Origin: Cafeteria roenbergensis
Taxonomy: Eukaryota > Sar > Bigyra > Bicosoecida > Cafeteriaceae
Reading direction: 5' to 3'
Length of the DNA stretch: 64,000 bases
Assembly: GCA_008330645.1 (NCBI GenBank)
Contig: VLTN01000076.1
Location: forward strand, 84,768 to 148,767
Positions 1-64,000 of this stretch are shown here, piece after piece (within the stretch, counting starts at the first letter, position 1; every line of letters starts with the position of its first letter). Both the position numbers and the translations under genes were made by a program. The notes under the pieces are model-generated. The model was not told the origin of the DNA. It saw only the letters and a list, made by a program, of their open reading frames with translations, and ran no database searches.

Positions 1-1693
1 GACGCGACCGAGGGCGCAGGCTCTACCGCAGCCGCAGCGGCTGCGGCAGGGGCAGCCTCCGCCGCCTCGGGATGCGGGGCGGCGGAACCTGCGGCCGTCG
101 CGGGCTCTGCTGGCGCCGTCGCGCCGCCTCATCGCCCCTCGTCGCCCAGCGAGGCCCACGCAGCGGTTTCGCGCGCCTTGGAGGACGGCGTCCGCCAGTG
201 GTCCGCCTTCGGGCCGGGAGAGCGCTGCGCCCCCTCCGCCTCCCTGGTGGAGTGTGCGCGCGCGGATCAGTCCGCGCAGGCTGCCTGGTCGCACAGGCCC
301 CGCGGCCACGCCAGCGCAGCGGTCGGCAGGGCTGCGCTGTCGGCCATCGCGCCGGCCGGCCCAGGCAGCCCAGCGGGTCTCTCCGCCGCCGCGACCGCCC
401 TGCCGGCAGAGCGGGTGCGGTGCCTGCTGGCAGCGGCCCCGACACGGAAGGCCCTCGCTCGCGCCCTGCACGCTGCGGGCGTGCCCGTGGGCGCGGGCTT
501 TGTCGAAGCCGCAGACAGCCCCTGCCAGCTGGACGCCGAGGCGGAGGTTCACTCGGTGACGCTGCAGCGCGCCTCGCGGCAGAGCTGTACCAGGCCGCCA
601 TTTGCTCCCCTTGGGTCGGCAGAGGCCGCCTCCGAGGGCGAGGAGCGTTCGCACAGCTGGGAGCACGCCGCCGCGTGGCGAGCTCTGCCGCGCGCTACCG
701 AGGCCGCGGCTCGCCTGGTCGCGCTGGCAGCGGACTGCGGCGCGATCCGCGCCCGCCAGCGCCTGGCGCTCGCGCAGGGGGCTCCGCCGGACCCTGCCGC
801 CGGTCCGAGCAGCGAGGCAGAGCTCGCTGCCAGCCTGGTGAGCGACGCAACCGCCGAGATGGCGGCGGGAACGGCCGCGGGTGCCGGGCTGGAGCTTCCG
901 GCGATCGGGTCGGAGGGCAGGGTCCGGGACACGCGCTGGGCGTCGCCGACTGGCTTGGCTGATTCGCTCGTGGGGGGCGGTGCGAGCAGACCCGACCTGG
1001 CCAGAGGCGCCGCTGCCTCCGCTGCCCTGTGGGCAGGCACCGCGGTGGGCGCAGGCATGCTCGCTGGCAGGGGCGCGGGCGTGGGCGCGGGTGCGGAGGT
1101 CCCCGTGGGGTGGGGCGACGCGAGCGGCCGGCCGTGGCTCCTGCCTTGCTCGGAGCCGGCGGCGCCCGACCAGTACGCGAAGAAGAGCATTGCCTACCGA
1201 TACGCATGGGACCCCGCCTTCGGCGACCTGGTGATGACGGCCAAGGGGCGGCGTGCGCTGGGCGAGCGCCGGTCCGCGCTGGTGGGGGGCGAGTCTCCGA
1301 CCACGCCCGCCTGCGTCGAGGAGGCAGTGACCGCAGCCCTCCTCCTCCCGAGGGGCTCCGTGGTCGGCCCGGGCGCGCTGTCCGATGGCATGGCGGTCGC
1401 GTTCAGGGCGCTGCTCGCCGCTGTGGCGGGGCCCGCGGCGCCTCAGCTCCTGGCTCCGGCCGCTGCGCTGGCCAGCGCCTTCCGCGCCGCATCGGTGCAG
1501 GCGGCCGGTGTGTCCGGCACTGGGGAAGAGCCCGCGCCCTCTGGGCTGGAGGCCGCTCTCCGAGCGTCGTCGTCGCTTGCAGTGATGCCGCCGCTGGTTG
1601 CGGAGGCGGCCATGGCTGGGGCGGGCCCCGCGATCCAGGCGGCCAAGTCCGCTGCCGCCGGCCTGGCGCGCAGCGGGTCTGGCGGCGGCGGCG

Positions 1694-1734
<41 letters not shown>

Positions 1735-4700
1735 TCTGAGCTGGCGGCAGCCGCCGCAGGGAGTCAGGGGGCCGGCGCTGCGCCCCCGGCGACGCCCGGA
1801 GCGGGCCGAGTCGACGCCTCGCTCCCCACCGACGCGTGCAGCTGGGACCTCCCCGTGGTGCCCGTCTTCGCGGGGCCAGCAGCCTGCGGAACCAGCGGCA
1901 GCAGCAGCGGCAGCGGGGATGCCACTGCGGATGCCCCGCCCGCCGTCGCGCGCTCCTGGGTCGGTGTCAGCACCATGTCCGCCGCTCCCGCCGCCGCTGA
2001 GGCAGCCGCCGCCGTCATCTGCCGTGACGTTCTTCGCCCCAGCGACAACCTCGCGGCTCAGCTGAGGGAGGCTCTGTGCGGCGCGGGCCCTCTGGCCTGC
2101 GAAGGCGCCGCTCTCATGGCCGTGGCCGCCAGTGGCGACGTCCTGGCGACCGCCGGGGGCATTGCCGAGCTCACCATGGCAGGCCTCCGCACCGCTCTCA
2201 TCGCGCTGGATGACGGGGAGACCTCGCCCTCGGAGTGGAGCGACCCGCTGTCGCTCTGGTTTGCCATCCGCTCGCTGACGGGACAGGCGGAGCTGCTCCT
2301 TTTGGCAACGGCCACCGCGGGCAAGCCGCAGCGCAGCATCGATCTGCCGTGGCGGGACCTGGTCGTGGCAATGGCGCACCGGCAGACAGCCTTCGCCTCC
2401 GGTCGGCAGCGCGTGCGCCACAGCCTTGCAGCCATTCTGCGGAGCGCAGCCGCCTCCGAGGGCTGGTCGAAGCGAGGCTTCTCTCCTGCTGGGCTGGCCG
2501 CCAAGGTGGCAGCGCGGCGCGCCGCCGGGTCTGACCCGGCGCCGGACCCTGATGCCTGGGCCCCCCTGCCGGAGGAGCCGGACGCCGCGCTCTGTCTGCT
2601 GGTGACCAGCCTTCGATCCGCCGTGGCCACCGTGGCGCAGGCCGCGGGAGTGGCGGCCCACGTGGTGCGGGCCGTCCGAGAGGCGCTCGCCGCCGACCTG
2701 GCCGCGCCCTCCGCAGCGGCCGCGGCCCCCGCCGGGTCGGCGCTGGCCAGGCCATTTGCCGGTGCGGGCCACGCGGCGAACGAGCGCGGACCCGCCGGCT
2801 GGGCCGGGTACCGCGCCGCCATGCAGGCCCACCTCGACAGCTCCAGCGGCGCCATGCCGCCGAGCAACCCGTCCGGCCAGTGGGAGCCCAGCATGGGATC
2901 CAGCCCGCCCCTGCCCCCGTGCGCGCTGCCCGCCCTTGTCGGGCCCAAGGCCGGCCTGGTGGCCGTGCTGATGGCGGCATCCGTGTCCGCGGGCCGCTTC
3001 AGCCCGTACGCCCACAGGCTCGTCAGCGGCGTTGAGGCCTGGTGCCGGTCGGCCCCCGCGGCAGGCCGCCTCTGGGCTTGCCGCAGCGGCATGCTGCGCC
3101 TGCTCATGCGGGTGGCCGTGCGTCGCGCTGTTGCGGAGGAGGCCAAGGCCGCCGCCGACTGCGCGGAGGTCGCGTCGGCGCCGACCCCTGCCGCTCCCGC
3201 CGCCGACGGCAGCGCAGCCGAGGACGCGGTCGGTGCGCCTGAAGGGGCGACCGAGGGCCTCCCGCCAAGCGACGCTCCCGAGTGGTGGGAGCGCGATGCC
3301 AGCTGGGGCAGCAGGGCCACGGCCGCCCCTTCAGCAAGCTCCTCGTCGACAACAGCTGCACCGGCGGCGGCTGCTTCGCCAGCGGCGGCTACACAGGCAG
3401 CGGCTGATTCGCCAGCGGCTGCTGATTCGCCAGCGGCTGCTGCTCCGGCGGTTGCCGTTGCCGGTGATGGCGGCGACGAGGCCGCTGGTGGAATGCCTCT
3501 GTTCCTGCCCGCCCTCGCCAGCGCAGACGGGGATGGCGACGCGGACGCCGGCGACCGACCCCACGGCCAGCACTTCGGGCCCACCGGCGTGGCCCTGCAG
3601 CTGGCGCTGGACGGGGCGGCAGAGCTGTTGAGGACGTCTCCGCTGAGCGTGGCCATGCTCTGCGACGGCCGGGTGCTCTCCGACTCGGCGCTGCGGCGGG
3701 TGGTGCGACTGGCCATCTCCCGGCCGGTGGACGGCGCCATCTTCGTCCGCTCGCTCGCGATGGAGGCCTTCTGGCCAGCAGTGGTCGAGGCGCCCGTCGC
3801 CGCCGACACCGTCTGGTGGACGATGGACTCGGCCTTGGCCGCAGAGCGCGATGCCAGCCCGGGGGCGCGCGTGTCGGGTGGCTTGCGCGTGCACCCGTAT
3901 GATCCCTCCATCGCCCGGGGCATGCGCCGCCTCAAGGTCATCGCTCACCTGGAGGCGGCACTCCCCATCGCCTCCGCGCTCCTGGTCGCGGCGGTGCCCG
4001 GGCTGGCAGCGGTGGGGCGCGACACCGTCTGCGCCCTCAGCGCCTCCTTGGTTGTATGGGCGCCCGTGGCCCTGCTCGCAGGCAGGGCGTCCCTGCGCCG
4101 GCTGCTCGCTCGCTGCGCGCGCGCAGCCGACGTGCTTGTCAAGCGCAGGGTAATCCCAGCGGGGCGGCTTAGAGCGTGGGCGGGCCAGGCGTCGCTACCC
4201 TTCGCCGTCGTCACGCCGGCCAGCCTGGAGGCGGAAACAGCTTCGGGCTCTTCCTTTGCCGCCGAGCTGCTGCGCAGCGCCGGGTCTGCCTCTTGCGCTG
4301 GCCACCACGCCCCCCAGCGGGTGTTCCACGCAACTGCAGCTGCCGCAGCCGCGTGCAGCTGCGGGGCGTTGATTCGGCGAGCCGAGCCTGCTGCCGAGCA
4401 TGCCCCTGACGAGGAGGCACCCGCTGAAGCGTCGGGCCCGTTCCAGGTGTCCTCGGCTTCGCTGCCGTTGCCCCCTGCAATCTGCGACGAGGACGTGGCC
4501 CGGGGCCCCGCAGGCATCTGCTTTGGCGACGACGGCCTGGGAGAGGGCCCTGACAGCCCTGCCCCGGTTGCCTTTGGCGACGAAGGTCGCTGCTTCCTTG
4601 GCTGCGTGGTCGGGCAGACCCACGCGTGGCGGAGCCACTACGACGCCCGCCCGGGCGAGAGGCCCTCCATGGCCAAAACAAGCGGGTTCGGATACTGGCA

Positions 4701-4776
4701 ATGGCTCGAGCTGCTGGCTGCGATCGATGAGGCGGCGGTGTCTCTGCTCGCTCCCGAACCGAGCAGCCAGTCCTGA
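1..4776 (+). CDS. Uncharacterised very large Ala-rich protein, 5'-incomplete
   Basis: The frame is open from the first base of the window to a TGA at 4774-4776 (1,591 residues visible), so the gene very probably starts upstream. The first in-frame ATG lies well inside, near 859. The sequence is dominated by Ala, Gly, Ser and Pro, with a CAG-encoded Ala run near 1,697-1,735 and a short repeated Ala-Asp-Ser-Pro-Ala-Ala-type motif near 3,390-3,450. A less biased C-terminal third contains two long hydrophobic stretches (about 3,945-4,110) that could be membrane segments, followed by an acidic stretch and an aromatic tail rich in Trp/Tyr (about 4,620-4,740). I recognise no family. The long, uninterrupted, codon-biased frame makes it a credible gene. 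The several overlapping frames on both strands are GC-driven shadows. Whether it is one exon or the last exon of a spliced gene cannot be told here. Confidence 0.7.
1691..1735 (+). repeat. CAG trinucleotide repeat encoding poly-Ala
   Basis: An imperfect run of CAG with one CAA interruption, read in the GCA frame as polyalanine inside the large Ala-rich protein. It is a simple microsatellite likely to vary in length between strains. Confidence 0.9.
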
Positions 4777-5021
4777 AGGCTGGTGGCTTCCCGCGCGCAC
4801 TTGGTCCGGCCCCACGAGATTTTGCGTCGCTGCCCGTTCTTTAAGCCGTTACCAGGAGCTTCTCCTAGGGAGCGTGGCGCCCGGGCATGCGCGCATGACA
4901 CGCACTGAGCCCGCCTGTCACCTGTCACGTTGGCACAGAGGAGCAGAGCAACACACGATGGCCAGCGTGCAACACTCCTGAGCGCTGCGCCCGGCAAAAC
5001 GCAGCGAGACACTCGGCAGCC

Positions 5022-5531
5022 ATGGCGGATGCCGTTGAGCGCGCGCCCGGGGACAAAGAGAAGGCCAAGGCGCTGAGGGCAAAGGAGCGAGGCAACACGG
5101 CCGCGGTCGTCGGCACGGCCGTGCTCGTGAAGGTTTTCGTTGAGCTTGTCTTCGCAGCCAGGGAGGCTGGCGTCGAGATCGAGACCAAGACAGAGAAGCT
5201 GCTCGAGCGGCTGACAGACCCCGACGACGCACTAGCCGAGTCTCCCGACGCCGCGACCTTGGATGCAGTTGAGAAGGCTCTGGAGGAGCTCGAGGCGGCC
5301 AACGAGGTCGGGTGGTTCGTCTCGAAAGTTGGGGTCGGAGGCATTGGAGTTGCCTTGGTCACTGCAGTGGCGCTACCCGCGGCGGCCGCCGGAGTTTTGG
5401 CGATCGGTGGCGTCATTGCCGCAGGCGTGGGCTGGCGCATGTCGTCAAGAGCCAGGTCGCTTCTGCAGCAACTCCGAGCCGCCCGGAAGGTGCCCAGAGT
5501 GGCTGAAGACCCGAGCGAGTGTGTTGACTGA
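5022..5531 (+). CDS. Small putative membrane protein, unknown function
   Basis: A 169-residue frame starting at an ATG with a purine at -3 (agccATGG). The N-terminus is charged (Lys/Glu-rich). A first hydrophobic stretch lies near residues 28-49. An acidic middle section follows (Asp-Pro-Asp-Asp, then Glu-rich helix). A long Gly/Ala/Val-rich hydrophobic hairpin covers about residues 103-138, and the tail is basic. This looks like a small protein with two or three membrane segments, possibly organellar, but no family is recognised. It lies 245 bp after the large Ala-rich gene on the same strand. It could be a spurious open frame in GC-rich DNA, but its balanced charge pattern and good start context favour a real gene. 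Confidence 0.5.
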   Translation: MADAVERAPGDKEKAKALRAKERGNTAAVVGTAVLVKVFVELVFAAREAGVEIETKTEKLLERLTDPDDALAESPDAATLDAVEKALEELEAANEVGWFVSKVGVGGIGVALVTAVALPAAAAGVLAIGGVIAAGVGWRMSSRARSLLQQLRAARKVPRVAEDPSECVD

Positions 5532-6182
5532 GTGGAATGCGGGAGCCACAGGCACCACGCTTGCGTGTCCCACGGAACCAGAACGAGCGAGCAAGGCTCA
5601 CTCCCGCCGGAGCGGTGCGCTGACGTGGGCAGCCAACCGCAATCGGGCCTGCGCACACCCTGCTGTGGCAATGGCATGCAGCCCCAGCCAACCCAGACGC
5701 CGTGTCTCAGTGTGCTGTATGGGGCCGGCCCGCGGTCTCTGCAAATGCTGGGACGCTCCAAGCGGCGGGCGCACGAGCCGCTTCCAAGCAGGAAGAAGCG
5801 CGGACTGCGGCGCTGCACTCCGGACCATGCCCCCCCCCCCCCGCCCCTCCTCGCTGTCGCCGGATGCACTTTCCTTAGAGGCTGCCTCACGCAGCACTTT
5901 CTGTGTTGCGGCGGGGCCGCCTTGCCTCGGGTTGCAGCTGTCGGACGCCCCTGGCAGGCAGTTGCGAAGTCAGCGCCTCTCGAGTTCGCAGCAACGCCCG
6001 AGCGCGTCCGTGGCACTTGAAAAGGAGGCGCTCTCGCTGCCAGCAGCCAAACGTTGCACTGGGTGCCGCGACTCTTGGACACAGAGGCCGGGCGGCGCGC
6101 AGAATGCACCGAGCTCTTCAGGAGCGGAAGTCTAGTTTCTACAACAGTCGGATGTACAAAATTTCGCATCTCAGCATCTCCC
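5532..6182. other. Gene-free stretch before tRNA-Leu
   Basis: About 650 bp with no coding region I can support. It holds a poly-C run near 5,828-5,842. Several short open frames overlap on both strands with no recognisable protein. Confidence 0.5.
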
Positions 6183-6263
6183 ACATACTTGCCCGAGTGG
6201 TTATGGGGTTCGACTCAAGTTCGAATGGCTTCGGCCGCGCAGGTTCGAACCCTGCAGTATGTA
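6183..6263 (+). tRNA. trnL-CAA: tRNA-Leu (anticodon CAA)
   Basis: Full class II cloverleaf read by eye. The 7-bp acceptor stem is ACATACT (6183-6189) with AGTATGT (6256-6262), and A6263 is the discriminator. The D stem is CCC/GGG with a GAGTGGTTA-type loop. The 5-bp anticodon stem TTCGA/TCGAA closes the loop CTCAAGT, giving anticodon CAA at 6216-6218, which decodes UUG. The long variable arm contains GGC-TTCG-GCC. The T arm is GCAGG-TTCGAAC-CCTGC. There is no intron and no encoded CCA, as expected for a nuclear tRNA gene. A T run at 6283-6287 can serve as the RNA polymerase III terminator. Internal A and B boxes (GTGGTTA..., GGTTCGAACCC) are intact. Confidence 0.96.
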
Positions 6264-7210
6264 ACAAGAGCTTGGCTCGTTCTTTTTCGCTTGGCCGGGC
6301 CGCCGCCTTGGCAGCCAAGCGCACCGGAGCTGCTTGAGCAGGCACGGCATGGGCGGGGAAGGGCGCCTCGTGGCGCCGGCGGCCAGCTGGCGAGCGCCCC
6401 GCTGGAGCTCTGCGCCAGCGCCTTTCGATCTGCGATCGACCACGAGGAAAGTTGGCTCTGCCCAGCGGGGTCGTTCCTTCGGCCGCCCAAATGTGCACCC
6501 TGGCGGTGCCAGGGAAAAAGTTCCCGGCGCGGCACTCGCCCAGAATGGCTGCAGTCGCAGGCTTCGGATCTGGCGCCTCGAGTGCCGCCCGCCGCCGCGT
6601 GTCCTACGAGGCGGGCGTGCTGGATGACCCAGGTGAGCGCAACTGTAAAGGCTCCGTTTGCGCCCGCGCCAAGCCCTACGGCGATGTCGGGTTGTTTCCC
6701 GGCACGGCCCGCATGCCCAGGGGCGGGAAAAGCCGCTCACTGCCTCGTCCGCGAAGTGTTGGGAGTCGCTGCGGCTCTGCTCGCCGTTTCCGGCTGCATC
6801 TTGCCTTCGCGCTCGCGAGGCCGCCGCTTGGCTGCGGTTTTCGGGTTGCTTTCGCCATGCGCGAGTGGCCCTCCACGCTGGGCCGGTCGGGGCCGCGTGA
6901 ACGTTGCGTATGCGCGACGGGGAGAGGGGCGACACGGCACGCGTCCCCACTGACTCTGCCAGCGCTGCGCGCGGCCAATGGCTGGCTCGTGATCGCCGCG
7001 CCTCCGCCCTCCAGCCAGCTGCGTTGGCGGCTCAAGCAATTGCGGGGGCGCACGAGCTGATCCCCTGGGCCAGCCGCCCGTTCGGCGCCGTGCTTGGCAT
7101 CACGCAAGGGCGCTGGCTTTTGTTCCACGGCCTGCGACAGTTCCGAGTTTTGAGTCTAGCAGCGACCCCGCATCGACGCTGCCATCCTTTGCGTCCCCGC
7201 AGCCGGCCTC
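6264..7210. other. Region upstream of CPSII with a possible 5' exon (6545-6632)
   Basis: Mostly unassigned. An ATG at 6545 opens a short frame that reaches a strong splice donor (AG|GTGAGC, intron from 6633). A pyrimidine-rich acceptor ends at 7202 (CCCCGCAG). Joining 6545-6632 to 7203 is exactly in frame with the CPSII ATG at 7211 and would add 32 residues. This may be a real N-terminal extension, a 5' UTR intron, or chance (one in three for phase). No other gene is supported here. Confidence 0.3.
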
Positions 7211-10200
7211 ATGACCCCGACCAACCCGCCAGCCGCAATCACTCTGGCGGACGGCACCGTCATCGAGGGCGAAAGCTTTGGCGCGCCCGTGGCGGCAGCG
7301 GGCGAGGTCGTTTTCAACACGAGCATGGTCGGCTACCCCGAGGCCCTGACCGACCCCTCGTACCGCGGGCAAATCCTTGTGCTCACCTTCCCACTTATTG
7401 GTGAGTTGGTCGGTACGCCTGCCGCCCGCCGCCAGCCAGGCGGGGTGGACGATGGTGTGCTGCGCAACATCGCCCTCGCCGGTCGCAGCCTCCCTCAACG
7501 CGCTCCGCCGTGTGGCTGTCCCGTTCCCCCTCCCTCTGACACGCAGGCAACTACGGTGTGCCCGACATGAGCGAGGTCGACGAGTGGGGCCTGCCCAAGC
7601 ACTTTGAGAGCTCCAAGATCCAGGTGGCTGGCCTCGTCGTCTGCGAGTACACGGACAAGCCGTCCCACTGGCGCAGCGTCAGGTCGCTGGGCGACTGGCT
7701 CAAGGCCGAGGGCATCCCCGCAGTGTGCGGCGTGGACACCCGGTCCCTGACCAAGCGCCTTCGCGCGCACGGCACCATGCTCGGCAAGATCGAGGGCGAG
7801 GGCCAGTCCGTCGAGCTGGTGGACCCCAACACGCGCAACCTCGTCGCAGAGGGTGAGTCTGGCTCCAGCGTTTCGCAAGCCATGGGGCGCCTGGCGCGTC
7901 CCCGGCGCGTGCGCGCGGCGCCCGCTGCCTCTGGCCGCACGGCGCCATCGCCCGAACCCCCGCCCGCCCGCATCGAGCTGCCCGCATCGAGCTTCCCGCA
8001 TCGAGCTTCCCGCATCGAGCTGCCCGCAGTGTCCACCAAGGAGCCTCGCACCTTCAACAAGGGCGGCTCTCCGCGCATCATCGCCTTCGACTGCGGCATC
8101 AAGTACAACATCATCCGCTGCTTCCTGGCCCTGGGCGTGGAGCTCACCGTCGTGCCCTTCGACTTCGACCTCGAGTCGGGAGAGGTCGAGTACGACGGAA
8201 TTTTCGTCTCCAACGGCCCGGGCGACCCCGTGATGGCGTCCGCAACCATCGCCACGCTGCGCAAGCGCCTCATCGCCGCAGGCCTCGACGTGTTCCCCGA
8301 GGAGGACGACGTGCTCCTTGGCGAGAGCGCGGAGGGCGCGGCCGGGGGCGAGGGCGCTGCCGCAAGCGCCCTGACCCGCCGCCCGTCTGCCCGCTCCGTG
8401 CCGGCGTCCCGCCGCCGCACGGGCCCCGCCGCCGCGAACAAGGCCGCCCCTCCCTCCCCTGTTCGGTCCTCCTCCTTCGCCCCCGTGAAGCCCATCTTCG
8501 GCATCTGCATGGGCAACCAGCTCCTCGCCCTCGCGGCCGGCGCCCGCACCTACAAGATGACGTACGGCAACCGCGGCGCCAACCAGCCCTGCATCGACAT
8601 GCGCAACACCCGCTGCTACATCACGCCTCAGAACCACGGTGAGCCAGGCGTTGCCGCGCGCGGCCCAGGCAGCCTCCCGGCCGAGCGCCGCCCCGCTGCC
8701 GCTCGTGCCGGATCCGGCCGAGCGCCGCCCCGCTGCCCCGCTGCCACGCTGCCCCCCCACCCCCCGGCCACGTTTGCAGCTCCCCTTGTCCCGCGTTCCG
8801 CTGTCGCCCGCAGGCTTCGCCGTGGACACTGACTCGCTGCCCGAGGGCTGGCGCACGCTCTTCATGAACGCCAACGACCACTCCAACGAGGGCATCACCC
8901 ACGAGTCGCTCCCCTTCTCCTCCGTGCAGTTCCACCCGGAGGCGTGCGGCGGCCCGACGGACACCCGGTTCCTCTTCAAGGACTTTGTGGAGACCGTCGC
9001 GGGCAAGCCCCCCGCCATCACCACGGTGGACACCTCCCTCTACATGAGCCGCTACAAGACGTACAGCAAGGTGCTGCTGCTCGGCTCCGGCGGCCTCTCC
9101 ATCGGCCAGGCCGGCGAGTTCGACTACAGCGGCTCGCAGGCGCTCAAGGCGCTCAAGGAGGACGGCATCAGCACCGTGCTGATCAACCCTAACATCGCCA
9201 CCGTGCAGACCACCGAGGGCATGGCCGACAAGGTATACTTCCTCCCCGTCAACGCCGCGACCGTGGAGGAGGTGATCCGTAAGGAGAAGCCCGACGGGCT
9301 CATCATCTCCATGGGCGGCCAGACCGCCCTCAACGTGGGCGTGGAGCTCTTCGACGCCGGCACGCTGGACCGCCTGGGAGTGAAGGTCCTCGGCACCCCC
9401 ATCCCGGTCATCAAGGACACGGAGGACAGGGAGGCCTTCGCCGTGCGCATGGCTGAGATCGGCGAGCACGTGGCCAAGTCCTTTGCCGCCACCACGCTGG
9501 AGGGCGCGTTCGAGGCCGCCGACAAGATCGGGTACCCCGTGCTCGTGCGTGCTGCCTTTGCGCTCGGCGGCCTCGGCTCCGGCTTCGCCAACGACAAGGA
9601 GGAGCTGCGCGACCTCGCCACCAAGGCGCTGGCGCTGAGCCCCCAGATCCTGCTGGATCAGGACCTGCGCGGCTGGAAGGAGGTCGAGTACGAGGTGGTG
9701 CGCGATGCCGCCGACAACTGCGTCACCGTGTGCAACATGGAGAACTTCGACCCGCTTGGCGTGCACACCGGCGACTCCATCGTCATCGCGCCCTCCCAGA
9801 CGCTCTCCAACGACGAGTACTTTATGCTCCGCGAAACCGCGCTGCGCGTGGTGCGGCACCTCGGCATCGTGGGCGAGTGCAACATCCAGTACGCCCTGGA
9901 CCCACGCTCCGAGCGCTTCTGCATCATCGAGGTGAACGCGCGCCTCTCGCGCTCCTCCGCCCTGGCCTCCAAGGCCACCGGCTACCCGCTGGCGTACGTG
10001 GCCACCAAGCTCATCCTCGGCGCCGACCTGGTGACGCTGCGCAACTCCGTCACCAAGACCACCACGGCCTGCTTCGAGCCGGCGCTCGACTACGTGGTGG
10101 TCAAGGTGCCCCGCTGGGACCTCCGCAAGTTCTCCAAGGTCAGCAACAAGATCGGGTCGCAGATGAAGAGCGTGGGCGAGGTGATGGCCATCGGCCGCAC

Positions 10201-12547
10201 CTTTGAGGAGGCCATCCAGAAGGCGGTGCGCATGGTCAACCCCGCCCTGCACGGCTTCGAGCCCTCGACGGAGGTGCTCAACGCGCTCTGGGAGGACGAG
10301 GAGGCGGAGGCCGTGGCCGACGCCGCCGCCACCGCGCTCGCCGTGGCGGCCGGGGCAGCGGCCGCGCCCTCCTCCGGCTCCCGCGCGACCGCCGCCACCC
10401 CGGAACGCCGCCGCGCCTCGCCCCCGGCCGCCTCTGGCGCCGCCATGGCCGCCATGAGCCCCGCCGAGGCGCGCCTTGAGCGCGTCAAGCGCCTTCGCGG
10501 CGCCTCCACCGAGCGCATCGTCACCGCCGAGGAGGTGGATCGCCGCCTCCGCACGCCCTCCGACACGCGCCTGCTGGACATCGCCGTCGCCTTTGAGCGC
10601 GGCTACACCGTGGACCAGGTGCACGCCCTCACGAAGATCGACGCCTGGTTCCTGGACAAGCTGCACCGCATCAGCCAGCTTGGCCGCACCCTCGAGGGTC
10701 TGGCGGCCGTCGCCCAGCTGGGCCAGCGCCCCATGCGCGTGCTCAAGCGCGCCGGCTTCTCCGACGTGCAGATCGCCACCCGCGTCGGCGTCCCCGAGAT
10801 GGCCGTGCGCCGGCGCCGCAAGGCCCTGGGCGTGGAGCCGGCGGTGAAGCAGATCGACACGCTGGCGGCCGAGTTCCCCGCGCAGACCAACTACCTGTAC
10901 ATGACCTACGCCGGGGACACGGACGACGTGGCGCCCTCGCGCGAGGGCGTGATGGTGCTGGGCTGCGGACCCTACTGCATCGGCTCGTCCGTCGAGTTCG
11001 ACTGGTGCGCCGTGAGCTGCGTCCGCACGCTGCGCTCCGTCGGCCGCACCGCCATCGTGGTCAACTACAACCCCGAGACCGTGTCCACCGACTACGACGA
11101 GAGCGACCGCCTCTACTTCGAGGAGCTCAGCCTCGAGCGCGTGCTCGACATCTACGAGCGCGAAACCGCGCACGGCGTCATCGTGTCGGTCGGCGGGCAG
11201 ATCCCCAACAACCTGGCCGTCCCGCTGTACCAGCAGGGCGTCACCGTCCTCGGCACCGCGCCCACCGACATCGACCGCGCGGAGGATCGCCACAAGTTCT
11301 CCAAGCTGCTGGACAAGCTTGGCGTGGACCAGCCCACCTGGGGCGAGCTGAGCGATGCGTCGCAGGTGCCCGAGTTCGCCGAGCGCGTCGGCTTCCCCGT
11401 CATCGTGAGGCCCTCGTACGTGCTCTCCGGGGCGGCCATGCGCGTGGCCTCGAACATGGAGCAGCTGCTCAAGTGCCTGCAGGACGCCGCCGACGTCAGC
11501 CCTGAGCACCCCGTGGTGGTGTCCAAGTTCATCCAGAACGCAAAGGAGATCGAGTTCGACGCCGTGGCGCGCCGGGGCAAGATCCTCAACTACGCCATCA
11601 GCGAGCACGTGGAGAACGCTGGCGTGCACTCCGGCGACGCCACGCTGGTGCTGCCCGCCCAGAAGCTCTACGTGGAGACCATTCGCAAGGTGAAGCGCAT
11701 CAGCAGCCGCATCGCGGCCGCGCTGAACATCACGGGCCCCTTCAACATGCAGTTCATGTCCAAGGACAACGACGTAAAGGTCATCGAGTGCAACCTGCGC
11801 GCCTCCCGCACGTTCCCCTTCGTCTCCAAGACGTTCCGCACCAACTTCATCGGCCTCGCCACGCGGGCCATGATCGGCCTGCCCGTGCAGCCCGCCCAGA
11901 TCTCGCTCGTGGACCTCGACTACGTGGGCGTCAAGGCGGCGCAGTTCTCCTTCACCCGCCTGCAGGGCGCCGACCCGACGCTGGGCGTCGAGATGATGTC
12001 CACGGGCGAGGTTGCCTGCTTCGGCCAGGGCGTGCACGAGGCATACCTGCGCGCGCTCGAGGCCACGCGCTTCCGCATGCCGGTGCCGGGCGAGGCGGTG
12101 CTCGTCAGCGTCGGGTCGGACGGCAAGAAGAAGCTCGCAGAGTCCTGCGCGCAGCTGGTGGACCTCGGATACCGCGTCCTCGCCACCGAGGGCACGCACG
12201 CCTACCTCGTGGAGCAGGGCGTGGACGCCTCGCTCGTGCACCGGCCCTCCACGGGCGGCGAGCCCTCCGCCGTGGGCGAGCTGCAGGCCGGCCGCATCGG
12301 CCTGGTCATCAACGAGCCGAACGACAAGGACCGCACCGGCGTCAGCGACGGCTATCTCGTGCGTCGCGCCGCCGTGGACTTTGGCGTCAGCCTCATCACC
12401 AACATCAAGTGCGCAGTCCTGCTCTGCGCGGCGCTGCACAAGCGCGCCTCCACCACCCGCGGCCTCGGCGCCGCCGCCGCCGCCGCGGCAGAGCCCAAGA
12501 GCATGGATGAGTACTACATCCAGGACTTCAGCGGCGCAAAGGACTGA
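7211..12547 (+). CDS. CPSII: Glutamine-dependent carbamoyl-phosphate synthetase II (fused GATase + CPSase)
   Basis: Makes carbamoyl phosphate from glutamine, bicarbonate and ATP, the first step of de novo pyrimidine synthesis. Exons are 7211-7400, 7547-7852, 8030-8638 and 8814-12547 (1,612 residues). Introns are 146, 177 and 175 bp, each GTGAG...CAG; the second is in frame and open. The N-terminal small-subunit domain leads to the class I GATase, with nucleophile Cys in GICMGNQ (codon 8506-8508) and the QFHPEA triad segment near 8,929. Just before the Cys block lies an unusual Ala/Ser/Arg-rich insertion of about 60 residues (8,300-8,490). The first ATP-grasp half begins near 9,070 ([20 protein letters not shown]). 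A low-complexity linker lies at about 10,310-10,450. The second half begins near 10,950 ([15 protein letters not shown]). A C-terminal MGS-like allosteric domain lies at about 12,080-12,440. No ATCase or DHOase is fused, unlike animal CAD. A start at 6545 through an extra exon is possible. Confidence 0.96.
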
Positions 12548-13479
12548 GCGGCGCGGCCGGGGCGGGCGCGCCCCACTCCGCGGCGAAGGCACGGTGCCCG
12601 CCCGCCCCACGCGCCTCAGTTGTTCCTGTTCAAGCTTGCATTGTGTGAAGTTGGCGCGCCCACCGGAGAACAAATCACGACCGGGCGCGCACCGGCCGGA
12701 GCAGCTCCGCTCTGCGGCACGATGATGCGCGCGTCACGCATCCTCTCGCCGTGAAGCGCGGCTAGTGCTTGGCGGCGAAGGAAGCTGGCTCTTACGCAAC
12801 GCGCCTGGATGATGTCGCGGCTGGCGGCGAGACACCACCAGCCCCCAGGCTCCTCCCACCCGCACCACCCCTAGCCCCTCTCGCTCCATCGGCATGCGAG
12901 GTGTGCGCGCGCGTGTGTGTGCTCCAGGGGGTGCGCTTGAGTCTGGCTCTTTGCCTCAGCCCTGTGCCTCTGTGTCCGAATCGGCGCGATTCCGGCAGCA
13001 TTTCGCAACGGCGGCGGCGCAGTCTCCCTTCCCCGCAATGGATCTCGGACAACTTAAGCCCCGCGAGCCCTGCTTCGTCGTGGCGCAAGCGCCCGTGGTC
13101 ACGCCCAATCCGCCATGCCTCAGTGCTGTCAAGGGTGGCCCGGCGAGGCCATCCCGAAGCGACGCGAGCAGGAAGTCGTCCCAGGAGTGGAGACTAGGGC
13201 GGGCTGGGCTCTCCGCCCACAGGTCTGGCGCCCCGTCGCAAGGGGCCAGCGCGAGGCCTTTTTCGCGGCGTGGGGGTCCCTGGCCGCACCCGTGCTCAAT
13301 GCGCCAGTTTGCCGGCAGAGCAGCCGTCGTTGTCAGTGCCAGCCCGAGGCGCAATCGGCCGCGTCGCGACCCCTCAGTCACTCCGGGACTCGCGTCTCGG
13401 TGCTCGTGCGAAGGCAGAGTCCGGCACATTCGCGTGCGTCGGGACCCCGAGGCTCCGCCGCCTCTCCCCGGCGCTCAGA
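12548..13479. other. Gene-free stretch between CPSII and RPB4
   Basis: About 930 bp with short overlapping frames on both strands but no protein I recognise and no convincing splice structure. It presumably holds the CPSII 3' end and the RPB4 promoter. A TG/GC-alternating run lies near 12,902-12,925. Confidence 0.5.
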
Positions 13480-14232
13480 ATGTCCAGCTTTGTGGGCGGC
13501 GACGACGACGACTACGAGCACGACGCGCAGGTCGGCGGCGCGATGGGGGGCAACGCTTTCATCGGGGACGACGACCTGGACGATGCTGGCGGTGCGTCTC
13601 CGAGCGCGGGCGGCGAGGGAGCGTCCAGCTCGTCGGCCGCTGCAGCTGCGGGCGCTGCCTCAGCGAGCGGCGGTGCCGGCCCAGGCTACGACAGCGTTGC
13701 GGAGCAGGAGGCCGCCCTGGCTGAGGCTGCACGCTTGCGCGCCGAGCAAGAGGCTGCTGCGCTCCGCCCCGAGGACGCGTCGCGGCTGCACTTCGGGCCG
13801 GACCTGGCCCGTGTGGAGGCCGAGTTTTTGACCAACACAGAGGCCGCAATTGTGCTCAAGGCGCTCGCGGACAAGGCCGCGTCCACGGGCCGCGAAAAGA
13901 CGAGCGACACCTTTTTGCGCAGCCGCGAGTACGCCGCGGCCTTTGGGCTGGGCAGCAAGGGCGAGGCGGACGAGGCGCGCGCGGCCGCCGACGAGCTGCG
14001 CACGCAGCTCCTCGAGCGCACGTTTGCGTCGGGCGCCTCGACGGAACTGCCCGGCGGGGCCCTCGGCGACCGCCTGCACAAGTTTGAGGTGGCCAGCCTT
14101 GGCAACCTGCGCCCCTCCGACGCCGCGGCGGCGCGCACGCTCATTCCCTCGCTCTCCCGGTTCGACGACTCCGACGTTCGCACGATGCTCATCACGGTGG
14201 CGCGCTGCGTCGGCCGGCTGGACGGCGAGTGA
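13480..14232 (+). CDS. RPB4: DNA-directed RNA polymerase II subunit RPB4
   Basis: A 250-residue frame starting at ATG 13480. The C-terminal half matches RPB4: a helical region with an N-terminal tip (LTNTEAAIVLKALAD, about residues 115-130), a variable linker, and the diagnostic LHKFEVASLGNLRPSDAAA / ARTLIPSLSRFDDSDV block (about residues 202-240), equivalent to the HRDC-like core seen in yeast and human RPB4. RPB4 pairs with RPB7 to form the stalk of Pol II. The N-terminal 80 residues are an acidic, Gly/Ser/Ala-rich extension longer than usual. The gene is intronless as read. The alternative member of the fold, RPC9 of Pol III, fits less well because of the FE(x)A(x)LxNL...A(x)TLIPSL signature. 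Confidence 0.88.
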   Translation: MSSFVGGDDDDYEHDAQVGGAMGGNAFIGDDDLDDAGGASPSAGGEGASSSSAAAAAGAASASGGAGPGYDSVAEQEAALAEAARLRAEQEAAALRPEDASRLHFGPDLARVEAEFLTNTEAAIVLKALADKAASTGREKTSDTFLRSREYAAAFGLGSKGEADEARAAADELRTQLLERTFASGASTELPGGALGDRLHKFEVASLGNLRPSDAAAARTLIPSLSRFDDSDVRTMLITVARCVGRLDGE

Positions 14233-14650
14233 GGGGGCGTGCACGCCCGTGTGCATGCGTGCGTGTGCGTGCGCGGCCGAGGGCGCCGGCGGCTGGGTTC
14301 GCTGCCCCGCTCCGCGCAAGTCGCTTGAACGACGCATTGACGCAACGGACGCTCACGCAACACTCAGACAAAACACGCAAAACGGGCTCCGACCCGACGT
14401 CCCGCACTGGCAGCGCACGGGGGCCGCAACACTGCCCGCTGCCTCGGTCCAGCGCCGGCGCGGCCGCTGAGCTGCCAGTGTGGGGCGCGGCCACCGAGCT
14501 GCCGGCCAAGTGGCCCTCTCCTCCATTCCCCCCCTCATCCCCCCGCTCGCCCCCCCATCCCCCCCCCCCACACCAGGCGCGCGCGATCACTCCGCTCAAC
14601 CCCCTCAGGCGCGCGCGATCACTCCGCTCAACCCCCTCAGGCGCGCGCGA
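14233..14650. other. Short gene-free stretch with tandem repeat
   Basis: Lies between the convergent RPB4 and EGF-like genes. It contains C-rich homopolymer runs (about 14,527-14,570) and a 32-bp tandem repeat listed separately. No coding region is supported. Confidence 0.5.
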
Positions 14651-14657
14651 TCACTCC
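14575..14657. repeat. 32-bp tandem repeat, 2.6 copies
   Basis: Units start at 14575, 14607 and 14639. The first two are identical over 32 bp and the third is cut short where it runs into the stop codon region of the minus-strand EGF-like gene (stop at 14651-14653). The tail of that coding sequence is therefore made of repeat DNA. Confidence 0.92.
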
Positions 14658-15873
14658 CGGTCGTCCTCCGCCTGCAGCCTGTCCGCGAGCGCCTTGTTGC
14701 ACCAGGCGTGGATGATCGCTGCGCACATCTTGGGGCAGGCGGCGAAGTGTCCAATGTGCTTGTCCTTGGTGCACGTGTCGTGGTGCCGCTCCAGGGAGCT
14801 CATACTGCAGTCCTTGTACAGCTTGAGGTCGTTGATGGCCGTGACAAACTGCGGAACAGTGCCACAGCGGGGGAGGTGCACGCACGGGCGCGCGCGAGCG
14901 GCCGGGTGGGTGGGCCAAGGCTAGGGCTGGGGCAACGCCGCGGATTCGCGCGCTGCTGGCAGAGCCGGAGCCGGTGTGGCGGCCGCGGCAGGAGGCAGCG
15001 GCAGGAGGCAGTGGCAGGAGGCAGCGGCAGAGGCAGCGGCAGGAGGCAGCGGCAGAGGCAGCGGCAGGAGGCAGCGGCATGAGGCAGCGGCAGGAGGCAG
15101 CGGCATGAGGCAGCGACGTGGAGAGTGGCCTCAGCGCCCGTTGCGCGGAGCCAAGCTGCGCCCCCGCGCCGCCAGGACCCGCCAGCCACTCACCCTGGCG
15201 CAGACGTACTTGTACGAGAGCGCGTAGTCGAAGCAGGCGCCGTTGGCCGCATCGGCGGTCAGCCTGCACGCCTCGAGCACGTCCGGGTCCGTGGAGAGGT
15301 CCATAGGCGTGCCCTGGATGGGGATCGCCTTGGCGGCCTTGTAGTTTGTCCTGGAGCAGTCATCGCCCGTCCACTCGTCCTCGCAGTCGCACTCGCTGCG
15401 AGCGCACGGCAGCAAGGCGCGGCAGGGGATGGCGGCACCGTCGTCGACCACGGGCGCGACCTGCGCGACTCCCCCCCCCCCCCCCCAAAGACGACACGCC
15501 TCAAGGCCTGGCACGCGCGCTCGCACTCCGTGGGACTCGCTTGGCCGCTCGGGGCATGTGGACGGTGCGGGGCCTGCGAGGCATGCGCTCACCCGGTGTC
15601 CTCGTCGCAGGCGCCGTGGTCATTGCACACCGGGTTTCCCGGGCACTCCTTTGGCCCGTCGTCGACGGCCGATTCTGTAGTTGTGTCGGGCTCGCTGGGC
15701 CTCGCCGCTCGGAAACGGTGTCCTGCGCCAGCGAGGGAGGGCCGCGTCAGCCTCGCCGACTTGGCGCCGGAGTTCTTGCTCAGCGTGGCTGCGCCCGGGG
15801 CCTCAAGCCCCGCCGCGACGGCCAGGAACAGCAGCAGCACGAACGCGAGAAGCGCCGCAGAAGGGCCCCTCAT
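14651..15873 (-). CDS. Secreted or membrane Cys-rich protein with an EGF-like motif
   Basis: Spliced minus-strand gene with exons 15873-15593, 15395-15194 and 14848-14651, 226 residues. Introns of 197 and 345 bp have GTGAG donors and CAG acceptors, and both junction phases agree. Residues 1-23 form a clear signal peptide (MRG...ALLAFVLLLFLAVAAG). Splicing of exon 1 to 2 rebuilds an EGF-like module around residues 78-105, with the pattern CPGNPVCNDHGAC...CDCEDEWTGDDC, which neither exon encodes alone. The rest of the mature protein has further paired cysteines (YVC, KDC, HDTC, AACPKMC, AWC), suggesting an extracellular disulfide-bonded fold, and no C-terminal membrane segment. I do not know its role. 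Intron 1 holds a poly-G/C run and intron 2 a minisatellite. It is divergent from the nucleoside hydrolase, 168 bp apart. Confidence 0.72.
14987..15115. repeat. GGCAGGAGGCAGC-type minisatellite in an intron
   Basis: About ten imperfect units of 12-21 bp built from GGCAGGAGGCAGC, GGCAGAGGCAGC and GGCATGAGGCAGC variants. It lies within intron 2 of the EGF-like gene. Open frames through it translate as Leu-Pro-Ala-Cys repeats and are not genes. Confidence 0.9.
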
Positions 15874-16041
15874 CGTGCGGCGGCCGCCGCGCTGCAGCGT
15901 GCCGCTGCGGCTGGGGGTTGGTGAGCGGTCGCTCGGGCGGCCGGCTCTGCCGGAAAATGTGTGGAGGCCAATCCTGGAACGTGCCGCCCTGTCGGTGCAC
16001 GCGCGCGCGCACCTCGGCTGCTCCGGAGCGCCGTCCTACCG

Positions 16042-17202
16042 ATGGCAGCACACAGTGACGCGTCTGAGCGCCCGCGCGTTTGCGTGCTGGACGTGGATGC
16101 GGGCGTGGACGACGCGCAAGCCATTGTCGCAGTTGTGCTGTCCCCGGAAGCCCGCGCCGGCAAGCTGGTGGTGGCGGCCATCACGTGCGTGACAGGCAAC
16201 GTGCCGGCGGACGAGGTACTTCTCAACGTCAAGGCGGTGCTTGCCGCGTGCGGCCCCGAGGCCGAGGCGATTCCCGTCTTTGCGGGAGCCGCGCGCCCGC
16301 TGGTGGCTGACTACGAGGACGCCCGCTACTGGCACGGCGAAGACGGGCTCGGCGGGGCCCGCGCCAAGTGGACGCCAACAGCCTCGGCCGTGGCCGTGTC
16401 TGGCACGGAGACCGCTCCGGCGGCGCTGTGGCGGCTGGCGCAGGAGCACGAGGGCCGGCTGGAGCTGCTCGCGCTCGGGCCGCTCACAAACGTTGCTGTG
16501 GCGTGCCTGCTGTACCCGCGGCTTCCGCGGCTGCTGCGGCGCGCAGTGGTGATGGGGGGAACGAGCCGCATGACCGGTAACCTCGGCGCCGCGCTGGAGT
16601 ACAACTTCGCGGCCGACCCCGAGGCCGCAGCCTCGGCCCTGAGCCCGCAGGCCCTGGGGGGGGGCGTGGGCGGCGAGGCGCTCTCGGCCAGCGACGAGGA
16701 CGCGTTCCTGTCCGCGGGGCGCCGGCCCGTGGAGGTGGTCGCGTGGGAGGCTTCCTTGGACGCGGCCCTGCCCGTCGACTGGTGCCGCGGCGGCGACTGG
16801 CTCGGGGCGCCCGACAGCACGGCGGCGGAGATGCTGCGCGACGCGTCCGAGCTCGTGCTGTCGCGGCTGGAGGAGGGCGGCGAGACGACCTATCCGTGCG
16901 CCGACGCGGTGGCCGCTGCGGTGCTGCTGAGACCTGAGGCGACCGTTACCGGGGCGGTGGTGCGCGCTGCCAAAGTGGAGACGTCCCCCGGGCTCTGCCG
17001 CGGGGCGCTGGTGCTGGACCACCGCCCGAGCCACGTTCCCCCGGGCGACAGAGCCGAGGCCGGACCGGCCACGGGCGCCACCATCGACCGCCCCGGGGCC
17101 AAGGCCTGGCGGCCCGAGGCGGGGTGGGGCGTGTGCGAGGTCGCCACAGGCCTCAGCACCGCGGCGGTGCAGGCGATGCTCGCAGACAGCGTCAAGCCCT
17201 AG
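16042..17202 (+). CDS. Inosine-uridine-type nucleoside hydrolase
   Basis: A 386-residue member of the inosine-uridine nucleoside N-ribohydrolase family, which cleaves ribonucleosides to base and ribose in purine/pyrimidine salvage. The N-terminal calcium/ribose site is intact: VLDVDAGVDDAQAI gives Asp17, Asp19, Asp23 and Asp24. Family blocks follow in order: LLALGPLTNVAVA (about residue 148), VMGGTSRMTGNLGAALEYNFAADPEAA (about 170-196, the metal/ribose-contacting NxxxE/F-N-x-DP region) and CADAVAAAVLLRPEA (about 286-300). There is a Gly/Ala-rich insertion at about residues 204-228. The family usually runs 310-340 residues. I chose ATG 16042 because the conserved beta-strand begins 11 residues later. 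The frame is open further upstream to 15961 but without homology. Confidence 0.88.
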   Translation: MAAHSDASERPRVCVLDVDAGVDDAQAIVAVVLSPEARAGKLVVAAITCVTGNVPADEVLLNVKAVLAACGPEAEAIPVFAGAARPLVADYEDARYWHGEDGLGGARAKWTPTASAVAVSGTETAPAALWRLAQEHEGRLELLALGPLTNVAVACLLYPRLPRLLRRAVVMGGTSRMTGNLGAALEYNFAADPEAAASALSPQALGGGVGGEALSASDEDAFLSAGRRPVEVVAWEASLDAALPVDWCRGGDWLGAPDSTAAEMLRDASELVLSRLEEGGETTYPCADAVAAAVLLRPEATVTGAVVRAAKVETSPGLCRGALVLDHRPSHVPPGDRAEAGPATGATIDRPGAKAWRPEAGWGVCEVATGLSTAAVQAMLADSVKP

Positions 17203-18022
17203 AGGCGCAAATGCCCAGCCGTCGAGCAACGGCTGCTGCCCCGCAACAGCGAACGAGATGTTTGTTTGGCACGCTCGCATGGGCAGAAGCGCGCGGGTCG
17301 TGGCAGCCGCGCGTTGGAGCGCCCGACGAGGCCTTTCAACCAGGGCGGCGAGACCGCGTGTTTCAAGGCCGCAAGCGCATCGCTGCTGCCCGAGCAATCG
17401 GCGCCGCCAGTCCGCGAGGCGAACCCGTCACGTCGGCGCAGTGGCCCACACACGCACGCCCAAGCAGCCCCGCAGCCCATGCCACAAGGGCTCTCAGCAT
17501 CACTGGTCGGGGGGAGGGGAACGTTCGAAGCATGCAATCAAGCTTCGCAGCGGGTTTTGCAGGCCGAGACCATCACGGGTGCGTTTCGCTGCTGCTGGCG
17601 GCCGCTCTTGCTCGCGCGATTGTGGCTTGTAGGTCAGCCCCCGGTTGGCAGAATGGAGGGCGACGCTGAACGAGCAGCGTGCGCTCACCGACGCGGTCTG
17701 TCAGCAAGCGTGGGCCGTGGGGAGCGTAGCAGTCGTGACGCTCGCTGAGCTGAGGCAAAGCGGGCGAGGTAGCAATGGCACGCTGCGTGCTTCGCTCGGC
17801 CGAGCACCGGCATCGCTCCGCCGCGTGACGGGGCCATGCGCGTGCTTGGACGGCGACTGCAACGAGCTGCGGATCGGGCCGACCGTGATGCCGCATTTGC
17901 CTCATTGCAAGCAAGCCACACAGCTGACCCATCGCTGCAGCAGCGTTGCCGCTGCGCGGGTTCCAGCACTGCTGCCGGCCTGACTGCTGCGCGCGGGTGC
18001 ATGCCTTTTGGGGGGCTTGGGC
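17203..18022. other. Gene-free stretch between convergent genes
   Basis: About 820 bp between the nucleoside hydrolase and the RBBP4-like gene, both of which end here. I see only short overlapping frames without homology and no tRNA-like fold. Confidence 0.5.
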
Positions 18023-20770
18023 TCAAGAGTCCTGGGTCTCAGCGCCGACAGCCAGCGCCAGCGGCCGCCACAGCTGAAGCGTTCCCCCGCCTGCGATGGC
18101 CGGGTTTGCTGAGTCGTCGCTGAGAGAGAGCAGCAGCCAGCCGTCCGCCCACGAGGCGGGGTCGTGCTCGCAGCCTCGCGGCAGGCCAGCGGCTGAGGTG
18201 GCTGTGACGCCAGGCGTCGTCGAGTCGGCTACGGCGGGGGCTTGCACGCCTGGGCCCGCTGCGGCAGCGGAAGCGGAGGCGGCCGACGACGATGACGATG
18301 ACGACGACGACGACGACGACGATGACGATGACGAGGAGGCGGTCGAAGGCGAGGGGGCTCGCGCGGCCGCAGGCGGCGGCGCGTCGGGGCACCAGCGCAG
18401 GTCGGACATGGCTGGCGAGCGGTGGCCGCGGTGCACAAACAGAGCAGCCGGCGGCGCCATCGGCACGGCGTCAGCCTTGGGGTCCTTGGCAAGCGCGCCC
18501 CATTTGCCCGAGGGGGCGTGCTGGCGTCGCGGCGACTGGCCGGCGGCGCCCCCCGGGCCGGACGCGAGCAGGGCGTCGACGTCCCAGATCACCGACACGC
18601 CGTCCCCGCCTGCGCTAGCCATAACGCGGCGGCGGCCGGTGCTGCCCGCCCAGGGAGCCCACACCGTCGCCGTGACGCCGTCTCCGCCCGCGCCGTGCAT
18701 GCCGGCGGTGGCGGCGAGGAAGGGCGCGCCGCCGACCGGCAGCGGCTCGTTCGGGCCCTGCTGGGAGCCTCCCGGCGACAGCGGCGCGCCCTGGGCATGC
18801 GGCCTCACGGGGGGCTGCCACGGCGACTCGTCTTCGTCGTCCTCGTCGTCCACCTCGTCCGCGTAGGCCGCTGTGCCCGCCTCGGCCGGGGCGGCCGTGA
18901 GCACGGCCCCGCGCTGCACGGCTCGACAGTCCCACACGCGCACGACGCCGTCCTGCCTGCCCACGGCGAGCAGCCACTCGCTCGCCCGGTCGTCCGCCCC
19001 GGGGCACCACGCCACCGTCTGTCCGTCGCCGGCCTCCGGGGGCGCTGCCGCCAGAGCCACCAGGCCTCGGCCCGCCGCCAGCCCCGCCCCCACGCGGCTG
19101 TCCCAGATCCACACCCCGGAGTCCTCGCCCACGCTGGCGAGGACGGCGCCTGCCCCCGCCCCCGCAAGCTTGAAGGCCACGTCGTCGACGCCGCCCTGCA
19201 CCAGCATTCGGCCGTCGGCTGCGGGGGCCGGGGCGGTCAGGCCCCCGAGTCGGTGGCGGGGCTGCAGCGTGGGGGGCGCGTCGGCGAGGCCGGTGCGCCT
19301 GGCGGGCGAGGCAGCTTGCGGCCCGTCCAGCGGCGGCAGCGCGCCGGCCGCGGCGTCGCCCAGGCTCCACACCAGGACGCGCCGATCGCGACCCCCCGAG
19401 GCCACGTCGTGCGCAACGGGGCTCGTGTCCAGGGCAAAAGGGGCATCCGCCGTGTGGCCGTGCAGCCTGCGACCGGAGGAAGCCGGGAGTGGGGGCGGGG
19501 GCGGGGGCGGGGGCGGGGAAGGTGGTGGTGGTGGCGGCGACACAAGCTGCTGGCGTCAGCTTGAGCAGGCAGCGGGGGCGCCGCTGGGGCGTGAGCGGGC
19601 GTCCCCGCGCCCGCAGGGCGGTCGGGGCACGGCGAGCTCACTCGAGGTCCGCGGCGTCGCAGTGAACCCTGCCGCGGACGGCCGGGGAGCTGCTGCCTCG
19701 CGCCTCCGCCTCAGCGGACACGTCCCACACATGCAGCAGCCGCGAGTCGGAGTGGGTCACCACCACATCGGAGCAGGTCCGGAGAGCGCTGCGGCGGCAT
19801 CGTCGCGGGCCAAAGAGGGGTTCTCAGCATCAGAGGGGGTGAAGCGGAGGGGCGGGGGCTGGTGTGTGCGCGTGCGGGCGGTGGCTCGCGCTGGTTGCAG
19901 GCTCGGGCCGGGTGCGGGCGCAGGCGCGTCGCTGGGGCCCCGGGGCGGAGGGGGAGCCTGCGCGGGTCATGCCGCTCACCGGACCCTGTTGACCTCGCCC
20001 GGGTGAACGATGCGCCGCCGCGGCAGGACGCGCGAGGAGCCGGTGGCGTGCGCGATGCGCTTGAGACTGTGCGGCTGGCTGGTGTTGGGCCGCTGCACCA
20101 CTGCGTCGGCCACCGTGAGCCAGCAGGGGATGCCCTCCCACTCGCCGCGGGAGGCGTCGAACGCCGCATCTGCGGGCGTGAGGGGCCGAGAGCGTGCGAG
20201 GCGGCTCGGAGCGTTGGAGGCGGCGCCGAGGGCGCTGGCGGGGCAGACGCGCCCACGGGGGGCCGGGAAGGGGCCGGGGGGCGAGCGCGCACGTGGCGGA
20301 TGGGCGTGTGAGTGTCTGTGCGGGGGGGGGGGGGGGGCGCCGTGAGCAGCAGACGGCTGCAAGCGCCTCTGCGCCGCCTGCGAGCGGGTCTGCCTGCGCG
20401 TCGGGCCGGAAGCGGGACCCTCGCTGCCCCGTGCCCCCTGCGCCTCCCCCGAACGCAGCGAATGCGTCTCACCTGTCCGGGTCGCAAACACGAAGCCGCG
20501 CATGTACGCCCCCTTGGCCACCAGGTCTGCCTCCGCCACTCCTGCCTTGCCCACCAGCGCGCTCGTCGCTGCAAGCTTTGCAGGGTCGCCACCGGCCTTG
20601 AGCCGCAGCGACGCCGCCATGGAGAGCGGCCGGACGCCAAGGAAGTCGGCGCTCAGGGAGCCCCACTCGAGGAAGGTGGAGCACAGCCAGTCGTACGTGA
20701 AGGGCACGTTGCGCCGCCACGCCTCGTACACGCCCGCATCGCAGCAGGCCGGGTCCGCCGCGCTCGCCAT
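18023..20770 (-). CDS. RBBP4/RBBP7/MSI1-like histone-binding WD40 protein
   Basis: Histone H3-H4 chaperone subunit of CAF-1, HDAC and PRC2-type complexes. Four minus-strand exons, 20770-20473, 20169-19980, 19788-19642 and 19466-18023, give 692 residues; every junction has GTGAG/CAG borders and matching phase. The N-terminal helix YEAWRRNVPFTYDWLCSTFLEWGSL is the H4-binding helix signature ([25 protein letters not shown] in the family). Exon 2 ends in HPGEVNRVR, exon 3 carries VVVTHSDSRLLHVWDV, and the exon 3-4 junction rebuilds ADLELHGHTADA, equivalent to PDLRLRGH. Exon 4 has the later blades, ending AALFVHRGHRSPAMSDLRWCPDA and GTLQLWRPL. It is longer than the usual 400-430 residues because of acidic, Gly-rich and poly-Ser insertions. 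A Pro-rich open stretch before exon 4 is intronic. Confidence 0.87.
18283..18345. repeat. GAC/GAT trinucleotide run encoding poly-Ser
   Basis: About 20 GAC/GAT triplets on the plus strand, read on the minus strand as TCG/TCA serine codons in the last blade of the RBBP4-like protein. It is a surface-loop expansion. Confidence 0.88.
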
Positions 20771-21320
20771 GGATCACAGGCCCACAGCAGCAGCCGTTGG
20801 CACGGGCGGCTTTCGCCAGGGACCGCCTTTGGGGAGTCTTGCGAGCGGCCGAGCGCCCGTTCAAATAATGCGGCAGCGGCCCCGAGCTGCTTTGGTCGCT
20901 GCTGGGCCGGGGGGCGAGGCTAGTAAGCCTTGCGGGCGATAGGCACCAGCGGTTTGGGCGATTCTCCCGTCGGCAGGGTGCAGTTGCGGCCCGGCCTGGG
21001 GGCCTGCGGGCGGCGGGCAGCGCAGCCGAGCGCTCGTCGCAGCAGGGCTCGCGATCGACCAAGGGCCTCGAGCCGGAGAAGCAGGCAGCGGAGCCAATTG
21101 CAACCAACTCCGTGCCTAGTCTGCGCTGAACTCGGGACGACTGCGGCACAACCGCCGCACGCGGCAACCGCTGACACCCGCGGACTGCGACGGCTCCTGT
21201 CTGCGCCCCGCGGTCCTCGGACCTCGCATTGGCCGTGGCGCACACCCGTGGCCGCGGCTGGGTGTGGAGGCTCGCTCGCGAACAAGGCAAGAGGCAGCAG
21301 CGCCCGTGCGCGCCCCGAGC
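20771..21320. promoter_or_regulatory. Divergent intergenic region (RBBP4-like / channel)
   Basis: About 550 bp separating two divergently read genes, so it must hold both promoters. I see no clear TATA box or other motif. Short frames here have no homology. An in-frame ATG at 21264 would extend the channel by 19 residues. Confidence 0.4.
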
Positions 21321-24300
21321 ATGGCAGCGGGCGTGGCGAGCGCCGCTGCGGCGTTCCAGTCGGCGACGAGCGCGCCCGGGCAGCCCCCCTCGGCGTCGAA
21401 CATCTCGCTCCCGTCGCCTCTTCAGCCTGGCTCGAGCATGCGGAGCGCTCCTGGCGCGGGGGGCGTTCAGGCCGGCAGCTTGGCCAGGAAACGGTCCATG
21501 CAAGGCGCCGGCTCGTCTGGCTCCGGCGCCTCCTCCAAGGCCATTCTGGCGCACTCCGGCAAGCGGTACTCTGTGCGAGTCATCCCCAAGAAGGCCCACA
21601 GCGGCCGGAAGCAGCCCGGGGATGCGGGCGGCGTGCCGGCACGGCCTGGCGACGCCGTGTCTGATCGCTCCGGCACCAGCGGCTCCCTGCTGCGAACCAA
21701 GTCGCTGAGCAAGCAGTCCGTTACCGAGCTAACGGCGGAAGACCTGGCCACTGGCAGCGATGCCTCGGGGGAGCCTGGCCCGTTCCACCAGGAGATCGAA
21801 GACGCCCGGCGCCAGGCTGAAGACACTTGGAGCAACTATTTTCGCATGCGGCGCAAGTGAGCCCAGGCGCGGGTTGCGGGCTGTCGCGCGTGCGCAGGCC
21901 CCGCCCCAGGCGCGAGGCGGGGGAGGCGGGGGAGGCGGGGGAGGGGCGGTGGGGGCGGGGGCGAGCTCCGGCCCGGCAACGCTGGCCACGCAAGTCGGAC
22001 GCGGCTGTTTTCGTAGCTGCCGACACCGCGCGAGGCTCGCCCCCTGCCGGCGCTGCAAGTGACCTTTGTGGGCGCGGAGCAGGGGATCGCGCACGCCAGC
22101 CCGATGGAGAATCGCCTTGTGGTTCGGAAGGGGCGCAGGGCCATGCCCTTTGCGCGGGCTGCCAAAGGCGAGGCGTATTCTGCCGCCCAATCCTTGAACT
22201 GACGCAAACCAAAACGTCAGGACAATCGCGCTGGGTAACGCCCCTTCCGAGGCATCGTGCTTCTCTTCTTGCCGCCCCCCCCCCCCCACCTCTTTGCCGC
22301 TCGCAGGTCCGTTGTCGACACGCGCGATGCCACGGTGATCATAGAGGAGACTCGCACGTGCACGATCAACACGCAGGCCTCGCGCTGGCGATACTGGGAC
22401 ATGGTGCTCATCGTCTGCGTTGCGGTCACGGCGCTGTTCCAGCCGTTCGAGGTGGCGTTCCTGAACTTTGACGACCCGTTTGCGAGCGTTGTCAACCGTG
22501 TCATCGACGTTGTGTTCATTCTGGACACGCTGGTCCAGTTTTTCGTTCCCTACGAGGACAGCGAAGGCAACACCGTGACAGACAACTGCGCCATTGCGCA
22601 GCACTATGCCAGGGGCTGGCTGCCTGTGGACATCATCTCCATCTTTCCGTTCGACCTGCTCGCGAGCTCCAATGACGACCCGCTTGGGAAGCTGTCGCTG
22701 CTGCGGGCGCTGCGCCTGCTGCGGCTGTTCAAGCTGCTGCGCATTCTGCGGGCGTCGCGCATCATCAACCGCTGGCGAAACCGCTTCGGCATCAGCAACG
22801 CGGCCACCTCGCTGGTTCGGTTCCTCGTGATGTTCCTGCTGATCATGCACTGGGGCGCATGCCTGTGGTTCATGGCCGCGACGCTCAGCGCGGACCCCGA
22901 CAGCACCAATTTCGCGGGGACCTGGGTGGAGGACGCGAGCCTTGGCACGTCGACGACTGCTTCCAAGTACATGGCGTCCATCTACTTTGCGGCATCCACG
23001 AGCAGCACGGTGAGCGTCGAGCTGGGTGCGCAGCGCCAGACCAAGCGAGCTAAGCAACACGCAACCGGGTGCTGCCGCCTGAGCTGCAGCTGCAGCAGGT
23101 GTCGTGCCGCCCCGCGCCGCCGCCTGGCCGCCATGCTCGTGAAGGCTTGCCCCTCGATGCGCCGGCGCAGGTTGGGTACGGCGACATCAGCGCCGTGAAC
23201 GACACCGAGCGGGGCGTGGCTCTGCTGGTGATGCTCATGGGCGGCGGGCTGTACGCGTTCATGGTGGGCAGCGTGCAGACGATCATCGCCAGCATCGACG
23301 AGGCGCGCCAGCAGTTCGACGCGGACTCGGACAACCTGAACCTGTTCATGGCGTCAGTGTCGCTTCCGCAGGCGCTGCGGATCGACATTCGGGAGTTCTT
23401 CGACCAGACGCTGCAGGTGCACCGGGAGCGGTATTACCGAGACATCCTCCGCAAGCTGAGCCCGATGCTGCGCAAGCAGGTGGCGGCGCACTGCCACATG
23501 GCGTGGGTGACTGGTGTGCCGTTCCTGGCCTGCAAGGACCAGGAGGAGGTCACGGAGTTTGCAGCCTCCATCGCGGTGCGCATGCGGTCGGAGGCCTTCG
23601 CCCCGTTCGAGATAATTCTCCGGCCCGGGCACATCAACCGCCGGCTGTTCATCATCCAGAGGGGGCTGGCGGTGCGCCGCGGCGGCGGGCGCGTGATCGG
23701 CGCAGGGCACTGGTTCGGGGAGGAGATGATCCTCACCAGGGGCCGGGTCCTGCACGAGGGCATCTCCTCCATCACGCTCACCCTGTGCATGACCCTGCAC
23801 CGGGACGACCTGGCCGCCGTGCTGGAGAGCGGCCACTTTGAGCGCACGCGCCGGACGCTGCGCCGCGCGGTGGTGCGGCTCGCGCTGCGGCAGGAGTTCG
23901 TGCGATGCGCGCGCCTGGCCCAGCTGCACGCCCGGCGCGCCAAGCTCAAGGCCGCCACGCGCGCCATCGGCCGCATGTCGGTGCTGACCAAGGCCAAGAT
24001 GCCCTTCAGCCAGCTGCGCGGCTCTGCCTCGTCGGGCAGCCGGCCGGACGTGGCGGGGGGCAGCCAAGGCGGGCCGTCGTCCGTCGCGGCGGACGGGAAG
24101 GGGGTCCCGAAGGGCCGGCGAGCGGCCGGGCCGACCCCGGCGGTCACGCCCTCTGGCGTCTCGGGCCAGTGGGCAGCGGAGGGCTCGCTGCGCATGGTGG
24201 AGCCCGGCCACGGCAGCCGGATGGACAGCGGGGAGCCCACGGGGCAGGTGGTCACGCTCACGTCCGCCGAGGTCGTGACGATGGATGAGGACGACGGCGA

Positions 24301-27300
24301 CGGCGACGGGGCGCCCGGCCATCGCCAGCCGGCGGGCGGCGGGCACCAGGCCCCGCGCGCTGCCGCCGGCTCCGCCTACGCGAGGCCGCCGACGTCCCCC
24401 AAGGGCAAAGTGCTGGAGCGGACCGACGCCACCTCCGCCCGGCCCGGCGCCAAGGGCTTCGCCCCCTCGTCCTCCTTCTCGCACACGGACTCGCCGCCGC
24501 GCCCGCAGATGGCGCGGCTGGTGACCATGGACTCGGAAGAGGACGTCGACGTGACGGAGCGGGCCGCGGGCCGGCACTCCACGGGCGAGGCCTTCAAGAG
24601 CACGTCAGCGCTCGAGGGCGACTTTGGCGACACCAAGGACGCCGCCAGCGGGCGCGCCTCCCGACAGAAGCTCTCACCGCGCGCGGTGGCGGGCGCGGCG
24701 GGTCCACAGGAGGCGGCCCTGGGCTCCTCGCTCGCCAGGGCTTCAGACGCTGCCCCCCCCCTCGGGCTCGCTGCTCGCAGCAGCCGCAGCGACGTGCGGC
24801 CGGCCGGCAGGAGCATCGGCCCTAGCCGCTCGGCCAGCCTGCGGCAGTCCCCGGGGCCGGCGCGGGACAGGCGCGGCCGCCACGCGCGCCCAGGCCGGCT
24901 CGCCCGCGGCGCCTCCGGCAGCTCCAACGGCTCCATCGACGTGCAGCGCATCCGCGACGGCCTGGACGGCTCTGCCGCCCCGCTTCTGGCGCGGGTGATG
25001 ACGCGAGCAACGCTGACGAGCGAGCTTGCGCGCCGCGTCCACATCGGCTCTCCGCGGGAGGACGAGGAGCAGCGTCAGCTGACGAGCAGGGCGCTGGGAA
25101 TCCCCGACTCGGAGCAGATGGAGGAGGAGCGGCGGGCCGAGACGGCGCGGTCGGCGCGGCTGCACGCCGCCGAGAGGGAGCTGAGGGCGCAGCTGGCGGC
25201 GCAGACGGACGGGGCGGCGGCGGGAGGGGCGGCGGCGCGGGGCGCAGCGGCGGGGGCGGTGGCGGCGGCGGGGGCAGGGGGCGGGGAACGGGCGTGGCCC
25301 ACGCTCGGCAGCGGGGCTGCGATGGGCGGCGGCGCCGCGTGGCAGTGGACGGACGGGGGCACGGCCGTGTCCTCGACCGGCGGGCTGCTGGCTGGCGGGG
25401 CGCCCACCGAGCGGAGCGTAGCGTCGTCGTTGGGAACGCCGGCTGGGCCATCCGGGGCGGGGTTCGGGGGGGCGCCTGCCGGGTTCAAGGACGCCACCGA
25501 TAGCCCCCCGCTGGGCGGCGAGGGCAGGGGGCGGCCTGCCACCCTGGGGGGCGTGGGTCGGGCGAGGAGGCGCATCAGCGTGACGGCGGGGGCGACGGCG
25601 GACGGCGCCCGGCTCGGCAGACGCCGGCTCGACGACGACGACGACGATGACGACGCCGCGGCGGCCGTGGGCGGCGCGGGCGCCTTGGGCTGGGGTGACG
25701 TGGCGACGGTCGCGAGCTTGCGCGGCCCGGAGGCCGCGGCGGCGGCGGGGCTGGGCCTGAAGGACCTGCAGGCGGTGGCGCTGGCAGCGGCTGCCGGCGT
25801 GGCGGCCGTGATGGGGGCGCAGCAGGAGCGGGCGCGCGGCGGGGGCCGGCCGGCGGACGCGGCGGGGGCCGCAGCCTCGCTGGCGGAGGTGCTGGTGCCG
25901 AGGGGCGCGGCGGTGAGCGCCTTCCTCGACAGAGCGGGGGCGGGGGCAGCGGGGGCTGTGTTTGACGCTTCAAGCCCAGGCGTTGCTGGGGCAGGGGCCA
26001 CGCTTCGCGGCCGCGGCGGCGGGTTCGGCGGCGGCGGCGGGTTCGGCGGGGGCGCGAGGAAGAAGGCCTCCCCGGGCAGGGCGATCCGGCCGGACGCCCC
26101 GCCGACGATGCTGGACATGCTGATGGAAGCCAGGCGGCAGGACGCCCGCATGGGCGCCGGCGTGGGCGCCGTGCAGGACACGCACACTGGGGCGGGGAGG
26201 AGGGTGGGCGGGCTGCCGGCGGCGCGGCCGCGGGACCATCTAGAAGGCGGCTCGTCCGGCGAGCTGGCTGACGAGGCGGGCGAGGGCCGGCCGGGTGCCG
26301 GGGGCGGCATGGGCGCGGGGATGGGGCTGGGTGTGGCCTCGCGCAGCGTGCTCGACGACGGTGGCGGCGGGGGCGGGGGCGGCGGGCGGCGGGGCAGCGT
26401 GCTCGAGCGCATGATGCTGCAAGCCGCAGCGGCAGCGGAGGACGAGGAGGACGGCGTTTCGGGCCTGGATGACGTGGCAGACAGCTGCGGCGCGAGCAGC
26501 AGCGAGGCCGGGGTGCCTCGCTCCAGCCAGCCGGCCGCCAGTCCGAACCAGGTGCGGTCTGGGGCGAGGCCCCCGGTGACGCGCCCCGCAGCGCCAGCCC
26601 GCCGGCCGCAGCCGCCGCCGCCCGGCGCCGCCGCCGCCGCAGCAGCAGCAGCAGCAGCCGTCGTGGGCCGCCACCCTCCCGCGTCTGGCGACGCCCCGAG
26701 CAGCCCGCCCCTGCGCCTCAGCGCCGGCTCCCGCGAGGGCGACCCGGCCGCCTCGTCGCCCACGCAGCGCGAGACCCGGCGGCGGCGCGGCAGCTGCGAG
26801 GACGGCGCCCGCTCCCACCAGCGGGCCCGGTCGCGCCGCCACTCGCTCGGGTATCGCGACAAGCCCCTTCTGGGCCTCCTGCCAGGGGACGCGGGGGCGT
26901 CGGTGACGGGCCTGTCGCTGGGCCCGCAGCCGCACTCGCTGGCGGAGATGATGGCTGCCGCCCAGAGCGACGACTCACTGCCGTCACAGGACGCCGGTGG
27001 CGGCGGCGGCGGGCGCGGCAGGGCCCTGCCTACTCAGACCAGCGACAGCGCCACCGTGGCGGTGGCGGCGGATACGCGCAACCTGCTGGCGGACAACACG
27101 GAGACCCTCATGGGGGGCGTCACGCCCGCGCCGCTGCTGGCCGTGCGCGGCGGGGGGGCGGCCGCGCTGGAGCTGGCGAGCAAGCTGGACAGCCTGCTCG
27201 AGGCCGCCGGTCGGTCCGCGGCGGCGGCCGAGGAGGCTGCGGCAGAGGCGGCGGCGGCGCGGCGGCGCGCGGAGGCGGCGGAGGCGGAGCAGCTCAAGCT

Positions 27301-27532
27301 GCGCGGGGAGCTTCGAGCCGTTCGCGAGGCGATTGGCGAGCTGGTCGCCGTCCGGACCGACCTGGCCGGCGCGGCGTCGGCGCGGGACGATGCGCTGGCC
27401 CTCAAGGCGCGGGACGCTGCGGCCAGAGACGCCAGGGTGTGGAAGTGGCGCGCTTTCGGGGCGGTCATCGCTGCCGTGGCGACTGCCGTGGCAGCGTCGG
27501 TGGCCATTGCGGTCCTCGTCATGCAGATGTAG
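21321..27532 (+). CDS. Voltage-gated K+ channel with CNBD-like domain and very long cytoplasmic tail
   Basis: Exons 21321-21856, 22307-23009 and 23171-27532 encode 1,866 residues (introns 450 and 161 bp, phases consistent). The six-membrane core starts with RWRYWDMVLIVCVAVTALFQPFEVAF (S1). S4 is LSLLRALRLLRLFKLLRILRASR near 22,700-22,770. S5 is followed by the pore. The selectivity filter TVGYGD is created by splicing, with T (codon ending 23009) in exon 2 and VGYGD at the start of exon 3 (23171). S6 and a C-linker lead to a cyclic-nucleotide-binding-homology domain (about 23,600-23,830), whose phosphate cassette is degenerate (GAGHWFGEEMILTRG, lacking the later Arg-Thr/Ala pair), so ligand binding is doubtful. 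The roughly 1,200-residue tail is low-complexity, then Ala/Glu coiled coil, and ends in a hydrophobic helix (VIAAVATAVAASVAIAVLVMQM). It belongs to the EAG/KAT/HCN-like superfamily and should be K+ selective. Confidence 0.88.
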
Positions 27533-27789
27533 GCTGCGCGAGCGCGCCGCGCGGCAGTCTGAGTTTTGTTCCAGGGGCTTTTGTTTTTGAGCCGCGCGGC
27601 CGGCCCAGCGTTGCGCCCAAGCGTGCTTGTGTGTCTGTGACTCGTTTCGCTTTGCAGAAGGAAGCCATGTGTCCGCGAATGCGCACTCGAGCAGCGTCCC
27701 TCTTGCCTGGGGCAGAGGCGTGTGCAATTGCTTGCCGACGGGCGCCGACGGCGCGCCAGCCGCGCGCACACGTGCCTCTCAGCACACCC

Positions 27790-29124
27790 ATGTTGGGCAG
27801 GGCGCGAGGGATCGCCATTCGCGCCGCCGGGGCGGCCGTGGTGGGGGTGGGCCTGACGTACGGGCTGAAGCGAGGCCTCGAGGCCGAGGCGCCCTTTCGC
27901 TCGCGAAAGACGCTGGGCGGCGACGCTGCCGTCGACCCGGAGCACCTGCGGACAGTCACTCTGCCGCCCGTCCAAACAGAGGGCGGTGAGGCCCGCCGGC
28001 GCGTGGTCTCGTTCCGGGAGTACGGCGACCCGGCCGGGCTGCCTGTGCTGTTCCTTCACGCTCCGGGTTCCAGCCGCCTCGAGCTCACGAGCGCGTGCGC
28101 CGAGCCATGGGATGTGAGGCTTCCCTCTGGGCTCAGCAAGGACCGGGAGCTGGTGGCGGGGGGTGCGGAAGGCGGCGAGCTCCCGCCCTCGTCGAGCGCG
28201 GCTGCGCGCTTGGGGCTCCGTGTCATTGCGATCGACCGCCCCGGCTACGGAAGCTCCACGGACAGCTCGCCGCCGCCTGCTTCCGGCGGCCTCGGCGACA
28301 CTGCGGCTTGGGTGCTGGCCGTGGCGGACGCGCTCGGCCTCGGGAAGTTCGCGCTGGTGGCCTCCGGAGCTGCGGGCGGCTACGCTCTCGCCAGCGCCGC
28401 AGAGCTCAGCAAGTCGCGGCCCGGCAGGATCAGCTGCGTTGCAGTCGTGGGGGTGGAGGGTCCGTGGCAGGGCCTGGCGGCGTCTCGCGGCGCCGTGCCT
28501 GCCGGGGCGCGCGCGGAGGCGGCCCGCCTTCGGCGCGAGGCATCCGGGGCAGTGTCCGTTGAGGGCCCGGCCGGGCGAATGCTGGGCCGCGTGAGCTCGT
28601 CGGTGCCCATGGTGGCTGAGGCCATGGTCCTGTGGCTCCGGCGGTCGGCCGTGGCAGAGCCCGCCGGAGCCGCGCGCGACGCCGCCCGCATGCTGAAGCG
28701 CGCGGGCGAGCCGGGGGAGGCCGCGGCGATGCTCGGGGCGGCGGGCGGCGACGGGCGCAGGCAGGCGGTGCTTGGGCTGGCCGGGGTGGAGGCCCTTCGC
28801 CCGGGGGCCGGCGGGGTGGTCGCCGACGCGGCGGCGCTCAGCGGCGGCGCCTGGGCCATCGACACGGACGCCGTGGCTGGGGCGATGCGGGCGCCGGGCG
28901 GCGCTGGCGGCGCGTTCGTCCAGCTGTGGCACGGCGAGGACGACAGGTGCTCGCCGGTGCAGTGGGCCCAAGCCCTGGCTGCCGACCTCCCAGCGGGGTC
29001 GGCCCAGCTCCGGGTGTTGCCGGGCGTTGGGCACTGGACCCTTCTTTCCAAGGCCTGGCCCGACGTGCTCGCCGGCGTGGCCGAGCGAATGCTCGCCTCG
29101 GCAACGGAGGAAGAGTCTCGCTAG
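27790..29124 (+). CDS. Alpha/beta-hydrolase-fold protein with altered nucleophile motif
   Basis: 444 residues from ATG 27790; an upstream in-frame ATG at 27667 would add 41. Residues 1-30 form an Arg-flanked hydrophobic segment, possibly a membrane anchor or organellar signal. The fold follows: a beta strand and HAPGSSRLE oxyanion-type loop (about residues 88-98), IAIDRPGYGSS (about 145-158), then ALVASGAAGGYALA, where the nucleophile elbow G-x-S-x-G reads S192-G-A194-A-G196, so the usual catalytic Ser is Ala. The late acid/His elements HGEDDRCSP and LPGVGHWTLL are present. It resembles the HGxx / DRPGYGxS subfamily of plant and protist alpha/beta hydrolases. It may be non-catalytic or use a different residue. 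It lies 257 bp after the channel gene, same strand. Confidence 0.75.
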   Translation: MLGRARGIAIRAAGAAVVGVGLTYGLKRGLEAEAPFRSRKTLGGDAAVDPEHLRTVTLPPVQTEGGEARRRVVSFREYGDPAGLPVLFLHAPGSSRLELTSACAEPWDVRLPSGLSKDRELVAGGAEGGELPPSSSAAARLGLRVIAIDRPGYGSSTDSSPPPASGGLGDTAAWVLAVADALGLGKFALVASGAAGGYALASAAELSKSRPGRISCVAVVGVEGPWQGLAASRGAVPAGARAEAARLRREASGAVSVEGPAGRMLGRVSSSVPMVAEAMVLWLRRSAVAEPAGAARDAARMLKRAGEPGEAAAMLGAAGGDGRRQAVLGLAGVEALRPGAGGVVADAAALSGGAWAIDTDAVAGAMRAPGGAGGAFVQLWHGEDDRCSPVQWAQALAADLPAGSAQLRVLPGVGHWTLLSKAWPDVLAGVAERMLASATEEESR

Positions 29125-29480
29125 CCGCCCCCCCCGCGCGCGCGCCGGCGGTGCGCTGTCGCCGCTGGAGCTGCAACCGAGCCCAGCTTCGTTGGTGGGT
29201 TTGCTCGCGATTCGCTGGTGCTTGTGGAACTGGCGGCGGAGACTGATTGAATTTTCGCGCCTGGCCGTTGCAACGCCGCCCAGAGTCCGCGACGCGTTCC
29301 CCGGCGGCCGCGCTGTTGCAAGCGGCGGTGAGCCCACAGCCAACCCAGCAGGCGGCGGTTTTTGTTGCATATCCATCGCGAGCGTTCATCGCAACCGCAG
29401 CAAGCTGTCGTCACACGCAAGGGACCACGAATTCGCGCGGAATACCGGCGCCACGCGCGCATGCGCTGCGGCCAGCCTGC
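29125..29480. other. Gene-free stretch between convergent genes
   Basis: About 356 bp between the hydrolase-fold gene and the minus-strand two-exon gene. Nothing supported. Confidence 0.5.
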
Positions 29481-30385
29481 CTAGGGGCGCCTGACCACCC
29501 TGCGCGCCGCGCCGCCCATGGTCTTGCGCCGGCTCGCCCGCCCGGCCGCGGGGGCCTGCTCCGGCGCAGCCGCAGCAGCTGCGGGCGCGTCAGTCGGGGG
29601 GGCCACCCGCGAGCGCCTGCCCAACACCCTCGACTGCGTCTCGGGCGCCGCGTGGCGCGACGGTCCTGCGGCGTCCCCGGCCCGGCCAGCGGCCGCTTCG
29701 CGTTCCGGCGACGCAGAGCCTTCGCTGCCGCCACGCACGCGCTGCGCTGGCCCCGACGCCGTCCCGCGGCGTGTTGTAACAGATTCTGCCATGGTGCCGA
29801 TTGCTGCAAGCAGGGGAGCGTGGGTCGTGGAGAGCCTGCTCTCAACGGCCGCCGCGCCCGTCGCGGCAGAACTCGCCGAGCGGCTGGCCTCAAGCACTGC
29901 GTCGCCGACCTGCGGCAGCGAAAGCGAAGGTGGGCTCGCAGGAGCTCTGTTTGCCGAGTGCTGGGCACAGGGCACGCTGCGCGCCGCAAGCCTCGGGGGG
30001 CCGGATGTAGGGGGCGAGCCCGCAGACCGTCCGCGCCGAACGCCCCCACCTTGTGCATGTTTTCCTTGATCTGGACGAGGCACGCAAGAATCGCGTTGTC
30101 CAGGGTCGTCGCCTCGTCAAGGAGCGCCTCCATCGGCCGCACACGCTCTCCGAGCTGCGAGGCGCTGGTGTCCAGTTGCTTTGGCAGCCACAAATATACC
30201 GCCCTGCTCAAGCATTGGACGAGGAGAAAGGGCGCGACTCTGCCGACTGCGGAAGCGACGGCAAGCAGCGGGCTCGCGCAAGCGCCACGCGGGACGGCCG
30301 CCCTTGCTTTTGCGCCTCGGCACACGCGCCCGACCAGACCCGGTTGCCCCGCACGCGCGCCGCCCCCGACACGGCCCGAGAGCAA
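29481..30385 (-). CDS. Uncharacterised two-exon protein
   Basis: I join exons 30385-30050 and 29909-29481 across a 140-bp intron (donor AAG|GTGGGG, acceptor CCGCAG|GTC, both phase 0), giving up to 254 residues. The join makes a continuous helical region: QLGERVRPMEALLDEATTLD then NAILACLVQIKENMHKVGDAV and LEASRSASSAATGAAAVES, which reads like a coiled coil. It is followed by an Ala/Arg/Pro-rich low-complexity tail. The N-terminus is uncertain. Pyrimidine-rich acceptor-like sites lie near 30,160-30,220, so the true first exon may begin elsewhere and the first 60 residues may be non-coding. No family recognised. Confidence 0.45.
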
Positions 30386-30512
30386 CAGCTCAGAGCTCGC
30401 CCCCCCAAGCCCGCGGCCAAGCTCGAGGCAGATTCGGCCCGTGCTCAGGCGTCGTTGCTGGAAGCAGGACCCCTTCCGGGCCGATTAGGGACAGGCCGTG
30501 GGGCCAAGGACC

Positions 30513-32201
30513 ATGGCTGCTACTGCTGCTGCCTCTGCTGCAGCTGAAGGCAGCGCGAGGCGCGCAGCGAAGCGCGCGCTTGAGCTATTCGAGCCAGAAG
30601 GCCCGTCGGCGCTCGTGCCCGACTTGCCGGCGGCGCAGCGGCTTCGTATCGCCAGCCTGATGGCTGACGAGTTTGCTCACGTGGCGCGGCCAGAGGTTCC
30701 TCCCGGGATGGCCTCGGTTTCCCGGACGGAGCTGGGCGCAACCAGCGCGGCGGGGGGAGCGACCACGACGAAGCTCCTGCAGGACGCCAAGGCCCAATCG
30801 GGCGGGGCTGGCGCGGCCGCCTTGCCGGCGACTGCTCGAGCGGGTGCATCAAGCACGGCCCTTGTGTCGCTCGCTGGCAAGGCGGGCGCTGCCTCAGCTG
30901 CAGCGCAGTCGAGCCAGAGCGCCGTGCGCGAGGTCGCGTCGCGCTCGGGGGCCGCCCCCGCCGGGCAGGCAGGCTCTGCGGCCCGCTCCGGGGCCAGAGG
31001 CGCTGCCGACGCCGTCGAGGAGGTGGTTGCGGCCCTGGAGGACGACGGGGCCGCCGCTGGCGTGGCTGCGGGCGGGAGCCAGCAGGGCATGCGTCACGCT
31101 GCTGCGCTGGCGGAAGCGGCGCAGTCGTCGTCCCGCGTGTCGGCGGCGCGGCGGCGGCCCCGCCAGCTCGTGGCCCCCAGCTGGCACGCTCCGTGGAAGC
31201 TGCAGCGCGTCATCAGCGGCCTGGGGGGCTGGGTTCGCTGCGTGGCTGTCGACCCCTCGAACGAGTTCTTCGTCACGGGGTCGGCTGACAGGAACGTCAC
31301 CGTGTGGGACCTGGCAACGGGGGAGCGAAAGCTCACGCTGACGGGCCACATCTCCACCGTGCGCGGCGCCGTGCTGAGCCCGCGACACCCGTACCTGTTC
31401 ACGGCGGGCGAGGACAAGAAGGTGCTCTGCTGGGACCTGGAGCACAACAAGGTCATCAGGCACTACCACGGGCACCTGTCGGGGGTGTATTCGCTGGCGA
31501 TGCACCCCACGCTGGACGTCCTCATGTCCGGCGGCCGCGATGCCGTCTGCCGGGTGTGGGACATGCGCACGCGCAGCGAGGTGCACGTGCTCTCCGGCCA
31601 CACCAACGCGGTGGCGAGCATCATCACGCAGCCCACCGACCCGCAGGTGATCACAGGCAGCATGGACTCCACGGTCCGCCTGTGGGACCTGGCTGCCGGC
31701 AAGTCTATGGGGGTGCTCACGCACCACCAGCGCGCGGTGCGAGCGCTAGCGCGCGGGTCCGGCCCCGGCGCGGCGGGGTCCGGCGGCGAGCACTCCTTTG
31801 TGTCGGGAGCGGCGGACGGGCTGCGGAAGTGGCACGCGAGCAGCGGCCAGTTCCTCTTCTCCATGCGCGCGCACGAGGCGATGGTGCACTCGCTCGCGTG
31901 CAACAGCGACGGCGTCCTCTTCTCGGGGGCGGACGACGGCGGCTACCGCATGTGGGACGTGGCGACGGGCCACTGCTTCCAGGCCGGCAAGGCGGCCGTT
32001 CAGCCCGGCTCGCTGGACTCCGAGGCGGCCATCTACTGCGCAGCCTTTGACATGACCGGCACACGGCTCATCACCGGCGGGGCAGACAAAACGGTGCGGG
32101 TGTGGCGCGAGGACCCGTCGGCCACGCCAGAGTCCCACCCCGTGGACATGGACGCGTACCGCGCAGAGGTTCGCCGTGCCGAGGAGGCAGGCGCAGTGTA
32201 G
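30513..32201 (+). CDS. PLRG1: PLRG1/Prp46 spliceosomal WD40 protein
   Basis: 562 residues from ATG 30513 (ccATGG context), intronless. A component of the NineTeen/Prp19-associated complex, required for spliceosome activation. The N-terminal 220 residues are Ala/Gly-rich with a conserved leading helix ([18 protein letters not shown]). The family hallmark [13 protein letters not shown] begins at residue 224 and opens a seven-blade WD40 propeller: [76 protein letters not shown], then the divergent fifth and sixth blades and finally [17 protein letters not shown] with [11 protein letters not shown]. These match human PLRG1 and yeast Prp46 almost block for block. It ends convergent to the exosome-like gene. 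Confidence 0.96.
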
Positions 32202-32571
32202 CGCACAGCGGCAAGCGAGCCCTCGTCCCCCCTCGCAAGCGCGCCCCGTTGCAGCCGCGCCACGGAGCCCGCCAGTGCAACGGCGACGTTCGTCTCGAGT
32301 GCGAACGCGGCTGCCCGACCCCCTGGGTGGCGCAAGCATGCCCGCAAGCAACTTCTGGCTCACCCGGGCTTGCGCGCACACACGCACGCACGCACACACG
32401 CACGCACGCACGCAAGACTGCAAAGCAAACGCGTGAACGAGCAGCCGGAAGGAATCGCCCACCGCCGGCGCCACACGACGCCGAGCCACGCCTGGCGCCG
32501 CTAGCACACTCGAGCCCCGGCGGGGCACTGCTGCACGCATACATCCAATCGCGCGGGGGGGACTACGCAGG
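32202..32571. other. Gene-free stretch with CA/CG-rich simple repeat
   Basis: About 370 bp between two convergent stop codons. It includes a CACACGCACG-type simple repeat near 32,376-32,414. No gene supported. Confidence 0.6.
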
Positions 32572-33593
32572 TCACTTGGCAGCGGCGAGCCTTGCCAGCG
32601 CTGCCGCGCGGATCACGCCGGCCGCCCTCCTGGCCGCTTCCGAGGCGGAAGCGATGGCGGCAGCGTGCGAGGCCTCTCCGTCATCTCCCGCGCCGCTGCT
32701 TGTAACGAAGGTGCGCAGGGGCTCAGAGTCGCCTTGGCGGTGCACCACGGCCGAAACGGTGACTTGGCCGGCGGCCGACCCGTCACTTCCCGAGGAGGCT
32801 GCCGCGACGATCCCGGAGGAGTCGATGCCGGCGTCCAGCAGCGCAGCGGACGCGGCGCAAACGAGCGCCGGAATCAGCTGGCAGACGGCGGCACCGGAAA
32901 CAGTGCCCGACGCGTCGACGCACCCGGCTGGCGCCGCGGCCAGCGCGAGGGACACGTGAATGACGGACTTGGGGAAGCGAGTCAGCAGCAGGGCGGGCAT
33001 GAGCGCGGAGCGCACTGCGGCCGCCACGGCGCGCTCGGCGTCAGACTGGCGGCCGGCCAGCGAGGACGAAGAGACGACTTCTTCCACCGGAGCAAGCTGA
33101 GCCAGAGCGTGGGACGCAGCGAGCGCCTCAGCACCGGCGGCAGTACCGACGCCATCAGCTCCTGGCGTGCTATCCACCACCCCGCTGGTGCGGGTAGCGA
33201 GGCCGGCGGCGGCCGCAACGCGCGCGGGCAGGCTGTGGAGCGGAAGTGGTATGTGCACGTCCACCACCAGCGCCGCCGCCTCGCTGAACACGGCCTGTGC
33301 TGGGGCAGAGGCGCGCGGACCGAACCTGCGCGAAGCGACAAGATTGGCACGGCTTGTCACGGCAGTCATGCATGCGGCTGAGGGCACGTGTCAGACAGCG
33401 AGAGTCTCGACGAGTGAGCTGGCCACGCGCCCGAGGCTCACACGGACGCCACCGCAGTGAAGCCGCCCACCTGCACAACGGACGACCCGTCTGCAGCCTC
33501 GCCTCCCGTGCCGACCTGGACTCCTGCGGCGAAAGGCGGGGCATGGAGGAAGCCAAGGCGCGCCCCTTGGCCATCAGCCTGCGGCCTGGACAT
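32572..33593 (-). CDS. Exosome core subunit, RNase PH-like (RRP43/EXOSC8-like)
   Basis: Two exons, 33593-33442 and 33352-32572, joined across an 89-bp intron (donor GT|GTGAGC, acceptor CAAG), give 310 residues. Exon 1 has the RNase PH-family opening: RPQADGQGARL, then VQVGTGGEAADGSSVVQVGGFTAVASV, comparable to RPDGR...ADGSALVKLGNTTVICGV of RRP43-type subunits. Exon 2 continues with AALVVDVHIPLPLH and the core helix/strand region FPKSVIHVSLALAA...ALVCAASAALLDAGI. I see no phosphorolytic catalytic arginine pair, as in other inert ring subunits of the eukaryotic nuclear/cytoplasmic exosome. RRP42, RRP46 or MTR3 are alternatives. The acceptor is weak (short pyrimidine tract) but phase and homology fit. 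An additional upstream exon is possible. Confidence 0.68.
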
Positions 33594-34063
33594 GGCGCCG
33601 TGCTGGCGCGAGCCCCACCGCTCAGGAGACACAAACCAGGGACGAAACAAACTACATCCCCAGGGTGCTACCCCCCTCCCCCCTCCACGTCCTACGCCCC
33701 CCCCCGTCGCCACAGGCTCTGATGGTCGAAAATCGGCGCCTTTGTCGGACTGCTCATCGCGCGCGCCACCTCGGAACCCTGGCTCTCACGAAGGCCACCA
33801 GACATTGAAAGCGACGGGCGACCTGGCTCGGGCGTCTCAGCAACGCCGGCAGCGGTCCGAGCACAAGCCCTGGAGTCGTGCGCCTCGCCGAGCGAGGCGG
33901 CGCGATGCACCTCGCGCAATGTTTGCGGGCGGGAAAGACCGCCAAGCAGAGCCGCCTGCGATCGACGGACGGCTGTCGTCGCCAAACCCCAACAACCGGC
34001 CAAGCCAGAACAGATTTGCAGCGACCGGCGCGCAGGCAAACCGGCACTTCTCATCCCAGCGCC
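33594..34063. promoter_or_regulatory. Divergent intergenic region (exosome-like / PHB2)
   Basis: About 470 bp between two divergent start codons, expected to hold both promoters. C-rich runs near 33,670-33,708. No motif that I can name. Confidence 0.4.
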
Positions 34064-35587
34064 ATGGCCTCCCGCGTGCCAAAGATCAACCCCGGCGCCG
34101 TCGTGGCGGCAGCAGCTGGTGTCGGCGGCCTGGCGGGCCTCGGCTACCTCGGGTACAACTCCATCTACAGCGGTGAGGCGAGCGCGTGGCGTCAGGTGCG
34201 AGGCGGGACAGCGCCTCCCGGCCTGCACGCAAAGGCCTCTCTTGGCCGCCTTGCAAGCTGGGCGCCTCGCCGCAACAGCGGATGCCGTGCGGCCCTGGCC
34301 CGCTGCGCTGCCTTCCTTCCTCCCTGAGCCCTCGGGGCAATCGCGCGCGACGGGGCCGTCCGGCTGGAGGAAGTTCCGCGGTCGAACGCCCGCCAAAGCC
34401 AAAAGCGCCCGCTGCCAGCACCGCCCCGGCGGCGCCGAGCCGCCCCCGGGTCCTTCTTCCCCCACCCCCCAAGGAAGGGGAGAGAAGGCTTCGCAATGGC
34501 AATCCGCTTTGCAATTGGTGCAGCTGCCATGCTCCAGCAAGCTCCGGAGAGACCAATCGCGGCGCGCCGAGCAGCGCATCCCCGCGCCCCAGCTCCCCCC
34601 AACCTGGCCCCAGGCCCTTGGGATCGCTGCCAACGTCATGGCATCAGTACCCTTGCGTCCGATGCCCTCCCCGGCCTGTCGCTGCCGGGAGACCGCTTTC
34701 GTGCTGCTGGGAAGCGTGGCGCCGTCGCGCGTGGCGCCTTCCCTGGCATGGCTGGGTCACGCCCCGCTTGCCCCACCCCGACCCACACCCCTCGTTGTCG
34801 TCCGCTATGCCGTCGCGCAGTCGAGGGTGGTCAGCGGGCCGTCATCTTCAACCGTCTCGTCGGTGTCCGCGACGTGGTCGTCGGCGAAGGCACTCACTTG
34901 ATGATCCCCTGGTTTGACAGGCCCATCATTTTCGACATCCGGACCCGCCCGCGCCAGGTGCAGTCCCTGACCGGGTCCCGTGATCTTCAGATGGTGCAGA
35001 TCAGCCTTCGTGTGCTGACCCGCCCGCAGGTGGAGCGCCTTCCCCTCATCTTTTCGACCATCGGCGAGGACTGGGAGGAGAAGATTCTGCCCTCCATCGT
35101 GAACGAGGTCCTCAAGCAGGTCATTGCTCAGTTCAACGCGTCGCAGCTTCTCACCCAGCGTGAGCAAGTGTCCAGGCGGATCCGCTCGCTGCTCGAGGAG
35201 CGCGCCCGTGACTTCCACATCGTCCTGGAGGACGTGTCCATCACGGACTTGCAGTTCGGCCGCGAGTTCATGGGGGCCGTTGAGGCCAAGCAGGTCGCAG
35301 CGCAGGACGCCGAGCGCGCCCGCTTTATCGTGGACAAGGCCATTCAGGACAAGAAGACGACGGTTCTTCGCGCCGAGGCAGAGGCCCGCGCCGCCGAGCT
35401 CGTCGGCGAGGCCATCAAGTCCAACCCGGGCTACGTCCAGCTCCGCCGCATCAGCGTGGCGCGCGATATCGCCCACACCGTCAGCCGCTCCAACAACACC
35501 GTGTACCTCAGCGCCGACACCCTGCTGCTCAACCTGCTCTCATCGGAAGGCATTGCCTCCGAGATCAAGGCCTCCGACCGCGCCTGA
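34064..35587 (+). CDS. PHB2: Prohibitin-2, mitochondrial inner-membrane ring protein
   Basis: Exons 34064-34172 and 34821-35587 (648-bp intron, GTGAG...GCGCAG), 291 residues. Exon 1 encodes the N-terminal membrane anchor (AVVAAAAGVGGLAGLGYLGY). The junction restores SVEGGQRAVIFNRLVGV, the start of the SPFH/PHB domain. Family blocks follow: EGTHLMIPWFDRPIIFDIRTRPRQ, TGSRDLQMVQISLRVL, LPSIVNEVLKQVIAQFNASQLLTQREQVS, then the coiled coil AVEAKQVAAQDAERARF and the terminal NPGYVQLRRISVARDI, SNNTVYLSADTLLLNL. These agree with PHB2 rather than PHB1 (NPGY-LRKI and QLLTQR-QVS). Together with PHB1 it forms the ring complex that scaffolds m-AAA protease and cristae. Confidence 0.95.
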
Positions 35588-36292
35588 GTGCGGAAAACAT
35601 TCGCCCTTGATTCCCCGCGCGCCCCGACTGCCTCCTGACGGGTGGGGGAAGGGGCTGACGCCGGGGCAGCCGGTTCGCCCCCTCGAGCCACGTCCGGAAT
35701 CGCGTCATCGCTGCCAAGGCTCTGGCAGCACCAGGGGCACGATCGGTGTCGGGATACCCGATGGTACGCTCGAATGCCTCGTGCCGCTCTTCTGTGAACG
35801 GAGTTGCGCACTCCTGAATGCCTGTCCGCCACTTTTTCGCGCTGACCATGGGTTTGGCCTGCTTCAACCGCCACTCGCCACACGCACTCTGAACGCCTCC
35901 CTCCCAGCCAGCATACACTGGCGCCATGCGAAGCTGCAGGAAACTGTCATCGCATGAGCACGAATGCATCTGTCACAGTGCAATTTAGTACCGTGGTGGA
36001 GTTCACGGATAAACTCAAGGGGGGTTCACGGACTAACTATGGCAGCCACTCGAGCGGCTGGCCTGTTCCACGAGTGGCATACGCTCCGCTGACCATGACT
36101 GCGTTCGCCACGGGCCCTCCTCGAGCTGGGTGTGCTTGGAGCCAAATAGGTTGTGGGTTGTGGCCGTGTGGGCGCAAAATTGCGTCCGGCGCGTTGACTG
36201 GCCGCGACCCAGCAGCAGTGCACTCAAGTCTCTCCTGAGCCAGCTGCTGCCTGCGAGGAGCACGGATGGGGGGATATAAGTATCCTTCGGAA
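35588..36292. other. Boundary stretch between PHB2 and the retroelement region
   Basis: About 700 bp with no supported gene. Base composition becomes less GC-rich towards 35,900-36,280. It is followed at 36,293 by a G run that starts the first retroelement remnant. Confidence 0.5.
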
Positions 36293-36335
36293 GGGGGGGG
36301 GGGGGGTGCTTACAACTCGTGTCACCACTCCACAC
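36293..36335 (-). mobile_element. Retroelement mini-remnant (copy 0)
   Basis: A 14-G run followed by a segment resembling the family 3' end (G run, then ACTCGTGTCACCACTCCACAC against ACTCGCGTCACCATACCACAC). Only about 43 bp survive before copy 1 begins. Identity is diverged, so this is a tentative call. Confidence 0.45.
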
Positions 36336-36339
36336 AAGG

Positions 36340-37974
36340 TTTGGGGGGGGGTCAAAAACTCGCGTCACCATACCACACACTCGATTCACAGACTCATCGA
36401 ACACCAATCCAGCAACTCCATCACCGATGAATCACAAACCGCGCCAAACCCGCAATCCCAAGTCTCAAGTCCCAGATCCCTGCCATCACACTGCCTCGAG
36501 TCGCCACTCAGCCGCCCCTGCTCACCGCATACGCTCCACCTGCTGTCGCAGGTACTGCGTCTGCCCGATCAGCTGGGTCGCCAGTCCCTTGGCGATGACC
36601 TCGTTCAGCCTCGACAGCCAGCGGAAGGCCCAGCGCGCACGCTCCCTCGGCCGGTCGCCGAAGGCCGTGTCCGCCACCTTCTTGAGGAAGGCGAAGGCCG
36701 CCGGTCCCATGCGTCCCGTGGTCGTGACGACGAAGGGCACAATGGAGCTCAAGTTGTCCTTTGTAGCTGAGCTCTTCTTGTACTCCCTCATCTTGTCATT
36801 CTCACGGCGCTCGAGAAAGGCGTCCATGCTCTGCAGGCCCTGCGTCACGTAGGACTTGCTCACTGCCGAGGTGATCTGCACGTCGACGAGACGGGTGGTC
36901 TCGAAGTCGACGTGCACCCGCAGGTCCGGTCGCTTGCGCGCGGCCTCGCTGGACCCCGGCTGGGACCCGAAGCGCGTCTGCCCGTCCTGCCAGCTGGAGG
37001 GCTCCACCACCGACTGTAGTCCCGCCGAGCGCACCGCCGCGTGCAGGACGTCACGGACGTCGTTGTGCGCCCGGATGGTGGAGCCCTTGCCGCAGCGGCA
37101 GCGCGCCAGGTGGTGCGCCACGCCCGAGACCCCGCCGATGTGGACGGTGCCTCTCGCGGTGGTGTCCCGCTGCACGCACGCGCAGTTGATCGACACGCCG
37201 TCCGGCACCACGTGGTCGGCCTCGGAGGCTCCGATGCGGTAGCGGGTGACCACCGCGAACTCCTCGTCTGTGAGTCCGCGGGGCCCCATCATCGTGTTGC
37301 GGAGCCAGTAGTGCGTTCCCGGCACGCACGCCTCTCGGAACGCGACCAGGTCGCTCATGACGCGCAGCATGGCCAGGTCGTCGATGTTGGCGATGCGCTT
37401 CTCCGGCGTGCCCTTGGCCATCGCCTCGGCCCTGCAGCGTGCTGTGCAGGCCCTGCGCGCCTTGGCCAGACGGCGCAGGAAGTCGCACTCGTGCTTGATG
37501 CGCAGCATGTCGTCGTGGTGTAGCATCATCTTGCGCTGCCAGGGCGCCTCGGTCTGCTCGTTCGCCCGCGCCGTCACCCCGTCGCCGTACAGGCACTTGC
37601 GGAGCTTGGCCTTCAGGTCATCCGACAGCACGCCCAAGGTGTCGGGCAAGAAGCCTTCGAACCCTGTCGCTGCGGCCAGGCAGCGGGCTCCCTTGCATGC
37701 CCTGATGAACTCCTCCACCAGGTTTGCAGTTGCCTCCATGTCATCCGACGACTCGTCGTCAGATCCGAGCTCCATCATCGCCTCCAGCGCCAGCTCCTCG
37801 ATCTCGGCGCGCAGCTCTTCCAGGCCCTCGACAGCCCCCGCGATGTCCGACCTCCACACGTGCGCCAGCTGGTAGCGCTTCTCCACCCTGGCGGCATGAA
37901 GGTCGGCCCCCTTGCCTACGACGCAGTCCTTGTCCGGCCTGAAGTACCGTGCCTCGGTGCAGGCGTCCTTGTAC
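36340..37974 (-). mobile_element. Retroelement copy 1, 5'-truncated (about 1.6 kb)
   Basis: The element reads on the minus strand. Its 3' end is the G-run (C-run in sense) next to ACTCGCGTCACCATACCACAC at 36,340-36,390. A coding frame runs from the truncated end at 37,974 down to a stop at 36,522-36,524 (about 484 element residues). The protein has an acidic region, a basic region (KARRACTARCRAEAMAKG) and a Cys/His cluster, CRCGKGSTIRAHNDVRDVL. Then follows RPDLRVHVDFETTRLVDVQI, suggesting the PD-...-D core of a restriction-like endonuclease, and then VTTTGRMGPAAFAFLKKVAD. These features suit the C-terminal end of a non-LTR retrotransposon polyprotein with an RLE-type nuclease; no reverse transcriptase is seen in this copy. 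Its 5' end abuts copy 2 directly, so the frame reads into that copy's tail. Confidence 0.75.
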
Positions 37975-38402
37975 AATGAACATCGTTGGGGGGGGTCGAA
38001 AACTCGCGTAACCATGCCACACATTCGATTCACAGACTCATCAAGAACCAGTCCAGCAACTCCATCACCGATGAATCACAAACCCCGCCAAACCCACAAT
38101 CCCAAGTCCCAAGTCCCAGATCATTCCCATCACACTGCCACGAGTCGCCACTCAGCCGCCCCTGCTCACCGCATACGCTCCACCTGCTGTCGCAGGTACT
38201 GCGTCTGCCCGATCAGCTGGGTCGCCAGTCCCTTGGCGATGACCTCGTTCAGCCTCGACAGCCAGCGGAAGGCCCAGCGCGCACGCTCCCTCGGCCGGTC
38301 GCCGAAGGCCGTGTCCGCCACCTTCTTGAGGAAGGCGAAGGCCGCCGGTCCCATGCGTCCCGTGGTCGTGATGACGAAGGGCACAATGGAGCTCATGTTG
38401 TC
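37975..38402 (-). mobile_element. Retroelement copy 2, 5'-truncated (about 0.43 kb)
   Basis: Starts with the family terminus AATGAACATCGTTGGGG at 37,975 and includes the 3' UTR and the last 80 or so codons (stop at 38,166-38,168). Similarity to other copies ends near 38,402, where GTTGTC is followed by unrelated DNA. Confidence 0.85.
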
Positions 38403-39060
38403 ATTTGAGGCCGATACTTTGGCGCGAGCGTCGGAGCGATGGTGAAACGGCCCGCATGTCCCGCGCTTCCCGTCAGGCAACAACAATTCCCTCTTGCAAA
38501 CCCGCACGGCGGCAGGGCTGGCTCCGGGGAAGCATCACGGCCTGCAGGAGGGCAAGGGGCGCCTCTACCGGCGCCGAAGACAGCTGCAAGCTCTGCTGCT
38601 GGTTTGTTGGGGGCTTTGGAGCAGGACAGGGACGAGGCGGCAGGCACAGAGAGGCGGAACCAGCGGCGGACGACTGAAGAGCACTGCCTCCTCCCGCAAC
38701 CTTGCGTCGGGCGAGCGCTTCGGCGGCTTCGGAGCCCGGCAGAGTCAACTCAAGACTGCGAATCACAGGGTGTGAGTTCCCGGCTCAGTCCAACCCAACT
38801 ACGATCTTGCCCACGCGCCCGGAGAACGACACTCTCTGCCACTCTCGCAGTCTCAACCCGCTCCTGAGAACCAAGTGAGGGGGGCGCCATGTGCTGCATC
38901 GTCGTATCACAAGTCGTTTGCGCAGCCTCGGGGACGCGCGTTGTGACTGGGGTGCGGGCCGTCGGTGCGGCGCGTGCCGTCTGCCGGCTTGCCCGACTTT
39001 TGCACCCGCTCACCTTTGCCTCCCGCCCGCTTCCCCGCAGTGGCCGACCACGGCGCGGAT
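38403..39060. other. Upstream region of the TPR gene, probable 5' UTR intron
   Basis: About 660 bp. A donor-like CAA|GTGAGG at 38,874 and a strong acceptor (pyrimidine tract then CCCCGCAG) ending at 39,040 suggest an intron just before the chosen ATG at 39,061. No upstream coding exon can be supported. Confidence 0.4.
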
Positions 39061-42000
39061 ATGGGAAGCAGAACCAGTTCGACTGACAGCGGCTTGTCCC
39101 CCGCGGCAGGGGCGGTCGCGGCCCCGCAAGCCGGCGCTGTGGAAGCGAGCATCTACGCAACTCCTGAGCCTCAGCGCTGCGCCGACCTCGGCCCTGGCAA
39201 TGCCGTGCAAGCCGGTGCAGCTCCTGCCGCTGCGGCTCCCGAACACAACGTGCCGCCCCGGGTGGAACAGCCGGCCGCAGCCGGCGCGGCTCGCCCCGAG
39301 ACCGTGGGCGACAAGGCCGCGCGCCTGCGCAACAAGCCCACACTCACCGCCCATGACCACCTGGAGCGGCTGGAGGAGCTAGCGCGAGTGAGGCAGGCCT
39401 TCCAACGCATCACCGAGGGCGCCGCCGACGCCATCGCCCGGGCCTTCCACGATGCCAAGCAGCGCAAACGCAGCGGCGACGACAGGCCGCTTCAGGCCAT
39501 CACGCAGGAGTGCATGGGCCGCTTGCGGGGCGGCGAGAGCCTCCAGGTGGTGAACGCAGGCATCGCGGGCGGCGTCAAGGTGGCAGACCCCAGCAGGGGG
39601 GCCTTCTTCAAGATCGCCGAGGACACGGTGGGCATCTACAAAGGCTCCTCGGTGATGGCGGACAAGGCGGCCAAGCACGAGCTGGCCATGCTCACGCACC
39701 TCCACGAGGCGGACGCGGCGCGGCTGCTGACGGTGCCGCTGGCGTCGTGCGTGGACGTGACGGTGCGCGACGCGGCTGGTCGGCCGGAGCGGGTGTACCG
39801 CGTGCAGGGCTTCTCGCGGCACGCGGTCAGCGCGGACACGCTGCGGGTGGGATCGGACAATGGTCGTGTCACACTGCACGTGTGCGCGGCGCTGGACGGC
39901 GTGGCGGAGGAGCTGGCGGCGGCACTGCACCTGGCCCCGAGTCTGATGTCTCCCAGCTCTGGAGAATTCACGCGTCACGAGTACCGGAGGGTGCGGGGCG
40001 TCAGGGACCCGGACGGCTTCCCGCGGCTGGGCCCGGCCACGGACGCGCTGCTGGAGAGCGTGGGGGCGGGGCGGCATGCGGCTGAGAGCTCGGGGGTGTG
40101 CGCGCAGGTGGAGGCGGAGCACGGCGTGGTGCTGGACCCGCTGCGGCCGGTGCACGCGGAGCACAGCGCCACTGTGGCCAGAGATGCCGGTGGCGTGCCG
40201 ACTCGTCTGCCGTTCGACGTGGAGCTGCACGCGCTGCCGTGGGGCGAGGTGGTGCTGCTGGACACGCACCGGCTGTGCATCCCCGACGTGACCGGCGGCG
40301 GGACGGCGACGGCTGGCCAGGTGGCGATCGTGTGGGCCGCTGCGGCCGGAGCTCTGTCTGGCGCTGAAGGTGACTGCGGCGGGGCAGCTGCGGGTGATTT
40401 GACCTCGTCCTCGCCGGTGCTGCGAGTGGTGGAGCTGCCGGAGGGCGACTTGACTGACGCTGCCTTGGCCACGCTGGCCGCTCGGGAGACTGGGCTCTTG
40501 ACGGGCGCCACCGCTCCTGCGTGGAGCGCAGTCAAGCTGGGCCTGCTGGCGGCGTGCTGCGGGGTGGCGGTGCTGCAGTCGAGGTACGGGGCGATCCGAG
40601 TGCTCCTGCCACGGCCTGGGCAGTACTGGCGCGCGGATCACCTGACGGCGCTGTTCCGTCCCGAGGCAGCGGCCGTACTGCGGGAGGCGGGGGCGGAGCC
40701 GTTATCACCGGATGCCCTGATGGCAGGTGGTGGGGATACGGAGGGTCGCGCGATGGGCAGGCTTGTGGCTGCGGGCGGCGTATTGCTGGGCGCCGAAAAC
40801 GTGGGCCTGGCGGCGGACGCGGTGCAGGAGCGTTTGGTCGAGAGCTGGCGACAGGGGCGGGCTGATGACGTTGCGTCGGTGCGGCGAGCGGTCAAGGCCG
40901 GCCTTCACTGCCGCGGGCTGGGGCTGCGGCACGCATGGCGGGTGCTGGGCGCGATGCTGAGCCAAGCAGGGGAGCCCGGCGGTGTGGGGCTGCCTCCATC
41001 GGTGCTGCGCGCCGCTGCGGCGTGCGCGAGCCTGCCGAGCCCCGGGTCGAGCGGGGCAGCGGCGCTGGAGGGTCTGGTGTTGGAGGGAGCCGCGGGTGGC
41101 GCCGACGCGGATGCGGACTGGCTGCTGGCTTGCTGCGTGGCCCGGGGCGTGGCGGCTAGGGGGCGCGGCGTACCGATGGCGACGGCGGCGCTGGTGGGCC
41201 GGGCAGCGGCCGCTGGCGGTAGTGCCGTCGGGCAGGCGTGGGCGGCCCTGCAGCGAGGGTACGGACGGCGCATGAAGGTGTCTGGGTCTGGCGCGCAGGG
41301 CGAGCGGCGAGGCGCTGCGCTGTCGTTCGGGGACGACTCGGCGGGACTGGCGGAGCGCATGGTCGGGTCGCAGCTGCGCGGTTTGCGGCTGAGCGAGTGG
41401 CTGAGCGGCGCGGCGTGGCGGCATTGTCGAGCCGACCCAGCACATTCGCTGTCGGAGACATGCACACGGGCGTCATCAGATGGCGCGTTGGAGATGTTGT
41501 GCTTGTTGGTGGCAGTGGGGTGGAGCGAGAACTCTGAAGAGAGAAATGCTTCCGGAACGAGGCTTTGGGCATGTGCTTTCCGCCTGCTGGAACGAGGCGA
41601 GTTCGTTGTGGCTCTGGAGCTGCTGGAGCGGTGCAGGGACATCCAGGGCTCGTCTCTAGGCGAGGAGCACCCGAGCTTCGCGAGCACACTGGCCACGATG
41701 GCGCAGTGTCGGATGAGCAAGGGGGAGTACGATGCGGCGCTGGGGGTGCTGGAGCGGTGCAGGGACATCCAGGCCTCGTCGGTGGGCGAGGAGCACCCGA
41801 GCTTCGCGAACACGCTGTACACGATGGCGCAGTGTCGGATGAGCAAGGGGGAGTACGATGCGGCGCTGGGGGTGCTGGAGCGGTGCAGGGACATCCAGGC
41901 CTCGTCGGTGGGCGAGGAGCACCCGAGCTTCGCGAACACGCTGTACACGATGGCGCAGTGTCGGATGAGCAAGGGGGAGTACGATGCGGCGCTGGGGGTG

Positions 42001-43608
42001 CTGGAGCGGTGCAGGGACATCCAGGCCTCGTCGGTGGGCGAGGAGCACCCGAGCTTCGCGAACACGCTGGCCTCCATGGCGCAGTGTCGGCGTGCCAAGG
42101 GGGAGTACGATGCGGCGCTGGGGGTGCTGGAGCGGTGCAGGGACATCCAGGCCTCGTCGGTGGGCGAGGAGCACCCGAGCTTCGCGAACACGCTGTACAC
42201 GATGGCGCAGTGTCGGATGAGCAAGGGGGAGTACGATGCGGCGCTGGGGGTGCTGGAGCGGTGCAGGGACATCCAGGCCTCGTCGGTGGGCGAGGAGCAC
42301 CCGAGCTTCGCGAACACGCTGTACACGATGGCGCAGTGTCGGATGAGCAAGGGGGAGTACGATGCGGCGCTGGATCTGTTGGAGCGGTGCAGGGACGTGT
42401 ACGCCTCGTCGCTGGGCGAGAAGCACCCGAGCTTCGCGAACACGCTGTACACGATGGCGCAGTGTCGGCGTGCCAAGGGGGAGTACGATGCGGCGCTGGC
42501 TCTGCTGGAGCGGTGCAGGGACATCCAGGCCTCGTCGGTGGGCGAGGAGCACCCGAGCTTCGCGAACACGCTGTACACGATGGCGCAGTGTCGGCATGCC
42601 AAGGGGGAGTACGATGCGGCGCTGGATCTGCTGGAGCGGTGCAGGGACATCCAGGCCTCGTCGGTGGGCGAGGAGCACCCGAGCTTCGCGGGCACGCTGT
42701 ACACGATGGCGCAGTGTCGGATGGACAAGGGGGAGTACGATGCGGCGCTGGCTCTGCTGGAGCGGTGCAGGGACATCCAGGCCTCGTCGGTGGGCGAGGA
42801 GCACCCGAGCTTCGCGAACACGCTGTACACGATGGCGCAGTGTCGGCGTGCCAAGGGGGAGTACGATGCGGCGCTGGATCTGCTGGAGCGGTGCAGGGAC
42901 ATCCAGGCCTCGTCGGTGGGCGAGGAGCACCCGAGCTTCGCGAACACGCTGTACACGATGGCGCAGTGTCGGATGAGCAAGGGGGAGTACGATGCGGCGC
43001 TGGGGGTGCTGGAGCGGTGCAGGGACGTGTACGCCTCGTCGCTGGGCGAGAAGCACCCGAGCTTCGCGAAGACGCTGGCCTCCATGGCGCAGTGTCGGCG
43101 TGCCAAGGGGGAGTACGATGCGGCGCTGGCTCTGCTGGAGCGGTGCAGGGACATCCAGGCCTCGTCGGTGGGCGAGGAGCACCCGAGCTTCGCGAACACG
43201 CTGTACACGATGGCGCAGTGTCGGCGTGCCAAGGGGGAGTACGATGCGGCGCTGGATATGCTGGAGCGGTGCAGGGACATCCAGGCCTCGTCGCTGGGCG
43301 AGGAGCACCCGAGCTTCGCGAACACGCTGGCCTCCATGGCGCAGTGTCGGCGTGCCAAGGGGGAGTACGATGCGGCGCTGGCTCTGCTGGAGCGGTGCAG
43401 GGACATCCAGGCCTCGTCGGTGGGCGAGGAGCACCCGAGCTTCGCGAGCACGCTGGCCTCCATGGCGCAGTGTCGGATGAGCAAGGGGGAGAACGATGCG
43501 GCGCTGAACCTGCTTACTAGGTGCTGTGAGATCTTCGCAAGGTCATTAGGTGAAGAGCACCCCCGTTTCCTGCTTGCACGTCGAGCGATTGAACTTTGCT
43601 TGCAGTAG
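39061..43608 (+). CDS. Large protein with possible CLU-like region and 16 C-terminal TPRs
   Basis: 1,515 residues from ATG 39061 (the frame is open from 38,965, but a strong splice acceptor ends at 39,040). The N-terminal 80 residues are Ala/Pro-rich and disordered. A central globular part (about 39,330-41,560) contains LRVGSDNGRVTLHVCAALD and LPFDVELHALPWGEVVLLDTHRLCIPD. These loosely recall the GSxDGGRTVH and GPxDIExH...LLDxxR blocks of clustered-mitochondria (CLU/TIF31) proteins, which also end in kinesin-light-chain-type TPRs. From 41,596 there are 16 tandem 42-residue TPRs of KLC type (GEYDAALxxLERCRDIQASS / VGEEHPSFANTLYTMAQCR). Repeats 2-15 are nearly identical and the first and last are diverged. 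It is flanked on both sides by retroelement copies. A binding/scaffold role is likely; anything more specific is speculation. Confidence 0.72.
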   Translation: MGSRTSSTDSGLSPAAGAVAAPQAGAVEASIYATPEPQRCADLGPGNAVQAGAAPAAAAPEHNVPPRVEQPAAAGAARPETVGDKAARLRNKPTLTAHDHLERLEELARVRQAFQRITEGAADAIARAFHDAKQRKRSGDDRPLQAITQECMGRLRGGESLQVVNAGIAGGVKVADPSRGAFFKIAEDTVGIYKGSSVMADKAAKHELAMLTHLHEADAARLLTVPLASCVDVTVRDAAGRPERVYRVQGFSRHAVSADTLRVGSDNGRVTLHVCAALDGVAEELAAALHLAPSLMSPSSGEFTRHEYRRVRGVRDPDGFPRLGPATDALLESVGAGRHAAESSGVCAQVEAEHGVVLDPLRPVHAEHSATVARDAGGVPTRLPFDVELHALPWGEVVLLDTHRLCIPDVTGGGTATAGQVAIVWAAAAGALSGAEGDCGGAAAGDLTSSSPVLRVVELPEGDLTDAALATLAARETGLLTGATAPAWSAVKLGLLAACCGVAVLQSRYGAIRVLLPRPGQYWRADHLTALFRPEAAAVLREAGAEPLSPDALMAGGGDTEGRAMGRLVAAGGVLLGAENVGLAADAVQERLVESWRQGRADDVASVRRAVKAGLHCRGLGLRHAWRVLGAMLSQAGEPGGVGLPPSVLRAAAACASLPSPGSSGAAALEGLVLEGAAGGADADADWLLACCVARGVAARGRGVPMATAALVGRAAAAGGSAVGQAWAALQRGYGRRMKVSGSGAQGERRGAALSFGDDSAGLAERMVGSQLRGLRLSEWLSGAAWRHCRADPAHSLSETCTRASSDGALEMLCLLVAVGWSENSEERNASGTRLWACAFRLLERGEFVVALELLERCRDIQGSSLGEEHPSFASTLATMAQCRMSKGEYDAALGVLERCRDIQASSVGEEHPSFANTLYTMAQCRMSKGEYDAALGVLERCRDIQASSVGEEHPSFANTLYTMAQCRMSKGEYDAALGVLERCRDIQASSVGEEHPSFANTLASMAQCRRAKGEYDAALGVLERCRDIQASSVGEEHPSFANTLYTMAQCRMSKGEYDAALGVLERCRDIQASSVGEEHPSFANTLYTMAQCRMSKGEYDAALDLLERCRDVYASSLGEKHPSFANTLYTMAQCRRAKGEYDAALALLERCRDIQASSVGEEHPSFANTLYTMAQCRHAKGEYDAALDLLERCRDIQASSVGEEHPSFAGTLYTMAQCRMDKGEYDAALALLERCRDIQASSVGEEHPSFANTLYTMAQCRRAKGEYDAALDLLERCRDIQASSVGEEHPSFANTLYTMAQCRMSKGEYDAALGVLERCRDVYASSLGEKHPSFAKTLASMAQCRRAKGEYDAALALLERCRDIQASSVGEEHPSFANTLYTMAQCRRAKGEYDAALDMLERCRDIQASSLGEEHPSFANTLASMAQCRRAKGEYDAALALLERCRDIQASSVGEEHPSFASTLASMAQCRMSKGENDAALNLLTRCCEIFARSLGEEHPRFLLARRAIELCLQ
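41596..43608 (+). repeat. 126-bp coding tandem repeat, 16 units (TPRs)
   Basis: Units of exactly 126 bp, 14 of them differing at only a few positions, mainly at helix A (ALGVL/ALDLL/ALALL/ALDML), the DIQASSVGEE/DVYASSLGEK switch and the CRMSK/CRRAK/CRHAK/CRMDK ends. The mosaic order of variants points to unequal exchange or gene conversion among units. Confidence 0.97.
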
Positions 43609-43673
43609 CTGTATTCAGCCCGTATCTGAACTGTCCGGAAACGCCTCCGATTCGCCCTGGTGCGTGTGATCGT

Positions 43674-43831
43674 ATGAACATCGTTGGGGGGGGTCGAAAA
43701 CTCGCGTCACCATACCACACACTCGATTCACAGACTCATCAAGAACCAATCCAGCAACTCCATCACCGATGAATCACAAACCCCGCCAAACCCACAATGC
43801 CAAGTCCCAGGCCCAGATCACTCCCATCACA
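43674..43831 (-). mobile_element. Retroelement copy 3, short 3' fragment
   Basis: Begins with ATGAACATCGTTGGGG and carries only the 3' UTR (158 bp), ending after CCCATCACA. Seven unmatched bases (GGATTGT) separate it from copy 4. Confidence 0.88.
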
Positions 43832-43838
43832 GGATTGT

Positions 43839-43932
43839 ATGAATGAACATCGTTGGGGGGGGTCAAGAACTCGCGTAACCATGCCACACACTCGATTCAC
43901 AGACTCACCAATCACCAATCGAGCAACTCCAT
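43839..43932 (-). mobile_element. Retroelement copy 4, shortest 3' fragment
   Basis: Starts ATGAATGAACATCG and matches the family for about 94 bp up to AACTCCAT, where the AT-rich palindromic island begins. Either the copy was truncated there on insertion or the island interrupted it. Confidence 0.85.
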
Positions 43933-44067
43933 TGTTATAGTTTAATATATTGCCCAAATATGGTGATATTTCAGCGCCGGGCAAAAATGTGTGTATAGTA
44001 CTATACACACATTTTTGCCCGGCGCTGAAATATCACCATATTCAGCAATATACTAAACTATAACAGT
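43931..44067. repeat. Long inverted repeat (palindrome) centred at 43,999/44,000
   Basis: Arms of about 67 bp meet head to head with no spacer at TAGT|ACTA. About 45 bp per arm from the centre outward (through GTGTGTATAG, GCCGGGCAAAAAT and GATATTTCAGC) are perfectly complementary. A short diverged patch (GCCCAAAT against GCTGAAT) shifts register by one base, and the outer GTTATAGTTTA blocks pair again with one mismatch. The transcript or single strand would form a very stable hairpin. Confidence 0.95.
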
Positions 44068-44621
44068 GATTATTCGCTGAATATATTGAAAACAGTGAAT
44101 ATATGTTGCCCAAATATGTTAGCAGGTATTACGGGGTAAAAACTTTGCAATGTTGTCCAAAAAGTTAGCGGGTAAATCATAACGTTTATCGTAAGTACCG
44201 ATAAGTACCTATAAGTACCTGGGAAATTCTCAGCAGGCATTGCCTGCTAAAAATTATCCAATGTTGCCCAGAAAATCATCGGGTAATTATTCCCCATGCT
44301 GTACAGTGTTTTTTGCGGGAATTGTTCGGGAAGCATGGGGTACCCCCCCAGGGGTCAGGGGAGATTTCGGGTATTTGCGCTCTGTGGGAGCATTTCGGGA
44401 ATAAGGGATGGTGCCCCCCAACCCATTTTTCTTTATAGTAAAACTGGATTGCCGGGCAGGGGCTCTTATCGTTTTGCACATGTTCTTTTAACTATGGGGG
44501 ATTACGGGGGTATCTGGGGGTCATATCTGGGAAAGTGTGTGTATAGCGATAAGGGATGGTGCCCCCCTATCCATTTTTCTCTATAGTAAAACTGGATTGC
44601 CGGGCACTGTATGTAAAGTAA
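43933..44621. other. AT-rich island with palindrome and internal repeats
   Basis: About 690 bp of strikingly lower GC than all neighbouring DNA, sandwiched between retroelement copies 4 and 5. The left 135 bp is a near-perfect palindrome. The rest holds degenerate TTGCCCA-containing repeats (43,950; 44,106; 44,153 variant; 44,264), three TAAGTACC units (about 44,192-44,220), an 8-bp hairpin AGCAGGCA/TGCCTGCT (44,232-44,248) and a 58-bp direct repeat. No protein-coding frame is convincing. Composition and structure suggest a foreign mobile-element end or a small non-autonomous foldback element. Confidence 0.7.
44401..44606. repeat. 58-bp direct repeat pair in the AT-rich island
   Basis: Copies at 44,401-44,458 and 44,549-44,606 both run ATAAGGGATGGTGCCCCCC ... 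GTAAAACTGGATTGCCGGGCA with three to four differences. Each ends in GCCGGGCA, which also occurs inside both arms of the palindrome. Confidence 0.93.
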
Positions 44622-45184
44622 ATGGATGAACATCGTTGGGGGGGGTCGACAACTCGCGTAACCATGCCACACACTCGATTCACAGACTCACCAATCACCA
44701 ATCCAGCAACTCCATCACCGATGAATCACAAACCGCGCCAAACCCGCAATCCCAAGTCTCAAGTCCCAGATCCCTGCCATCACACTGCCACGAGTCGCCA
44801 CTCAGCCGCCCCTGCTCACCGCATACGCTCCACCTGCTGTCGCAGGTACTGCGTCTGCCCGATCAGCTGGGTCGCCAGTCCCTTGGCGATGACCTCGTTC
44901 AGCCTCGACAGCCAGCGGAAGGCCCAGCGCGCACGCTCCCTCGGCCGGTCGCCGAAGGCCGTGTCCGCCACCTTCTTGAGGAAGGCGAAGGCCGCCGGTC
45001 CCATGCGTCCCGTGGTCGTGACGACGAAGGGCACAATGGAGCTCAAGTTGTCCTTTGTAGCTGAGCTCTTCTTGTACTCCCTCATCTTGTCATTCTCACG
45101 GCGCTCGAGAAAGGCGTCCATGCTCTGCAGGCCCTGCGTCACGTAGGACTTGCTCACCGCCGAGGTGATATGCACATCGACGAG
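44622..45184 (-). mobile_element. Retroelement copy 5, 5'-truncated (0.56 kb)
   Basis: Starts ATGGATGAACATCGTTGGGG after the AT-rich island and includes the C-terminal 113 or so codons (stop 44,816-44,818). It ends at CGACGAG (45,184), immediately followed by the 3' terminus of copy 6. Confidence 0.88.
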
Positions 45185-46467
45185 TGAACATCGTTGGGGG
45201 GGGTCGACAACTCGCGTAACCATGCCACACACTCGATTCACAGACTCACCAATCACCAATCCAGCAACTCCATCACCGATGAATCACAAACCCCGCCAAA
45301 CCCGCAATCCCAAGTCTCAAGTCCCAGATCCCTGCCATCACACTGCCTCGAGTCGCCACTCAGCCGCCCCTGCTCACCGCATACGCTCCACCTGCTGACG
45401 CAGGTACTGCGTCTGCCCGATCAGCTGGGTCGCCAGTCCCTTGGCGATGACCTCGTTCAGCCTCGACAGCCAGCGGAAGGCCCAGCGCGCACGCTCCCTC
45501 GGCCGGTCGCCGAAGGCCGTGTCCGCCACCTTCTTGAGGAAGGTGAAGGCCGCCGGTCCCATGCGTCCCGTGGTCGTGACGACGAAGGGCACAATGGAGC
45601 TCAAGTTGTCCTTTGTAGCTGAGCTCTTCTTGTACTCCCTCATCTTGTCATTCTCACGGCGCTCGAGAAAGGCGTCCATGCTCTGCAGGCCCTGCGTCAC
45701 GTAGGACTTGCTCACCGCCGAGGTGATCTGCACGTCGACGAGACGGGTGGTCTCGAAGTCGACGTGCACCCGCAGGTCTGGTCGCTTGCGCGCGGCCTCG
45801 CTGGACCCCGGCTGGGACCCGAAGCGCGCCTGCCCGTCCTGCCAGCTGGAGGGCTCCACCACCGACTGTAGTCCCGCCGAGCGCACCGCCGCGTGCAGGA
45901 CGTCACGGACGTCGTTGTGCGCCCGGATGGTGGAGCCCTTGCCGCAGCGGCAGCGCGCCAGGTGGTGCGCCACGCCCGAGACCCCGCCGATGTGGACGGT
46001 GCCTCTCGCGGTGGTGTCCCGCTGCACGCACGCGCAGTTGATCGACACGCCGTCCGGCACCACGTGGTCGGCCTCGGAGGTTCCGATGCGGGTAGCGGGT
46101 GACCACCGCGAACTCCTCGTCCGTGAGCCCGCGGGGTCCCATCATCGTGTTGCGGAGCCAGTAGTGCGTTCCCGGCACGCACGCCTCTCGGAACGCGACC
46201 AGATCGCTCATGACGCGCAGCATGGCCGGGTCGTCGATGTTGGCGATGCGCTTCTCCGGCGTGTTGCCCTTGGCCATCGCCTCGGCCCTGCAGCGCGCTG
46301 TGCAGGCCCTGCGCGCCTTGGCCAGACGGCGCAGGAAGACGCACTCGTGCTTGATGCGCAGCATGTCGTCGTGGTGCAGCACCATCTTGCGCTGCCAGGG
46401 CGCCTGGACTTGCCCGTTCGCGAGCTTCACCACCCCGTCGCCGTACAGGCACCTGCGGAGCTTGGCC
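45185..46467 (-). mobile_element. Retroelement copy 6, 5'-truncated (1.28 kb)
   Basis: Opens the first unit of the 8.85-kb tandem duplication. The coding frame on the minus strand (stop 45,374-45,376) runs to about 46,065. There an extra G (near 46,090) and, further up, a 3-bp insertion (near 46,265) change it relative to other copies, so this copy is broken. The upstream part (about 46,405-46,440) is diverged from copies 1 and 13, suggesting a subfamily. Similarity stops at CTTGGCC (46,467). Confidence 0.85.
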
Positions 46468-47664
46468 CGCAGCCACCCCGGCAGCTGATGTTTGGCGGCA
46501 GGGGCGCGGGCGATCGTGCTCCGCGAGGTCTCGCGTTGCCTGCCGATCCCGGGACGTGGTTGTCCTCGTCTCTTCTGCCCGGCTCATCGACGCCTCCGGA
46601 AGAACTGGATGCTTGCCCGTCCGCGAATTGAATCGCCCTGCCGGGCAGGCCCGAATGCGCGACAATCGCCAAGGCCGAAGCACGAGACGACTCTCCCCAA
46701 TCGCGACGCCACGCTGAGCGCAATTCCTACTCCGTGCCCCGGGCAACCTCGTGCCCCCACGGCCTCTGTGCGCAAGGCCTAGTCCCTTCCGTTCTCTGTC
46801 CATTGCAGGACGCGTGGGTCCTGGCAGCACGCCGAGTCGTCGACTCCAGCCAACTGAAGCCATGAGCCTCCACCAGCCGATCCTATTCGCTTATGCCTTC
46901 GGCCAGGCATCGCTTGCCCACCTTCCTCGGAAACAGCTGTGGCTGGGCTGAGCCCCGAAGCAACGCGAAGGAGACGCAGCATCTGCCACTCGCTACCTCC
47001 TCGTGTGCTCCGCGGGGCGGTGGGCGAGCACCGCAAGCCGAGTGCTGGGCATAGACTGCACAGGTTCACGACAATGCGCTGATTGCCCACCCGAAATTCC
47101 TGGCCGCGTCTCCCATGCTCTGGGGCGGGGCTTGCGGCGGCGGCGCCTCCGGCGGGGTTGCCTCCCCATCCAGCGCGATTTCAGGGTCCTGGCCCCCAAC
47201 ATTTGCTTTGATGCAACAAAAGTCTCGCAGGGGAGGGAGTGGGCGCTGGGTGTGGGGCTGGAGCGGTCCTGGGGCGGTTGGAGAGCCTGCGCGACAGCGG
47301 CGACAAGCAGTGCCTGTGCTTCGCAACGCCCGCCAAACGCGCAAGCCACACTCAAGCACGACCACACCATGCGCCATGCGCGAAAACAAGTATTGCCGGA
47401 TCTGCGGGTCGACTGGGCGATGACCGGGCTGCAGGCGCGGCCCTGTTCGGCCGGCTGTGCGTTGTTGGTTTGCTCGCGGTTTCTGCTGGAATTCGCTGGC
47501 TCTGCTCTCGACTGATTCCGGCAGAGTTACAGGCCAGCACAAAAACGTGACGACGGCGAACTAGCCGAGCGCACTCGGCCTTGCTGCGCGGACCTCCCGG
47601 AGGCCGCCCGCGACGCTGAGAGGCCCACAGAGGGCAACCTTCTTCGCTTTGTGCCGAGCTTGCC
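46468..47664. other. Spacer upstream of NTPase-nuclease gene copy A
   Basis: About 1.2 kb, repeated at 55,319-56,514. Short frames on both strands lack homology. It probably carries the promoter and 5' UTR of the downstream gene. No retroelement similarity. Confidence 0.5.
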
Positions 47665-50600
47665 ATGCTGGCGCGGGGCTTACGGGGCGCAGGGCGGGCG
47701 TCGCGGGCTGTGCTGCCTCCAAGCGCCCGGACGGCCGCTGCGGTTCGGCAGCATTGCCTCAAGCCAGTCGCCGTCCTGAGCGGCGCAGGCGAGCCCCTGT
47801 GCCGCACCCTTTGGAGCGCAGGTTTCTTGGTGCTTCAGGACAGCACGGGCGGCGCGCGGCCCGTCCTGGTGCGCCCTCTGAGCTCCGCGGCGTCGGAGAC
47901 TGACTCCCACCCGTTTTCGACTGACGCCGAGCGGTGGGCTGACAACCACCTGCCCAGAGAATCTGCAAGGCGCGACGCCGTTGGTCTGGCTCTGGGAGCA
48001 CTCTCGCTGTCCTCCGTCTCGCCGACGGACGCTCGAGCGCGGGTGGAGCTCGGGCAAGACTTTTTTTTGTTCATTCTGGAAATGGCTGCCGTCAAGGGGC
48101 TCCGCTCTGCCGACAACGAGGACATCGTCGAGCTACTTGGAAGGCTCGGCACCGCCAGCATGGAGCTCGCCCACTGCACCGACATTGACGCCGTGCTTCA
48201 GCATGCCGGGGTGACTCTGGCAATGCCCGGCGGCGAGGCGCAGCTGGCCAAGTGGCACCGACTGGGCCACCTGCAGTCCGTGGCCGGAGGCTTCGCAGAG
48301 GTCATGGCCAAGCCGTCCACCATCGCCACAGTGCAGAAGCATGCAGACTTCTTGCTGGCAAGGGCTGAGGAGCAGGCCGCGAAGGAAAAGCGCGAGGCCG
48401 AGGAGCAGGCCGCGAAGGAAAAGCGCGAGGCCGAGGAGCAGGCCGAGAAGGAAAAGCGCGAGGCCGCAGAGCAGGCCGCGAAGGCCAAGCGCGAGGCCGC
48501 GGAGCAGGAACTCCGGCTTGTTCCAGCTCGTAGGCTGTTTCTGGAGTTGGACCGCCACTTAATGGTCATCGACGGACGGCAAGGCCAAGCTCTCTTGGAT
48601 GTGCTCATCCTAAGAGTTCAGGCAGCGCTGGTCAGCAGGCTGCCTGCCGACAGCCCGATGATGGCTGTCCTGCCATCGAACGTCGTTCACCTCAGCCGGC
48701 GGCTCAAGCAGCGGTCAGTCGATAACGCCTGCAAGCTAGCAGAGGATGCCGAAGCTGCAGTCCCTCCCGAGGACCTGTCCCAAGCTGCCCTCACGGCCGT
48801 GGCGGAGCGCCTGGTAGTCAAGTTCAAATCGTGGAATGACCCCAGTTGGCTGGCATGTCAACCCGCGCTTTTTGATATCCTTCACTGCACGGCAACGACA
48901 TGTCCGCCGGTGTTCTTGACTGCACAGGACAGGCATGCCGATGCCGCGAAGAGCCACCTGCCTGACGTTTACTTCAGGAGGCGCACAGAGCCTAGGGGCT
49001 CTTGGATCAGCGAAGCATTCAGTTGCGCGAGGCCGAGTCCACCAGGCAACTCTTTCCTTTTCACGGGACCCCGTGGCGCTGGCAAGACGCAGACGCTGCT
49101 CTCGATGGGTTTCGCCAACGCATTCTTGGGAGCCGCTCACGGCGAACAGCGAAGCACTGTGATTGTGTTGCGGCCCACAGACACCCTGGAGCAGACGGAC
49201 GACAGCCTTGGTGGCAAGGTGTCGCAGCTCGCAAGCCGCATCGTTGAAGCTGCGGCCCGAGATCCGAGCAACGTGGTGTGGAGAGCCATGCTTCGGCTGG
49301 GGTACCTCGACGCTCACCTGGGTGGTATGTCTGGGCTTGAGGTCGCCGCGGAGCGCATGGAGGCGATGACAACGATCCCTTGGACTGCAATTGGCGAGGA
49401 CGACAGAACCATGTTCGGAGACATGCTCGACGGCCACAAGCGATCTCCCAAGATCAGCATGACCCTGTGCTTCGACGAGAGCCAGAACTACTACGTTGAC
49501 CGCCGCGTCCACCACAAGTTTACCCGCTTTGTGGAGGACCACTACGAATCGAACATCCCGATGCGGATCGTGATCACTGGCAGCTCGGCCCTTCTTCCCC
49601 GCCTCATTCGCGGATCGGCGCATGATGAACTGTTGACGCAGCGCCTCAACGCGCACAGTGTCGCCGTCCGCGAGAGCGGCGTGAGTGCGCCAGAATTTGC
49701 GGTCGCAGCGGCACCCGGATCCTCGTTCAGCTCGTTCGGGCACGCATTCAACATGAGTAAGATGAGAACCGTCACTACGATCCCCTATCTCGAGGAATCC
49801 GAGGGTCTGGCCTTCCTACGGACGTCCCAGCGGCAGCACTCCGCGGAGTTGACGCGCTTCATGGAAACCTTGCCCGAGTCGGACGTTGAGGCCAAGGCGA
49901 TGATCGCGCCCTTGGTGGCGGCATCCAACGGCAACCCACGAGCTTTCCTTCAGATGAAGTGGAGCGCGGTAGTCGAAGGTGGTCTTGAGAAAGCGGCCGA
50001 AGCTGCCATCAATGATCAGTACCGACGTTTCCGGGAGCTCGTTGCCGCTGCCAAGCCCGTCCCCGAACGCCTGGTTCTCCTAAAGGCAGTTGGGCTGGCC
50101 TTTCTCGGGAAGCTCAAGCCGGAGGTATCCGGCTCAAGCACCGGGCGCACGAAAGCAGGCGGAATGCCAGTGCAACAGTCGAGCTCGATCGTCGATTCGT
50201 CGTCCGGCTTCGTAACACCGCTCTCGCTATTGAGTGCTGCGCTGTCAGCGTCGCAGCGGCTCTTTGGCAAGGACGCTGCGCACACCAAGGAGCTGGAGAG
50301 CTTCATGTCACACTCCAGCAGCAGCGGCAGCACGGCATTGGCAGGTGATGACTTCGAAGCTGCGGCAGACTTTTGGCTTGAAGTCGGCTTCTTTCGGGGC
50401 CGGACTAGCGCACGTTCGCTCGTTCTGCCCGGCGAAGTGTGGACCTCCTTTGCCGTGCAGCTCGTTCTTGCCGGATCTGCTCTCACCTCGGTTGAGTTGA
50501 TGGCCCTGATCAGCCCTTCAAGGCAGGGTCTGAGCGACCACTTCGAGCGCTTGCTCGCGGCCGAGCTGCTCCACAGTGGTTTCCAGGCGTTCGTGTCGGC

Positions 50601-51423
50601 TTGCATGGCCAGGTTTGCGCCAGGGCACGAGTGCTCCGGTAGGCTGAAGGAGCGGCTTGCCGCGACAGCCTCGACGGATGGCGCCGCTGCTGAACTGGTC
50701 AGCCATCGCCATGTCGCCAAGGATGGAGAGACGCTTTCGTCGCCGCCACCCTTGGAGCCAATCATGGTGTGGGGAGGCACAAGCAAGGATCCCAAAGTTG
50801 TGGCGGCTGACAAGGACGATGAGCCGATCAAGCCGTGGCAGCTCCTCAAGCATCGGCACGACTGGGGCGGCGTGGATGTCATGGTTGTGTTTGCGGTCAA
50901 GGACTGCGTTTACGTGCTTCTGCTCCAGTCCAAGGCATTTGAGCCATCGCTGTCCAGTGCGTCGAAGGAAATGACTGCCGCGACTGCGGCGAACTTGCAG
51001 ACTGGCATGTTCGAAATGGCGACGGAGCTGCGGAGTGCCGTCGTTCCAAGTCCTGATCCCGGCAAGGCCTGGAGCGACATCCCCGGCAAGCGGTCGCTGA
51101 TAGCCAGAATCATGGACAATGACATTGCCAAGGGATGCACCGAAATGGTCGTGTGCTCGTCTGTCATCACCACGAAGCTCATCAAGCAGGCCAGACCAGG
51201 CTGCGACACCGACCTGTTCAGCATTCCCGAGTCACCGGAGACCTTCCTTCTCGAAGAAGGCGAGCCAAGCGCCACTGGCAGCGCCGCAGCGAAGTCACGG
51301 AGCGTCCAGGTGTGGGACCTGCGGCTGCCTGCAGACAGCCTGGTGCTGCGAAAGTTGATGACGAAGGATATGGAAGATGCGTTGAGTGTGTGTGGGATTG
51401 AGCTGCCCAGCAGCGCCGAATGA
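47665..51423 (+). CDS. CR/Crinkler-like P-loop NTPase with C-terminal PD-(D/E)XK-like nuclease, copy A
   Basis: 1,252 residues, one exon. Residues 1-35 are Arg/Ala-rich, like an organelle-targeting or header segment. At about 233-275 five near-identical Glu/Lys/Ala units (EEQAAKEKREA) form a charged coiled coil. The NTPase follows: Walker A GPRGAGKT at 468-475 and Walker B MTLCFDES at 599-606, with a following ITGSS (about 637) that resembles a sensor motif. A helical middle region comes next. A C-terminal domain has D1066-WGGVD1071-VMVVF...VYVLLLQ1088-S-K1090, the spacing and strand pattern of a PD-(D/E)XK nuclease (D...QxK variant). This NTPase-plus-nuclease layout is that of the eukaryotic Crinkler/CR effector class thought to derive from transposon-encoded proteins. 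Family assignment is by architecture only. It could act as an intracellular or secreted nuclease effector, or belong to a mobile element. The stop codon overlaps an AATGAACATC motif like the retroelement terminus. Confidence 0.7.
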   Translation: MLARGLRGAGRASRAVLPPSARTAAAVRQHCLKPVAVLSGAGEPLCRTLWSAGFLVLQDSTGGARPVLVRPLSSAASETDSHPFSTDAERWADNHLPRESARRDAVGLALGALSLSSVSPTDARARVELGQDFFLFILEMAAVKGLRSADNEDIVELLGRLGTASMELAHCTDIDAVLQHAGVTLAMPGGEAQLAKWHRLGHLQSVAGGFAEVMAKPSTIATVQKHADFLLARAEEQAAKEKREAEEQAAKEKREAEEQAEKEKREAAEQAAKAKREAAEQELRLVPARRLFLELDRHLMVIDGRQGQALLDVLILRVQAALVSRLPADSPMMAVLPSNVVHLSRRLKQRSVDNACKLAEDAEAAVPPEDLSQAALTAVAERLVVKFKSWNDPSWLACQPALFDILHCTATTCPPVFLTAQDRHADAAKSHLPDVYFRRRTEPRGSWISEAFSCARPSPPGNSFLFTGPRGAGKTQTLLSMGFANAFLGAAHGEQRSTVIVLRPTDTLEQTDDSLGGKVSQLASRIVEAAARDPSNVVWRAMLRLGYLDAHLGGMSGLEVAAERMEAMTTIPWTAIGEDDRTMFGDMLDGHKRSPKISMTLCFDESQNYYVDRRVHHKFTRFVEDHYESNIPMRIVITGSSALLPRLIRGSAHDELLTQRLNAHSVAVRESGVSAPEFAVAAAPGSSFSSFGHAFNMSKMRTVTTIPYLEESEGLAFLRTSQRQHSAELTRFMETLPESDVEAKAMIAPLVAASNGNPRAFLQMKWSAVVEGGLEKAAEAAINDQYRRFRELVAAAKPVPERLVLLKAVGLAFLGKLKPEVSGSSTGRTKAGGMPVQQSSSIVDSSSGFVTPLSLLSAALSASQRLFGKDAAHTKELESFMSHSSSSGSTALAGDDFEAAADFWLEVGFFRGRTSARSLVLPGEVWTSFAVQLVLAGSALTSVELMALISPSRQGLSDHFERLLAAELLHSGFQAFVSACMARFAPGHECSGRLKERLAATASTDGAAAELVSHRHVAKDGETLSSPPPLEPIMVWGGTSKDPKVVAADKDDEPIKPWQLLKHRHDWGGVDVMVVFAVKDCVYVLLLQSKAFEPSLSSASKEMTAATAANLQTGMFEMATELRSAVVPSPDPGKAWSDIPGKRSLIARIMDNDIAKGCTEMVVCSSVITTKLIKQARPGCDTDLFSIPESPETFLLEEGEPSATGSAAAKSRSVQVWDLRLPADSLVLRKLMTKDMEDALSVCGIELPSSAE

Positions 51424-51440
51424 ACATCTGGAAGTGATCG

Positions 51441-51930
51441 AATGAATGAACATCGTTGGGGGGGGTCGAAAACTCGCGTAACCATGCCACACACTCGAGT
51501 CACAGACTCACCAATCACCAATCCAGCAACTCCATCACCGATGAATCACAAACCCCGCCAAACCCGCAATCCCAAGACTCAAGTCCCAGATCATTCCCAT
51601 CACACTGCCTCGAGTCGCCACTCAGCCGCCCCTGCTCACCGCATACGCTCCACCTGCTGCCGCAGGTACTGCGTCTGCCCGATCAGCTGGGTCGCCAGTC
51701 CCTTGGCGATGACCTCGTTCAGCCTCGACAGCCAGCGAAAGGCCCAGCGCGCACGCTCCCTCGGCCGGTCGCCGAAGGCCGTGTCCGCCACCTTCTTGAG
51801 GAAGGCGAAGGCCGCCGGTCCCATGCGTCCCGTGGTCGTGACGACGAAGGGCACAATGGAGCTCAAGTTGTCCTTTGTAGCTGAGCTCTTCTTGTACTCC
51901 CTCATCTTGTCATTCTCACGGCGTTCGAGA
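51441..51930 (-). mobile_element. Retroelement copy 7, 5'-truncated (0.49 kb)
   Basis: Starts 17 bp after the NTPase-nuclease stop codon (ATGAATGAACATCG). Retains the 3' UTR and the last 89 codons (stop 51,636-51,638). Ends at GCGTTCGAGA, directly joined to copy 8. Confidence 0.88.
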
Positions 51931-52979
51931 TGATGAACATCGTTGGGGGGGGTCGAAACCTTGCGTCACCATGCCACACACTCGATTCATAGACTCACCA
52001 ATCACCAATCCAGCAACTCCATCACCGATGAATCACAAACCGCGCCAAACCCGCAATCCCAAGTCTCAAGTCCCAGATCCCTGCCATCACACTGCCTCGA
52101 GTCGCCACTCAGCCGCCCCTGCTCACCGCATACGCTCCACCTGCTGTCGCAGGTACTGCGTCTGCCCGATCAGCTGGGTCGCCAGTCCCTTGGCGATGAC
52201 CTCGTTCAGCCTCGACAGCCAGCGGAAGGCCCAGCGCGCACGCTCCCTCGGCCGATCGCCGAAGGCCGTGTCCGCCACCTTCTTGAGGAAGGCGAAGGCC
52301 ACCGGTCCCATGCGTCCCGTGGTCGTGACGACGAAGGGCACAATGGAGCTCAAGTTGTCCTTTGTAGCTGAGCTCTTCTTGTACTCCCCCATCTTGTCAT
52401 TCTCACGGCGCTCGAGAAAGGCGTCCATGCTCTGCAGGCCCTGCGTCACGTAGGACTTGCTCACCGCCGAGGTGATCTGCACGTCGACGAGACGGGTGGT
52501 CTCGAAGTCGACGTGCACCCGCAGGTCCGGTCGCTTGCGCGCGGCCTCGCTGGACCCCGGCTGGGACCCGAAGCGCGTCTGCCCGTCCTGCCAGCTGGAG
52601 GGCTCCACCACCGACTGTAGTCCCGCCGAGCGCACCGCCGCGTGCAGGACGTCACGGACGTCGTTGTGCGCCCGGATGGTGGAGCCCTTGCCGCAGCGGC
52701 AGCGCGCCAGGTGATGTGCCACACCGGAGACCCCGCCGATGTGGACGGTGCCTCTCGCGGTGGTGTCCCGCTGCACGCACGCGCAGTTGATCGACACGCC
52801 GTCCGGCACCACGTGGTCGGCCTCGGAGGCTCCGATGCGGTAGCGGGTGACCACCGCGAACTCCTCGTCCGTGAGCCCGCGGGGTCCCATCATCGTGTTG
52901 CGGAGCCAGTAGTGCGTTCCCGGCGCGCACGCCTCTCGGAACGCGACCAGGTCGCTCATGACACGCAGCATGGCCGGGT
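51931..52979 (-). mobile_element. Retroelement copy 8, 5'-truncated (1.05 kb)
   Basis: Intact reading frame on the minus strand from the truncated end (about 52,978) to the stop at 52,123-52,125. It includes the Cys/His cluster and the PD...D block. Ends at GGCCGGGT, the same truncation point as copy 9, and is directly followed by GAAATGATGAACATCG of copy 9. Confidence 0.88.
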
Positions 52980-54032
52980 GAAATGATGAACATCGTTGGG
53001 GGGGTCGACAACTCGCGTAACCATGCCACACACTCGATTCACAGACTCACCAATCACCAATCCAGCAACTCCATCACCGATGAATCACAAACCGCGCCAA
53101 ACCCGCAATCCCAAGTCCCAAGTCCCAGATCCCTGCCATCACACTGCCTCGAGTCGCCACTCAGCCGCCCCTGCTCACCGCATACGCTCCACCTGCTGTC
53201 GCAGGTACTGCGTCTGCCCGATCAGCTGGGTCGCCAGTCCCTTGGCGATGACCTCGTTCAGCCTCGACAGCCAGCGGAAGGCCCAGCGCGCACGCTCCCT
53301 CGGCCGGTCGCCGAAGGCCGTGTCCGCCACCTTCTTGAGGAAGGCGAAGGCCGCCGGTCCCATGCGTCCCGTGGTCGTGACGACGAAGGGCACAATGGAG
53401 CTCATGTTGTCCTTTTGTAGCTGAGCTCTTCTTGTACTCCCTCATCTTGTCATTCTCACGGCGCTCGAGAAAGGCGTCCATGCTCTGCAGGCCCTGCGTC
53501 ACGTAGGACTTGCTCACCGCCGAGGTGATCTGCACGTCGACGAGACGGGTGGTCTCGAAGTCGACGTGCACCCGCAGGTCCGGTCGCTTGCGCGCGGCCT
53601 CGCTGGACCCCGGCTGGGACCCGAAGCGCGTCTGCCCGTCCTGCCAGCTGGAGGGCTCCACCACCGACTGTAGTCCCGCCGAGCGCACCGCCGCGTGCAG
53701 GACGTCACGGACGTCGTTGTGCGCCCGGATGGTGGAGCCCTTGCCGCAGCGACAGCGCGCCAGGTGATGCGCCACGCCGGAGATCCCGCCGATGTGGACG
53801 GTGCCTCTCGCGGTGGTGTCCCGCTGCACGCACGCGCAGTTGATCGACACGCCGTCCGGCACCACGTGGTCGGCCTCGGAGGCTCCGATGCGGTAGCGGG
53901 TGACCACCGCGAACTCCTCGTCCGTGAGCCCGCGGGGTCCCATCATCGTGTTGCGGAGCCAGTAGTGCGTTCCCGGCGCGCACGCCTCTCGGAACGCGAC
54001 CAGGTCGCTCATGACACGCAGCATGGCCGGGT
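52980..54032 (-). mobile_element. Retroelement copy 9, 5'-truncated (1.05 kb)
   Basis: Nearly identical to copy 8 with the same 5' break, so the two probably arose by local tandem duplication. It carries an extra T (GTCCTTTTGTAG, near 53,412) that frameshifts the terminal domain. It ends unit A of the large duplication. Confidence 0.87.
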
Positions 54033-55318
54033 GAAATGATGAACATCGTTGGGGGGGGTCGACAACTCGCGTAACCATGCCACACACTCGATTCACAGAC
54101 TCACCAATCACCAATCCAGCAACTCCATCACCGATGAATCACAAACCCCGCCAAACCCGCAATCCCAAGTCTCAAGTCCCAGATCCCTGCCATCACACTG
54201 CCTCGAGTCGCCACTCAGCCACCCCTGCTCACCGCATACGCTCCACCTGCTGTCGCAGGTACTGCGTCTGCCCGATCAGCTGGGTCGCCAGTCCCTTGGC
54301 GATGACCTCGTTCAGCCTCGACAGCCAGCGGAAGGCCCAGCGCGCACGCTCCCTCGGCCGGTCGCCGAAGGCCGTGTCCGCCACCTTCTTGAGGAAGGTG
54401 AAGGCCGCCGGTCCCATGCGTCCCGTGGTCGTGACGACGAAGGGCACAATGGAGCTCAAGTTGTCCTTTGTAGCTGAGCTCTTCTTGTACTCCCTCATCT
54501 TGTCATTCTCACGGCGCTCGAGAAAGGCGTCCATGCTCTGCAGGCCCTGCGTCACGTAGGACTTGCTCACCGCCGAGGTGATCTGCACGTCGACGAGACG
54601 GGTGGTCTCGAAGTCGACGTGCACCCGCAGGTCTGGTCGCTTGCGCGCGGCCTCGCTGGACCCCGGCTGGGACCCGAAGCGCGCCTGCCCGTCCTGCCAG
54701 CTGGAGGGCTCCACCACCGACTGTAGTCCCGCCGAGCGCACCGCCGCGTGCAGGACGTCACGGACGTCGTTGTGCGCCCGGATGGTGGAGCCCTTGCCGC
54801 AGCGGCAGCGCGCCAGGTGGTGCGCCACGCCCGAGACCCCGCCGATGTGGACGGTGCCTCTCGCGGTGGTGTCCCGCTGCACGCACGCGCAGTTGATCGA
54901 CACGCCGTCCGGCACCACGTGGTCGGCCTCGGAGGTTCCGATGCGGTAGCGGGTGACCACCGCGAACTCCTCGTCCGTGAGCCCGCGGGGTCCCATCATC
55001 GTGTTGCGGAGCCAGTAGTGCGTTCCCGGCACGCACGCCTCTCGGAACGCGACCAGATCGCTCATGACGCGCAGCATGGCCGGGTCGTCGATGTTGGCGA
55101 TGCGCTTCTCCGGCGTGCCCTTGGCCATCGCCTCGGCCCTGCAGCGCGCTGTGCAGGCCCTGCGCGCCTTGGCCAGACGGCGCAGGAAGACGCACTCGTG
55201 CTTGATGCGCAGCATGTCGTCGTGGTGCAGCACCATCTTGCGCTGCCAGGGCGCCTGGACTTGCCCGTTCGCGAGCTTCACCACCCCGTCGCCGTACAGG
55301 CACCTGCGGAGCTTGGCC
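54033..55318 (-). mobile_element. Retroelement copy 10, 5'-truncated (1.29 kb)
   Basis: Counterpart of copy 6 in unit B, but without the extra bases: an uninterrupted 351-codon frame runs on the minus strand from 55,284 to 54,229. It contains the basic region, Cys/His cluster, PD...D block and terminal VTTTGRMGPAAF domain. Similarity to copies 1 and 13 ends at CTTGGCC (55,318). Confidence 0.88.
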
Positions 55319-56514
55319 CGCAGCCACCCCGGCAGCTGATGTTTGGCGGCAGGGGCGCGGGCGATCGTGCTCCGCGAGGTCTCGCGTTGCCTGCCGATCC
55401 CGGGACGTGGTTGTCCTCGTCTCTTCTGCCCGGCTCATCGACGCCTCCGGAAGAACTGGATGCTTGCCCGTCCGCGAATTGAATCGCCCTGCCGGGCAGG
55501 CCCGAATGCGCGACAATCGCCAAGGCCGAAGCACGAGACGACTCTCCCCAATCGCGACGCCACGCTGAGCGCAATTCCTACTCCGTGCCCCGGGCAACCT
55601 CGTGCCCCCACGGCCTCTGTGCGCAAGGCCTAGTCCCTTCCGTTCTCTGTCCATTGCAGGACGCGTGGGTCCTGGCAGCACGCCGAGTCGTCGACTCCAG
55701 CCAACTGAAGCCATGAGCCTCCACCAGCCGATCCTATTCGCTTATGCCTTCGGCCAGGCATCGCTTGCCCACCTTCCTCGGAAACAGCTGTGGCTGGGCT
55801 GAGCCCCGAAGCAACGCGAAGGAGACGCAGCATCTGCCACTCGCTACCTCCTCGTGTGCTCCGCGGGGCGGTGGGCGAGCACCGCAAGCCGAGTGCTGGG
55901 CATAGACTGCACAGGTTCACGACAATGCGCTGATTGCCCACCCGAAATTCCTGGCCGCGTCTCCCATGCTCTGGGGCGGGGCTTGCGGCGGCGGCGCCTC
56001 CGGCGGGGTTGCCTCCCCATCCAGCGCGATTTCAGGGTCCTGGCCCCCAACATTTGCTTTGATGCAACAAAAGTCTCGCAGGGGAGGGAGTGGGCGCTGG
56101 GTGTGGGGCTGGAGCGGTCCTGGGGCGGTTGGAGAGCCTGCGCGACAGCGGCGACAAGCAGTGCCTGTGCTTCGCAACGCCCGCCAAACGCGCAAGCCAC
56201 ACTCAAGCACGACCACACCATGCGCCATGCGCGAAAACAAGTATTGCCGGATCTGCGGGTCGACTGGGCGATGACCGGGCTGCAGGCGCGGCCCTGTTCG
56301 GCCGGCTGTGCGTTGTTGGTTTGCTCGCGGTTCTGCTGGAATTCGCTGGCTCTGCTCTCGACTGATTCCGGCAGAGTTACAGGCCAGCACAAAAACGTGA
56401 CGACGGCGAACTAGCCGAGCGCACTCGGCCTTGCTGCGCGGACCTCCCGGAGGCCGCCCGCGACGCTGAGAGGCCCACAGAGGGCAACCTTCTTCGCTTT
56501 GTGCCGAGCTTGCC
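55319..56514. other. Spacer upstream of NTPase-nuclease gene copy B
   Basis: Same sequence as 46,468-47,664 except for one base deletion in a T run (near 56,331). No independent gene seen. Confidence 0.5.
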
Positions 56515-59500
56515 ATGCTGGCGCGGGGCTTACGGGGCGCAGGGCGGGCGTCGCGGGCTGTGCTGCCTCCAAGCGCCCGGACGGCCGCTGCGGTTCGGCA
56601 GCATTGCCTCAAGCCAGTCGCCGTCCTGAGCGGCGCAGGCGAGCCCTTGTGCCGCACCCTTTGGAGCGCAGGTTTCTTGGTGCTTCAGGACAGCACGGGC
56701 GGCGCGCGGCCCGTCCTGGTGCGCCCTCTGAGCTCCGCGGCGTCGGAGACTGACTCCCACCCGTTTTCGACTGACGCCGAGCGGTGGGCTGACAACCACC
56801 TGCCCAGAGAATCTGCAAGGCGCGACGCCGTTGGTCTGGCTCTGGGAGCACTCTCGCTGTCCTCCGTCTCGCCGACGGACGCTCGAGCGCGGGTGGAGCT
56901 CGGGCAAGACTTTTTTTTGTTCATTCTGGAAATGGCTGCCGTCAAGGGGCTCCGCTCTGCCGACAACGAGGACATCGTCGAGCTACTTGGAAGGCTCGGC
57001 ACCGCCAGCATGGAGCTCGCCCACTGCACCGACATTGACGCCGTGCTTCAGCATGCCGGGGTGACTCTGGCAATGCCCGGCGGCGAGGCGCAGCTGGCCA
57101 AGTGGCACCGACTGGGCCACCTGCAGTCCGTGGCCGGAGGCTTCGCAGAGGTCATGGCCAAGCCGTCCACCATCGCCACAGTGCAGAAGCATGCAGACTT
57201 CTTGCTGGCAAGGGCTGAGGAGCAGGCCGCGAAGGAAAAGCGCGAGGCCGAGGAGCAGGCCGCGAAGGAAAAGCGCGAGGCCGAGGAGCAGGCCGAGAAG
57301 GAAAAGCGCGAGGCCGCAGAGCAGGCCGCGAAGGCCAAGCGCGAGGCCGCGGAGCAGGAACTCCGGCTTGTTCCAGCTCGTAGGCTGTTTCTGGAGTTGG
57401 ACCGCCACTTAATGGTCATCGACGGACGGCAAGGCCAAGCTCTCTTGGATGTGCTCATCCTAAGAGTTCAGGCAGCGCTGGTCAGCAGGCTGCCTGCCGA
57501 CAGCCCGATGATGGCTGTCCTGCCATCGAACGTCGTTCACCTCAGCCGGCGGCTCAAGCAGCGGTCAGTCGATAACGCCTGCAAGCTAGCAGAGGATGCC
57601 GAAGCTGCAGTCCCTCCCGAGGACCTGTCCCAAGCTGCCCTCACGGCCGTGGCGGAGCGCCTGGTAGTCAAGTTCAAATCGTGGAATGACCCCAGTTGGC
57701 TGGCATGTCAACCCGCGCTTTTTGATATCCTTCACTGCACGGCAACGACATGTCCGCCGGTGTTCTTGACTGCACAGGACAGGCATGCCGATGCCGCGAA
57801 GAGCCACCTGCCTGACGTTTACTTCAGGAGGCGCACAGAGCCTAGGGGCTCTTGGATCAGCGAAGCATTCAGTTGCGCGAGGCCGAGTCCACCAGGCAAC
57901 TCTTTCCTTTTCACGGGACCCCGTGGCGCTGGCAAGACGCAGACGCTGCTCTCGATGGGTTTCGCCAACGCATTCTTGGGAGCCGCTCACGGCGAACAGC
58001 GAAGCACTGTGATTGTGTTGCGGCCCACAGACACCCTGGAGCAGACGGACGACAGCCTTGGTGGCAAGGTGTCGCAGCTCGCAAGCCGCATCGTTGAAGC
58101 TGCGGCCCGAGATCCGAGCAACGTGGTGTGGAGAGCCATGCTTCGGCTGGGGTACCTCGACGCTCACCTGGGTGGTATGTCTGGGCTTGAGGTCGCCGCG
58201 GAGCGCATGGAGGCGATGACAACGATCCCTTGGACTGCAATTGGCGAGGACGACAGAACCATGTTCGGAGACATGCTCGACGGCCACAAGCGATCTCCCA
58301 AGATCAGCATGACCCTGTGCTTCGACGAGAGCCAGAACTACTACGTTGACCGCCGCGTCCACCACAAGTTTACCCGCTTTGTGGAGGACCACTACGAATC
58401 GAACATCCCGATGCGGATCGTGATCACTGGCAGCTCGGCCCTTCTTCCCCGCCTCATTCGCGGATCGGCGCATGATGAACTGTTGACGCAGCGCCTCAAC
58501 GCGCACAGTGTCGCCGTCCGCGAGAGCGGCGTGAGTGCGCCAGAATTTGCGGTCGCAGCGGCACCCGGATCCTCGTTCAGCTCGTTCGGGCACGCATTCA
58601 ACATGAGTAAGATGAGAACCGTCACTACGATCCCCTATCTCGAGGAATCCGAGGGTCTGGCCTTCCTACGGACGTCCCAGCGGCAGCACTCCGCGGAGTT
58701 GACGCGCTTCATGGAAACCTTGCCCGAGTCGGACGTTGAGGCCAAGGCGATGATCGCGCCCTTGGTGGCGGCATCCAACGGCAACCCACGAGCTTTCCTT
58801 CAGATGAAGTGGAGCGCGGTAGTCGAAGGTGGTCTTGAGAAAGCGGCCGAAGCTGCCATCAATGATCAGTACCGACGTTTCCGGGAGCTCGTTGCCGCTG
58901 CCAAGCCCGTCCCCGAACGCCTGGTTCTCCTAAAGGCAGTTGGGCTGGCCTTTCTCGGGAAGCTCAAGCCGGAGGTATCCGGCTCAAGCACCGGGCGCAC
59001 GAAAGCAGGCGGAATGCCAGTGCAACAGTCGAGCTCGATCGTCGATTCGTCGTCCGGCTTCGTAACACCGCTCTCGCTATTGAGTGCTGCGCTGTCAGCG
59101 TCGCAGCGGCTCTTTGGCAAGGACGCTGCGCACACCAAGGAGCTGGAGAGCTTCATGTCACACTCCAGCAGCAGCGGCAGCACGGCATTGGCAGGTGATG
59201 ACTTCGAAGCTGCGGCAGACTTTTGGCTTGAAGTCGGCTTCTTTCGGGGCCGGACTAGCGCACGTTCGCTCGTTCTGCCCGGCGAAGTGTGGACCTCCTT
59301 TGCCGTGCAGCTCGTTCTTGCCGGATCTGCTCTCACCTCGGTTGAGTTGATGGCCCTGATCAGCCCTTCAAGGCAGGGTCTGAGCGACCACTTCGAGCGC
59401 TTGCTCGCGGCCGAGCTGCTCCACAGTGGTTTCCAGGCGTTCGTGTCGGCTTGCATGGCCAGGTTTGCGCCAGGGCACGAGTGCTCCGGTAGGCTGAAGG

Positions 59501-60273
59501 AGCGGCTTGCCGCGACAGCCTCGACGGATGGCGCCGCTGCTGAACTGGTCAGCCATCGCCATGTCGCCAAGGATGGAGAGACGCTTTCGTCGCCGCCACC
59601 CTTGGAGCCAATCATGGTGTGGGGAGGCACAAGCAAGGATCCCAAAGTTGTGGCGGCTGACAAGGACGATGAGCCGATCAAGCCGTGGCAGCTCCTCAAG
59701 CATCGGCACGACTGGGGCGGCGTGGATGTCATGGTTGTGTTTGCGGTCAAGGACTGCGTTTACGTGCTTCTGCTCCAGTCCAAGGCATTTGAGCCATCGC
59801 TGTCCAGTGCGTCGAAGGAAATGACTGCCGCGACTGCGGCGAACTTGCAGACTGGCATGTTCGAAATGGCGACGGAGCTGCGGAGTGCCGTCGTTCCAAG
59901 TCCTGATCCCGGCAAGGCCTGGAGCGACATCCCCGGCAAGCGGTCGCTGATAGCCAGAATCATGGACAATGACATTGCCAAGGGATGCACCGAAATGGTC
60001 GTGTGCTCGTCTGTCATCACCACGAAGCTCATCAAGCAGGCCAGACCAGGCTGCGACACCGACCTGTTCAGCATTCCCGAGTCACCGGAGACCTTCCTTC
60101 TCGAAGAAGGCGAGCCAAGCGCCACTGGCAGCGCCGCAGCGAAGTCACGGAGCGTCCAGGTGTGGGACCTGCGGCTGCCTGCAGACAGCCTGGTGCTGCG
60201 AAAGTTGATGACGAAGGATATGGAAGATGCGTTGAGTGTGTGTGGGATTGAGCTGCCCAGCAGCGCCGAATGA
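56515..60273 (+). CDS. CR/Crinkler-like P-loop NTPase with C-terminal PD-(D/E)XK-like nuclease, copy B
   Basis: Encodes a 1,252-residue protein identical in translation to copy A, with Walker A at residues 468-475, Walker B at 599-606 and the nuclease-like D1071...Q1088-x-K1090 motif. Codon-level identity is almost complete, with one synonymous change noticed (56,647). This indicates either a very recent tandem duplication or ongoing conversion. Its flanks are the same as those of copy A: a 1.2-kb spacer upstream and a retroelement 17 bp after the stop codon. Reading frame and start choice are as for copy A, the first ATG of the open frame. Confidence 0.7.
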   Translation: MLARGLRGAGRASRAVLPPSARTAAAVRQHCLKPVAVLSGAGEPLCRTLWSAGFLVLQDSTGGARPVLVRPLSSAASETDSHPFSTDAERWADNHLPRESARRDAVGLALGALSLSSVSPTDARARVELGQDFFLFILEMAAVKGLRSADNEDIVELLGRLGTASMELAHCTDIDAVLQHAGVTLAMPGGEAQLAKWHRLGHLQSVAGGFAEVMAKPSTIATVQKHADFLLARAEEQAAKEKREAEEQAAKEKREAEEQAEKEKREAAEQAAKAKREAAEQELRLVPARRLFLELDRHLMVIDGRQGQALLDVLILRVQAALVSRLPADSPMMAVLPSNVVHLSRRLKQRSVDNACKLAEDAEAAVPPEDLSQAALTAVAERLVVKFKSWNDPSWLACQPALFDILHCTATTCPPVFLTAQDRHADAAKSHLPDVYFRRRTEPRGSWISEAFSCARPSPPGNSFLFTGPRGAGKTQTLLSMGFANAFLGAAHGEQRSTVIVLRPTDTLEQTDDSLGGKVSQLASRIVEAAARDPSNVVWRAMLRLGYLDAHLGGMSGLEVAAERMEAMTTIPWTAIGEDDRTMFGDMLDGHKRSPKISMTLCFDESQNYYVDRRVHHKFTRFVEDHYESNIPMRIVITGSSALLPRLIRGSAHDELLTQRLNAHSVAVRESGVSAPEFAVAAAPGSSFSSFGHAFNMSKMRTVTTIPYLEESEGLAFLRTSQRQHSAELTRFMETLPESDVEAKAMIAPLVAASNGNPRAFLQMKWSAVVEGGLEKAAEAAINDQYRRFRELVAAAKPVPERLVLLKAVGLAFLGKLKPEVSGSSTGRTKAGGMPVQQSSSIVDSSSGFVTPLSLLSAALSASQRLFGKDAAHTKELESFMSHSSSSGSTALAGDDFEAAADFWLEVGFFRGRTSARSLVLPGEVWTSFAVQLVLAGSALTSVELMALISPSRQGLSDHFERLLAAELLHSGFQAFVSACMARFAPGHECSGRLKERLAATASTDGAAAELVSHRHVAKDGETLSSPPPLEPIMVWGGTSKDPKVVAADKDDEPIKPWQLLKHRHDWGGVDVMVVFAVKDCVYVLLLQSKAFEPSLSSASKEMTAATAANLQTGMFEMATELRSAVVPSPDPGKAWSDIPGKRSLIARIMDNDIAKGCTEMVVCSSVITTKLIKQARPGCDTDLFSIPESPETFLLEEGEPSATGSAAAKSRSVQVWDLRLPADSLVLRKLMTKDMEDALSVCGIELPSSAE

Positions 60274-60290
60274 ACATCTGGAAGTGATCG

Positions 60291-60780
60291 AATGAATGAA
60301 CATCGTTGGGGGGGGTCGAAAACTCGCGTAACCATGCCACACACTCGAGTCACAGACTCACCAATCACCAATCCAGCAACTCCATCACCGATGAATCACA
60401 AACCCCGCCAAACCCGCAATCCCAAGACTCAAGTCCCAGATCATTCCCATCACACTGCCTCGAGTCGCCACTCAGCCGCCCCTGCTCACCGCATACGCTC
60501 CACCTGCTGCCGCAGGTACTGCGTCTGCCCGATCAGCTGGGTCGCCAGTCCCTTGGCGATGACCTCGTTCAGCCTCGACAGCCAGCGAAAGGCCCAGCGC
60601 GCACGCTCCCTCGGCCGGTCGCCGAAGGCCGTGTCCGCCACCTTCTTGAGGAAGGCGAAGGCCGCCGGTCCCATGCGTCCCGTGGTCGTGACGACGAAGG
60701 GCACAATGGAGCTCAAGTTGTCCTTTGTAGCTGAGCTCTTCTTGTACTCCCTCATCTTGTCATTCTCACGGCGTTCGAGA
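60291..60780 (-). mobile_element. Retroelement copy 11, 5'-truncated (0.49 kb)
   Basis: Unit B counterpart of copy 7, with the same truncation and the same direct join to the next copy. Coding remnant stop at 60,486-60,488. Confidence 0.88.
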
Positions 60781-61829
60781 TGATGAACATCGTTGGGGGG
60801 GGTCGAAACCTTGCGTCACCATGCCACACACTCGATTCATAGACTCACCAATCACCAATCCAGCAACTCCATCACCGATGAATCACAAACCGCGCCAAAC
60901 CCGCAATCCCAAGTCTCAAGTCCCAGATCCCTGCCATCACACTGCCTCGAGTCGCCACTCAGCCGCCCCTGCTCACCGCATACGCTCCACCTGCTGTCGC
61001 AGGTACTGCGTCTGCCCGATCAGCTGGGTCGCCAGTCCCTTGGCGATGACCTCGTTCAGCCTCGACAGCCAGCGGAAGGCCCAGCGCGCACGCTCCCTCG
61101 GCCGATCGCCGAAGGCCGTGTCCGCCACCTTCTTGAGGAAGGCGAAGGCCACCGGTCCCATGCGTCCCGTGGTCGTGACGACGAAGGGCACAATGGAGCT
61201 CAAGTTGTCCTTTGTAGCTGAGCTCTTCTTGTACTCCCCCATCTTGTCATTCTCACGGCGCTCGAGAAAGGCGTCCATGCTCTGCAGGCCCTGCGTCACG
61301 TAGGACTTGCTCACCGCCGAGGTGATCTGCACGTCGACGAGACGGGTGGTCTCGAAGTCGACGTGCACCCGCAGGTCCGGTCGCTTGCGCGCGGCCTCGC
61401 TGGACCCCGGCTGGGACCCGAAGCGCGTCTGCCCGTCCTGCCAGCTGGAGGGCTCCACCACCGACTGTAGTCCCGCCGAGCGCACCGCCGCGTGCAGGAC
61501 GTCACGGACGTCGTTGTGCGCCCGGATGGTGGAGCCCTTGCCGCAGCGGCAGCGCGCCAGGTGATGTGCCACACCGGAGACCCCGCCGATGTGGACGGTG
61601 CCTCTCGCGGTGGTGTCCCGCTGCACGCACGCGCAGTTGATCGACACGCCGTCCGGCACCACGTGGTCGGCCTCGGAGGCTCCGATGCGGTAGCGGGTGA
61701 CCACCGCGAACTCCTCGTCCGTGAGCCCGCGGGGTCCCATCATCGTGTTGCGGAGCCAGTAGTGCGTTCCCGGCGCGCACGCCTCTCGGAACGCGACCAG
61801 GTCGCTCATGACACGCAGCATGGCCGGGT
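60781..61829 (-). mobile_element. Retroelement copy 12, 5'-truncated (1.05 kb)
   Basis: Unit B counterpart of copy 8. Open frame on the minus strand to the stop at 60,973-60,975, again ending at GGCCGGGT and joined to GAAATGATGAACATCG of copy 13. Confidence 0.88.
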
Positions 61830-64000
61830 GAAATGATGAACATCGTTGGGGGGGGTCGACAACTCGCGTAACCATGCCACACACTCGATTCACAGACTCA
61901 CCAATCACCAATCCAGCAACTCCATCACCGATGAATCACAAACCGCGCCAAACCCGCAATCCCAAGTCCCAAGTCCCAGATCCCTGCCATCACACTGCCT
62001 CGAGTCGCCACTCAGCCGCCCCTGCTCACCGCATACGCTCCACCTGCTGTCGCAGGTACTGCGTCTGCCCGATCAGCTGGGTCGCCAGTCCCTTGGCGAT
62101 GACCTCGTTCAGCCTCGACAGCCAGCGGAAAGGCCCAGCGCGCACGCTCCCTCGGCCGGTCGCCGAAGGCCGTGTCCGCCACCTTCTTGAGGAAGGCGAA
62201 GGCCGCCGGTCCCATGCGTCCCGTGGTCGTGACGACGAAGGGCACAATGGAGCTCATGTTGTCCTTTTGTAGCTGAGCTCTTCTTGTACTCCCTCATCTT
62301 GTCATTCTCACGGCGCTCGAGAAAGGCGTCCATGCTCTGCAGGCCCTGCGTCACGTAGGACTTGCTCACCGCCGAGGTGATCTGCACGTCGACGAGACGG
62401 GTGGTCTCGAAGTCGACGTGCACCCGCAGGTCCGGTCGCTTGCGCGCGGCCTCGCTGGACCCCGGCTGGGACCCGAAGCGCGTCTGCCCGTCCTGCCAGC
62501 TGGAGGGCTCCACCACCGACTGTAGTCCCGCCGAGCGCACCGCCGCGTGCAGGACGTCACGGACGTCGTTGTGCGCCCGGATGGTGGAGCCCTTGCCGCA
62601 GCGACAGCGCGCCAGGTGATGCGCCACGCCGGAGATCCCGCCGATGTGGACGGTGCCTCTCGCGGTGGTGTGTCCCGCTGCACGCACGCGCAGTTGATCG
62701 ACACGCCGTCCGGCACCACGTGGTCGGCCTCGGAGGCTCCGATGCGGTAGCGGGTGACCACCCGCGAACTCCTCGTCCGTGAGCCCGCGGGGTCCCATCA
62801 TCGTGTTGCGGAGCCAGTAGTGCGTTCCCGGCACGCACGCCTCTCGGAACGCGACCAGGTCGCTCATGACGCGCAGCATGGCCGGGTCGTCGATGTTGGC
62901 GATGCGCTTCTCCGGCGTGCCCTTGGCCATCGCCTCGGCCCTGCAGCGCGCTGTGCAGGCCCTGCGCGCCTTGGCCAGACGGCGCAGGAAGACGCACTCG
63001 TGCTTGATGCGCAGCATGTCGTCGTGATGCAGCACCATCTTGCGCTGCCAGGGCGCCTCGGTCTGCTCGTTCGCCCGCGCCGTCACCCCGTCGCCGTACA
63101 GGCACTTGCGGAGCTTGGCCTTCAGGTCATCCGACAGCACGCCCAAGGTGTCGGGCAAGAAGCCCTCGAACCCTGTCGCTGCGGCCAGGCAGCGGGCTCC
63201 CTTGCAGGCCCTGATGAACTCCTCCACCAGGTTTGCAGTTGCCTCCATGTCATCCGACGACTCGTCGTCAGATCTGAGCTCCATCATCGCCTCCAGCGCC
63301 AGCTCCTCGATCTCGGCGCGCAGCTCTTCCAGGCCCTCGACAGCCCCCGCGATGTCCGACCTCCACACGTGCGCCAGCTGGTAGCGCTTCTCCACCCTGG
63401 CGGCATGAAGGTCGGCCTCCTTGCCTACGACGCAGTCCTTGTCCGGCCTGAAGTACCGTGCCTCGGTGCAGGCGTCCTTGTACTCCTTGCTGTCCCGCTC
63501 GTAGTCCCGGTAGGCTCCCTTGGCGACCTCCTCGCATCGCAGCAGGATGTCGCCCACCTCCTTGGTCGCATCGCTGCGGTTTGCGCGCTTCAGCGCCCGC
63601 CTCACGAGTTTCTTGAGCGAGATGCCCTTCCAGTTGGGGTCGTTGCCGTCCGCGTCCGCGTCGGGTCCGTCCCTGGCCAACCCGATCGCCGGCGTTCGCC
63701 TGACCGAGTAGACCTGTGCCGCATCCGCTCTCGGCTGTGCGGCATCAGATGTCTCTTGGCCGGTTGGAGCGCCAGCCGCACTAGCTGCCGCTGCGCCGCC
63801 GCCGCCCGTCGTCATCTCGGTCGCCGCTCCCGCCGTGCTGGCGGCAGCCGCACCTCCACCGCCCGTCTGGCCTCCGCCTGTCGGTGTTGGCTGATGCCCC
63901 GGTTCAGCCGCTCCCTCCGTACCGCTGACGAGCCACCCATCCAGCGTGCCCGCAGGCTGCTGCCCATGCGCCGGGCCCTCCTCGCAGTCCTCCTTGGACT
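61830..64000 (-). mobile_element. Retroelement copy 13, longest copy, runs off the window
   Basis: At least 2.17 kb and continuing beyond the right edge. The minus-strand coding region is open from 64,000 down, with in-frame ATG at 63,815. It shows an N-terminal Gly/Ala/Thr-rich segment, then a charged helical region (NWKGISLKKLVRRALKRANRSD; ATKEVGDILLRCEEVAKGAY), the acidic patch seen in copy 1, the basic region, Cys/His cluster and PD...D block. Small insertions relative to other copies (about 62,758, 62,670, 62,266, 62,130) shift the frame several times, so this copy is damaged, or the assembly has indel errors. No reverse-transcriptase motif is visible inside the window; it would lie further upstream in the element. 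Confidence 0.82.
62109..64000 (-). pseudogene. Frameshifted retroelement polyprotein fragment (copy 13)
   Basis: The coding part of copy 13. The frame from the right window edge is in register with the family protein down to LTDEEFA (near 62,758). An extra C then moves it out of register, a two-base insertion (near 62,670) returns it, and a T insertion (near 62,266) breaks the last domain. The family's normal stop lies at 62,026. The frameshifts are judged against copies 1, 8 and 10, which agree with each other. Confidence 0.6.

Follow-up and report, generated by a model that had tools for sequence, protein, structure and literature searches.

According to PMC5289972, which follows Zhang et al. 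2016, CR (Crinkler-RHS) proteins combine an NTPase with HTH and REase C-termini, are reported from free-living eukaryotes too, and in pathogens carry headers thought to serve translocation. The RHS proteins of T. cruzi are described as having a conserved N-terminal and a variable C-terminal part, with about 30% of them subtelomeric, and trypanosome RHS genes are associated with many pseudogenes, recombination mosaics and retroelements (PMC7563717, PMC3418195). In Fusarium oxysporum, telomeric REL retroelements and genes for telomere-linked helicases are reported often to occupy the same chromosome ends (PMC12857005).

The window, by which we mean the whole stretch of 64,000 nucleotides analysed at a contig end of the marine flagellate Cafeteria roenbergensis/burkhardae (almost certainly strain BVI), contains two genes housed in a tandem duplication of ~8.85 kb (45185–54039 versus 54040 onward). 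The alignment of this duplication over 8,847 bases shows 5 mismatches and 9 gaps, each of 1–4 bases. Both reading frames were verified with the standard code, and neither requires an intron. As the initial annotation stated, the two proteins are identical; the genes differ at 1 of 3,759 nucleotides (position 47797), and because the proteins are identical this difference is synonymous. Positions of copy 2 features correspond to those of copy 1 plus 8850.

Features of the gene pair and its surroundings (positions in the window)
Feature	Position	Strand	Remarks
Retroelement fragment upstream of copy 1	45185..46480	-	5'-truncated; REL-like Cys/His and R-P-D...D-V-Q-I stretch; 5' limit approximate
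Upstream stretch, copy 1	46480..47664	+	common to loci of other body types; start approximate, by eye
Gene copy 1	47665..51423	+	1,252 aa; header, coiled coil, NTPase, predicted PD-(D/E)XK-type nuclease; body type A
Residues 1–72, copy 1	47665..47880	+	presequence-like; frame kept, amino acids nearly free; conserved basic V-R-x-L-S-S at its end
Residues 73–228, copy 1	47881..48348	+	header common to all body types; dN/dS 0.5–0.7
Coiled-coil repeats KREAEEQA, copy 1	48349..48504	+	residues ~229–280; charged; header similarity between body types stops here
Walker A GPRGAGKT, copy 1	49066..49089	+	residues 468–475
Walker B Asp-Glu, copy 1	49474..49479	+	residues 604–605; invariant in 10/10 aligned bodies
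C-terminal domain, copy 1	50452..51420	+	residues 930–1252; PD-(D/E)XK-like by predicted model
Nuclease motif, copy 1	50860..50934	+	D1066..G1069-x-D1071..Q1088-x-K1090 (D-W-G-G-V-D...Q-S-K, residues 1066–1090)
Retroelement fragment	51447..51933	-	tail starts 26 nt from start of copy 1 stop codon
Retroelement fragment	51934..52986	-	5'-truncated
Retroelement fragment	52987..54039	-	5'-truncated
Retroelement fragment upstream of copy 2	54040..55335	-	5' limit approximate
Gene copy 2	56515..60273	+	protein identical to copy 1; 1 synonymous difference
Walker A, copy 2	57916..57939	+	
Nuclease motif, copy 2	59710..59784	+	
Retroelement fragment	60297..60783	-	tail starts 26 nt from start of copy 2 stop codon
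Retroelement fragment	60784..61836	-	5'-truncated
Longest retroelement copy beside the genes	61837..64000	-	open to contig end; relatives at many contig ends

The protein very probably begins with a header and a coiled-coil repeat, continues with an NTPase of STAND/ORC-like type and ends in a PD-(D/E)XK-type nuclease with a D...QxK signature. The charged coiled-coil repeats and the P-loop NTPase core of the initial annotation were both recovered. The NTPase has the Walker A and the Walker B acidic pair typical of STAND/AAA+ proteins, and none of 20,000 shuffled versions of the protein contained its Walker A motif. Two family members (P0013 and P0020) matched AAA_16 above the Pfam cut-off; the window's own protein (P0001) gave a sub-threshold match only, to AAA_14. 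In its body, designated type A, the NTPase is apparently followed by a winged-helix region. The D...(D/E/Q)xK active-site motif expected of PD-(D/E)XK enzymes lies further towards the C terminus. This pattern is weak evidence in a single protein because 127 of 20,000 shuffles match it; the evidence is stronger because the motif occupies the same position in bodies only 17–19% identical, and D1066, G1069, D1071, Q1088 and K1090 are invariant across ten aligned bodies. In structural comparison of the C-terminal AlphaFold model, the best eight rows were all restriction-type nucleases, although neither this model nor the second one computed reaches high confidence. The nuclease predicted initially is supported by the invariant motif and, more weakly, by the model, and the protein is probably an active NTP-regulated nuclease. 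Profile searches also yielded sub-threshold DAP3 and ORC-CDC6-like matches among the family proteins, and ORC chains occur among the structural matches, as would be expected of a housekeeping ATPase of origin recognition or of mitochondrial DAP3 type. We disfavour this assignment as extremely unlikely, given the absence of a whole-length match, the many copies, the swappable bodies, the C-terminal nuclease motif and the bias towards contig ends. A confident non-nuclease fold did not emerge either.

The pairing of one header with swappable bodies, which goes beyond the initial annotation, is the real likeness to the CR class. The order of a P-loop NTPase and then a restriction-endonuclease-type nuclease is also shared, as indicated by the motif, by the NTPase profile and weakly by the fold, and so is the multi-copy, recombining character. 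By analogy, the design would work like that of the CR class, membership in which is unproven. In contrast to that class, a retroelement tail is found here at the stop codon and the host is a free-living bacterivore. Membership in the Crinkler or RHS families gained no support: among the Pfam profiles compared, none linked the sequences to a known CR domain. The Crinkler Ubl/LFLAK header (PF20147) had no match in P0001 at E <= 10 and was absent among the E <= 1 matches listed for five family proteins and for the header piece (the best 25 families in two of these lists), and the RHSP domain (PF07999) matched neither P0001 (E <= 10) nor ten bodies (E <= 1). A CR-like header ahead of a toxin-like body, together with the translocation ascribed to pathogen CR headers (PMC5289972), could suggest an exported effector delivered to prey, competitors or other cells. 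This is very improbable, as no match to the Pfam Crinkler header was listed, inspection of residues 1–80 by eye showed no hydrophobic signal-peptide core, and the organism feeds on bacteria; neither the effector nor the defence role put forward at first gained support.

The resemblance to trypanosome RHS proteins extends to the conserved N-terminus and variable C-terminus, the subtelomeric share, pseudogenes, mosaicism and an associated retroelement. However, the ATP-binding motif of RHS proteins lies in the conserved N-terminal part, whereas the NTPase of the Cafeteria family belongs to the variable body. Bacterial STAND anti-phage ATPases likewise couple an NTPase with a PD-(D/E)XK-type nuclease. 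Their effector is usually N-terminal; in the Cafeteria protein the nuclease is C-terminal. PADLOC gave zero matches for the window's body, and the nine further members of A1 had weak matches only (best E 0.0016).

The homologue count called for in the initial annotation gave at least 32 family loci in the genome, a lower bound, since 37 of 68 gene-family candidates were scored; 43 of 45 matches were merged by hand into this census and two short coiled-coil matches (E 0.67 and 0.8) were dropped. The same header was found on bodies A, B/B2 and C1/C2, and Walker A, Walker B and GxD...QxK persist in bodies that are only 17–19% identical to that of the window. Comparisons across body types gave a dS of 0.08–0.34 for the header versus at least 1.7 for the body (simple Nei-Gojobori estimate over five body types, run without locus L031). 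A header tree of 19 rows, 16 of them different and restricted to loci with a known body, rejects a single clade for each body type (p-AU 0.0013 for A, 0.0004 for B and 6e-6 for C); the groups tested were body types, with B2 separate from B, and C formed by pooling C1 with C2, and the tree had already been viewed before the tests. Headers and bodies have therefore been reassorted between loci. At C62, C34, C59, C85, C51, C4 and C46 the DNA covered few bases and bodies were unread. Titles and abstracts of the open-licence papers searched contained no description of the family.

Both the header (residues 73–228) and the body are under purifying selection, with dN/dS of 0.35–0.44 among intact genes of body A and values under 1 for the other bodies (the first run labelled the B locus L031 as unknown and pooled B/B2 and C1/C2). 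The genes could instead be subtelomeric passengers, once useful or selfish and carried along by retroelement-array recombination with no present host role. Frameshifts or truncations in 7 of 11 body A loci, the position of 20 of 32 loci within 20 kb of contig ends and the recent tandem duplication agree with such a history, but selection on header and bodies, the catalytic residues retained by divergent bodies and the uninterrupted genes present for every body type make it unlikely.

The reading we lean towards, though by no means firmly, is a lineage-specific, multi-copy, modular family of NTP-gated nucleases whose function, as we infer it, lies in genome conflict. A shared header and coiled coil precede any of several old bodies, each very probably made of a STAND/ORC-like NTPase and a PD-(D/E)XK-type nuclease at its C terminus. 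Many of the loci are near contig ends and within arrays of REL-type non-LTR retroelements, where ectopic recombination may copy the genes and join headers to different bodies. In the Cafeteria proteins, an NTP-driven switch would operate: ligand sensing would lead to NTP binding, oligomerisation and activation of the nuclease against intracellular nucleic acid, most likely from invading viruses or mobile elements, and the diversity of bodies may reflect changing targets. This mode of action is the one ascribed to CR proteins that carry NTPase-REase modules. A conflict or defence role can be put forward tentatively. The species is described as the host of CroV and mavirus (PMC6972860, PMC8547959), and in the laboratory it hosts a giant virus together with its virophage. 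A CR/RHS-like recombining NTPase-nuclease family in this free-living bacterivore therefore makes a defence or conflict origin, as opposed to a parasite-effector one, testable in a virus-host model. The family recalls parasite conflict proteins and could be examined as part of the flagellate's fight with viruses and mobile DNA.

The extreme N-terminus raises a further alternative, that residues 1–72 form a presequence directing the nuclease to the mitochondrion. The frame is kept from residue 1: across 17 pairs, its 216 bp show 2 gap events versus 75 in 415 bp just upstream, counts overstated by the shared ancestry of the pairs. This stretch has a dN/dS of 1.17, and an arginine-rich start and the conserved basic V-R-x-L-S-S are consistent with a presequence. 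However, a genome of 70% GC yields arginine- and alanine-rich starts by composition, and many public gene models begin downstream of residue 1. Acidic residues are present as well: Asp is the commonest state at residue 25, and 17 of 18 rows retain Glu 43 and Asp 59, in view of which the count of 1 acidic variant among 66 in this stretch is weak support. We regard organelle targeting as decidedly improbable. Subtelomeres are known to shuffle parasite antigens. A more elaborate version, an innate "suicide nuclease" system in which the shared organelle-type presequence would lead to the mitochondrion or another compartment, sensed infection would activate the nuclease and kill the infected cell, and subtelomeric retroelement arrays would shuffle headers and sensor-nuclease bodies, is a long shot. 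Upstream of the header, the stretch preceding copy 1 recurs at loci of other body types, and at several of them the shared sequence also takes in a portion of the neighbouring retroelement fragment.

The retroelement bounding noted initially was confirmed, as the gene copies lie inside retroelement arrays and the window holds 12 exact 15-base retroelement tails versus 0.00 expected; that retroelements drove the multiplication of the genes is suggested by this arrangement. Of the 20 3' ends examined across the family, 17 have a REL-type non-LTR retroelement tail (up to 2 mismatches allowed) that starts at a distance of 0–102 nt from the stop codon, and in four of these it starts directly at the stop. 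The 20 ends are loci with a recognisable C-terminus in the DNA examined; C32, where the tail is present, and two B loci that are interrupted close to their ends fall outside this set. Ten different offsets occur, with twin and near-copy loci sharing theirs. Within a single gene family, an end-oriented retroelement has been joined to stop codons in several different ways, which gives the trypanosome "retrotransposon hot spot" a parallel in a free-living organism. The parallel is an analogy between different features, since in RHS genes the retroelement inserts within the gene, after the ATP-binding motif, whereas here the element abuts the stop codon.

These tails, the enrichment at contig ends and the transcription of 24 of 32 loci towards the nearer end would also fit telomere-linked genes whose protein acts on chromosome ends or retroelement arrays, comparable to fungal telomere-linked helicases and to the co-occurrence of REL elements and helicase genes described in F. 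oxysporum (PMC12857005). We consider this quite unlikely: position does not equal function, for 12 of 32 loci the distance to a contig end exceeds 20 kb, and the presequence-like start, if real, would point away from the nucleus. The flanking retroelement, as distinct from the nuclease gene, was compared with the telomeric REL elements MoTeR and FoTeR and resembles them in its reverse transcriptase (RVT_1, E 2.6e-21 in copy L094), REL-like Cys/His and R-P-D...D motifs, 5'-truncated copies and 5' end directed outward; reverse transcriptase and REL come from separate copies, and chromosome ends are represented by contig ends. The tail tally covers 100 of 258 places, small contigs may be present among the "left end" rows (contigs of unfetched length were treated as large), and the number of retroelement relatives is a lower bound from 77 of 529 scored candidates. 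A search of the assembly turned up neither TTAGGG nor TTTAGGG arrays. Degenerate ACCCTAACCTAACCC begins one of the 40 contig starts looked at.

The two window genes do encode one identical protein, as the initial annotation had it, and they lie inside an 8.85-kb tandem duplication in the terminal 64 kb of contig C76 of the 36.3-Mb genome. A genome search with this protein returned 45 matches, which merged into at least 32 loci and thereby supplied the homologue copy number that had been asked for. The protein comprises an N-terminal header (residues 1–228), coiled-coil repeats and a body made up of the NTPase and nuclease parts. The window's own body type, A, is present as a full-length uninterrupted ORF at four loci (two on C76 and one each on contigs C20 and C30) and is frameshifted or cut at seven others (C32, C52, two on C27, C29, C72 and C39). 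At the remaining 21 loci the match was limited to residues 1 to at most approximately 300, mostly within different long ORFs, and the bodies read at non-A loci fall into types B/B2 and C1/C2.

All named protein relatives come from Cafeteria roenbergensis (22 relatives in the set, with model P0009 nameless); C. burkhardae is the species name used in PMC8547959. Among the homologues there are four locus-tag series (FNF27, FNF28, FNF29 and FNF31), and the entries that NCBI names are all labelled "hypothetical protein". The Walker A stretch is missing from public models P0002, P0003 and P0006; the corresponding genomic ORFs, or close relatives of these, contain it as uninterrupted coding sequence, and a wrongly called intron probably accounts for the loss. 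The family may have been overlooked so far because some public models lack this motif. The 1,937-residue public model P0010 combines the family header and nuclease motif with Clu/TPR-type domains and probably represents two genes joined by annotation.

The Walker A, Walker B and D/GxD/QxK nuclease motifs are among the 23 invariant columns of an alignment of 10 bodies, seven of which are 17–19% identical to that of the window. Across 63 pairs of differing body type, dS was 0.08–0.34 (median 0.21) for header residues 73–228 and 1.68–3.18 (median 2.12, saturated in 7 of the 63) for the bodies. Headers sharing a body type were not closer to each other (median dS 0.23, 15 pairs). These comparisons indicate that the bodies are old and the headers young. 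In a header tree of 19 rows, body types were intermixed on supported branches, and the one-clade constraint was rejected for each (p-AU 0.0013 for A, 0.00044 for B and 5.7e-6 for C). From the coiled-coil repeats, the DNA common to the loci extends through the region upstream of the gene, continuing into the adjoining truncated retroelement at several non-A loci (L017, L018, L020, L024, L025 and L030). Given this extent, the header and its upstream DNA act together as a cassette that is joined to the body at the coiled-coil repeats.

Residues 1–72 vary freely in amino acid (dN/dS 1.17), yet their reading frame is maintained, with two gap events in 216 bp across 17 pairs as compared with 75 in the adjacent 415 bp upstream of the start and 32 in the preceding 550 bp. 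Judged from sequence, a kept frame with free amino-acid change would be the pattern of a targeting presequence, and we give low confidence to an organellar reading in which these residues are a putative presequence. The 17 pairs are related to each other and the genome is GC-rich, both of which count against it. Although acidic variants numbered 1 of 66 in a first count versus 8.8% expected, this count masks the acidic residues present: position 25 is most often Asp, and 17 of 18 rows retain Glu 43 and Asp 59.

The repeats beside the genes proved to be 5'-truncated copies of a non-LTR element, in line with the retroelement flanks initially described. A long copy outside the window contains a reverse transcriptase (RVT_1, E 2.6e-21), and the window copy contains a Cys/His stretch and R-P-D...D-V-Q-I, which we read as similar to the REL-type endonucleases of the telomeric elements MoTeR and FoTeR. 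In 17 of the 20 3' ends examined, the distance between the stop codon and the element tail is 0–102 nt, and these cases span all body types and ten distinct offsets (0, 4, 18, 20, 24, 26, 34, 78, 86 and 102); in four body A copies the stop codon is the first three tail bases. At the other three ends (one A, two B) no tail was found within 400 nt. The diversity of offsets argues for repeated events, whereas a shared offset probably reflects common descent of the copies concerned, and later small changes may account for some offsets.

Taking contig ends as a stand-in for chromosome ends, 20 of the 32 loci are located no more than 20 kb from one, a zone holding at most approximately 18% of the genome (hand-worked upper bound, 167 contigs x 40 kb / 36.3 Mb). 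Transcription is directed toward the nearer end at 24 of the 32 loci, including 16 of these 20. Among 100 listed element tails of 258, 90 had their 5' side facing outward no more than 20 kb from a contig end, two were at an end in reverse orientation and eight were interior. Likewise, 67 of 80 retroelement protein matches were at contig ends, all in the same orientation, with 12 on small contigs and one interior. This orientation agrees with that of FoTeR and MoTeR, whose 5' side is oriented toward the chromosome end according to PMC12857005. Telomeric simple-repeat arrays were not found in the assembly of this genome (G000). The degenerate telomere-like start of contig C7, ACCCTAACCTAACCC, speaks against telomeres made purely of retroelements.

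In its design, with a header on exchangeable NTPase-REase bodies, recombination, a location near contig ends and a link to a retroelement, the family resembles the Crinkler-RHS (CR) class and trypanosome RHS as described in PMC5289972, PMC7563717 and PMC3418195. The CR identity first suggested stands as to design; as to class, the Pfam Crinkler and RHSP models gave no match to the family proteins tested, and for this reason we term the family CR-like rather than a CR member. The loci also differ from trypanosome RHS in their hot spot, since the retroelement of RHS inserts within the gene and the element here abuts the stop codon. T. cruzi RHS proteins are placed in the nuclear region with function unknown in PMC3418195, so the likeness yields no function for the Cafeteria family. 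Values of dN/dS were 0.35–0.44 among intact body A genes, with a median of 0.47 within body types; being below 1, they imply that the protein has had a useful role. Candidate readings are defence, telomere-linked, organellar and passenger, and our best guess is a putative NTP-switched nuclease acting on invading or mobile nucleic acid.

Positions of features in the window and at the start of contig C7
Feature	Sequence	Position	Details
tRNA-Leu (CAA) gene	window	6183-6263	
REL-type non-LTR copies	window	36321-64000	also clustered at G000 contig ends, 5' outward
Open frame	window	38965-43608	1,547 aa; overlaps the 126-bp repeat
126-bp tandem repeat	window	41470-43659	~16 units; core 87-95% alike
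Long AT-rich palindrome	window	~43934-44066	near-perfect, judged by eye; centre near 44000; adjoins the lowest-GC 2 kb
Lowest-GC 2 kb	window	44001-46000	GC 0.57
Telomere-like start (L057)	contig C7	1-60	degenerate
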